The notes beneath the pieces were generated by a model that was not told the origin of the DNA, did not search any database, and saw nothing but the letters and a program-made list of their open reading frames with translations. From Candidatus Paralachnospira avium (GTDB lineage: Bacteria; Bacillota; Clostridia; Lachnospirales; Lachnospiraceae): DNA of 38,521 nt. This document shows positions 1-38,521 of this stretch, in pieces (within the stretch, counting starts at the first letter, position 1; each line of letters begins with the position of its first letter). The position numbers and the translations under genes are program-made. The stretch is from the NCBI GenBank assembly GCA_904420245.1, contig CAJFUL010000065.1, forward strand, positions 1-38,521, given 5' to 3'.

Positions 1-59
1 ACCGGCCTTTACGATTCATTTAGCCTTCAGCAATTCAGTTTTTCTGAATATCCGCTTGA

Positions 60-1112
60 TTATTTCAGATACTCATCTACGTTCTCACTGGTTACCAGAA
101 CGAAATCTACCATGATTTCTTTCTCAGCGGGAGCTGCGTTGCTCTCGATGGTCTCAACCATAGCATCGATCGCTTCTGTCAGCTGTCCAACGCCATCCTG
201 ATATACGGTAGCGCCAAGCTCGCCGGCCTTGATCATTTCCAGAGGAGTCTGGTTGCCGTCAACACCAACACAGATGATGTCGGGGCGTCCAGCAGCGATG
301 GCTGCGCTCTGTGCTGCGGAAGACATATCGTCATTGTCGCAGATAACAGCTACCAGCTCATCACCATACTGAGCGATGGCGTTCTCTGTAGCGGTTGCCG
401 CCAGAGTTCCCTGCCACTGAGTATCCTCATTGGCTACCATCTCAAATTCCGGATGCTGGCTCATGATATTCTCGATACCCTGAGTACGGTCGATCTGAGC
501 GGAGTTGCCCAGGATACCGTTGCAGTGGATGTACTTGCCGCCATCGGGGCACTGCTCCAGAACCCAGTTAGCCATCATCTCGCCAGCCTGTACATCGTTA
601 GAACCGCTGTACAGTATAGCCCGATCGTCGGTGCTGGTGGTCTTGGAGTTTACAACGATTACATGGATACCAGCGTCTGCCATCTGGGTAACTGCGGGAT
701 CGGATCCAGCAGACTCACAAGGCAGGATAAATACATAGTCACAGCCCATGGTAATGCAGTCATTTGCGCAGTTGATCTGAACATCGGGAAGGGTCTGGCC
801 ATCCAGAACGCCGGTCCAGTCATCGATCACGCCTTCGCTCTTCAGAGCTTCAAAACGCTCCTCAGCGTATGCGTTGATGGGGCCATGGAAGGGGTCAGTC
901 AGGTTCTTGGAAATATATCCAACCGTGATCTTGCCGTCGCCGTTCACATCTGCGTATCCGCCGGTAGCCTCGGATTCGGATTCGCCTTCAGCCTGAGTAC
1001 CTGCTGTTGTCTCAGGTGCTGCGGTGGTCTCGTCACTACTACCGCTGGAACCGCAGGCTGCCAGACTGAGCACCATCAGAGAAGCCAAAAGTACTGCCAA
1101 CACTTTTTTCAT
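60..1112 (-). CDS. Sugar ABC transporter substrate-binding lipoprotein
   Basis: Extracellular sugar receptor of the RbsB-like periplasmic-binding-protein family (350 aa). It should be lipid-anchored outside the membrane and deliver a sugar to the permease/ATPase encoded just upstream. The N-terminus is a lipoprotein signal peptide ending in a lipobox (SLAAC, Cys about residue 20), followed by a Ser/Thr/Glu-rich tether to about residue 55. The binding domain then begins with VGYISKNLTDPFHG, the usual start of this fold. The start is supported by AAAGGAGG just upstream of the ATG. It is the last gene of the operon but is separated from the permease by 359 nt that contain a terminator and its own promoter, so it is probably made in excess. 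The ligand cannot be read from sequence. A pentose or related sugar is likely given the xylulokinase-like neighbour. Confidence 0.93.
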   Translation of the reverse strand: MKKVLAVLLASLMVLSLAACGSSGSSDETTAAPETTAGTQAEGESESEATGGYADVNGDGKITVGYISKNLTDPFHGPINAYAEERFEALKSEGVIDDWTGVLDGQTLPDVQINCANDCITMGCDYVFILPCESAGSDPAVTQMADAGIHVIVVNSKTTSTDDRAILYSGSNDVQAGEMMANWVLEQCPDGGKYIHCNGILGNSAQIDRTQGIENIMSQHPEFEMVANEDTQWQGTLAATATENAIAQYGDELVAVICDNDDMSSAAQSAAIAAGRPDIICVGVDGNQTPLEMIKAGELGATVYQDGVGQLTEAIDAMVETIESNAAPAEKEIMVDFVLVTSENVDEYLK

Positions 1113-1159
1113 TTCTAATTCCTCCTTTTTTCTTTCGCTTGTCTATCAAGCTCTTGTAT

Positions 1160-1188
1160 ATATTAACACATTTACTATAATAAGTCAA
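1160..1188 (-). promoter_or_regulatory. Promoter of the sugar-binding protein gene
   Basis: Reading on the minus strand there is TTGACT (1183-1188), a 17-nt spacer and TAATAT (1160-1165), a good housekeeping-sigma match. It lies about 50 nt before the start of the binding-protein gene and downstream of the terminator that follows the permease. It therefore allows separate, stronger expression of the receptor. Confidence 0.7.
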
Positions 1189-1424
1189 TGACGTTTTATA
1201 GAATTTTACCAACAGGATTTCTGTCGAAATTTTTGATATTAGTCACATATTTTATTCAATCCAGCACAATTGCCAAAAGTTTCGTCAAATTTCTAAGGAA
1301 TTCTACTAATTCTTCCTTTTTCCCATTTCCCAGAAAAAATTTTATTTCACGCCCTCTGTTTCTGTCTCACAGACAGCCCAAAGCCGGAACGGATCTGGCG
1401 ATCACCGCCCATTGCCTATAGAAT

Positions 1425-1454
1425 AGAAAAAACCCCGGCGCCTGAGCGCCGGGG
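1425..1454 (-). terminator. Rho-independent terminator after the permease gene
   Basis: Arms CCCCGGCGC (1433-1441) and GCGCCGGGG (1446-1454) pair perfectly around a 4-nt loop. On the minus strand the hairpin is followed by a T run (plus-strand A run at about 1427-1432). It sits 18 nt past the permease stop, inside the operon. It should stop or attenuate transcripts coming from the rpiR promoter before the binding-protein gene. Confidence 0.9.
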
Positions 1455-1471
1455 CAGCAGATCTTACAGGA

Positions 1472-2452
1472 TTATTTACGGTTCCTGCCGTTGATGGCCA
1501 TATCCAGCATAACGGTGCCGATAATGACCAGGCCTCGGATGATGGACTGCCAGTTGGCGTCGATACCGATCATATTGATACCGTTGTAGATAAAGCCTAC
1601 GATGAAGATACCGATCAGTACGCCGGGCATGGTGGCAATACCGCCTGCGAAGGACGTACCGCCGATGACAGCTGCCGCAACGGCGTCTGTCTCATAGCCA
1701 ACACCCAGGTTGGACTGTCCGGAACCAGTCTTGGCCGCCATGATGACCGCGCCTACACCAGCCAGGAAACCGGAAATGGTATGGCAGATGATACGGATCT
1801 TCACTTCGCTGACACCGGAGGCCACAGCCGCGTTGGCATTGCCGCCGACAGCCAGGATATAACGGCCCAGCTTAGTCCAGTGGAACATGATGTACATCAG
1901 GATAAAGACCACTAAGAGCATGATGACCGGGATCGGGATCCCCAGGACCTTGCCATAGTAGATATTCTTTACATTCTGGCCAAAGGTGATGGCCTTGCCG
2001 CCGGAAATAACCTGGGCAGCGCCGCGGATGACCAGCTGCATGGACAGCGTAACTACGAAGGGGAACATATTGAACTTCGCGATGAAGAAGCCGTTGATGA
2101 AACCAAACAGAGTCGCGACCGCCACGCCGATCAGGATGCCTGCAAACATGGGCATTCCGCCGTTGGTGATGGTCTGGCCCATGATAACGCCTACCAAAGC
2201 CAGCTGGGCGCCTACCGTCAGGTCGATGCCGCCGATGGTGATACACAGACACATACCGAAGGCCAGCATACCGTTTATGGAAATCTGAGTAATGACGTTG
2301 ACCAGGTTGCTGGCGCTCAGGAATACAGGTCTGGCAATGGCGATGGCAATGATCATGATGACCATGATCAAGCTGACGCCGTACTTACCCATAAAGCTTC
2401 GCCATGTTTCCCTCTCTAAGCCTAAGATCTTTCCTTCTTTTTTTGTAGCCAT
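1472..2452 (-). CDS. Sugar ABC transporter permease, RbsC/BPD_transp_2 family
   Basis: Integral membrane permease (326 aa), usual length for the RbsC/MglC/XylH group. The sequence is a series of hydrophobic segments from about residue 27 to 320. It includes the family-typical GGIDLTVGAQLAL stretch (about residues 94-106) and the AAAVIGGTSFAGG stretch near residue 255, a region that contacts the ATPase in this family. The ATG at 2452 is preceded by AGGAGGAG at good spacing. It follows the ATPase gene by 13 nt, so the two are co-transcribed and very likely translated together. It is expected to work as a homodimer with the ATPase at 2466-3977 and the receptor at 60-1112. The substrate is unknown from sequence. 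Confidence 0.93.
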   Translation of the reverse strand: MATKKEGKILGLERETWRSFMGKYGVSLIMVIMIIAIAIARPVFLSASNLVNVITQISINGMLAFGMCLCITIGGIDLTVGAQLALVGVIMGQTITNGGMPMFAGILIGVAVATLFGFINGFFIAKFNMFPFVVTLSMQLVIRGAAQVISGGKAITFGQNVKNIYYGKVLGIPIPVIMLLVVFILMYIMFHWTKLGRYILAVGGNANAAVASGVSEVKIRIICHTISGFLAGVGAVIMAAKTGSGQSNLGVGYETDAVAAAVIGGTSFAGGIATMPGVLIGIFIVGFIYNGINMIGIDANWQSIIRGLVIIGTVMLDMAINGRNRK

Positions 2453-2465
2453 TTTCTATCTCCTC

Positions 2466-3977
2466 CTACTTTCCACCAAATTCTTTTGCCAGAATCACTT
2501 CCTGAGTTGCGGCGCCGCTGGTGATCTCCGCGCGGCTCACCTCGCCGTTGAGCTTCCCTTCGTGATAGATCAGGAGCCGGTCGCTCATACCCATTACCTC
2601 AGGCAGTTCCGATGAGATCATGATGATCGCCATGCCCTGGGCCGCAAACTGGCACATCAGCGTATGGATCTCGGATTTCGCGCCTACGTCCACGCCTCGG
2701 GTGGGCTCGTCCAGGATCAGGACCTTGGGATTTGCCATGACCCACTTGGCGATAACGACCTTCTGCTGGTTGCCGCCGGAAAGAGAGAACGCGTTATGCT
2801 CGATGCTGCCGGCCTTGACCGTCAGAAGATCCGCGACCTCCTTGCACTCCTTTTTCTCTCTTCTCTGATTTATAAACAGTCCCTTTTGTTTTGCCGGAAG
2901 GTTCGGAAGGGAAATATTTTCTCTGATGGAACGGAAGAGACAGAGGCCGTAGTTCTTCCTGTCCTCATTGACCATACAGATGCCCTTCTTGATGGCGTCC
3001 TTGGGATTCTTGACTTTGATCTCTTCTCCGTTGAGCCACATCTTGCCCTTGTCCAGTTTATCCAGACCGAAAATAGCTCTCATGGTCTCGCTCCGGCCGG
3101 ATCCCACCAGACCTGTAAGGCCCAGGATCTCGCCCGCATGGACCTCAAAGCTGATGTCGTCAAAGCCCTGGCCGGAAAGACCTTCCACCTTGAAGACCAC
3201 ATCGCCGATCTCGCAGTCCACCTTGGGGAATACGTTCTTCACCTGGCGGCCTACCATCATGGAGATCAGCTCGTCTCTGGTGACGCCGTCCATGGAACGG
3301 GCTCCCACATATGTACCGTCCCGGAATACCGCCACGCTGTCGCAGATCTCAAAGATCTCATCCATACGGTGGGAAATATAGATAATGGCCACGCCCTGTT
3401 TCTTCAGATCCCGGATCACGCTGAACAGATGCTCCGTCTCCTCACTGTCCAGAGAGGAAGTAGGCTCATCCATGATGATCATCTTGGCGTTACAGGAAAC
3501 TGCCTTGATGATCTCCACCATCTGCATCTGGGCCAGAGAAAGCTTTCCCATCACCGTAGTGGCCGGATAAGGGAAATCAAACTGATCCAGGATCTCCTGC
3601 GCCTTCTTGTTCTGGGCCTTCTTGTTCAGGAAAATACCGCCCGCCGTACTTTCTCTCTTCAAGAAAATACTCTCCGCGATGGTCAGATGAGGCTCCGGGT
3701 TCAGCTCCTGATGGATCATGGAGATCCCGGCCTTCATGGCGTCTACCGGGCCCTTAACCTTATAGGGCTTGCCCTCAAAGGTCATAGTTCCCGCGTCGGG
3801 CTGATGGAGGCCGATGACGGCTTTCATCAAGGTAGACTTGCCGGCGCCGTTTTCGCCCAGCAGTGCAAGGACCTCACCCTTCTTGACATGAAGCTGGACA
3901 TCCGCAAGCGCCTGAGTACCGCCGAATGCTTTGTAGATGCCTTCACATTCAAAGATGTACTCGTCTTTGTTTTTCAT
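2466..3977 (-). CDS. Sugar ABC transporter ATP-binding protein with two ATPase domains (RbsA/MglA type)
   Basis: Fused double ATPase (503 aa) that powers sugar import. The first domain has Walker A GENGAGKST (about residue 40), signature LSLAQMQ and Walker B MIIMDEPTSSLD. The second domain has a degenerate Walker A (GLVGSGRSE), signature LSGGNQQKV and Walker B VLILDEPTRGVD. One intact and one altered site is normal for RbsA/MglA/XylG proteins. I chose the ATG at 3977 (MKNKDEYIF), preceded by GGGAG five nt upstream, over a TTG four codons earlier. It lies 47 nt after the xylulokinase-like gene and 13 nt before the permease, inside the same operon. Confidence 0.93.
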   Translation of the reverse strand: MKNKDEYIFECEGIYKAFGGTQALADVQLHVKKGEVLALLGENGAGKSTLMKAVIGLHQPDAGTMTFEGKPYKVKGPVDAMKAGISMIHQELNPEPHLTIAESIFLKRESTAGGIFLNKKAQNKKAQEILDQFDFPYPATTVMGKLSLAQMQMVEIIKAVSCNAKMIIMDEPTSSLDSEETEHLFSVIRDLKKQGVAIIYISHRMDEIFEICDSVAVFRDGTYVGARSMDGVTRDELISMMVGRQVKNVFPKVDCEIGDVVFKVEGLSGQGFDDISFEVHAGEILGLTGLVGSGRSETMRAIFGLDKLDKGKMWLNGEEIKVKNPKDAIKKGICMVNEDRKNYGLCLFRSIRENISLPNLPAKQKGLFINQRREKKECKEVADLLTVKAGSIEHNAFSLSGGNQQKVVIAKWVMANPKVLILDEPTRGVDVGAKSEIHTLMCQFAAQGMAIIMISSELPEVMGMSDRLLIYHEGKLNGEVSRAEITSGAATQEVILAKEFGGK

Positions 3978-4024
3978 GTTCTCTCCCAACTTTTCTCACC
4001 TCTATGCTTTCTTTTAGGCCGGCA

Positions 4025-5530
4025 TCACTGCCTGCGCCCCATTAATGTTACCCGCTGCAAAACCTCCCCGCTGGCCTTATAAGTATCCTTGTACAGCTGA
4101 TAGTACTCCTGATAGATCTTGTGATTCTCCTCATCAGGCACTACTGTCAGATCCTTGTACCGGATGGCGGCCTGGCAGCCTTCCTCAATGCTGCGGTAAA
4201 CTCCTGCGCCTGTTCCTGCCGCAATGGCAGCGCCCAGTCCCGCCTGCTCCTCCGTATCGGCGACCTTCAGGGGGATCCCGTAGATGTCCGCCTGGATCTG
4301 GAGCCAGGGTCCGCTGCGCGCGCCGCCTCCGGAAGCAACCATGGTATCTGCCTTAAGCCCCAGATCGCCGCAGACCTCTATGCACTGGTTCAGCGCGTAG
4401 GCTACGCCTTCCATGACTGCTCTCGTCATCTCCGGACGGCCGGTATTCAGGTTGACGCCCAGAAACATACCGCTGAGGTTGGGGTTCACGTGAGGTGTCC
4501 GTTCTCCGTTGAGGTAAGGCAGGAACACAACGCCTCCGCTTCCCGGTCTCACTTTTGCAACTTGTTCATTTATCTGGTTATAATCAGCCTTTTCAAAAAG
4601 GCTGTTAAACCACTTGAGGGATAAGCCTGCGTTCATGATGGCGCCCATGGTAAACCAGTGCCCCTTCTGATAACCGCAGAATGTATTGGTGGACAGCGCC
4701 GGATTCAAGATCGGCACATCGCTCTGGAACGATACCTGACCGCTGGTCCCGATATTGGCCGATGCCTGTCCGGCCTTGGTGATCCCGTTTCCAATGCTCT
4801 GCATCACCTGGTCTCCGCCTCCGGCAGCCACTATGGTGCCGGCGGCCAGGCCGGTGGCTTCCGCCGCCTCCCGGCAGACTGTGCCGGCGGCTTCTGCCGT
4901 TCCATAACACTTGGGGAAGAAATCCATGGGCACGTCCACCGCCCTGAGGATCTCCTCCGACCAGCAGTTTCTCCTGATATCAAAGGCCAGTGTGGCGGAG
5001 GCATCCGAATAATCGGAAGAGACCTCGCCGGTCATCTTGAATTTCAGATAATCCTTGGGAAGAAATACGTATCTGACCTTTTCGTAATTTTCCGGTTCAT
5101 TGTCCCTCACCCACATCAGGGACGGCAGCAGAAATCCTGTATAGACGGGATTCATCACCAGCTCCCGCACCTTGTCCGGGCCCAGGGCCTCTTTGATCTT
5201 CTCCACCTGGACCGAGGAACGCGCATCGCAGTGGAGGATCGCGGGACGGATCACCTGATGATCCTGATCCAGCAGGACCGCTCCGTGCATCTGTCCCGAG
5301 AAGCTGACGCCCTTGATCTCCGACGCCGGAGCGCCGCAGGCGGCAAGCGCCTCTCTCACAGTTTCACAGCAGGCCTGCCACCACTCCTTCGGATCATGCT
5401 CCGCATAGCCTCCGGCAGGAGATGCAAACTGGTACGCCCTGGCGCTCTGAGCCTTTACATGGCCGGCCTCATCTATGATGATGGTCTTCAGGCTGGATGT
5501 ACCCAGGTCAATCCCCATCAAATATGCCAT
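4025..5530 (-). CDS. xylB: Xylulokinase-like FGGY-family carbohydrate kinase
   Basis: FGGY kinase (501 aa) expected to phosphorylate D-xylulose or a similar ketose with ATP. It begins MAYLMGIDLGTSSLKT, the phosphate-1 motif of the actin-like ATPase fold. It has SGQMHG (about residue 80), typical of xylulokinases, and GGGDQVMQSIGNG and ASGGGARSGPW in the C-terminal half, where ATP and sugar bind. The ATG at 5530 has a near-perfect GGAGGAGG seven nt upstream, which rules out the longer upstream reading that overlaps the previous gene. It follows the ADP-dependent kinase gene by 20 nt. No xylose isomerase is present in the window, so the true substrate may be another pentulose or a sugar alcohol product. 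The family call is firm; the xylulose specificity is moderate. Confidence 0.85.
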   Translation of the reverse strand: MAYLMGIDLGTSSLKTIIIDEAGHVKAQSARAYQFASPAGGYAEHDPKEWWQACCETVREALAACGAPASEIKGVSFSGQMHGAVLLDQDHQVIRPAILHCDARSSVQVEKIKEALGPDKVRELVMNPVYTGFLLPSLMWVRDNEPENYEKVRYVFLPKDYLKFKMTGEVSSDYSDASATLAFDIRRNCWSEEILRAVDVPMDFFPKCYGTAEAAGTVCREAAEATGLAAGTIVAAGGGDQVMQSIGNGITKAGQASANIGTSGQVSFQSDVPILNPALSTNTFCGYQKGHWFTMGAIMNAGLSLKWFNSLFEKADYNQINEQVAKVRPGSGGVVFLPYLNGERTPHVNPNLSGMFLGVNLNTGRPEMTRAVMEGVAYALNQCIEVCGDLGLKADTMVASGGGARSGPWLQIQADIYGIPLKVADTEEQAGLGAAIAAGTGAGVYRSIEEGCQAAIRYKDLTVVPDEENHKIYQEYYQLYKDTYKASGEVLQRVTLMGRRQ

Positions 5531-5550
5531 AGCAATCCTCCTCCTTTTTC

Positions 5551-6867
5551 TCATTCAAAGCAGGTATGTACTCCCGACACAAAAGTATCTCCCAGTCCAA
5601 TGGTATACTTGGGATGCTCCAGATACCGGGAAGGCACCAGGACTGCCTGTTTGTCCAGCTCAAGCTGCTCCAGCCGCTCATGGAACGCCAGGCCCGTGGG
5701 GCTTAAGGACAGCGCCAGGCTCTCCCTGCACTCCTCGATGGTGCCGTATTTCCCGATCCTGGCTCTGGTCCCGGACATCAGATTTCCAATGGTCAGTCCC
5801 TTTTCGATATCAATGCCTTTCCATTCTTTTCCATAGTACAAAGAGTAGTCCTTGGTATGAAGGACGACTCCTCCGGCGCCGTAGCGGTCCAAAAGCGCCT
5901 GAGCGCCCTGGATAACGGAAGCCAGATCTTCAATATCCGTATGGATCCCGTATCTCTCATTCTGGGCCACCAGTTCCTCTTCGTTGGTGCCGACGATATC
6001 GGCATAGGGAGCCAGCTTCTTGAACAGAAGCTCCTTGACCTCCGGATTCATATAATAAGCGCCTTCCAGATAGAAGACAAAATCCGGATTCTTCTTCCGC
6101 ATGATCTCTATATGCCCACAGATCTGCTCCAGCCGCTCCTCCATCACCGCCGTATCGATCACGGCGTCGAATCCGGAAGCCAGATAGGAAGAAACATCCT
6201 CCGCATGGCGGTTCCAGTAATCGAAGAAGCACGGGTCGATGGGAACCGTCTTATGGATCTTGTCATAAAACAGGATCAGCCTGTTGGAAAGCGGCACCGC
6301 GTACTCTTTTCCATGGATGAGGATCTTGTCATCCTTGGAAAACTGGAGGATCATGTGGTATACGGGAGGCTCATCGGAAGCCCCCTCCATGATGGGGACC
6401 AGCTTATCCCCCTTGACCACCTGCATGCCTGCGGCATCCATCATGCTGCAGACCTCCCTGCACTTATCCGTCAGCTGGGCCACCATGGGAAAGCCCAGTG
6501 CCGCCAGGGCAGCCGCGCCCTGGGCGCAGGTGCCTCCCAGCGCAGGCTCCGACTCAAAATGGCTCTGGAGATACTGGCATACCTCCACGCTGGTGATGTC
6601 AAAATTGGCCCCAATGCCCTTCATCAGGCAGTAACTGCTGATCCTGGCGAAGTCCTCCATGGTATCCATGGTATCCCCCGCCTCCGCACTGGGCTCCTCC
6701 TTCAAAAACTCTTCAAGGATCTTATTATATACATCCACATCCCACTTGAGCACCACGTCATAGTTGCTGGTATATCCGAAGACGTGACGGCGTCCTGTCT
6801 CCCTGCACCGCCTGATGTCTCCGGGGATCTGATCCAAATAAGCTTCGTATTTATCTTGATATGCCAT
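5551..6867 (-). CDS. ADP-dependent glucokinase/phosphofructokinase family kinase
   Basis: Ribokinase-fold sugar kinase (438 aa) of the ADP-dependent glucokinase/phosphofructokinase family, which uses ADP instead of ATP to phosphorylate a hexose or hexose phosphate. Visible marks are the NEEE metal motif (residues 295-298), a GG-containing sugar-binding turn at about 111, and the catalytic GLGD motif (D427) followed by TFVSG close to the C-terminus. I chose the ATG at 6867, preceded by AAGGTG. The longer reading would run into rpiR. It sits 25 nt after rpiR and 20 nt before the xylulokinase-like gene, so it belongs to the transport operon. Characterised members are mainly archaeal glycolytic enzymes; bacterial operon-borne members are poorly understood. 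Substrate and real phosphoryl donor are uncertain here. Confidence 0.82.
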   Translation of the reverse strand: MAYQDKYEAYLDQIPGDIRRCRETGRRHVFGYTSNYDVVLKWDVDVYNKILEEFLKEEPSAEAGDTMDTMEDFARISSYCLMKGIGANFDITSVEVCQYLQSHFESEPALGGTCAQGAAALAALGFPMVAQLTDKCREVCSMMDAAGMQVVKGDKLVPIMEGASDEPPVYHMILQFSKDDKILIHGKEYAVPLSNRLILFYDKIHKTVPIDPCFFDYWNRHAEDVSSYLASGFDAVIDTAVMEERLEQICGHIEIMRKKNPDFVFYLEGAYYMNPEVKELLFKKLAPYADIVGTNEEELVAQNERYGIHTDIEDLASVIQGAQALLDRYGAGGVVLHTKDYSLYYGKEWKGIDIEKGLTIGNLMSGTRARIGKYGTIEECRESLALSLSPTGLAFHERLEQLELDKQAVLVPSRYLEHPKYTIGLGDTFVSGVHTCFE

Positions 6868-6892
6868 ATCCACACCTTTTTCCGCTGATATT

Positions 6893-7726
6893 TTACAGCT
6901 TGTATTCCGCCAGGAGCATCTCCAGGCTGTCCACATTGGAACCCCGCTCCGCATTGGCTACAAAATAGAGGAGCGCATCCAGGACCGCCATCACATAGAC
7001 GTGGGAAGTAGCTCCGAACTCACTGAACAATGGATCCTCCACCTGTGTATACAGGATATGATCCGCCACCTGGGAAATGGGACTCCTGGCCGCGTCCGTG
7101 ACGGCTATGCACTTCATTCCCTTATCCCGTCCCAGCTCCAGGGCCTGTACCACCTGTCTGGAGCTTCCCGAATGGGAAATGCCGATGACCACATCCCGCC
7201 GTCCTCCCAGGCTTATGCGGCTCAGGAAATATTCCGGCACCAGAGAGCTGTTGGTACGGATCCCCAGGCGTCCCAGACGGAATGCCAGGTCAATGGCCAC
7301 GGGGCCGGTGTTTCCCACTGCCGCGATATGGACCATCTCGCTCTCCCGGATCAGCTTCGCGCAGCTTAAGACCACATTCATGTCCAGCCTGGAAGCCGTA
7401 TTCAGCAAGTTCCTGGCGATCCCCTGCAGGATGGCCTTGGCCGTATCCGGATTGTTCTGGTCGCCCCGGTAGCCCACCAGCTGATGCTGCCCCAGGTCTC
7501 TGGCCAGGGATAGCTTCATCTGATAGAAGCCCTGATACCCCAGATGCTTGCACATACGGATCACTGTGGCGTCGCTGACACCAGAAAGCTCGGCCAATTC
7601 TGATACATTGGCCGATACAGTCTGCTCCGGATGTTCCAATATATAATCTGCCACCTTCCTCTCAGCAGCGAACATCTGCTGATAGTTTTCCTTGATGGTA
7701 TCGATGACTAAATCGCTCGGGCCCAT
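6893..7726 (-). CDS. RpiR/MurR-family transcriptional regulator (HTH + SIS)
   Basis: Cytoplasmic regulator (277 aa) with an N-terminal RpiR-type helix-turn-helix (about residues 5-77, including ANVSELAELSGVSDATVIRMCKH) and a C-terminal SIS sugar-phosphate-binding domain (about 110-245, with AAVGNTGPVAIDLAFRLGRLG and VIGISHSGSSRQVVQAL). Proteins of this family sense a phosphosugar and control the adjoining sugar genes. The ATG at 7726 follows GGAGGAAGGG. It is the first gene of the operon and lies behind a consensus promoter that is flanked by an inverted repeat, so autoregulation and control of the kinases and transporter are likely. The effector would plausibly be a product of one of the two kinases; this is inference. 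Confidence 0.9.
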   Translation of the reverse strand: MGPSDLVIDTIKENYQQMFAAERKVADYILEHPEQTVSANVSELAELSGVSDATVIRMCKHLGYQGFYQMKLSLARDLGQHQLVGYRGDQNNPDTAKAILQGIARNLLNTASRLDMNVVLSCAKLIRESEMVHIAAVGNTGPVAIDLAFRLGRLGIRTNSSLVPEYFLSRISLGGRRDVVIGISHSGSSRQVVQALELGRDKGMKCIAVTDAARSPISQVADHILYTQVEDPLFSEFGATSHVYVMAVLDALLYFVANAERGSNVDSLEMLLAEYKL

Positions 7727-7787
7727 TCCCTTCCTCCATTTCCAGGACGGCACCCACCATTCGTCCTATTGAACAATTTTGCAAATT

Positions 7788-7838
7788 TTCATATACTGAT
7801 TATAGGATAATTGCACAGCTTTGTCAATCGTATATGAA
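7788..7838. promoter_or_regulatory. Candidate RpiR operator: inverted repeat bracketing the promoter
   Basis: TTCATATAC (7788-7796) and its exact reverse complement GTATATGAA (7830-7838) flank the rpiR promoter core. Their centres are 42 bp apart, about four helical turns, so a dimer or tetramer could bridge them and occlude RNA polymerase. Assignment to RpiR rests on position and symmetry only. Confidence 0.5.
7799..7827 (-). promoter_or_regulatory. Consensus promoter of the rpiR sugar operon
   Basis: On the minus strand: TTGACA (7822-7827), 17-nt spacer, TATAAT (7799-7804). Both hexamers are perfect consensus. It is placed about 75 nt before the rpiR ATG. A promoter this strong normally needs repression, which fits the flanking inverted repeat. 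Confidence 0.85.
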
Positions 7839-8074
7839 GCGAAAATGTCTCATCCATGAAATTTTTTTTAATATTCCATTGTTTTTCTTTTGTCTTTCGT
7901 GCTTTATCACCAAATCTTACTGATATTTTTATGAATTTTTCCTATGCCCTTGAAAAAAAATTTCACAGCTACTAATTTTTAAATATTTCTTTCTTTTCCC
8001 TCTTTTTTGTGTACTTTATACATAAATCACAAAATTTTTCCGGATAAAAACCGTTATTTTTCCAAAACTAACAT

Positions 8075-8128
8075 AAAAGGCTATACTGAACTCTCCCTTT
8101 TCCCGGGAGCGTCCAAGTACAGCCTTTT
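8075..8128 (-). terminator. Terminator of the glnA-ANTAR-dapF-dapL operon
   Basis: A long stem: AAAAGGCT (8075-8082) pairs with AGCCTTTT (8121-8128), extended by further pairs (TACT/AGTA) and an inner CTCCC/GGGAG stem. On the minus strand it ends in CCTTTTAT. It lies about 40 nt beyond the dapL stop. Confidence 0.75.
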
Positions 8129-8166
8129 CATCCTGTTCCGGTATAGGCGTCTGATCTGCCTGCGTC

Positions 8167-9381
8167 CTACAGAGCTTTGATCCTTTCGATGGCCTTTACG
8201 GTATTTTCATAAGTACCGAAAGCCGTCAGCCGGAAATATCCTTCCCCGCTGGGTCCAAAACCGGATCCCGGGGTCCCCACCACGCCCGCGGTCTCCAGAA
8301 GCTGGTCAAAGAACTCCCAGGAAGTCATGGACCCCGGCGTCTTCAGCCAGATATAAGGCGCGTTGACGCCGCCGAACACCGTATATCCCGCCTCCTTGAG
8401 TCCTTCATAGATGACCCTGGCATTGTTCATGTAGTACGCCACCTGGTCCTTCAGCTGCCTTCTGCCCTCTTCCGAATAGACGGCTTCTCCTGCCCGCTGG
8501 ACGATATAGGGCGCTCCGTTATATTTCGTGCCATGGCGTCTCGCCCACAGGGCATGAAGGGACACGTCGCCGCACTTCAGGTCCTTGGGGATCACCGTGT
8601 AGCCGAGACGGACTCCGGTGAAGCCGGCATTTTTGGAAAAGCTGTGAAGTTCGATGGCGCATGTCCTGGCTCCCTCGCACTCATAAATGCTGTGGGGAAC
8701 TCCCTCCTCGGAAATATACGCCTCATAAGCCGCATCGTAGATGATGACGGTGCCTTCCCGGTTGGCGTAATCCACCCACTCCTGGAGAGCCTCCCTGGTG
8801 ATGGCGGCGCCTGTGGGATTGTTGGGGTAGCACAGATAGATGATGTCCGGCCTCTCTTTGGGAAGCTCCGGCGAAAAGCCGTTTTCCATGGTGCAGGGCA
8901 TATAGATCACATCGCTCCAGGTGCCGGAAGCCATGTCATAGGTGCCGGTCCTGCCTGCCATCACATTGCTGTCCACATAGACCGGATATACCGGGTCGCA
9001 GACGGCTATCTTATTGTCCGCGCTGAAGATCTCCTGGATATTTGCGGAATCGCTCTTGGCGCCGTCGCTGACAAAGATCTCGTCGGCGGAAATGTCGCAG
9101 CCTCTGGACCTGTAGTCTCCCTCCGCGATGGCGTTTCTCAAAAACTCGTATCCCAGATCCGGCGCGTATCCATGGAAGGTCTCGCGGACTCCCATCTCCT
9201 CCACCGCCTTCTTCAAAGCATCGATGATGACAGGAGCCAGCGGCTGGGTCACGTCGCCGATGCCCAGACGGATGATCTCCTTCTCCGGATGCGCGGCGGA
9301 ATACTCCGCCACCTTCTTTCCAATGGTGGAAAACAGATAGCTTCCGGGCAGCTTCAAATAATTATCGTTGATCTTGAACAT
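8167..9381 (-). CDS. dapL: LL-diaminopimelate aminotransferase
   Basis: PLP-dependent class I/II aminotransferase (404 aa) converting tetrahydrodipicolinate directly to LL-diaminopimelate with glutamate as amino donor, the short DAP route for lysine and peptidoglycan. It starts [17 protein letters not shown], the characteristic N-terminus of DapL. It contains [10 protein letters not shown], the substrate/PLP loop [11 protein letters not shown], and the lysine-bearing [15 protein letters not shown]. The length matches the family. The ATG at 9381 is preceded by GGAGG; the upstream in-frame extension has no ribosome site. It follows dapF by 64 nt, so two successive steps are encoded side by side, and both sit behind the glutamine synthetase gene that supplies their nitrogen economy. 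Confidence 0.95.
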
Positions 9382-9445
9382 CTTTCTATCCTCCGTTTTC
9401 TCTGATGCCTCTATCTTATCCATCAGGCTCCCGTCATGTCAAGCC

Positions 9446-10240
9446 TTAAAGCGTAATTTCCCCTCTGTACACTTCCCTGGCCGGCCCCGTCATCACCATG
9501 GGATACGCCGGTCCGGCCCAGGTGACCTCCAGATCCCCTCCGGGCAGCCGCACCGTAGCCTTCCGTTTCAGAAATCCCATGGATATGGCCGCCGCGCAGG
9601 CGGCGCAGGCTCCCGTCCCGCAGGCCATGGTCTCCCCCGTGCCCCGCTCCCATACCCGCAGCTTCAGGCTGCGGCAGCCGTCCACCTTGGCGAAGCCCAC
9701 GTTGACGCCTCCGGGAAAACGGCTGTTCTTCCCGATGAGCGGCCCTATTTTTCTCAGGTCCAGTCCGTCGATCTCCGAATAAAACAGGACGGCGTGGGGA
9801 TTTCCCAGCTCCACCGGCGTGAAGGAATAGCTGGAGCCTCCGGCTTCCAAAAGCTCCCGCTCCCCCACCACGGGGATCCCCATCTCCACATCGGCCAGAA
9901 AGACCTTTCCTTCCCGGACCCGGCAGAAGACCTTTCGGATGCCGCTGTCCGTCTCCACGGAGATCCTGGGGCTCTTCACCAGTCCCGCTTCATATACATA
10001 TTTGGCGACGCAGCGGATGCCGTTGCCGCACATGGCGCCTCTGGATCCGTCCGCGTTGTACATCTCCATCCGGCAGTCGGCCCCATTGGAAGGCTGTATC
10101 AGGATCAGCCCGTCTGCTCCGATGCCAAAATGCCTGTCGCAGACAGCTCTGGCCGTCTGCTCCGGTTCTTCTACCACTTCCTCAAAACAGTTTACATATA
10201 CATAGTCGTTTCCCAGACCCTGCATCTTTGTAAACCGCAA
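9446..10240 (-). CDS. dapF: Diaminopimelate epimerase
   Basis: Cofactor-independent epimerase (264 aa) that converts LL- to meso-diaminopimelate for lysine and wall synthesis. The N-terminus MRFTKMQGLGNDYVYV is the family hallmark. The two catalytic cysteines are visible in GNGIRC (about residue 74) and ACGTGACA (about residue 212). The start is a TTG at 10240, read as Met, because this gives the exact family N-terminus; GGAAAGGCGG precedes it. It lies 21 nt after the ANTAR regulator gene and directly upstream of dapL. Confidence 0.95.
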   Translation of the reverse strand: MRFTKMQGLGNDYVYVNCFEEVVEEPEQTARAVCDRHFGIGADGLILIQPSNGADCRMEMYNADGSRGAMCGNGIRCVAKYVYEAGLVKSPRISVETDSGIRKVFCRVREGKVFLADVEMGIPVVGERELLEAGGSSYSFTPVELGNPHAVLFYSEIDGLDLRKIGPLIGKNSRFPGGVNVGFAKVDGCRSLKLRVWERGTGETMACGTGACAACAAAISMGFLKRKATVRLPGGDLEVTWAGPAYPMVMTGPAREVYRGEITL

Positions 10241-10261
10241 TCCTTACCGCCTTTCCGCCCC

Positions 10262-10810
10262 TCACTGCTTCATGATCTCCAGCACCATCCGGGCAGTTTC
10301 CACCATATTGGTCCCGCTGTCCATGCTGCACTTCTGAATATAGCGGTGGGCCTCCGTTTCTGTCATATGATTTCTCTCCATCAAGACCTCTTTTGCCTCC
10401 CGGATGACCTCCCGGTCCTCCCTGCTCCTTTCCCTGGGCTGCTGCCTTCTCTGCCTGCGGGCCCTCTCCTGCGCTTCACTCATCATGGAAAGGGTATCCA
10501 GAAGATCATGGAGCTTCAGAGGCATACTGACACAGATCAGGTTATCTGCCGTATTTCCTCCCCAAAACTGCTGCGAAGCCAGAAGGAGCATCTGGAACCG
10601 CTCCGGCAGATAGGAAAGGAGCTCCTCATACTGCATATCCGCGAACCTGCGGCCGCACACCACGATCCCGTCGGCCAGGTCCTCGATGTGGTTCAGGACC
10701 TGCGCCCCGGCAGTACAGACAGCTGTGACATGAAATCCGTTTCTGGTCAGGATATTCCGGATATTCCTGGCATCTTCGATCTTGGGAAAAGCCACTATGA
10801 TATTGGTCAC
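10262..10810 (-). CDS. ANTAR-domain RNA-binding antitermination regulator with degenerate receiver
   Basis: Small regulator (182 aa). The C-terminal ANTAR domain (about residues 130-180, with REAKEVLMERNHMTETEAHRYIQ and VETARMVLEIM) binds paired hairpins in leader RNAs in characterised members. The N-terminal ~110 residues look like a response-regulator receiver, but where the phosphorylated Asp is expected the sequence reads IVVCGRRF, so normal phosphorylation is unlikely. The linker is rich in Arg/Gln (RARRQRRQQPRERSRED). The start is GTG at 10810 behind a textbook GGAGGTGA. It lies between glnA (30 nt gap) and dapF (21 nt gap), suggesting nitrogen control of glnA by antitermination. That is known for ANTAR/GS neighbourhoods in clostridia and is inference here. 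Confidence 0.88.
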   Translation of the reverse strand: MTNIIVAFPKIEDARNIRNILTRNGFHVTAVCTAGAQVLNHIEDLADGIVVCGRRFADMQYEELLSYLPERFQMLLLASQQFWGGNTADNLICVSMPLKLHDLLDTLSMMSEAQERARRQRRQQPRERSREDREVIREAKEVLMERNHMTETEAHRYIQKCSMDSGTNMVETARMVLEIMKQ

Positions 10811-10840
10811 GCTGTCACCTCCAAGTCACATCCATGGGAA

Positions 10841-12181
10841 CTAGTACCGGTTCAGATATTCCTTGATCTCCCACTCTGTCACTTGGCTGCGGTAAGTATT
10901 CCACTCCTGCCGTTTCGTGTCGATATACTGTTTTGCCGTCTCCTTCCCGATCACATCGATCAGGAACGCATCCTTTTCCAGGGCGTTGACTGCGTCGCAC
11001 ATGGTCCTGGGAAGCCTCTCGATCTCCAGATCCCGCCTCTTCTCCTCTGTCCAGGCAGACACGTTCTCATCCACGCAGGGCGGAAGGGGAAGCTCCTCTT
11101 CGATGCCCTCCAGCCCCGCCGCCAGACAGGCCGCGAAGGCCAGATAAGGATTTGCCGTAGGATCCGGAGAACGCAGCTCCAGCCTGGTGTTCCCGCCGAT
11201 GACAGGAGGCACCCGCAGGAGAGCGAAGGAGGTCCTGGCCGACCAGGTGGCGTACACCGGCGCCTCAAACCCGGGGACCAGCCGCTTATAGGAATTGACC
11301 AGCGGATTGGTGAGGGCCGTGATGCCGGCGATATGCTTCAGGATCCCCGCCATGAAGTGACGGGCCGTCCTGCTCAGCTTATCCGGATCTTCCCCATCGT
11401 AAAATACATTCCGTCCCTCCTCGTCCAGCAGGAACATATTGATGTGCATACCGGAACCGTCGACCCCGGACTTGGGCTTGGGCATGAAGGTGGCATGGAG
11501 GCCGTGACGCTTGGCGATGGATTTCACCGTCATCTTGAAGGTCAGGAGGTTATCCGCCGCCGTCAGGGCGTCGCTGTACTTGAAGTCCACCTCATGCTGG
11601 CCCGGCGCCTTCTCATGGTGGGAGGACATCACCTCAAATCCCATCTCTTCCAGATTCAGGACAATATCCCTCCGGACATTTTCCGCAAAGTCCACCGGCC
11701 CCACGTCAAAGTACCCCGCTTGCTCATGGGTCACCGTGGTGGGCGCGCCTCCGTCGTCGATATGGAACAGGAAAAACTCGCACTCCGGCTCCACCTTAAA
11801 AGTATATCCCATCCCCGCGGCCTTTTCCACGACCCGCTTCAGGGCCGTCCTGGTGTCCTCGGCATATGGCGTCCCGTCGCTGTTGTAAACATCGCAGATC
11901 AGCCGCGCCACCTTGCCCTGCTGGGGCCGCCAGGGAAAGATCTCAAAAGTATCCAGATCCGGCCTCAGGAACAGATCCGTCCTGGCCAGCTCCCCAAACC
12001 GGTTCACCGAAACGCCGTCAAAGCTGCATTCCCCGTTGAAAGCCCGTTCCAGCTGGCTGACGGTGATGGCCATATTCTTCAGGACCCCGAAAATATCCGG
12101 AAACTGGAGCCGGACGAATTCCACATCCTCCTCCTCGGCCATGCGGATGATATCTTCTTTTGTATATCTGTTTTCACTCAT
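10841..12181 (-). CDS. glnA: Glutamine synthetase, type I
   Basis: Glutamate-ammonia ligase (446 aa), the entry point for ammonium. It has the N-terminal beta-grasp stretch VEFVRLQFPDIFGVLKN, the catalytic EPECEFFLF, DGSGMHINMF, and the long NSYKRLVPGFEAPVYATWSA region that forms the glutamate and ATP pockets. The length and lack of extra insertions fit the GSI-alpha class of Firmicutes, which is controlled by feedback rather than adenylylation. The ATG at 12181 is nine nt after AAAGGAG; a TTG three codons earlier is too close to the ribosome site. A strong promoter about 260 nt upstream creates a long leader, and an ANTAR regulator follows, so leader-RNA control is plausible. Confidence 0.96.
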   Translation of the reverse strand: MSENRYTKEDIIRMAEEEDVEFVRLQFPDIFGVLKNMAITVSQLERAFNGECSFDGVSVNRFGELARTDLFLRPDLDTFEIFPWRPQQGKVARLICDVYNSDGTPYAEDTRTALKRVVEKAAGMGYTFKVEPECEFFLFHIDDGGAPTTVTHEQAGYFDVGPVDFAENVRRDIVLNLEEMGFEVMSSHHEKAPGQHEVDFKYSDALTAADNLLTFKMTVKSIAKRHGLHATFMPKPKSGVDGSGMHINMFLLDEEGRNVFYDGEDPDKLSRTARHFMAGILKHIAGITALTNPLVNSYKRLVPGFEAPVYATWSARTSFALLRVPPVIGGNTRLELRSPDPTANPYLAFAACLAAGLEGIEEELPLPPCVDENVSAWTEEKRRDLEIERLPRTMCDAVNALEKDAFLIDVIGKETAKQYIDTKRQEWNTYRSQVTEWEIKEYLNRY

Positions 12182-12283
12182 ATGACACAACTCCTTTATT
12201 TATTACCGGAATCTTCCCGCTCCGGACAGCTCCCGGCCCGCGGTCCCGCCGGGCAGCCTGTTCTGCAAAGAACGCCGCTTTCC

Positions 12284-12382
12284 AAAAGGCTCCCGCCATG
12301 CAGGCTCTTCCGCCTGCATCGTCTTCCGCTCCGCCGCAGGCAGGTCCCACGGAGTATTTCGCTCTATGGAAACGAAGTTTCC
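12284..12382 (+). repeat. Intergenic repeat element, copy A
   Basis: About 99 bp related to 15361-15476 on the opposite strand. Two blocks are shared: the first 34 nt (30 identical) ending in CCGCCTGC, and the last 40 nt (35 identical) centred on GCTCTATGGAAACGAAG. The middle differs in length and sequence. It contains a hairpin TGCAGGC/GCCTGCA with a 6-nt loop and a GGAAAC/GTTTCC hairpin. It sits in the leader of glnA, oriented against transcription. No protein is plausible in it. Confidence 0.8.
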
Positions 12383-12441
12383 TATAAAGTAAAAAAGACG
12401 TATCTTCTCCATAAGAAGAAACGCCCTTGTTCTCTCTTTCG

Positions 12442-12470
12442 ATGATAACAGGGCATTTCGCTTTTGTCAA
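12442..12470 (-). promoter_or_regulatory. Promoter of the glnA operon, overlapping the hisC stop
   Basis: On the minus strand: TTGACA (12465-12470), 17-nt spacer, TATCAT (12442-12447). The -35 box overlaps the last codons of hisC. Transcription would start near 12435, giving a leader of about 250 nt before the glnA ATG that includes repeat copy A, a TCTTCT/AGAAGA hairpin and a nearby T run. Confidence 0.75.
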
Positions 12471-13516
12471 TAACGTTCTAAAAATTGGAAAAGGGCCTCC
12501 ATCTGTTCGTCGGTCCCGATGGTGATGCGCAGATAGTCTCCCACTCTGGGCCCCTCAAAATACCGGACATAGATCCCCGACGCTTTCAGAGCTTCAAAAA
12601 GCGCCTTGGCATCGGTCCCCGGCCGGGAAGCAAAGATAAAGTTGGCCGAAGGATCCGGATACACAAACCCCAGATGGGAGAGACGCTCTGCGGCCTGCTT
12701 TCTGGTGGCCTTGATCTTATGGGTGGTTTCCTGAAAATACGCCTCATCCCGGACGGCCGCCACGCCCAGGCGGATGGCCGTCCGGGACATGGTGTAGGAG
12801 TTAAAGGAATATTTCACATCACTTAACGCCTTTATGAGGGCCGGGCTCCCCATGGCATAGCCGATCCTGACCCCCGCCATGGAACGGGACTTGGAAAACG
12901 TCTGGACCACCAGCAGGTTTTCATATTTTTCGATCAGAGGCAGCGCGGATTCTCCGCCGAAATCGATATACGCCTCATCCACGATCACCACCACGCCAGG
13001 ATTGCGGGAGATGATGTCCTCCACATCCTCCAGTCCCATGGCCAAGGACGTGGGAGCGTTGGGATTGGGGAAGATGATCCCTCCGTTTTCCCGGAAATAA
13101 TCTTCCTTCCGGATCCGGAAATCCTCATCCAGCGCCGGACGCTCATAGGGGATCCGGTACAGATCCGCCCAGACGCTGTAAAAAGAGTATGTGATGTCCG
13201 GAAACAGGATGGGCTTTCCGGAGTTGAAAAAAGTCAGAAAAGCCATGGCCAGCACATCATCGGAACCGACGCCCACAAATACCTGGCCGGGAGAGAGGCC
13301 ATACCGCTCCGCCAGCGCTTCCGTCAGGGCTCCCGCCGAAGGATCCGGATACAGCCGCAGCTCTTCCGCCTCAAATCCCCGAAGGATGGCCTGCACTCCC
13401 GGCGCCGGCCCATAGGGGTTCTCATTGGTGTTCAGTTTGATGATCCCCTCCCGGCGGGGCTGTTCTCCCGGCACATAGGGCACCACTTTCCGGATATTCT
13501 CTTCCCACGGTCTCAT
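12467..13516 (-). CDS. hisC: Histidinol-phosphate aminotransferase
   Basis: PLP-dependent aminotransferase (349 aa) of histidine biosynthesis. It starts MRPWEENIRKVVPYVPGEQ, then KLNTNENPYGP, both typical of HisC. The PLP sites include VGVGSDDVLAM, IFPNPNAPTSL, VDEAYIDFGG and the lysine motif TFSKSRSMAGVRIGYA. The ATG at 13516 follows GGGAGG. It is 17 nt downstream of the vanZ-like gene and is the last gene of glmM-vanZ-hisC. No other his genes are in the window, so a broader aromatic or tyrosine transaminase role cannot be excluded. Confidence 0.9.
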   Translation of the reverse strand: MRPWEENIRKVVPYVPGEQPRREGIIKLNTNENPYGPAPGVQAILRGFEAEELRLYPDPSAGALTEALAERYGLSPGQVFVGVGSDDVLAMAFLTFFNSGKPILFPDITYSFYSVWADLYRIPYERPALDEDFRIRKEDYFRENGGIIFPNPNAPTSLAMGLEDVEDIISRNPGVVVIVDEAYIDFGGESALPLIEKYENLLVVQTFSKSRSMAGVRIGYAMGSPALIKALSDVKYSFNSYTMSRTAIRLGVAAVRDEAYFQETTHKIKATRKQAAERLSHLGFVYPDPSANFIFASRPGTDAKALFEALKASGIYVRYFEGPRVGDYLRITIGTDEQMEALFQFLERY

Positions 13517-13533
13517 GTCTCTTCCTCCCTTTC

Positions 13534-13956
13534 TCAAATGTTTTCCTTCCTTTTGCGCTTCCAGGCCAGGAGAGCGGCAGCCGCCAGGATCCCAAAGGCA
13601 GCTCCTGCGCAGTCCAGCGCCACATCTCCAAACGCCGGCGTCCGTCCCGCCGAAAACATCTGGTGGAGCTCATCGGAAGCCGCATAGACGGCGGCCGCCA
13701 GAAAAGGAGCCGCGTATTTCCACCATCCGGTCCCCGAACAGGAATCGGAAACTCCCATATAAAGGGCTCCCAGGACTGCGTACTCCGCCGCATGGGCCCC
13801 CTTTCGCACCAGCCGCTCCGGCAGTCTTAAGAAACCGGAGACGCTGCTGCTGAGGGCCCCCGACTGGCCTCCTGTCTGCCCGGAGAAATAAAAGATCACT
13901 GCCATCCAGATCAGGGACAGGCCCAGGAACAGATACCGCCTTCTATTCCTCGGCAT
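13534..13956 (-). CDS. VanZ-like membrane protein
   Basis: Small integral membrane protein (140 aa) of the VanZ-like family. Hydrophobic segments lie near residues 7-23, 55-75, 80-97 and 112-132. It carries the family motifs FYFSGQ (about residue 22), RKGAHAAEYAVLGAL and SDELHQMFSAGRTPAFGDVALDCAGAAFG (split here only by context). It ends in a basic tail. The ATG lies inside the end of glmM (14-nt overlap), which implies translational coupling. VanZ itself gives low-level teicoplanin resistance; chromosomal relatives like this one have no established function, so a resistance role should not be assumed. Confidence 0.85.
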   Translation of the reverse strand: MPRNRRRYLFLGLSLIWMAVIFYFSGQTGGQSGALSSSVSGFLRLPERLVRKGAHAAEYAVLGALYMGVSDSCSGTGWWKYAAPFLAAAVYAASDELHQMFSAGRTPAFGDVALDCAGAAFGILAAAALLAWKRKRKENI

Positions 13957-15295
13957 GGCCCTTGGCCCGGATCACTTCGATCACTTCCGAAACGTATTTT
14001 TCACAGAGCTCCTGGGTCTTGGCCTCCACCATGACCCGCAGCACCGGCTCTGTACCACTCTCCCTCACCAGGATGCGGCCTTCCGTCCCCAGCGCCTTCT
14101 CCGCCTGCTCCACAGCCTTCTGGACATCCTCGTCGGCCCTGGCTTCCGGCTTGCTCTTCACCCGGATATTCTTAAGGAGCTGGGGATAGATCTCCACGGG
14201 AGCCGTCAGCTTTCCCAGCCGCTCCTTCTTCTCCAGCATCACTTCCATCAGCTTGATGGACGTGAGGATCCCGTCGCCTGTGGAAGCATATTTACTGAAT
14301 ATGATGTGGCCCGACTGTTCTCCGCCCAGCCTGTGGCCATGGGCAGACATGTTCTCATAGACGAAACGGTCGCCCACATCCGTCTTCTCATAACGGATCC
14401 CTGCAATATCAAAGGCTTTATAGAGACCGATATTGGACATCACGGTGGTCACCACCGTATTGGTGTCCAGCATCCCCTGTTCCTTCATATAGAGGCCGCA
14501 GATATAGAGGATCAGGTCCCCGTCCACCACGCGTCCGTTCTCATCCACGGCAATGCACCGGTCCGCATCCCCGTCGTAGGCAAATCCCACATCCAGGCCG
14601 TTCTCCACCACGAACTTCTGGAGGACCTCGATATGGGTAGAACCGCAGTTCTTATTGATATTGGTCCCGTCAGGTTCATTGTTGATGACATAAGTCTTGG
14701 CGCCCAGCGCGTCAAATACATTCTTCGCAATGGAAAAGGCGCTCCCATTGGAACAGTCCAAGCCCACCCGCATATTCTTGTAGGAGCGGGTGGCCAGGGA
14801 AATCAGATAGCCGATGTAGCGGTTGCGTCCCTGGGAATAGTCGGAAGCCTTTCCGATCTCCTCCTTCAGCGCGAAGGGGATCTGAGCTCCTTCCCCGTCT
14901 ATGTAGGCTTCGATCTGTTCCGTCACCTCTTCCTCCAGCTTCTCGCCCTTTCCGTTCAGGACCTTAAGACCGTTATCGTAGAAAGGGTTATGGCTGGCAG
15001 AGATCATGATGCCGCAGTCGAAATCCTCCGTCCTCACCACATAGGAGACGCTGGGAGTCGTCGTCACATGGAGCAGATACGCATCGGCTCCAGAAGCCGT
15101 GAGCCCCGCCACCAGGGAATACTCAAACATATAGCTGCTCCTCCTGGTGTCCTTGCCGATGACGACCCTGCATTTTTTCCCTTCGCGCGCTCCGTAATAC
15201 CATCCCAGAAACCGGCCCACCTTATAAGCGTGCTCCACCGTCAGCACCTTATTGGCCTCCCCTCGGAATCCATCTGTTCCAAAATATTTGCCCAT
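13943..15295 (-). CDS. glmM: Phosphoglucosamine mutase
   Basis: Alpha-phosphohexomutase (450 aa) that interconverts glucosamine-6-phosphate and glucosamine-1-phosphate on the way to UDP-GlcNAc. It starts MGKYFGTDGFRGEAN, diagnostic of GlmM. The phosphoserine loop SASHNP lies near residue 100, the metal-binding loop is AYDGDADRC, the sugar-binding loop GGEQSGH, and the phosphate-binding RESGTEPVLRVM is near the C-terminus. The ATG at 15295 follows AAAAGGAGA. A strong hairpin (15322-15350) sits just before the ribosome site. The gene overlaps vanZ at its 3' end. Confidence 0.97.
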   Translation of the reverse strand: MGKYFGTDGFRGEANKVLTVEHAYKVGRFLGWYYGAREGKKCRVVIGKDTRRSSYMFEYSLVAGLTASGADAYLLHVTTTPSVSYVVRTEDFDCGIMISASHNPFYDNGLKVLNGKGEKLEEEVTEQIEAYIDGEGAQIPFALKEEIGKASDYSQGRNRYIGYLISLATRSYKNMRVGLDCSNGSAFSIAKNVFDALGAKTYVINNEPDGTNINKNCGSTHIEVLQKFVVENGLDVGFAYDGDADRCIAVDENGRVVDGDLILYICGLYMKEQGMLDTNTVVTTVMSNIGLYKAFDIAGIRYEKTDVGDRFVYENMSAHGHRLGGEQSGHIIFSKYASTGDGILTSIKLMEVMLEKKERLGKLTAPVEIYPQLLKNIRVKSKPEARADEDVQKAVEQAEKALGTEGRILVRESGTEPVLRVMVEAKTQELCEKYVSEVIEVIRAKGHAEE

Positions 15296-15321
15296 ACTGC
15301 TCTCCTTTTCCTGAAAATACC

Positions 15322-15350
15322 AAAGGCTGCGGACTGGCGCCGCAGCCTTT
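15322..15350. other. Strong hairpin in the glmM leader
   Basis: AAAGGCTGCGG (15322-15332) pairs perfectly with CCGCAGCCTTT (15340-15350) over 11 bp with a 7-nt loop. On the plus strand it is followed by TTTTCTCTC; on the minus strand by TTTGGTATTTTC. It lies about 27 nt before the glmM start, so it could be a terminator for leftward read-through, an attenuator of glmM, or a stabilising 5' hairpin. Confidence 0.6.
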
Positions 15351-15360
15351 TCTCTCTGTG

Positions 15361-15476
15361 GGAACCTTCGTTTCCATAGAGCAAAACACTCCGCAGGACC
15401 GCGCTGCGGTAAAGAAGGATCCTGCCGCTCATGCGGCCCGCCGCAGGCGGAGGATCCTGCATGGCAGGATCCTTTT
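15361..15476 (-). repeat. Intergenic repeat element, copy B
   Basis: About 116 bp, homologous to 12284-12382 but on the opposite strand. It has the same first block (AAAAGGATCCTGCCATGCAG...) and last block (GCTCTATGGAAACGAAGG). It is rich in nested inverted repeats, including GGATCCTGC/GCAGGATCC and AAGGATCCTGCC/GGCAGGATCCTT. It lies between the rfbD stop and the glmM start and probably doubles as the rfb terminator. Confidence 0.8.
15415..15474. terminator. Stem-loop past rfbD, within repeat copy B
   Basis: AAGGATCCTGCC (15415-15426) pairs with GGCAGGATCCTT (15463-15474). The best T run (CCTTTTTATT) is on the plus strand; the minus strand has CCTTCTTT. It follows the rfbD stop by about 30 nt, so it may end the rfbABD transcript, possibly in both directions. 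Confidence 0.55.
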
Positions 15477-15505
15477 TATTATCTTTATTCTTCCGGCCCT
15501 CCTGT

Positions 15506-16369
15506 TTATGCCTTTTTCCCCAGGGCCTCCAGATAACGGGAAAGGGCGTCCTGCCATGCGGGAAGCCGCTCAAATCCATTTGCATCCAGTTTATCCTTGG
15601 ACATACGGCTGTTCTTAGGCCTCTTGGCCGCCGTGGGATACATGCTGTTGTAAGTCTCACTGTCCACAGGAGTCACCTTCACGTCCATGCCTGCCTGCTT
15701 AAAGATCTCGCAGGCAAACTCATACCAGCTGCAGAGACCTTCGTTGGTGGCATGGTAACGACCGTACCGGTCTGTCTGGATCATATCCACCAGAAGCCTT
15801 GCCAGGTCGTAGGTATAGGTGGGAGAACCGATCTGATCATCCACCACGCTGACCGCCCCCCTCTCTTCTCCGAGACGCAGCATGGTCTTGATGAAGTTCT
15901 TTCCGTTGACGCCGAAGACCCAGGCGATCCTCACGGTGAAATACTTATCCAGATATTTCTCCACCGCCAGCTCGCCCTCGTATTTGGAAAGGCCGTAGGC
16001 GTTTAAAGGATGGCGCTCATCATCCGGCTCCCAGGGTCTCTCTCCCTGTCCGTCAAAGACATAATCGGTGCTGATGTACATCATCTTGATGTCCAGCTCC
16101 CGGCAGACCTTGGCGATGTTTTCCGTGCCGCCGGCATTGATCTTCCGGCATAATTCCAGCTTTTCCTCCGCCGCGTCCACAGCCGTAAAAGCCGCGCAGT
16201 GGATCACCGCGTCCACCTTTGCCTCCTTGATCACCCGGTCCACGGCCTGCGCATCGGTGATGTCCATCTCTTCAATATCCACCCCGACGCCTTCTATCCG
16301 ACGCTTTGCCAGTTCATTCATCACGTCATGGCCCAGCTGGCCCTTGACGCCTGTTACCAGAATCCTCAT
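15506..16369 (-). CDS. rfbD: dTDP-4-dehydrorhamnose reductase
   Basis: NADPH-dependent short-chain reductase (287 aa) making dTDP-L-rhamnose, the last step of the pathway. The N-terminal Rossmann motif reads TGVKGQLGHDV. It has DYVFDGQGERPW, the active-site YGLSKYEGE (Tyr-x3-Lys), and the AWVFGVNGKNFIKTML segment, all typical of RfbD. The ATG at 16369 follows AGGAGG. The gene follows rfbB by 12 nt. It also supports the view that the adjacent polysaccharide genes make a rhamnose-containing polymer. Confidence 0.96.
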   Translation of the reverse strand: MRILVTGVKGQLGHDVMNELAKRRIEGVGVDIEEMDITDAQAVDRVIKEAKVDAVIHCAAFTAVDAAEEKLELCRKINAGGTENIAKVCRELDIKMMYISTDYVFDGQGERPWEPDDERHPLNAYGLSKYEGELAVEKYLDKYFTVRIAWVFGVNGKNFIKTMLRLGEERGAVSVVDDQIGSPTYTYDLARLLVDMIQTDRYGRYHATNEGLCSWYEFACEIFKQAGMDVKVTPVDSETYNSMYPTAAKRPKNSRMSKDKLDANGFERLPAWQDALSRYLEALGKKA

Positions 16370-16381
16370 GTTTTCCTCCTG

Positions 16382-17416
16382 TCAGTCCGTCTCGTGCAGA
16401 CGGTTCCCATACATCTTCTCAAAATAGCTGCTGTATTCTCCGCTCAGGATATGCTTCCACCAGTCCTGATTGTCCAGATACCACTGGATGGTCATGGCAA
16501 TGCCGGTATCAAAAGTATACTGGGGCTTCCAGCCCAGTTCCGTCTCGATCTTGGTGGGGTCGATGGCATACCTGCGGTCATGGCCGGGACGGTCCGTCAC
16601 ATACTGGATCAGGCTCTCCGGTTTGTCAAGGGCCTTCAGGATGGTCTTCACCACCTCCAGATTGGTCCTCTCATTGTGGCCGCCGATGTTGTAGATCTCC
16701 CCAACTTTTCCCTTCCGGATGATCAGGTCGATGGCCGCGCAGTGGTCCGACACATGGAGCCAGTCCCGAACGTTCTCGCCCTTTCCGTAGACCGGCAGGC
16801 TCTCATCCGCCAGAGCCCGGCTGATCATCAGAGGGATCAGCTTCTCCGGGAAATGGTAAGGCCCGTAGTTGTTGGAGCAGCGGGAAATGGTGACCGGCAG
16901 CCCAAAAGTCCTGTGATACGCCAAGACGAACAGATCCGCGCTGGCCTTGCTGGCAGAGTACGGACTGGAGGTGTGGATCGGCGTCTCCTCCGTGAAGAAC
17001 AGATCCGGCCGGTCCAGAGGCAGATCTCCATATACCTCATCGGTGGAAACCTGATGATACCTCTTGACTCCGTAAGCCTTGGAAGCATCCAGGAGGGTCT
17101 GGGTGCCCATCACGTTGGTCCGCACGAAGATTCCCGGATCGGTGATGGAACGGTCCACATGGCTCTCCGCCGCGAAGTTGACCACCACGTCAAATTTTTC
17201 CTTTTCAAACAGATCCATGATGAAAGGCCTGTCCGCGATATCGCCCCGGACAAACTTATAATTGGGCTTGTCCTCCACCGGCTTTAGGGTCTCCAGATTG
17301 CCTGCATAAGTCAGAAGATCCAGATTGACGATCATGTCCTCCGGATACTTATTCACCATGTAATGCACGAAATTGCCGCCGATGAAACCGGCGCCGCCTG
17401 TCACTAAAATCTTCAT
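16382..17416 (-). CDS. rfbB: dTDP-glucose 4,6-dehydratase
   Basis: Extended short-chain dehydrogenase (344 aa) converting dTDP-glucose to dTDP-4-keto-6-deoxyglucose. It has the NAD-binding GGAGFIGGNFV at the N-terminus, FAAESHVDRSI, the catalytic STDEVYGDL and YSASKASAD, and the late motif NIGGHNERTNLEVV, all hallmarks of RfbB. The ATG at 17416 is behind AAGGAAGGA. It lies between rfbA (14-nt gap) and rfbD (12-nt gap), forming a compact operon. Confidence 0.97.
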   Translation of the reverse strand: MKILVTGGAGFIGGNFVHYMVNKYPEDMIVNLDLLTYAGNLETLKPVEDKPNYKFVRGDIADRPFIMDLFEKEKFDVVVNFAAESHVDRSITDPGIFVRTNVMGTQTLLDASKAYGVKRYHQVSTDEVYGDLPLDRPDLFFTEETPIHTSSPYSASKASADLFVLAYHRTFGLPVTISRCSNNYGPYHFPEKLIPLMISRALADESLPVYGKGENVRDWLHVSDHCAAIDLIIRKGKVGEIYNIGGHNERTNLEVVKTILKALDKPESLIQYVTDRPGHDRRYAIDPTKIETELGWKPQYTFDTGIAMTIQWYLDNQDWWKHILSGEYSSYFEKMYGNRLHETD

Positions 17417-17430
17417 CTGTATTCCTTCCT

Positions 17431-18321
17431 TTAATCAAATCTTCTATCGATATATTTTCCGTCCATCACGTCTTTCAGATACGCGCCGTACTGGTTTTTG
17501 GCCTGAAGCTCATAGGCTGCCGTCATCTGCTCTTCACTGATCCATCCCCGCAGATAGGCGATCTCCTCCAGGCAGGCGATCTTCCTGTGCTGGTGCGTCT
17601 CAACGGTCTTGACAAAATTGGTGGCATCCACCAGGGATTCATGGGTCCCGGTATCCAGCCAGGTGAAGCCCTGTCCCAGGAGGATCACCTCCAGTTCTCC
17701 CTTTTCCAGATAGATCTTATTGAGATCCGTGATCTCCAGTTCCCCGCGGGCGGAGGGCTTCAGGGACTTGGCGTACTCCACCACCCGGTTGTCGTAGAAA
17801 TACAGGCCGGTGACACAGTAATTGGACTTGGGATGGGCAGGCTTTTCCTCCAGGGAGATGGCTTTGCCCTCCTCGTCGAATTCCACGATGCCGAACCGCT
17901 CCGGATCGTCCACATAATAGCCGAACACCGTGGCGCCGCTTTCCTTGGCCGCCGCCGCCTGAAGCCGTCTTGTGAGGCCGTGGCCGTGGAAAATATTGTC
18001 TCCCAGGATCATCGCCACCGAATCGCCGCCGATAAATTCCTCGCCGATGAGAAAGGCCTGGGCCAGTCCGTCGGGACTGGGCTGCACCGCGTAAGACAGC
18101 TCGATGCCGAACTGATGGCCGTCTCCCAGAAGGGCCTCGAACCTGGGCGTGTCCTCCGGTGTGGAAATGATCAGGATCTCCCGGATCCCCGCGTTCATCA
18201 GCACGGAGAGGGGATAATAGATCATCGGTTTATCATAGATCGGAAGCAGCTGCTTGGATGTGACCTTCGTCAGAGGGTACAGGCGCGTGCCGCTCCCTCC
18301 GGCAAGAATAATACCTTTCAT
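17431..18321 (-). CDS. rfbA: Glucose-1-phosphate thymidylyltransferase
   Basis: Nucleotidyltransferase (296 aa) that makes dTDP-glucose from dTTP and glucose-1-phosphate, the first step to dTDP-rhamnose. It starts [18 protein letters not shown] with [17 protein letters not shown], and carries ILGDNIFHG and [10 protein letters not shown], all diagnostic. The ATG at 18321 follows CAGGAGGT at good spacing; the upstream in-frame extension lies over the promoter and is not real. It is the first gene of rfbABD and divergent from galU. Confidence 0.97.
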
Positions 18322-18365
18322 AGGGTACCTCCTGAATATCCGTATTTTACTGCATACATAAGGGT

Positions 18366-18394
18366 AATATACCATAGTTCCGGCCGTTTTGCAA
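18366..18394 (-). promoter_or_regulatory. Promoter of rfbABD
   Basis: On the minus strand: TTGCAA (18389-18394), 17-nt spacer, TATATT (18366-18371), about 45 nt before the rfbA ATG. Its -35 box is only 5 bp from the -35 box of the divergent galU promoter. Confidence 0.75.
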
Positions 18395-18399
18395 TGTTC

Positions 18400-18428
18400 T
18401 TTACTTTTGTCTCCGGGACTGCTATGAT
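18400..18428 (+). promoter_or_regulatory. Promoter of galU
   Basis: TTTACT (18400-18405), 17-nt spacer, TATGAT (18423-18428), about 30 nt before the galU ATG. It is arranged back to back with the rfbA promoter, so the two transcription units compete for or share regulation over the same short region. Confidence 0.65.
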
Positions 18429-18458
18429 AAGCTTACCAAGATCTTTAAGGAGAAGGAT

Positions 18459-19355
18459 ATGCAGAAAAAACCTGTTAAAAAAGCTGTGATCCCCGCCGCC
18501 GGCCTGGGGACCCGTTTTCTTCCGGCCACCAAGGCCATTCCCAAGGAGATGCTGCCCATCGTGGACATCCCCACCATCCAGTACATCGTGGAGGAGGCCG
18601 TCCAGAGCGGCATAGAGGAGATCCTGATCATCACCAATTCCAACAAGCACTGCATGGAAAACCATTTCGACAAAAATTACGAGCTGGAAGCGCGGCTCCT
18701 GGAATCCGGCAAGCAGGCGGAGGCAGATATGATCAACCACATCGCCTCCATGGCCAATATCTACTATGTCCGCCAGAAGGAGCCCAAGGGACTGGGACAC
18801 GCCATCCTCTGCGCCAAGTCCTTCATCGGCAGGGATCCCTTCGCCGTCCTGCTGGGCGACGACGTCGTCGTAAATGAAGGCGGAGAACCTGCCCTGAAGC
18901 AGCTGATCGGAGCTTATGAAAGGATCGGAGCCTCGGTGGTAGGCGTCCAGCAGGTGCCCGACTGCCAGGTGCACAAATACGGTATCGTGGCCCCCTCCCT
19001 CCACCAGCCCGCCGGAGCTTCCCGTCTGAAAAAGCTCTATGACATGGTGGAAAAGCCCAAGCTGGAGGAAGCCCCCAGCAACCTGGCCGTTCTGGGCCGG
19101 TATGTGCTGAAGCCGGAGATCTTTGACTACCTGGAGACACAGGGAGCAGGCGCCGGAGGCGAGATCCAGCTGACAGACGCCATCAAACGGCTCATGTACA
19201 CCCAGACGGTCTATGCCTATGACTTTGAAGGGACCCGCTATGACGTGGGCGATAAATTCGGCTTCATCCAGGCCACCCTGGATTTTGCCCTGGCAAGAGA
19301 CGACCTGAAAGAATCTGTCACCCGCTACGTCAAGGAACTGGCTGAGCGGCTGTAA
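18459..19355 (+). CDS. galU: UTP-glucose-1-phosphate uridylyltransferase
   Basis: Makes UDP-glucose (298 aa, usual length), a precursor for wall and capsule glycans. The N-terminal catalytic loop reads AAGLGTRFLPATKAIPKEMLP. It also has VRQKEPKGLGHAIL, LLGDDVV, EKPK in the middle and YDVGDKFGFIQA near the C-terminus, all characteristic of bacterial GalU. The ATG follows AAGGAGAAGG. It is divergent from rfbABD and 10 nt upstream of the LspA-like gene, so the two form a small plus-strand operon in an otherwise minus-strand window. Confidence 0.96.
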   Translation: MQKKPVKKAVIPAAGLGTRFLPATKAIPKEMLPIVDIPTIQYIVEEAVQSGIEEILIITNSNKHCMENHFDKNYELEARLLESGKQAEADMINHIASMANIYYVRQKEPKGLGHAILCAKSFIGRDPFAVLLGDDVVVNEGGEPALKQLIGAYERIGASVVGVQQVPDCQVHKYGIVAPSLHQPAGASRLKKLYDMVEKPKLEEAPSNLAVLGRYVLKPEIFDYLETQGAGAGGEIQLTDAIKRLMYTQTVYAYDFEGTRYDVGDKFGFIQATLDFALARDDLKESVTRYVKELAERL

Positions 19356-19365
19356 AGGAGGCGCC

Positions 19366-19821
19366 ATGGCTTATCTTCTTCTGGCTGTATTCATTTTCGC
19401 TTCAGACTTTTTTGTCAAGACCCAGATCGAGGCCAGAAAGGCCTCGGATTTCCCCGTGGACCTGGAGCACGGCCTCCGGCTGGAGCGGCACCACAACCGC
19501 GGCTTCCTCCTAAACCGCATGGAGGAAAAGCCGGGGCTGGTGCGCCTGCTCTCCGTCCTGATCGCGGTGCCCCTGGCCGTCTGGTGCCTCTTTTCCATGT
19601 TCCGGAAGGGAAGTCCGGTCAAAAAGACGGCCGCCGCTTTTCTCCTGGGCGGCGCCGCCTCCAACACCTGCGACCGGCTTTCCAGAGGATATGTGGTGGA
19701 TTATCTGCGGCTCTCCGGCGCCCGGATAAAAAAAATCCGCAATATCATCTTCAATATCGCGGATTTCTTTCTCTTTCTGGGGGCCGCCATCCTGGCCGTC
19801 CGGGGACTCTTTTCTAAATAA
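19366..19821 (+). CDS. Signal peptidase II-like (LspA family) membrane protein
   Basis: Small polytopic membrane protein (151 aa) resembling lipoprotein signal peptidase. Hydrophobic segments occur at about residues 2-17, 59-78, 87-97 and 128-146. The two catalytic Asp motifs of the family are present: SNTCDRLSRGYVVDY (about 99-113, compare N-x-x-D-R) and FNIADFF (about 128-134). The usual N-x-G-A-A-F of LspA appears as HNRGFLLN. These differences suggest a divergent paralogue rather than the housekeeping enzyme. The ATG follows AAAGGAGG right after galU. Its 3' end overlaps the opposing gene by 8 bp. Confidence 0.8.
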   Translation: MAYLLLAVFIFASDFFVKTQIEARKASDFPVDLEHGLRLERHHNRGFLLNRMEEKPGLVRLLSVLIAVPLAVWCLFSMFRKGSPVKKTAAAFLLGGAASNTCDRLSRGYVVDYLRLSGARIKKIRNIIFNIADFFLFLGAAILAVRGLFSK

Positions 19822-20494
19822 TATACTTTTCCATCCTGTATTTGTTCATCATTTCTTTAAAGATCTCGCCGTTGGTGGGAGGCGTATAGGTGATGGCATT
19901 GGCGCCGGCGTCTATGGTGCGCCGGATGCTCTCCTCCGTACTGCCTCCGGTGGCGATGATCGGCACCTCAGGAAACTCTCTCCTGATCTTTTCCACGATC
20001 TGGGGCGTATTTTCCGCCCCTGACACGTTGAGGATGGAGGCGCCGCTCTCCAGCCGTTTTCCAATATCCGTTTTTTCCGAGACCACTGTGATGACGATGG
20101 GGATCTCCACCTTTTTATGCAGATATTCCAGGGTCTCATTGGGAGTGGGGGCGTTGACCACCACCGCGTGGGCCCCCTGGAACTCCGCATCCTCCGCCAG
20201 GTTCGTGACCCGTTTTCCTGTGGTGGTCCCGCCGCCCACGCCGCAGAACACTGGAAGATCCGAGCAGCTGATCAGCGCATGGGTGATGATGGGCTGAGGC
20301 GTGAAGGGATACACAGCCATGACTGCATTGGCGTTGCAGTTGCGGATGATGGCGATGTCCGTGGTAAACACCAGGGATTTTATCAACTTTCCAAAGATGC
20401 GGATCCCGCTGGCTTCCTCCACCACATCCGGCAGAAGCACCATATGCTTCCTCAGGTTCCCTTCGATGACAGGCACAAATTTCTTATCTCCCAT
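19814..20494 (-). CDS. TIM-barrel-like protein of unknown function
   Basis: Soluble protein (226 aa) whose alternating pattern suggests a (beta/alpha)8 barrel. Visible segments are AIIRNCNANAVMAVYPFTPQP, GVGGGTTTGKR, AHAVVVNAPTP, IPIVITVVSE, ASILNVSGAENTP, VPIIATGGSTEESIRRTIDAGANAITYTPPT (each read within a longer run). The GG-T-x-E-S plus GANAITYTPP ending resembles phosphate-binding barrels. No catalytic set is clear enough to name a reaction, although databases often call relatives 'hydrolase'. I chose the ATG at 20494, 8 nt after AGGAGG, over another ATG two codons earlier that is too close. It is 25 nt downstream of the Csp-like protease and convergent with the LspA-like gene. Confidence 0.75.
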   Translation of the reverse strand: MGDKKFVPVIEGNLRKHMVLLPDVVEEASGIRIFGKLIKSLVFTTDIAIIRNCNANAVMAVYPFTPQPIITHALISCSDLPVFCGVGGGTTTGKRVTNLAEDAEFQGAHAVVVNAPTPNETLEYLHKKVEIPIVITVVSEKTDIGKRLESGASILNVSGAENTPQIVEKIRREFPEVPIIATGGSTEESIRRTIDAGANAITYTPPTNGEIFKEMMNKYRMEKYII

Positions 20495-20518
20495 GAGCAT
20501 GGCCTCCTTATCTTAACA

Positions 20519-22234
20519 TTACAGTGAGATCGTCGTAAAAATCTGGAACAGATCCAGGGCCCCGTACCCATAGGAACGGTTGGGATAGAGCGCCGCTACG
20601 GATCTTTTGGCGCCGCGGATCATCAGGCTCTTCACGTCCCGCGTCCTCATCCCCCTGTAATTTCCCTGTATGAGTCCCCATTCCAGCAGGAGAGCCGCCG
20701 CGCCGGCTCCATGGGCGGCCGCCAGACTGGTCCCGCTCCTTCTGCCGAAGCGTCCTCCCGCCACCGCTCCATATATATCCACTCCCGGAGCCACCAGATC
20801 CGGCTTCACATCCTGATCCCTGGTATATCCTCTGCCCGAATGGATATAGAGGCTTTCCCTCCTGTGGTCATAGGCGCCGAAGGTGATGGGGCCCTCCGCC
20901 GCCGACGGCATGGTTATGGTGGTGTTGGGGTCCGGCCGCAGAAAGGCCGTGTCTTCCTGGGCAAACCCCTCTATGGGCAGCCAGATATGGAACCGCCCGT
21001 CCGTATATTTTTCGTTATAGACCTCCAGAGTCCAGATCCCCGGCGTAGGATCCGCAATGCGCATCCGGATCACCATGCTTCCGGATTCCTGCTCGATCAG
21101 CTGGTAGTCCACATAGACCACGGTCTTTTCCATGGTAAACTGGTATATGCTGTTCCGTTCATAGCTGAGCCTGGGCATCACTCTGCCTGTGGCCTCTCCC
21201 GTGGGAGACAGAAGTTGCACGCTGTACACCTCCGGAGCCTGAGCCCACAGCTCCATGGTGATGCCCCGCTCTCCGGCCGGGATCCGGATCTCGATGTACT
21301 CGCTGCCGCCCTCGGCAGCCACATTTCCCATATAGTGATGGGACCGGTTTGCCTCATTGCCGGCCGCCACGGTCACCACGGTCCCTGCCCGTCTCGCCGC
21401 CATGTTCAGCATCTGCTCCAGAGAGCTGCTTCCGCTGTGATTTCCCAGGCTGGTGCCCAGACCCACCAGAAGCACCAGAGGAAGCTCCAGCCGGCGGCTC
21501 AGCTCCAGCAGGTAGCGGACCCCCATCATGATGTCGGTCTCCTGATAAGCCTCCGCTCCCTCCCGGATCAAATAATAATCCCGCAAGTACTGCTTGGCCG
21601 GCTTCAGCTTCACCACAGCCAGAAAAGCGGACGGGGCCGCGCCTGTAAATTCTTCCTCCGGAAGCTCGCTGCCGGCGGCGACAGAGGCCAGAAACGTGCC
21701 ATGGCCGCTCTCATCCACAGACGGCACCACAGACAGCGGCTCTTCCGAGAGCAGCGCCTCGTTGATCTCTTCTTCCGTATATTCGGAACCATAATAAAAC
21801 CCTTCCGGTGTTCTTCCTCCCTGAAGGGTCTGATCCCAGATCCTCAAGATCCTGGTTCTTCCCGCGCTGCCGCGAAAAGCCGGGTGCCGCCAATCGATCC
21901 CCGTATCCACAAAGCCCATCAGGATCCCGCTGCCCCGGAGACTTAAGACCGGCTGATCCCTGGCGCGCAGGATCCCGGATGCTTCCATGCTGGTAGTATC
22001 CGTGAGCCCATAGAGCTTCGGCACCACCGAGGACTCATAGAACTGCACCGGCGGAAGATAGGCACGGTCCACATGGACCACCGCCAAATCTTCAAACACC
22101 GGCTGAAGGCAGAACCGCTCTCCGATCTCCTCCTCACCGGACAGCCGGTCCAGAGGCACCAGGAAATCCTCGTACTCATTGGATAAGATCCTTTCCCTGC
22201 AGTATTCTGCCCTCTCTGTGCTCTCTTCTGCCAT
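20519..22234 (-). CDS. Subtilisin-family (S8) serine protease, Csp-like
   Basis: Serine protease (571 aa) of the clostridial CspA/B/C type. The catalytic triad appears complete: Asp110 in FVDTGIDW, His178 in ESGHGT, Ser503 in RSGTSLAAAHGAG. The oxyanion-type VAAGNEAN lies between. A region of about 200 residues between the AAGNEAN motif and the Ser block is rich in beta strands and matches the jelly-roll insertion of Csp proteins. There is no signal peptide. The first ~95 residues may be a propeptide. Csp proteases act in spore germination in clostridia; members outside csp-sleC loci have less certain roles, and no sleC is visible here. It follows clpX by 33 nt, so the two are likely co-transcribed. 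Confidence 0.82.
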   Translation of the reverse strand: MAEESTERAEYCRERILSNEYEDFLVPLDRLSGEEEIGERFCLQPVFEDLAVVHVDRAYLPPVQFYESSVVPKLYGLTDTTSMEASGILRARDQPVLSLRGSGILMGFVDTGIDWRHPAFRGSAGRTRILRIWDQTLQGGRTPEGFYYGSEYTEEEINEALLSEEPLSVVPSVDESGHGTFLASVAAGSELPEEEFTGAAPSAFLAVVKLKPAKQYLRDYYLIREGAEAYQETDIMMGVRYLLELSRRLELPLVLLVGLGTSLGNHSGSSSLEQMLNMAARRAGTVVTVAAGNEANRSHHYMGNVAAEGGSEYIEIRIPAGERGITMELWAQAPEVYSVQLLSPTGEATGRVMPRLSYERNSIYQFTMEKTVVYVDYQLIEQESGSMVIRMRIADPTPGIWTLEVYNEKYTDGRFHIWLPIEGFAQEDTAFLRPDPNTTITMPSAAEGPITFGAYDHRRESLYIHSGRGYTRDQDVKPDLVAPGVDIYGAVAGGRFGRRSGTSLAAAHGAGAAALLLEWGLIQGNYRGMRTRDVKSLMIRGAKRSVAALYPNRSYGYGALDLFQIFTTISL

Positions 22235-22267
22235 TTGGATAACGCTCCTATGCTCTGTCGCATCATC

Positions 22268-23716
22268 CTATGCCTGCACGCCCAGCCTCATGACACCCCG
22301 CATATCGATGACAGGGCCTCCCGTCTTTTCGATATACGCTCGTGTGATGGTCACGCGCCCGATATTGTCATCCTTGGGGATCTCATACATGATGTCCTGC
22401 ATGTACTCCTCCAAAACGGCCCGCAGGGCCCTGGCTCCCGTATGCTTCTCCATGGCCTTCTCCGCGATGGCCTCCAGGGCGCCGTCCTCAAAGACCAGCT
22501 GGACCTCGTCCATCTGCAGGAGCTTTTCATACTGCTTGAGGATGGCATTCTTGGGCTCCTTCAAAATACGGATCATGAATTCCTTCGTCAGCGCCTCCAA
22601 AGACACCAGGACAGGAAGACGCCCCAAAAATTCAGGGATCATCCCAAACCGCCTCAGATCCTCCAGCTCCGCCCTGCACAGCAGGTTTTCTTCATGATCG
22701 AACCTGTCCTTCAGCTCCGCCCGGAATCCTATGGAAGACTCCTTGGTCAGCCGCTCCTTCACGATCTCCTCCAGATCCGGAAAAGCGCCGCCGCAGATGA
22801 ACAGGATATTGTCGGTATTGACCGTGGCCATGGGCACCATGGCATTTTTGCTGTTGGATCCCACCGGCACTTCCACTACGCTGCCCTCCAGCATCTTCAG
22901 AAGCTCCTGCTGGACAGACTCCCCGCTGACATCCCTGGTATTGGTATTTTTCTTCTTGGCGATCTTGTCGATCTCATCAATATATATGATGCCCCGCTCC
23001 GCCTTCTCCACATCGTTTCCCGCAGCCGCCAGGAGCTTGGACACCACGCTCTCGATGTCGTCGCCGATATATCCGGCCTCTGTCAAGGACGTGGCATCGG
23101 CAATGGCCAGAGGCACATCCAAAAGCTTCGCCAGGGTCTTGACCAGATACGTCTTTCCGCTTCCGGTGGGACCAAGGAGCAGCATATTGGACTTCTCGAT
23201 CTCCACTCCGTCTGCGTTGTCCGCAAAGACCCTCTTATAGTGGTTATAGACCGCCACGGAGATGGCTTTTTTTGCCTTGTCCTGCCCCACCACATACTCG
23301 TCCAGCATCTGCTTGATCTTATGAGGCGGCGGCACCATCTTCCTGTCAAAAACAGGCTTCTCTTCTTTTTCCTTTTTCTTCTTGACCCTCTGGTTCTTGG
23401 GGATCTCCCGGTTTCCGATCCCCAGGTCCGCCAGATTGATCACGCCCACTCCCGGGATATTGGACAGGCCGGACAGATCTGTGCCTCCCTGTCCGCCGCC
23501 CGGTATATTGACACTGAGGCCATAGGGGCCTCCATTCTGGTCGAAGCTGTCAAACGCCTTCTGCATACAGTCCTGGCAGATGGTGATATTCCCCGGCATG
23601 GTGATCATCCTTCCGGCTTTGCTCTCAGGACGCCGGCATACGAAGCATACCTTCTCAAACTCGTCCTGCCCCTCTGTCTGCTTATCTAAATCTTCGTTTT
23701 TGATCTCCTCTGACAT
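22268..23716 (-). CDS. clpX: ClpX-like AAA+ unfoldase with extended linker
   Basis: ATP-dependent unfoldase (482 aa; ClpX is usually about 420). A C4 zinc finger comes first (C24, C27, C47, C50). Residues ~60-125 form a Gly-rich then very basic linker (IPGGGQGGTD, RVKKKKEKEEKP) that ordinary ClpX lacks. The AAA+ core has Walker A GPTGSGKT (182-189), pore loop GYIGDD, Walker B IIYIDEID and sensor/arginine motifs. The ClpP-binding tripeptide IGF is kept (SSIGFRAEL), so partnership with ClpP is expected. No clpP lies next to it; instead a Csp-like protease follows. It may be the second ClpX of the cell, with altered substrate choice. The ATG at 23716 follows GAGGGGAA. Confidence 0.88.
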   Translation of the reverse strand: MSEEIKNEDLDKQTEGQDEFEKVCFVCRRPESKAGRMITMPGNITICQDCMQKAFDSFDQNGGPYGLSVNIPGGGQGGTDLSGLSNIPGVGVINLADLGIGNREIPKNQRVKKKKEKEEKPVFDRKMVPPPHKIKQMLDEYVVGQDKAKKAISVAVYNHYKRVFADNADGVEIEKSNMLLLGPTGSGKTYLVKTLAKLLDVPLAIADATSLTEAGYIGDDIESVVSKLLAAAGNDVEKAERGIIYIDEIDKIAKKKNTNTRDVSGESVQQELLKMLEGSVVEVPVGSNSKNAMVPMATVNTDNILFICGGAFPDLEEIVKERLTKESSIGFRAELKDRFDHEENLLCRAELEDLRRFGMIPEFLGRLPVLVSLEALTKEFMIRILKEPKNAILKQYEKLLQMDEVQLVFEDGALEAIAEKAMEKHTGARALRAVLEEYMQDIMYEIPKDDNIGRVTITRAYIEKTGGPVIDMRGVMRLGVQA

Positions 23717-23742
23717 CTGTTTCCCCTCTTTTCTTCTCTTTT

Positions 23743-23771
23743 ATTATATATGAGAACCTGCTCTGTAACAA
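23743..23771 (-). promoter_or_regulatory. Promoter of clpX and the Csp-like protease
   Basis: On the minus strand: TTGTTA (23766-23771), 17-nt spacer, TATAAT (23743-23748), about 27 nt before the clpX ATG. It lies immediately downstream of the htrA terminator, so clpX starts a new unit. Confidence 0.8.
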
Positions 23772-23785
23772 GTTAACTTTTTATG

Positions 23786-23819
23786 AAAAAGGGGAGCCCC
23801 GCCGGGGGCTCCCCTTTTT
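23786..23819. terminator. Terminator between htrA and clpX
   Basis: AAAAAGGGGAGCCCC (23786-23800) pairs perfectly with GGGGCTCCCCTTTTT (23805-23819) around a 4-nt loop. A/T runs on both sides make it bidirectional in form. It lies just past the htrA stop and should end the leftward htrA message. Confidence 0.95.
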
Positions 23820-23829
23820 CATATGGCCG

Positions 23830-25191
23830 TCACTGCTGGCTGCTGGCCTCGTAATCTCTCATATATCCAAGTGTCACGGGGATCTCCATCTCCTGGTATT
23901 CTCCATTGACCAGTCTCTCCACCGTCAATGTCACTTCCGTCCCGCCTTCATAATAGGAAAGCTGGGTCTTCAGCTCATCCATGGAAGCGACGTTGGTCCC
24001 CTCGATGGCTGTGATGATGTCCTTTTCCTGAAGCTCAGAAGAAGCGGCCGGTCCATTCTCCGCAATGCTGTAGACATATACGCCTTCCGGCATATTATAC
24101 ATCTGGGCATTGACCTGGTTCATATCCACGCCCGTGATCCCCAGCCAGGAAGCATTTTCCTCATCCACGGCCGTCCTGGTCTGCGCGTTCATCAGACTGT
24201 TGATGATATCCTCTGCCTCTGAAACGGGAATGGCAAATCCCATACCTTCCACATCTGTATCCGAATACTTCGCGGAGTTGATCCCGATGACTTCGCCCTT
24301 CATGTTCAGGAGCGCGCCGCCGCTGTTGCCGGGGTTGATGGCCGCATCCGTCTGGAGCAGGGTCAGAGTCTTATCATCCACCGTCACCTCACGGCTCAAA
24401 GCGCTGACATGTCCGTAAGTCAGGGACTGTCCATAGCCAAGGGCGTTTCCGATGGCGATCACTTCATCGCCGACCCGGAGCGCATTGGAATCTCCCAGCG
24501 TCGCGATCTTGATGGCGCTCATGGTATCGCTGCTCAGGGAATCCAGCGGCACCGCGATGACCGCCAGGTCGTTGTTCTCAGCAGTTCCCTTGATCTGGGC
24601 ATCCGCACTGCTGCCGTCGTCAAAGGTCGCCGTCAGGGCGCTGGCGCCCTCGATCACATGATAATTGGTGAGGATCAGAAGCTCCGTATCGTTCTGTCCG
24701 ATGATGATGCCGGATCCGGCTCCCGTCACTTCCTGGGTGCCGCCCTGGTTCCCGAAGAAGTAGCTCCAGTCATTGCTCTGGTAGATCTGGGTATTGGTGA
24801 TGGCCACGATGGAGGGCATTGCGCTCTCTGCCACATCGGCCACTGTGGAGGTCCCGGTGGAAGAGCTGCCGCCGCTGCTGGTGGTCTCGGCAGTCTGGAC
24901 TCTGGTGGTCCCCGAAGCTTCTGCCGCGTCCGCCGCCTGCTCCAGCTTATCCTCGTACCCGGTGACCTTCATCACTCCGATGAAGGTCCCGGCGCCTGCG
25001 CCGCCCAGAAGCACACCGCACAGAAGGAACATCCCGACCTTCTTCCATATACCGGAGCCCTTTTTCTTATGCTTTTTCTCCGGCTTTTTGATCTCATCCG
25101 GACCGATGGGCTCTGTGGGGATATATGTGTATGCAGAAGACATGTCCTGCTCGTTTCCATCCTGAAAATTACCATTGTAATATTCGTTCAT
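23830..25191 (-). CDS. htrA: HtrA/DegP-like membrane serine protease with PDZ domain
   Basis: Surface quality-control protease (453 aa). Cytoplasmic N-terminus rich in Asn/Asp then Lys; single membrane segment at about 51-75; Ser/Thr/Gly-rich stalk (about 90-118); trypsin-like domain with catalytic His178 (TNYHVIEG), Asp208 (ENNDLAVI) and Ser290 (NPGNSGGAL); PDZ domain from about 350 to 440 (GVYVYSIAENGPAASSELQEKDIITAIEG region). Membership of S1C is clear. The ATG at 25191 follows AAAGGAC. It stands as a single-gene unit, with a strong terminator after it and the LCP gene upstream. It acts outside the membrane on misfolded proteins in known relatives. Confidence 0.95.
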   Translation of the reverse strand: MNEYYNGNFQDGNEQDMSSAYTYIPTEPIGPDEIKKPEKKHKKKGSGIWKKVGMFLLCGVLLGGAGAGTFIGVMKVTGYEDKLEQAADAAEASGTTRVQTAETTSSGGSSSTGTSTVADVAESAMPSIVAITNTQIYQSNDWSYFFGNQGGTQEVTGAGSGIIIGQNDTELLILTNYHVIEGASALTATFDDGSSADAQIKGTAENNDLAVIAVPLDSLSSDTMSAIKIATLGDSNALRVGDEVIAIGNALGYGQSLTYGHVSALSREVTVDDKTLTLLQTDAAINPGNSGGALLNMKGEVIGINSAKYSDTDVEGMGFAIPVSEAEDIINSLMNAQTRTAVDEENASWLGITGVDMNQVNAQMYNMPEGVYVYSIAENGPAASSELQEKDIITAIEGTNVASMDELKTQLSYYEGGTEVTLTVERLVNGEYQEMEIPVTLGYMRDYEASSQQ

Positions 25192-25356
25192 ACGATCAAG
25201 TCCTTTCTCTTAATTTCTATGGATAGGATACCAGTGAATTGTGATAAAACTGTGTTATCCCGGTGAAAAAAAAATGTATTCTCTAAAAAGCTCTCTGCAT
25301 GGGCATAACTCTCCACAGCACGCCCCTTATCCTCCGGAAAGCCGCGGGATCAGCAA

Positions 25357-25387
25357 GAGGGCAGCCGTCCGTCAAACAGCTGCCCTC
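25357..25387 (-). terminator. Hairpin past the LCP gene
   Basis: GAGGGCAGC (25357-25365) pairs with GCTGCCCTC (25379-25387). It lies 13 nt past the LCP stop on the minus strand. The T run after it is poor, so it is a probable rather than certain terminator. Confidence 0.6.
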
Positions 25388-25399
25388 CCGGGATTTTCT

Positions 25400-26815
25400 C
25401 TATTCTGTCCTGTCTTCCGCGCTGTAACCGGTCAGCTCTTCGATCTTATTGCTGATCTGCTGGACGGTAGAAGAAGGCGTATAGGACGTGTCTCCGAACA
25501 GGTTTGCATGAAGCTCTGTCACGTCCTCAGCCAGCCCCAGCGGCACCTTCACAGAACCTGAGCTTTCCACATACGCATCCACCTGGTGATAGGGGAAGGC
25601 GCTCATGGACGTGATGGAATATTTTCCCACATCCGGAACCAGCGCCAGCACGTCGGCCAGAGTCAGGTTTGTGCTCACCTCGGGGAATACCGCATTGCAG
25701 ATCTCGATCAGCTTTGTGGGGCTGCACTGCTTCAGCTTCTCCAGGATCATGCCCACCACTTCCCTCTGCCGCTGGGTCCGGCCGTCGTCGCCGCCGTTGT
25801 TGTGGCGGATCCGGCAGTAGGCCACCGTCTGGACGCCGTCCAGGGTCTGCAGGCCTGGACCATCTATCTGAGTGGTTCCCTTTCCCAGACCAGTGGCATC
25901 GCTGATGGTATTTTCCTGGGTATTGGTGATATAACCGTTGATCTCATCCATCATACTCTCCGGTACGTCGATCTCCATACCTCCGAGCAGATCCACCACC
26001 TGGGCCACGGCATACCAGTTGACCGTCACATATTCGGTGATGGAAAGATCCAGGTTTTTATTCAGCGCATTGAGCGCCCCCAGATCCCCGCCGGTGTGAT
26101 AAGCATTGTTTGCTTTTGCATACTTATCCTCGATCCCATTGGTAATATCCGGCACATTCCAGTACGTATCCCGCAGCACGGAGGTCAGGGATACTTCCTT
26201 GGTCTCATTGTTGATGTTGACGATCATGATCACATCACTATGGGTTCCTACTTCGTCCCGCCCAAAGACCGCGATGGTCCTGTAGCCGGACATACTCTCC
26301 ATAGTCTGCTCAGACAGATCGTTGATATGGACATCCTTTTCCGCAAACGTGGGCGGCTGGATCCTGTCCCACAGGGAGATCACGAATACTCCCGCTATCA
26401 CCAGCACCAGCAGCAGTCCTTCGACGGCAAACAAAGCACGTCTGATCCTGCGCTTCTTTTTAGCCTTGGGCGAAAGGGGTCTTTTCCCTTTTTGGCCGGC
26501 AGAAGCCGGCTGGCGTTTCCTGGAGGACATATCCTCATACTCATAGCTGCGGCCGGCAGTTCCGGTCCGCCGCGTCCTGTCGTAAGGATCCACCCCCATG
26601 GGCCTGCGCCCTGCTGTCTGAGACGTCTTCCTGGCAGCTCCTGAAGCAGCGCTCCGCGTACTGCCTGTTCTCTGGCTGCCGCTGCGGCTCTGGGCAGTCC
26701 GGCTCTGAGAAGTCCGTCTCTGGGCCGCCGCCCCGGCATCGGGCCTTACCCGTTTTCTCTGCTCCAGCTCCCGCCGGCGCCTTTCGTATTCGTAGTCTTC
26801 ATCCTTGTACTTCAT
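25400..26815 (-). CDS. LytR-CpsA-Psr (LCP) family cell-wall glycopolymer ligase
   Basis: Membrane-anchored phosphotransferase (471 aa). LCP proteins move lipid-linked glycopolymers onto peptidoglycan. The N-terminal ~120 residues are cytoplasmic, very basic and Ser/Thr-rich (ERRRRELEQRKR, then many SRT/GSQRTG stretches). One membrane helix follows at about 128-152. The LCP domain begins near residue 180 (YRTIAVFGRDEVGTHSDVIMIVNINNETKEVSLTSVLRDTYW region), with Arg/Asp residues for pyrophosphate binding and the late VAYCRIRHNNGGDDGRTQRQREV stretch. The ATG at 26815 follows AAAGGAA. It lies 27 nt after the sugar-transferase gene, which would make the lipid-linked substrate, so the two likely act in one pathway. 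Confidence 0.94.
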   Translation of the reverse strand: MKYKDEDYEYERRRRELEQRKRVRPDAGAAAQRRTSQSRTAQSRSGSQRTGSTRSAASGAARKTSQTAGRRPMGVDPYDRTRRTGTAGRSYEYEDMSSRKRQPASAGQKGKRPLSPKAKKKRRIRRALFAVEGLLLVLVIAGVFVISLWDRIQPPTFAEKDVHINDLSEQTMESMSGYRTIAVFGRDEVGTHSDVIMIVNINNETKEVSLTSVLRDTYWNVPDITNGIEDKYAKANNAYHTGGDLGALNALNKNLDLSITEYVTVNWYAVAQVVDLLGGMEIDVPESMMDEINGYITNTQENTISDATGLGKGTTQIDGPGLQTLDGVQTVAYCRIRHNNGGDDGRTQRQREVVGMILEKLKQCSPTKLIEICNAVFPEVSTNLTLADVLALVPDVGKYSITSMSAFPYHQVDAYVESSGSVKVPLGLAEDVTELHANLFGDTSYTPSSTVQQISNKIEELTGYSAEDRTE

Positions 26816-26842
26816 GGCCTATTCCTTTCCGTATCCCGGGCC

Positions 26843-28243
26843 TCAATACGCATTCTTATTGACAAATCCCCGGAAAAATGTTAAAAAGATGATCTTAAAA
26901 TCCAGTCCGAGACTCCAGTTCTCAATATAATACAGATCATATTCGATCCGTTTTGTGATAGAAGTATCTCCCCGGTATCCATTGACCTGGGCCCATCCCG
27001 TAAGCCCCGGCCGGACCTGGTGCTTGACCATATATCTGGGGATCTCCTCCCGGAACTTTTCCACAAAATGCGGCCGCTCCGGCCTGGGTCCCACCAGGCT
27101 CATGTCGCCTTTGACGATATTCCAGAATTGCGGAAGCTCGTCCAGGCTGGTCTTTCGGATAAACTTTCCCACCTTTGTGACCCGCGGATCGTTCTTTGTC
27201 GTCCAGGCCTTCTGCTCTTCCGTGGGCTTTTGGACTTCCATGGAACGGAACTTATACATCTTAAAAGGACGGTTGTGGAGTCCCACCCGCTCCTGGCTGA
27301 AGATCACCGGTCCGGGAGAGGACACCTTGACCGCAATGGCCACGCCCAGCATGACAGGCGAGGACAGGACAAGGGCCAAAGTCCCTCCTATGATATCCAT
27401 GGTCCTCTTCACCGCCGCATTGAAAGAATCCGTCAGCGGCACATTGCGGATATTGATGACAGGAAGACCCAGCAGGTCTTCTGTGTACGGCTTCGTCGGT
27501 ATGACTTTATTGTAATCGGGAATAAACTTTGTATGCACGCCGGACTTTTCGCAGGCGTTGACGATCCGTTCCAGCTTGTCATATTCATTGATGCTGAGCG
27601 TGATGGCGATCTCATCCAGACGGTTCATGGGAAGGATCTCATCCAGATTGGCGATGGGCCCCAGTACACGGACGCCTTTATACTCTGTCCCCCGCTCCGC
27701 GTGGTCATCCAGGATGCCCCGGATCAGATACCCCCAGTCCGGGTTGGCCACCACCCTGTCGATATACCCCTGAGCCGCCCGGCTGTAGCCGATGAGGAGC
27801 ACATGCTTCAGATTATAGCCCTTCCGCCGGAAAGACCGCAGGATGCTGCGCAGCGTCAGCCGGAAGGCCGCTTCCAGCATAAAATTGAAGCCTACGAATA
27901 AAAAGATCATCAGCCGGGAAAAATGCTGCAGCCGGTCCTTTGCCAGATAGAGCACCAGCGTGATGATCAGCGCCCCGACCACATTGGCCTTGAATACATT
28001 AAAAAGCTCCAGCCGCCTCCCCATTACCCGCATGGGTTCATATAAATGAAACACCCAGTACAGGATCAGTCCGCCGGGGACAATATACAGCAAGGCGCTG
28101 AAGTAAACTCCTCTGGGAAGGCCTAAGGTCCTGCCCATATAGCCAAAGATCATCCAATATGCTATGAGATAAGATATAATTATAATAAACGCATCGATCA
28201 CCACATGGAGCCGGTTCAGATGCTTTTGATTATCCTTAATCAA
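26843..28243 (-). CDS. Undecaprenyl-phosphate sugar phosphotransferase (polyprenyl glycosylphosphotransferase)
   Basis: Initiating enzyme of polysaccharide assembly (466 aa): transfers sugar-1-phosphate from a nucleotide sugar to undecaprenyl phosphate. The N-terminal part has several membrane helices (about residues 13-35, 45-66, 84-102, 108-124). A Rossmann-like CoA-binding-type domain follows (HVLLIGYSRAAQGYIDRV at about 145). The C-terminal bacterial sugar transferase domain begins with one more helix (about 285-310), then GPVIFSQERVGLHNRPFKMYKFRSM, DELPQFWNIVKGDMSLVGPRPE and VRPGLTGWAQVNGYRG. The start is TTG at 28243 behind AGGTG; no ATG in frame gives the full first helix. The sugar is probably glucose or galactose, which sequence alone cannot decide. 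Followed at 27 nt by the LCP gene. Confidence 0.94.
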   Translation of the reverse strand: MIKDNQKHLNRLHVVIDAFIIIISYLIAYWMIFGYMGRTLGLPRGVYFSALLYIVPGGLILYWVFHLYEPMRVMGRRLELFNVFKANVVGALIITLVLYLAKDRLQHFSRLMIFLFVGFNFMLEAAFRLTLRSILRSFRRKGYNLKHVLLIGYSRAAQGYIDRVVANPDWGYLIRGILDDHAERGTEYKGVRVLGPIANLDEILPMNRLDEIAITLSINEYDKLERIVNACEKSGVHTKFIPDYNKVIPTKPYTEDLLGLPVINIRNVPLTDSFNAAVKRTMDIIGGTLALVLSSPVMLGVAIAVKVSSPGPVIFSQERVGLHNRPFKMYKFRSMEVQKPTEEQKAWTTKNDPRVTKVGKFIRKTSLDELPQFWNIVKGDMSLVGPRPERPHFVEKFREEIPRYMVKHQVRPGLTGWAQVNGYRGDTSITKRIEYDLYYIENWSLGLDFKIIFLTFFRGFVNKNAY

Positions 28244-28294
28244 TCCATTTCACCTATAGCCTTCCTCGATAATCCCGCCTATTCGTCGTTTTAT

Positions 28295-28323
28295 ATCATA
28301 CAAAATCTGATTTCAAAAGGCAA
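28295..28323 (-). promoter_or_regulatory. Promoter of the sugar transferase-LCP unit
   Basis: On the minus strand: TTGCCT (28318-28323), 17-nt spacer, TATGAT (28295-28300), about 50 nt before the TTG start. Just upstream, a short AAACC/GGTTT stem with a following T run (about 28328-28347) may terminate the GT2 message. Confidence 0.6.
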
Positions 28324-28353
28324 CAGAAAAAACCATGAAGGTTTCTTAAAGTT

Positions 28354-29352
28354 TTATGAACTGGCGGGTTTTCGCAGCTTCCGCTGCAGGAATTCCCATA
28401 TATACCCAAAGGTACCGCTCACGAGGCGGCCTTCTATGCAGATATAATGCCAGAGATTCCCAAAGGAGAATTTCACTTTCCGGCACTGCTTCCTGGTGCG
28501 CCAGCCCTCCTTCAGTCCTTCTTTATATTCCCGGCCGAAACCGATCTTCCTGAAAAAAAGGCTCTTGACAAAAGCGCCCGCCGCAAGGGCCGGGAAATTC
28601 AGGATCATCTGGAAAAGCGGCATATTTTTATAATTCAGGTATATACTATTCCTGGCCGCCAGCCGCACCTTAAAAGCGTTATATTTGGATCCGCTGGTCC
28701 CGCTGCCCACATGCTCCACCTGCGCATCCGGCGCGTAGAGATTCTGCCATCCGTGGATCCTGGCCCGGTATCCCACATCCAGATCCTCCAGATAGGCAAA
28801 ATGCAGCTCGTCAAAATATCCGATCTTCTCAAAGACCTCTCTGCGGTAGATGGCCGCTCCGGCGCAGGCCGAAAAGACCCTGGCCGGTTTCGTATACCGT
28901 TCCACAGAATGGGCTACGCCCCTCTGGAAGGCCCATCCCAGCACCGTATACTGATCGCCTGCATCGTCGATCAGCTCCGGATGGTACATCTGGATCATCT
29001 TGGGACTGGCGGAAAAAGCTTTTGGATGGCTGTCCATGGCCTTCACCAGAGCCTCCACATATCCGGGCCGCACCTTTGTATCATTGTTGAGCAGGATCAC
29101 ATAAGGAGTCTGCGCGGCCCGTATCCCTTCGTTGACTGCCCGGCTGAAGCCATAATTCTGATCCAGGACGATCCTCTTCACCTGGGGATACTGTTCTTTC
29201 ACAAGCTCCACGCTTCCGTCCGACGACCCATTGTCCACCAGGATCACCTCAAGATCCCGGCAGCTCTGGCCCTCCAGCGCCTCCATGCAGTCCTTCATAA
29301 AGGCTTTTCCATTGTAATTGGGAATCACGATCGTAACCTTTGCCTCTGACAT
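28354..29352 (-). CDS. Glycosyltransferase family 2, rhamnosyltransferase-like
   Basis: Cytoplasmic GT2 enzyme (332 aa) that adds a sugar to a growing glycan. The N-terminal GT-A fold has VTIVIPNYNGKAFMKDCMEAL, VDNGSSDGS and the metal site in LLNNDTKVRP. The middle holds YREVFEKIGYFDE and YLEDLDVGYRARIHGW, typical of the WbbL/rhamnosyltransferase-like subgroup, and the C-terminus is basic and amphipathic for membrane contact. The ATG at 29352 follows GGAGAG. The nearby rfbABD genes make a rhamnose donor plausible but not proven. It is separated from the next upstream gene by about 340 nt, so it probably has its own promoter in the AT-rich gap. Confidence 0.9.
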   Translation of the reverse strand: MSEAKVTIVIPNYNGKAFMKDCMEALEGQSCRDLEVILVDNGSSDGSVELVKEQYPQVKRIVLDQNYGFSRAVNEGIRAAQTPYVILLNNDTKVRPGYVEALVKAMDSHPKAFSASPKMIQMYHPELIDDAGDQYTVLGWAFQRGVAHSVERYTKPARVFSACAGAAIYRREVFEKIGYFDELHFAYLEDLDVGYRARIHGWQNLYAPDAQVEHVGSGTSGSKYNAFKVRLAARNSIYLNYKNMPLFQMILNFPALAAGAFVKSLFFRKIGFGREYKEGLKEGWRTRKQCRKVKFSFGNLWHYICIEGRLVSGTFGYIWEFLQRKLRKPASS

Positions 29353-29693
29353 CCTCTGCTCTCCATTTGAATCCTTCACGGCAGTACAGCTTTAGATTAT
29401 AGCGGAAAATGGGGGAAAATGCAAGTATTATGACATATAAGGGAGACCTAGATCATCTTTATATAATATATATATTTAAGTGAATAACTCCAATCCAATT
29501 AAGGTCAGATTCCCTCCTTAACTGCTTCAAACAACCTCATCACTCCGGTAAACATACTCCCAATAAAATCTTGTTCATCTCTAAAATGACCATTGCACCC
29601 ATTTCATCAAGTTTCAGATCGCTTTGCTTTTATCCGATGAACCAACAAATAATGGATCAGACTGCACCTATAGTCTGATACCTTCTGTATCCT
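29353..29693. other. 341-nt gap with possible gene remnant and promoter
   Basis: No intact gene. At 29656-29679 an 8-bp inverted repeat (ATCAGACT/AGTCTGAT) follows the tandem GT stop and may be a weak terminator. At 29505-29603 the minus strand has an open frame of 32 codons, closed by TGA, that reads like a protein C-terminus (HFRDEQDFIGSMFTGVMRLF...). It has no start or ribosome site and may be a decayed gene tail. At about 29465-29495 an AT-rich stretch (TTGGAG, 17 nt, TATATT on the minus strand) could be the GT2 promoter. Confidence 0.45.
29656..29679 (-). terminator. Possible terminator after the tandem glycosyltransferase gene
   Basis: ATCAGACT (29656-29663) and AGTCTGAT (29672-29679) form a perfect 8-bp stem with an 8-nt loop, 15 nt past the gene's stop on the minus strand. 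The following T content is modest (ATTATTTG). Confidence 0.45.
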
Positions 29694-31880
29694 CTATTCC
29701 TTCCATGGCTCTTTTTCAAAATTGCGCAAGGAAAAGTCCGAATTCAGTAAAGTCAGGTTTAGATTGTAATATGGATCCCCCTTTTCCAAGATCTCCGGCC
29801 ACCGTTTCCGGAACGTTTCCACTTCCCGTTCAAATCGCAGCACCTTTTGGGGAGTGTCTTCAATCCCCCTGGACTTTGATTCATAATGATATAACTGAGC
29901 AAATGGATTGTATACAACCAGCTTCCCCAGGGCTCGCACTTTCATACAATAGTCTATATCATTAAAGGCCACTGCCAGTCCCTCATAAAAGCCTTCCGCT
30001 TTTTCGAATATCTTTCTCTTTGTCATCATACAGGCTGCTGTCACTGCGCTGAGATCCTGAGCGCAGAAAGCCCGGAGGAAATAGGTCTTTTCTCCTTTAT
30101 GGAATCCAACAAACGCATGTCCGGCGATGCCGCCGTATCCAACGATAACGCCTGCATGCTGAATCGTATCATCGTCGTAGAAAAGCCTAGCTCCCACGAT
30201 CCCCACATCTTCCCGTTGGCAATATCCCAGCAGTTCCTCTATGCAATCCGCATTGATAAACTCAGTATCATTATTTAAAAATAAAAGGTATTCCCCGGTC
30301 GTATATGATATCGCATAATTATTGATCGCGGAAAAATTAAAGCCTTCTTTCCCCTTCCAGGTTATGACCTTTAAGTTTTGATAAAGCTTCTCCATTTCCT
30401 GATAGCAAACGAACGTTTCCTCTTCCGTACTGTTATTTTCCACGATCACGACTTCTACATTTTTATAAGAAGCCTTTTCCATAATAGAATGAACACAGAC
30501 TTTTAAATCCTCTATATGATCCTTATTGGGAATGATGATCGAAACTTTAGGGGTTCCTTTTACCGGATACTTAACTCTATACGCTCCCAATACTTCATTC
30601 TGTAGCACTTCCACCTGACCGATCCCAACCCGCTGGCAATGAGCCTTGATCGCTTTCGCTCCTGCTTCAAAGGCATATAATTTTTTTGACGGATCTTCCG
30701 CTGTCGACTGCTCACTGGCCCGCCAGTGATATAACACCTTAGGAATATGCCCAATATGCTTTGCCTGTTCCGTACAGCGAAAGATAAAGTCGTAATCCTG
30801 CGCGCCGTCAAATTCCTCCCGAAATCCTCCTATCTGCTCTGCCAATACCCTTTTTACAACAAATAGATGCGAAATGTAATTCATACTGCGCAGCAAATCC
30901 AGGTTAAAATCCGGTTTAAAATGTGGATCCAGATAAAATTCTTTATTTTTTTTGTAAGTCAATTTATCTTCATCAGAATAAATGACTTCCGCTGGATCAC
31001 CCTTTTCTTTTGTTTGATTTAAATATAGGGCACATTCAAAAAGAGCCTCTTCCGGCAAAATATCGTCATGATCCAAAAGAGCAATATAATCCCCTTCCGC
31101 CAACTTTAACGCTGCATTGGTATTTCCCGCAATGCCAGCATTCTTTTCCAATGTCACAAATTTAATGCGGGGATCCTGCTTTTGGGCCTCTTCCAGCAAT
31201 GTTGTCAATGGAGTCCTTCCCTGCTCCGCTCCACTTCCATCTGCCATACACAATTCCCAATTTTGGTAAGTCTGTTTCTGCACAGACTCGATCATCTCTC
31301 TTAAGAATTTTTCCGGCGTCCGAAAAAGCGGCACAATCACACTAAACTTAGGTTCCCACACAAGTTTCGTCTTTCTTTGCAGCTCCAGTTCCTCTTCCGT
31401 GGGAATTACCTGCTTTCTCCATCCATTGTAATCGATCTTATTCCCTGTTATCTTCCTGTGTAGCTTTTTAAAAAACGCTTTAACTCCATACTGTTTTAAA
31501 AAGGCAATCCCTCTACCGATCGTATCTGACCGAAAGATTTCCCGTATCCTTAAAATCCTGTCACGCTTATCCTTTTGCCGGTCGCCCGGCACCAATTTTT
31601 CTTTCTTACGCTTTCCATCCGCTTTAAAGACCATGTAATAAGTATTTTCCGGCTGATAATCAATCAGGATGCAAAATCCCAACTTCAACCTGCTCTCACC
31701 ATGAAACACATCCTGATTGACATCATATCGCCCAGTATCTGTCCTATCGATCGGAACAACACGGCCTTTCTGATCGCAAACTTCTATATCCACCGGCACA
31801 TCCGGGGAGGCGCTTGCCGCCCATCCCAAGACAACCATCGTAGAATTTTGGATCTTAATGTTATCGACATAATATTTCAT
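29694..31880 (-). CDS. Tandem-domain glycosyltransferase (two GT2 domains) with N-terminal beta domain
   Basis: Large cytoplasmic glycosyltransferase (728 aa). Residues 1-75 form a beta-rich accessory domain (VLGWAASASPDVPVDIEVCD), followed by a basic helical linker. GT2 domain one starts at about 179 (FSVIVPLFRTPEKFL) with metal site LLDHDDILPEEALFE. GT2 domain two starts at about 446 (VSIIIPNKDHIEDL) with LLFLNNDTEFI and a C-terminal FNDIDYCMKVRALG motif. Both domains look catalytic, so the enzyme may add two different or alternating sugars, as in rhamnan or O-antigen assembly. The ATG at 31880 follows AAAGGATC; an earlier Met lacks a ribosome site. It lies 51 nt after the GH78-like gene, probably in one message with it. 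It is more AT-rich than genes to its left. Confidence 0.9.
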   Translation of the reverse strand: MKYYVDNIKIQNSTMVVLGWAASASPDVPVDIEVCDQKGRVVPIDRTDTGRYDVNQDVFHGESRLKLGFCILIDYQPENTYYMVFKADGKRKKEKLVPGDRQKDKRDRILRIREIFRSDTIGRGIAFLKQYGVKAFFKKLHRKITGNKIDYNGWRKQVIPTEEELELQRKTKLVWEPKFSVIVPLFRTPEKFLREMIESVQKQTYQNWELCMADGSGAEQGRTPLTTLLEEAQKQDPRIKFVTLEKNAGIAGNTNAALKLAEGDYIALLDHDDILPEEALFECALYLNQTKEKGDPAEVIYSDEDKLTYKKNKEFYLDPHFKPDFNLDLLRSMNYISHLFVVKRVLAEQIGGFREEFDGAQDYDFIFRCTEQAKHIGHIPKVLYHWRASEQSTAEDPSKKLYAFEAGAKAIKAHCQRVGIGQVEVLQNEVLGAYRVKYPVKGTPKVSIIIPNKDHIEDLKVCVHSIMEKASYKNVEVVIVENNSTEEETFVCYQEMEKLYQNLKVITWKGKEGFNFSAINNYAISYTTGEYLLFLNNDTEFINADCIEELLGYCQREDVGIVGARLFYDDDTIQHAGVIVGYGGIAGHAFVGFHKGEKTYFLRAFCAQDLSAVTAACMMTKRKIFEKAEGFYEGLAVAFNDIDYCMKVRALGKLVVYNPFAQLYHYESKSRGIEDTPQKVLRFEREVETFRKRWPEILEKGDPYYNLNLTLLNSDFSLRNFEKEPWKE

Positions 31881-31931
31881 TTCTGATCCTTTCGCTTTTC
31901 CAGAGCATTGCACCTTTTTATCTTAGCTCAA

Positions 31932-34900
31932 TTAATTCTTATAATTAACTTTTTCTTCTTCTGATTCGGCTTCGTCCTCCGGTAATTCTGTCTCTTCGCT
32001 TTCTTCAGGAATCCATACTGCCGAAGAACTTTCTTCCACTTCTGAGCTTTCTTCCACTTCCGAGCTTTCTAACGTTCCTTCCGTTTCCTCGCTTTTTATG
32101 GTTTCCTCCGTAGTCGTGGCTTCCTCTGAAGGCACCGTACTTTCGACATTCTCGCTCGATTCCACTGTTTCTTCCTCAGCTCTTGAAGATTCCTGTGTTT
32201 CCACAGCCGTACTCTCGGAAGTTTCTTCAATCACAATATATGAGTTCTCCTCACTAGACAATCCGTTGCCTCCCTTCGGCACCAACTGGATCTGGATTGC
32301 CTCCAGCCACTTCGACTGCCCTGCCGTCCCAGCTGTTTCACCATTCTTTGCCCATCCAAGCCAACCATACGTCTGCGCGTGAACCCGATAATAAATATCA
32401 TAGTACTCTGCTATTTCTCCAGTCAATCGGATCTCAATCGCCTCCAGACGCTTTGCCTGGCCTGTCGTCCCACTCTGTGTTCCATTTCTTACCCAGTCAA
32501 GCCATCCATAGCTTTGCACATGGGTCCTATATTCTATATTCCCCGCATAATCCATATTCATGAGCTTAATAGAAATAGATTCAAGACGTTTTGCCAAGCC
32601 AGTCGTTCCGCTCACAGCGCCATTGGATACCTCTTCCTGCCAGCCATAGCTTTGTACATGGGTAGTATAAAACACTCCGGTCGGGCAGCAAAAAGGCCTC
32701 TCTGTCGCTCCGGGAGCAGCCCCTCCTTTTGCCACCAAACGAATTTCGATGGCTTCCAACCGCTTTGCGTAATCCGCCGTACCTGCAGATTCTCCATTTT
32801 TAGCCCAATCCAACCAACCAAAACTTTGCGCATGTACTCTGTAATAAACATCGTATTTTTCCGCCATCTCTCCAGTCAGACGGATTTGGATTGCTTCCAT
32901 TCGTTTTGCCTGGCCGCTTGTTCCGCTGACAGCGCCATTGGATACCCACTTCTGCCACCCATACGTTTGAAGATATGTTCTATACTCAATTCCGCCAGAA
33001 TAAGGAAGACCGTCCTCCAACCGGATCTGGATTGCTTCCAATCTTTTAGCCTGGCCAGTCGTACCGCTTAACTCTCCATCTTTTCTCCATCCCAACCAGC
33101 CATAGCTCTGGGCATGTGTTTGATAAGTCACCATTCCGTCCTTATAAATACAGGCTTGTCCGCCATTATTATTAAACGAAGATCCCTTCACCACCAAGCG
33201 GATCTGAATAGCTTCCGCCCTCTTCCCAAGCCCAACTGTTCCGGCGCCTTCGCCATTTTTAGCCCAGCCAAGCCAGCCATAGCTTTGGGAATAAATCCTA
33301 TAGTAAATATCATAGTGTTCCGCCAACTCTCCAGTCAGCTGGAGCCTGACCGCTTGGATACTCTTTCCTTGTCCCGGCCTTCCGTTCTGGAGCAGAGCGT
33401 CCTGATAACCAAGCCATCCAAAAGTTTCCATATGTACCTCAATCTGGATTCCGCCTGTTAAATCAACACTATCCAAAGCCAGCTGGAGCCCTTCAATCCC
33501 TTTGTTTTGCCCTTCCGTACCTGCAGTTACGCCGCCATTTTTCCATTCCTGCCATCCAGTCCCGGACACATACGCTCTATACGAAATAGACGCATTTGTC
33601 CCAAGTTCCGATGTATCCTCGTATACTCCAGACTCGCTGATCATCTCATACTGCCCCGATCCAAGCTGCAGCATCAAATATCCATTTTCATAAACGGCTT
33701 CCATCTCCTGAGAATTCACTGAAACCATGGTTTTTTCCGGATTATTGGTCGGAAGATAAACAACTGCCTCCGTATTGGAGGGAATCTTTACCTGTGTCTT
33801 TAATCGTCCATCCCCAAGCATCTCATAGGAGGCTTCTATACTTCCTTTTACAGTAGGGATCTTGATCGAAGCTGCTGCCACGCCTCCCGGCTGAAGCTTG
33901 ATCTGAAATATCCCAAATCCTCCTGTCAAAGGCTGTATGCCGAACATTCCACGCGCCATCTGACTGGCCGGAGCAGACCCCCACGGATGAGAATATGTCA
34001 TATTAGCTTTGCTGGCTGGATTCCAAGCTTCTGTTGTGATCGTAGCTCCCAGCTGATACATCATATAGGCCCAGCTTCTTACTCCGTCATTGGTATTCGG
34101 ATTTGACATGACCTTTCTGGCCAAATCCCCATGATCACTTTCGTACAGCCCCTGAAGCAAAAAAAATGTTCCATAAACGCTCATATTGACAAATCCTTCC
34201 GCTTCAATGGAATCTGCCATGTGATCCGCCATACTTTGATCTCCATAGATCCCATAAGCCAATGCATAAGCTGTGGCATGCTGCGCACAGTGGCTTACCG
34301 GAGTTCCCGCCTCATTAAGTCCATCACAAAATCTCCCTGTATCATCCTGGTACAGTTTAGAAATCATAGTATTTCGTATCGTATTGGCTCTGTCTTGATA
34401 ACGGACAGCATCTTCTGTTTTTCCCAATGCCTCTGCTATAGATGCCATATCCTCATAAGCCCCTACGCAAACAGCATTGAATACCGTATTATAAGATACG
34501 CTCGTATCATAATCATCCCGCTCCGTGATCGGCCAATCGATCAACAACGTCTTGTTCGGTTTTCTAACCATGCCTACGCTGGCATTAAAGTAAGAATCAT
34601 ACAGCTTTCCGCAAAGAGCACTATAATTTTCCTCCAAATAAGAAATATCACCTGTATATAAATAGTCCTGCCAAGCCCAATTAATACAAAAAAGCTGGTA
34701 TTCTGCCGGCCAAGTAGGATAATTACTAAGATAGTCTAAAGAAAACCTGGACAAACTATAGTCATCCTCAAATGTACAGCTGGACAACATATTGATCAGG
34801 CCATCTCCTTCATACGCTGCTCTTTCCCTGCTTTGAGAGTCCACGTAAAGATCTTGGTTCGTTGCCTTGATCGTATATTTTGTCATCTCATAGATATCAT

Positions 34901-36302
34901 TTAATATGGAATTACTGCTGGAAAAAGAAGATTCCTCTTCCGAAAATCCCTGCCGGATCTCCATCCCGGAAACCATATCTACCGTCAAGCTTATCGGGCA
35001 ATTATCGATCTGGACATAGCGAAACGCCTTCATGCTGATATCCTGCAGTTCCTGACTGCCTGCTTTTAACGTCCATGTTTCCTGATAAACATTTCCCGTC
35101 CCCATCTTGTAACGGACCGTACCATCACTATTCAGCTCCTCGCCATAAGAAATCGTGACCTGCCTTTGAGCCGGCATGCTGACCTTTAGCTTCAGGCTTC
35201 CGATAATTTCTTTTCCAAGATCGATCAAATATGAATCGGAATCCAATTTTTTTATGCTTGAAGCCTTACATTCATATCGAGTGATATTTTCTGAAGCATA
35301 TGGCGTAAGCTCCCCAAGGGAATCTATCTGCCCAGCGTCCCGGACTCCCCCCCAACTTCCGGCATTATACGAAGCCGCTGACCAATTATAGGGATAGCTG
35401 GTTCCATTCATATTCTGACGGCTGGCATGATAATAAGCGCCGACTCCCAGATTACTCCCATCCCTGCCAAAAATGGCATCTGCATCCAATTTCTTCCACT
35501 GATTCTGATCCCGTCCTGAATTTACAAGGATATCGCTGCTCCCATCCGAATAAAAGAAGGTGATCTGACATAAAAACCCCTGATCTTCTTCCGAATAACA
35601 GACTGCTCCTAATGCGTTAGTTCCAGACTGTATATATTCTGTAATATCGAAAGTATTATAGTACAGCGCACCATCATTGAGCCTGCTGGGGCCCATACCG
35701 ATCAGATATCCGTTGACATAAAAATCATATACAAATTGGCGCGCAGGTTCCGGCGACACAGCCGTCACACTGGCGATTACCTTCTCTGCTTCTTTTCCAT
35801 TAAATTGAAATGTATGGCGTAAAAATACAAATGCTTCATCCTGGCTTCCCCAGATTGCCTTCTTGCTGGCCCATTTACTTGAAACAGACGTTGAAAATGC
35901 CTGAGGCGACGACAGAGCTCCTTCAAGCCCTTCCGAATCCTTTATCTGAACGCACCAGTAGTACAGCTCATTATCCTGAAGCACTTCCGCCAAAGCGTCA
36001 ATTTTGACACCTGCACTGCTGCTGCTTTCCACCCATCCGGTATCATACAGATAATCTGCCGATGCCATAGCAGCAGCAGTCTCGCCGATCACGATCCTAT
36101 ACGCAGTCTGTTTTTCATTATAATCCGGATCTGAAAAAGCCCACGAAAACCGAAGCGTTTCTTTCGGAACTCCATACGGCTCCTCCAACAGATTGATCTT
36201 TAAATTTTCCGGTGCATCCGGTGCGTTTCCGGCAGCCTGTCCACCAATGGACCAAACACCCAACAATATAAAAATCCCAAATAAAACTGCCTTCAGTTTC
36301 AC
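31932..36302 (-). CDS. Secreted GH78-like (alpha-L-rhamnosidase) protein with nine ChW repeats
   Basis: Very large exported protein (1456 aa). Signal peptide at 1-23; fibronectin-like domain (about 27-140); GH78 accessory beta domains to about 440; (alpha/alpha)6 barrel about 460-780; C-terminal beta domain with SHPWGSAPASQMARGMFG. The GH78 acid cluster is recognisable: D488, E493 and D500 in VDSQSRERAAYEGDG keep the D-x4-E-x6-D spacing, and E758 (GATITTEAW) matches the proposed base. Nine ChW repeats follow (about 903-1340), then an acidic Ser/Glu/Thr tail (about 1345-1456) with no LPxTG. The start is GTG at 36302 behind GAGGTG. It lies 33 nt after the lysozyme gene and shares its repeats. 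Expected to cleave alpha-rhamnosides at the cell surface; the exact substrate is unknown. Confidence 0.85.
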   Translation of the reverse strand: MKLKAVLFGIFILLGVWSIGGQAAGNAPDAPENLKINLLEEPYGVPKETLRFSWAFSDPDYNEKQTAYRIVIGETAAAMASADYLYDTGWVESSSSAGVKIDALAEVLQDNELYYWCVQIKDSEGLEGALSSPQAFSTSVSSKWASKKAIWGSQDEAFVFLRHTFQFNGKEAEKVIASVTAVSPEPARQFVYDFYVNGYLIGMGPSRLNDGALYYNTFDITEYIQSGTNALGAVCYSEEDQGFLCQITFFYSDGSSDILVNSGRDQNQWKKLDADAIFGRDGSNLGVGAYYHASRQNMNGTSYPYNWSAASYNAGSWGGVRDAGQIDSLGELTPYASENITRYECKASSIKKLDSDSYLIDLGKEIIGSLKLKVSMPAQRQVTISYGEELNSDGTVRYKMGTGNVYQETWTLKAGSQELQDISMKAFRYVQIDNCPISLTVDMVSGMEIRQGFSEEESSFSSSNSILNDIYEMTKYTIKATNQDLYVDSQSRERAAYEGDGLINMLSSCTFEDDYSLSRFSLDYLSNYPTWPAEYQLFCINWAWQDYLYTGDISYLEENYSALCGKLYDSYFNASVGMVRKPNKTLLIDWPITERDDYDTSVSYNTVFNAVCVGAYEDMASIAEALGKTEDAVRYQDRANTIRNTMISKLYQDDTGRFCDGLNEAGTPVSHCAQHATAYALAYGIYGDQSMADHMADSIEAEGFVNMSVYGTFFLLQGLYESDHGDLARKVMSNPNTNDGVRSWAYMMYQLGATITTEAWNPASKANMTYSHPWGSAPASQMARGMFGIQPLTGGFGIFQIKLQPGGVAAASIKIPTVKGSIEASYEMLGDGRLKTQVKIPSNTEAVVYLPTNNPEKTMVSVNSQEMEAVYENGYLMLQLGSGQYEMISESGVYEDTSELGTNASISYRAYVSGTGWQEWKNGGVTAGTEGQNKGIEGLQLALDSVDLTGGIQIEVHMETFGWLGYQDALLQNGRPGQGKSIQAVRLQLTGELAEHYDIYYRIYSQSYGWLGWAKNGEGAGTVGLGKRAEAIQIRLVVKGSSFNNNGGQACIYKDGMVTYQTHAQSYGWLGWRKDGELSGTTGQAKRLEAIQIRLEDGLPYSGGIEYRTYLQTYGWQKWVSNGAVSGTSGQAKRMEAIQIRLTGEMAEKYDVYYRVHAQSFGWLDWAKNGESAGTADYAKRLEAIEIRLVAKGGAAPGATERPFCCPTGVFYTTHVQSYGWQEEVSNGAVSGTTGLAKRLESISIKLMNMDYAGNIEYRTHVQSYGWLDWVRNGTQSGTTGQAKRLEAIEIRLTGEIAEYYDIYYRVHAQTYGWLGWAKNGETAGTAGQSKWLEAIQIQLVPKGGNGLSSEENSYIVIEETSESTAVETQESSRAEEETVESSENVESTVPSEEATTTEETIKSEETEGTLESSEVEESSEVEESSSAVWIPEESEETELPEDEAESEEEKVNYKN
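32283..33596 (-). repeat. Nine ChW repeats in three A-B-C triads (GH78-like protein)
   Basis: Each unit is about 46-55 residues with a core like YGWLGWAKNGExAGT, then KRLEAIQIRL. Units come in a fixed order: A (variable, ends in a short loop), B (ends LTGEMAEKYD), C (starts IYYRVHAQ, ends LVxKGG plus a linker). The order A-B-C occurs three times, so the array grew by copying whole triads. ChW repeats in clostridia are surface-associated modules. Confidence 0.9.
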
Positions 36303-36335
36303 CTGTGCACCTCATTCTTTCTATCTTATAAATCG

Positions 36336-38297
36336 TCAATACACTTTATAACATAAATCCAAATCTACATTTCCAGAAATTCCATCAACTCTGCCGCTGC
36401 TGGTAAACTGCCAAATTTGAACATTGGTAAGGTTTGTCCAATTTCCTCCTTCATAGCCCGTATCATATACCATCTGCCGCATCGATTCGCTACTGAAATC
36501 CAGAACATCGTCACTCCAGCGGTACCTGGCCAGCCAAATATCATACGAAGCTGCGATACTGCTGTAATCGAAAGCATCCTTCAGCTTACTGGGACTTCCA
36601 TAAATGCATGTCTTATAACCCGCATCCTGAAAAACCTTGCAAAATTCCCGAGCCATGGCCATATTATTTAGCTTGGCAGCTGCCGTCATATGCTCTTCTT
36701 CCTCCAGATCAAAAGCAATCGGATATGTAAAATCATATCCTTCAATTAAACTCAAAGCATATTCCGCATCTTCACGTGCCTCTTCAGGTGTAGAGGAATA
36801 AATATATACATAACCGCCTATTTCAATCCCATTGACCAATGCTCCCCGGGCATTAGCATCAAAATAACGGTCTTTCATCAACCGGCCGGCTGTTTCCGTA
36901 GTATTTTTCTGCGTAATCCGGAGCATTGCAAAATCCGCTCCATCTGCCTTTACCTTATTCCAATTAATGCTCCCCTGCCAGGAAGAGACGTCGATTCCCC
37001 AAAACTGCGGCTTGTAAAAAGTATCACTTGTAGACCCCGGTGCTTCTCCGCCCTTTTCAACCAACTGTATCTCAATCGCTTCCATCCTCTTTGCATACGC
37101 TTCGCTTCCTGCTGATGCCCCATTACACGCCCAGCCAGTCCACCCAAAAGTCTGACAGTGGACTCGATAGTAAATATCATATTTTTCCGCCATTTCACCG
37201 GTCAAACGGATCTGAATAGCCTCCAATCGTTTTGTCTGCCCTGTTGTACCCGCAGTCGCTCCATTGGATACCCATTCCATCCAGCCATAAGTTTGGCAAT
37301 GGACCCGGTACTCAATATTACCCGGAATCAGGCTGTGATTTTCTAATTTAATCTGAACCGCTTCTAACCTCTTTTCTTCTCCCACAGTTCCGCTGGTCTC
37401 TCCATTGAATACGCTGGACAACCATCCATAGGTCTGCGCATGGCTCGTGTACGTCACCCTCAAGTCCTCTATATATGCTCCGTTAGTACTCCCCGGCGCA
37501 GCACCTCCCTTTTCTACCAGACAGATTTCTATGGCTTCTGCTCTCTTTGTTAAACCTGCTGTTCCGGCCGCTTCACCATTCTTAGCCCAGCCCAGCCACC
37601 CATAGGTCTGTACATGGAGACGGTAATAAATATCATATGTTTCTGCCAGTTCCCCCGTCAGACGGATCTGGACCGCTTCTATTCGTTTCGCTTGATCTAC
37701 AGTCCCGCTCACAGCGCCATCGGAAACCCAAGGCATCCATCCATAAGTCTGCGCGTGCACCCGGTATTCCACATTTCCCTCTAATTCTGTGTCCGAAATC
37801 CGGATCTCCAGTGCTTCTATCCGTTTTGCCTGTCCGGTCATCCCAGAAAGCATCCCATTCTGTACATAAGGCTGCCAACGAAATGTCTGAAGATACGTAC
37901 GATACTCCACTTTTGCTGTTCCAGCTTTCTCCGAGCTGTTTAAAGAAATATCATTGCTCTGACTCTGTTCCGGTTCCGATTCTTCCAATCCCGATGTCTC
38001 CGTCAAAACCGTCTCCTCTTCTTCTGTAGTCGGATCGGCTTCTGTTCTGTCAGCTGACTCCTGAACAGAAGTGTTTTGCGAGTTCTCCTCTTCCTCAGAT
38101 GATAAAACCTCTGAAGATTCTCCGCTGCTGCTCTCTTCCGTTGTCTCAGAACTACTCTCTTCTGCTGTCAGCTCTTCTCCGGAAGCTTCCTCTATTTGCT
38201 CCCCTTCTACCCGAAGCTCTCTTGTATTCGACAATGCCAATAACAAAGACATCAGCAAACACAATGCCAAACATTTTATCCTTAAGGCTTTTTTCAA
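36336..38297 (-). CDS. Secreted GH25 lysozyme (muramidase) with six ChW repeats
   Basis: Exported peptidoglycan hydrolase (653 aa). Signal peptide at about 1-24; acidic Ser/Glu/Thr-rich stretch (about 30-125); six ChW repeats (about 130-420) in two A-B-C triads; C-terminal GH25 domain from about 433 to the end. The GH25 active site is seen as D436 (FWGIDVSSW) and D530/E532 (AFDLEEEE), with WLARYRW and VQIWQFTSSGRV-GISGNVDLD later. It cleaves between MurNAc and GlcNAc in known members. The start is TTG at 38297 behind GGAGG, giving a proper signal peptide. It begins the transcript that continues into the GH78-like gene 33 nt on. The modular order (acidic, ChW, enzyme) is the reverse of its neighbour (enzyme, ChW, acidic). 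Confidence 0.93.
   Translation of the reverse strand: MKKALRIKCLALCLLMSLLLALSNTRELRVEGEQIEEASGEELTAEESSSETTEESSSGESSEVLSSEEEENSQNTSVQESADRTEADPTTEEEETVLTETSGLEESEPEQSQSNDISLNSSEKAGTAKVEYRTYLQTFRWQPYVQNGMLSGMTGQAKRIEALEIRISDTELEGNVEYRVHAQTYGWMPWVSDGAVSGTVDQAKRIEAVQIRLTGELAETYDIYYRLHVQTYGWLGWAKNGEAAGTAGLTKRAEAIEICLVEKGGAAPGSTNGAYIEDLRVTYTSHAQTYGWLSSVFNGETSGTVGEEKRLEAVQIKLENHSLIPGNIEYRVHCQTYGWMEWVSNGATAGTTGQTKRLEAIQIRLTGEMAEKYDIYYRVHCQTFGWTGWACNGASAGSEAYAKRMEAIEIQLVEKGGEAPGSTSDTFYKPQFWGIDVSSWQGSINWNKVKADGADFAMLRITQKNTTETAGRLMKDRYFDANARGALVNGIEIGGYVYIYSSTPEEAREDAEYALSLIEGYDFTYPIAFDLEEEEHMTAAAKLNNMAMAREFCKVFQDAGYKTCIYGSPSKLKDAFDYSSIAASYDIWLARYRWSDDVLDFSSESMRQMVYDTGYEGGNWTNLTNVQIWQFTSSGRVDGISGNVDLDLCYKVY
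37038..37910 (-). repeat. Six ChW repeats in two A-B-C triads (lysozyme)
   Basis: Same unit type and same A-B-C order as in 32283-33596. B units end LTGELAETYD or LTGEMAEKYD; C units start IYYRLHVQ or IYYRVHCQ and end LVEKGG followed by APGST. The very close match between B/C units of the two proteins points to recent duplication or ongoing gene conversion. Confidence 0.9.
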
Positions 38298-38351
38298 TTC
38301 TGTTCCTCCATTTCGTCTCCAATGCTACACACCATATAACCGCTGTTGTAT

Positions 38352-38380
38352 ATTATATAGTTTATTTCTTCAGATGACAA
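38352..38380 (-). promoter_or_regulatory. Promoter of the lysozyme-GH78-GT operon
   Basis: On the minus strand: TTGTCA (38375-38380), 17-nt spacer, TATAAT (38352-38357), about 55 nt before the TTG start of the lysozyme gene. This is the only good promoter seen upstream of the three closely spaced genes. Confidence 0.8.
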
Positions 38381-38439
38381 TGGAAAATCCTCCCCTATTT
38401 CTCCTCGAACATGAAAAATGGGGCTGTCGCATCAATTGA

Positions 38440-38500
38440 TATGCTCCCTTCTAGGTAGACAAGTAAAATAATAAAAACTTGTCACTTAGGAGGGAGCATA
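38440..38500. repeat. Imperfect 24-25-nt inverted repeat at the right edge, possible IS end
   Basis: The arm at 38440-38464 (TATGCTCCCTTCTAGGTAG...) is nearly the reverse complement of 38477-38500 (...TTAGGAGGGAGCATA), separated by 12 AT-rich nt. The right arm carries the ribosome site of the gene that starts at 38504. A GGGGCTGTCGCA motif lies just outside (38420-38431). The layout resembles the left end of an insertion sequence, where such a hairpin limits incoming transcription and translation. Confidence 0.5.
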
Positions 38501-38503
38501 TTT

Positions 38504-38521
38504 ATGTATAAAAGGAAAATA
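38504..38521 (+). CDS. Start of a gene cut by the window edge, possibly a transposase
   Basis: ATG at 38504 with AGGAGGG nine nt upstream; only MYKRKI is visible before the window ends. The plus orientation, AT-rich context and the inverted repeat over its ribosome site suggest the first open frame of an insertion sequence. The six residues alone prove nothing. Confidence 0.4.

Follow-up and report, generated by a model that had tools for sequence, protein, structure and literature searches.

Two ChW-bearing enzyme genes and their surroundings

The window analysed here, that is, the whole 38,521-nt stretch of DNA from Candidatus Paralachnospira avium, carries two genes that lie 33 nt apart on the minus strand, as do all features given below. 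Both open reading frames are located where the preliminary description had placed a GH25 and a GH78-like gene, and Pfam confirmed their domains. The first, GH25-ChW (36336–38297; ORF and Pfam), begins with TTG and encodes 653 aa, comprising an N-terminus that is leader-like by eye, an acidic Ser/Glu tract, six ChW repeats in two triads, and a C-terminal GH25 domain. The Pfam GH25 domain covers residues 435–640 (E 1.1e-24), and PF01183 scores 88.2 bits, above its cut-off of 27 bits. The motif of GH25 muramidases consists of an Asp and an Asp-x-Glu stretch, and Pfam and sequence comparison revealed the stretches GIDVSSW and FDLE within the domain (36336–37013). The acidic tract (37914–38210, limits approximate) was delimited by composition, residues 29–135 being 31% Ser/Thr and 31% Asp/Glu; an acidic N-terminal stretch is kept in all seven GH25-ChW relatives examined, with 18–31% Ser/Thr and 21–33% Asp/Glu over the same residues. 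Repeat spacing placed the two triads at 37491–37922 and 37035–37469, the latter with an AlphaFold2 model of pLDDT 96.7.

The second gene, GH78-ChW (31932–36302; ORF and Pfam), begins with GTG and encodes 1456 aa, comprising an Ig-like domain, a GH78 catalytic region, nine ChW repeats in three triads (one repeat degenerate), and an acidic tail. Pfam assigned Ig_Rha78A_N to residues 31–139, Bac_rhamnosid to 352–448, the six-hairpin domain to 456–780 (E 1.6e-33; 116.9 bits against a cut-off of 24.5), and the C-terminal rhamnosidase domain to 788–859, the whole series scoring above cut-offs, followed by eight significant ChW stretches. By repeat spacing, the triads lie at 33150–33575 (limits approximate), 32709–33143, and 32256–32687; in the first of them one repeat is under the detection level, and the spacing of 93 equals 46 + 47. 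The tail (31935–32249, by composition) forms the final 105 residues, with 30% Ser/Thr and 36% Asp/Glu. By eye, such tails are also present in the GH78-ChW proteins of the related genomes G006, G008, and G113 but not in those of L042 and G697. The two proteins do share triadic ChW arrays and acidic tracts in mirrored order, as first described, with two triads in one and three in the other.

In both proteins the PF07538 repeats are in register and grouped in threes, their starts being 46 or 47 aa apart inside a triad and about 58 aa from triad to triad. Exactly two complete triads were present in 22 of the 41 ChW open frames scanned in the fetched loci, a set in which one gene is counted twice owing to overlapping loci and some frames are cut by contig or locus ends. 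The triad alignment holds 80 rows of 86 triads, one of the six omitted being a duplicate from overlapping loci. Excerpts of PMC5817068 cite Sullivan et al. (2007) as having suggested ChW triplets earlier. In a Foldseek search no PDB structure matched the triad model at E ≤ 0.001 (best 0.18), which leaves a beta-trefoil fold for ChW unsupported.

Several lines of evidence bear on the activity of the GH78 region (residues 24–870; 33693–36233). Alignment and the fold model put D488, E493, D500, and E758 at active-site places: DSQSRERAAYEGD (residues 488–500) aligns to DCPSYEQVFWVGD of the Bacillus GL1 enzyme 2okx, and E758, read by eye from the alignments, falls at the place of the WE glutamate of 3w5m, 6i60, and 3cih. 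The acids serving catalysis or binding are D567/E572/D579/E841 in RhaB and E636/E895 in SaRha78A. Conservation of the four acidic residues extends to 12 of 12 proteins, that of the window included. The fold model has a pLDDT of only 70.9, and its top ten PDB matches are rhamnosidases, one of them named putative (E 1.1e-37 to 1.8e-21). GH78-ChW thus resembles the rhamnosidases 6i60, 3w5m, 2okx, and 3cih in domain series, fold, and active-site acids; identity to them in structural alignments is only 14–17%, and it differs in having three ChW triads, an acidic tail, and a place in a wall-polymer locus. Taking domains, acids, and fold together, GH78-ChW is a predicted alpha-L-rhamnosidase. The GH78 family is broad, and the domain might instead have no catalytic activity, or hydrolyse a different sugar of the polymer, and serve as a sugar-binding scaffold. 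The difference between DSQSRERAAYEGD and the DERLGWTGD form of 3w5m would fit such a role, but the conservation of the four acids and the fact that rhamnosidases come first among the PDB matches by sequence and by fold make it quite unlikely.

A promoter-like site, TTGTCA-17-TATAAT (38352–38380; 11 of 12 consensus positions), sits 54 nt before the TTG of GH25-ChW. Since the scan of 28000–38521 returned 24 sites where 18.4 were expected by chance, it is the strength and place of this site that speak for it; the contig end at 38521 limits the view further upstream. Rfam at gathering scores gave no match across the window. A two-domain family-2 glycosyltransferase gene (29694–31913; ORF and Pfam) starts 18 nt after GH78-ChW, and domain matches identified a further family-2 glycosyltransferase (28354–29379) and, further down from this tight gene string, a polymer-initiating sugar transferase (Bac_transf; 26843–28243) and an LCP (LytR-CpsA-Psr) gene (25400–26815). 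Beyond ClpX-like, protease, and LCP genes, profile matches placed rmlD (15506–16369), rmlB (16382–17416), and rmlA (17431–18375). These rfbABD genes, described at first as nearby, all score above the NCBIfam cut-offs and share the contig, but they lie about 14 kb from the pair, and for both G006 and G008 the best rmlD match falls on a contig other than that of GH78-ChW.

The locus in the genus and beyond

The draft genome to which the window belongs (G000) shows only three ChW genes, encoding an L,D-transpeptidase, a GH25, and a GH78 protein. The L,D-transpeptidase-ChW gene is on contig C2, together with an ABC exporter, rmlC, a UDP-galactopyranose mutase, and an O-antigen polymerase-like gene, while rmlABD are on C65; in G006, rmlC is on C40. 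We infer that the contigs holding rmlC in these two genomes adjoin those of the ChW pair. In other genomes of the genus, ChW proteins with CHAP, transglutaminase-like, L,D-transpeptidase, and GH25 domains are encoded at this locus, with five ChW genes in a row in G008. GH25-ChW was found in seven of the 11 genomes and GH78-ChW in three (G000, G006, and G008), always directly downstream of GH25-ChW and inserted between it and the glycosyltransferase gene. In the six other GH25-ChW genomes, an orthologue of the latter (66–69% identical) comes immediately after GH78-ChW or GH25-ChW. Four of the seven GH25-ChW genomes lack GH78, which is therefore dispensable to the locus. The proposed co-occurrence of the two genes is borne out, but rather than a matched two-gene pair they form part of a larger ChW enzyme set in which GH78 is optional.

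A GH25 match and rmlC are both present in nine and both absent in two of the 11 genomes, and in seven of the nine they are 11–34 kb apart on one contig; the presence of rmlC fails to separate carriers of GH78-ChW from non-carriers. The wall-binding module of the locus varies, being ChW in seven genomes versus fn3-like and Bsp-like in two. In G001 and G002, the rml-linked GH25 and L,D-transpeptidase carry modules other than ChW, and in G004 (84% complete) ChW was found and rmlC was not, which together argue that ChW does not simply recognise rhamnose.

Six GH78-ChW genes were found in all, the others being in G113, L042, and G697. The co-occurrence check suggested in the preliminary description came out positive in five of the six: GH25-ChW adjoins GH78-ChW in the three genus carriers and is one gene away in G113 and L042, and polysaccharide genes surround all five. 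The GH25 partner in G113 and L042 is only 26–33% identical and has the opposite domain order (GH25 first); since the partner in this second genome set is a distinct GH25, chance adjacency of the pair is unlikely. In G113, rmlB, A, C, and D, an initiating transferase, and an LCP gene lie within 38 kb of the GH78-ChW start, and dTDP-rhamnose genes share a contig with GH78-ChW in G008, G113, and G000 (rmlABD in the last). The L042 locus was assigned to polymer synthesis through flippase, glycosyltransferase, and nucleotide-sugar dehydrogenase matches, rmlC being on a separate contig of that genome. The G697 gene stands alone and is probably a separate fusion: neither a ChW gene nor a wall gene was recognised next to it, and the rml locus of that genome is on a different contig in a stretch without ChW. 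In the GH78 tree, the five linked genes group together (94/99, slightly below the 95 mark), which leaves at most three independent lineages. The tree left out L103 and L105, both of which were checked and have no ChW, and weak GH78 matches outside the locus in G003, G006, and G008; G152, whose match does not cover query residues 1–166, was omitted from the second alignment.

Putative polymer-directed enzymes and their possible roles

The closest parallel is AtlE/EpaU of Enterococcus faecalis, which excerpts of PMC12208459 and PMC13343894 present as a GH25 muramidase encoded in the rhamnopolysaccharide (EPA) locus and targeted to that polymer, with binding repeats of the GW or DUF5776 type (PMC12208459). 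Both systems combine GH25 with a repeat-built wall-binding array whose type differs between loci (PMC13343894, PMC12208459), both lie in a rhamnose-polymer locus, as the rmlC distances above indicate for ours, and the Ser/Thr-rich disordered N-terminus in those excerpts is matched by the acidic Ser/Glu tract of GH25-ChW. AtlE has GH25 at the N-terminus and the repeats at the C-terminus; the window and its genus show the opposite order, and G113 and L042 that of AtlE. The window further differs in its ChW array, in the addition of GH78, and in the other ChW wall enzymes within the same locus; polymer binding, demonstrated for AtlE/EpaU according to the same excerpts, is a prediction for GH25-ChW. 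Proteins can be anchored on Lactococcus by the part of an endolysin that carries ChW (PMC6700490), ChW appears in a review table together with GH25 and with the transpeptidase family (PMC6403190), and the ligand of ChW is given as undetermined or its function as unknown (PMC5817068, PMC8051824). ChW proteins of C. acetobutylicum, Enterococcus, and phage endolysins share the PF07538 repeats, whereas those described here are grouped within a polymer locus, GH78 being part of one of them. No description of GH78-ChW beside GH25-ChW was found in the portions seen of the open-licence PMC literature, preprints excluded; the earlier statement that no such system is described needs qualification, AtlE/EpaU being a close precedent for the muramidase half in the excerpts cited above.

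What the sequence itself displays are the leader-like N-termini of both proteins, the triadic ChW arrays, the tight gene string with a polymer glycosyltransferase and, further down, the initiating sugar transferase and LCP genes, and the conserved active-site residues. The best reading appears to be a polymer-targeted muramidase of the AtlE/EpaU type, accompanied by an alpha-L-rhamnosidase that would be tethered by ChW and would trim the cell's own rhamnose polymer. We consider it somewhat probable that the pair belongs to a ChW wall-enzyme set of a rhamnose-polymer locus, in which GH25 frees the polymer and GH78 trims terminal rhamnose. The ChW triads would tether both enzymes to the own wall, perhaps through the polymer from the same locus. 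GH25 would cleave the glycan strands bearing the polymer and so loosen the wall and set polymer free, in the manner of AtlE in Enterococcus; GH78 would take terminal alpha-L-rhamnose off the polymer and thereby modify the polymer's ends, either ahead of its release or afterwards; and the acidic tracts may be flexible, perhaps glycosylated, spacers.

GH78 is best known for the breakdown of plant rhamnosides, and GH78-ChW might accordingly be a surface-displayed scavenger of dietary or host rhamnosides, near GH25-ChW only through a shared secretion and anchoring context. The stand-alone gene of G697 fits this, as do the eight class-level relatives outside the own genome, which are short frames (714–965 aa) without ChW. 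Matches to rhaA (rhamnose isomerase) occur in G000 (582.8 bits, just below the cut-off of 584.95) and G008, and a feeding role keeps some plausibility because two of the three carriers have them. However, the carrier G006 (97% complete) has no rhaA match, and with matches in two of three carriers versus four of eight non-carriers (above the curated cut-off in two of the 11 genomes) there is no association, for which reason nutrition was rejected as the main role. The rhaB model matched in all 11 genomes, never above its cut-off, and was therefore left out of the comparison. The gene also lies between wall-enzyme and polymer-glycosyltransferase genes in all three genus carriers, and G113 and L042 have it surrounded by polymer genes; scavenging is retained as a rather unlikely rival. 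An attack on the walls of competing bacteria, with GH25-ChW as a secreted lysin, is very improbable: the leader-like N-termini and the match of the triad model to five predicted phage proteins (E ≤ 0.001; three named lysin, endolysin, or lysozyme) would suit it, but the genes are placed in a polymer locus, and a scan of 30 neighbouring proteins revealed no recognisable gene for toxin delivery or immunity.

That a wall-binding cutter and, unusually, a predicted rhamnose remover are encoded in the cell's own rhamnose-polymer clusters suggests possible editing and shedding of the coat by the cell itself. More tentatively, the locus could specify a self-editing wall, encoding its own polymer-binding ChW triad fused to a polymer-freeing muramidase and to an end-trimming exo-alpha-L-rhamnosidase, by which the surface antigen would be changed and shed after assembly. 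If so, a wall-tethered rhamnosidase would make the wall polymer editable outside the cell once assembled, with relevance to phage receptors and to recognition by the immune system. The occurrence of ChW enzymes in one polymer locus, with other modules on the matching genes of sister genomes, allows the question of whether the triad binds the cell's own polymer to be asked directly.

Organisation of the locus in the window and its genus

Both open reading frames of the preliminary description were present as given: the GH25-ChW gene (36336-38297, minus strand, 653 aa), for a muramidase-type protein with ChW repeats, and, 33 nt away on the same strand, the GH78-ChW gene (31932-36302, 1456 aa), for a rhamnosidase-like protein with ChW repeats. 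One promoter-like site (11 of 12) lies 54 nt ahead of the GH25-ChW start. The two-domain family-2 glycosyltransferase gene (29694-31913, minus strand) starts 18 nt past GH78-ChW and is followed by a second glycosyltransferase, an initiating sugar transferase and an LCP (LytR-CpsA-Psr) gene. The dTDP-rhamnose synthesis genes rmlA, rmlB and rmlD lie at 15506-18375, with trypsin/PDZ, ClpX-like and subtilase genes in between; two open reading frames next to rmlA (18318-19367 and 19814-20500) had no Pfam match.

The window is the whole of contig C65 of a draft genome (2.25 Mb, 92 contigs, 87% complete), in which all 20 ChW matches fall within three proteins: GH25-ChW, GH78-ChW and an L,D-transpeptidase-ChW. 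The last is encoded on contig C2, its end lying 197 nt from the contig start. The same contig has genes for an ABC exporter, UDP-galactopyranose mutase and an O-antigen polymerase-like protein as well as rmlC, and we infer that C2 adjoins C65. An intergenic repeat at 38414-38521, with an inverted pair (38439-38456/38484-38501), recurs at C88:8460-8570 (93%) and, in part, at C2:110-178 (79%), and may explain why contig C65 ends at this point.

Among the 11 genomes of the genus, the GH25 domain query matched nine, exactly the nine that have rmlC, although these are related and do not represent nine independent events; one of the other two (G004) is 84% complete. GH25-ChW was found in seven, with GH25 domains 55-71% identical to that of the window; in G006 the gene runs off a contig end after its first ChW, and that of G010 (locus L057, 8592-10565) is broken in the assembly, with the GH25 match in two pieces and the Pfam domain partial. 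GH78-ChW occurs in three genomes (the window's own, G000, as well as G006 and G008), always between GH25-ChW and the glycosyltransferase, which directly follows GH25-ChW, with no GH78 between, in G003, G005, G009 and G010. CHAP-, transglutaminase-like- and L,D-transpeptidase-ChW genes are present in the locus of G003, G005, G008, G009 and G010 (the G008 transglutaminase match scored below the cut-off), separated from GH25-ChW by extra genes in G003 and G009; G006 has the first two on contig C40. The GH25/GH78 pairing of the preliminary description is a real and recurrent association that extends beyond a pair to further ChW enzymes in the locus. In G008, five consecutive genes (L047, 8470-19000; L048, 2-4483) encode GH78, GH25, L,D-transpeptidase, transglutaminase-like and CHAP proteins with ChW, and many further ChW matches lie on other contigs.

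Different binding modules occupy the same kind of locus in G001 and G002, where a GH25 protein of 1368-1369 aa has fn3-like modules and no ChW; the adjoining L,D-transpeptidase likewise lacks ChW. These rmlC-linked genes (L077, 12082-18999; L078, 287-7157) bear fn3-like and GBS-Bsp-like modules.

The GH78 domain and its wider relatives

The Pfam series of GH78 domains is complete in GH78-ChW. The segment DSQSRERAAYEGD (488-500) aligned to the active-site region of 2okx. Read by eye from the alignments, E758 falls at the WE glutamate that 3w5m, 6i60 and 3cih share; in the alignment that HMMER itself gives for 2okx, this part is shifted. Four acidic active-site residues are conserved in all 12 proteins compared. 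The top ten PDB matches of a GH78 model built from 11 sequences, of only moderate confidence (pLDDT 70.9), were all rhamnosidases.

Searches with the GH78 region gave matches in 7 of 397 genomes of the family (E <= 1e-40), 3 of 392 of the order and 9 of 391 of the class (both E <= 1e-80), each count including the own genome and some genomes being sampled more than once; one further contig scan gave five loci. ChW follows GH78 in G000, G006, G008, G113, L042 and G697, and in none of the other GH78 loci examined, a check that covered all but three weak genus matches. The pairing of GH25-ChW with GH78-ChW, which the preliminary description had proposed to search for in clostridial genomes, recurs in G006, G008, the more distant genome G113 and locus L042. 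In the latter two, Glucosaminidase-ChW and GH25-ChW genes are close to GH78-ChW, one gene separates GH78 from GH25 (that of G113 lies on the other strand and matched no Pfam family), and the GH25 domain, 26-33% identical to those of the genus, stands ahead of the ChW array. L042 additionally encodes NlpC/P60-ChW and L,D-transpeptidase-ChW and, further on, a flippase-like protein, a nucleotide-sugar dehydrogenase and glycosyltransferases. In G113, a series that starts 22 kb past GH25-ChW comprises rmlB, rmlA, rmlC and rmlD together with an LCP gene and one for an initiating transferase. Since the G113 locus also encodes, at 5374-8525 of L084, GDP-mannose 4,6-dehydratase and a protein like GDP-mannose pyrophosphorylase (its match below cut-off), its polymer may contain another 6-deoxyhexose.

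The five locus-linked GH78-ChW proteins form one group in the tree (94/99), and G697 groups with the ChW-less G152 (96/96). The ChW label requires at least two changes on this tree, most simply read as two separate fusions, and the GH78 of G697 (L089, 9268-13317), whose neighbours seem unrelated by eye and lack ChW, probably joined ChW separately.

The ChW triad

ChW repeats are spaced 46/47 aa apart in threes, with about 58 aa from triad to triad. Exactly two complete triads occur in 22 of the 41 ChW open frames from the retrieved loci (a count in which one gene enters twice and some frames are cut), and the remainder are mostly longer or cut forms of the same pattern. From an alignment of 80 triads, AlphaFold2 predicted the triad at 37035-37469 with high confidence (pLDDT 96.7, pTM 0.91). 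Foldseek, which can miss small all-beta folds, found nothing in the PDB at E <= 0.001 (best 0.18), and a PDB sequence search with two triads gave no match at E <= 10. The triad is thus a confidently predicted domain for which neither search found a solved relative, and the model is possibly that of an undescribed fold. In BFVD it matched five phage proteins at E <= 0.001, of which three bear the name lysin, endolysin or lysozyme.

Proposed role and precedent

Given the observed gene order, domains, kept catalytic residues and linkage to rhamnose genes, we propose that the ChW triad would target these presumably secreted and anchored enzymes to the wall, perhaps with the polymer of their own locus as ligand. 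GH78, if active, would trim terminal alpha-L-rhamnose from that polymer, its putative substrate, to some presumed benefit. Against the proposal, GH78 is dispensable to the locus and rhamnose synthesis genes do not predict GH78-ChW. Rhamnose as such is also an unlikely ligand of ChW, which was found in G004, where rmlC was not, and is absent from the stretches linked to rml genes in G001 and G002. GH78-ChW may instead have a feeding role, given rhamnose isomerase (rhaA) matches in the carriers G000 (582.8 bits, slightly below the 584.95 cut-off) and G008, though the third carrier, G006, gave no rhaA match.

The muramidase half has a clear precedent in Enterococcus AtlE/EpaU, a GH25 muramidase whose gene belongs to the EPA locus; its variable repeats bind EPA decorations, its digestion is specific to the strain, and it releases EPA (PMC13343894, PMC12208459). 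GH25-ChW follows the same plan with other parts: both have a Ser-rich, probably disordered segment, and in both the binding modules are swapped between sister genomes. The GH78 partner is apparently new.
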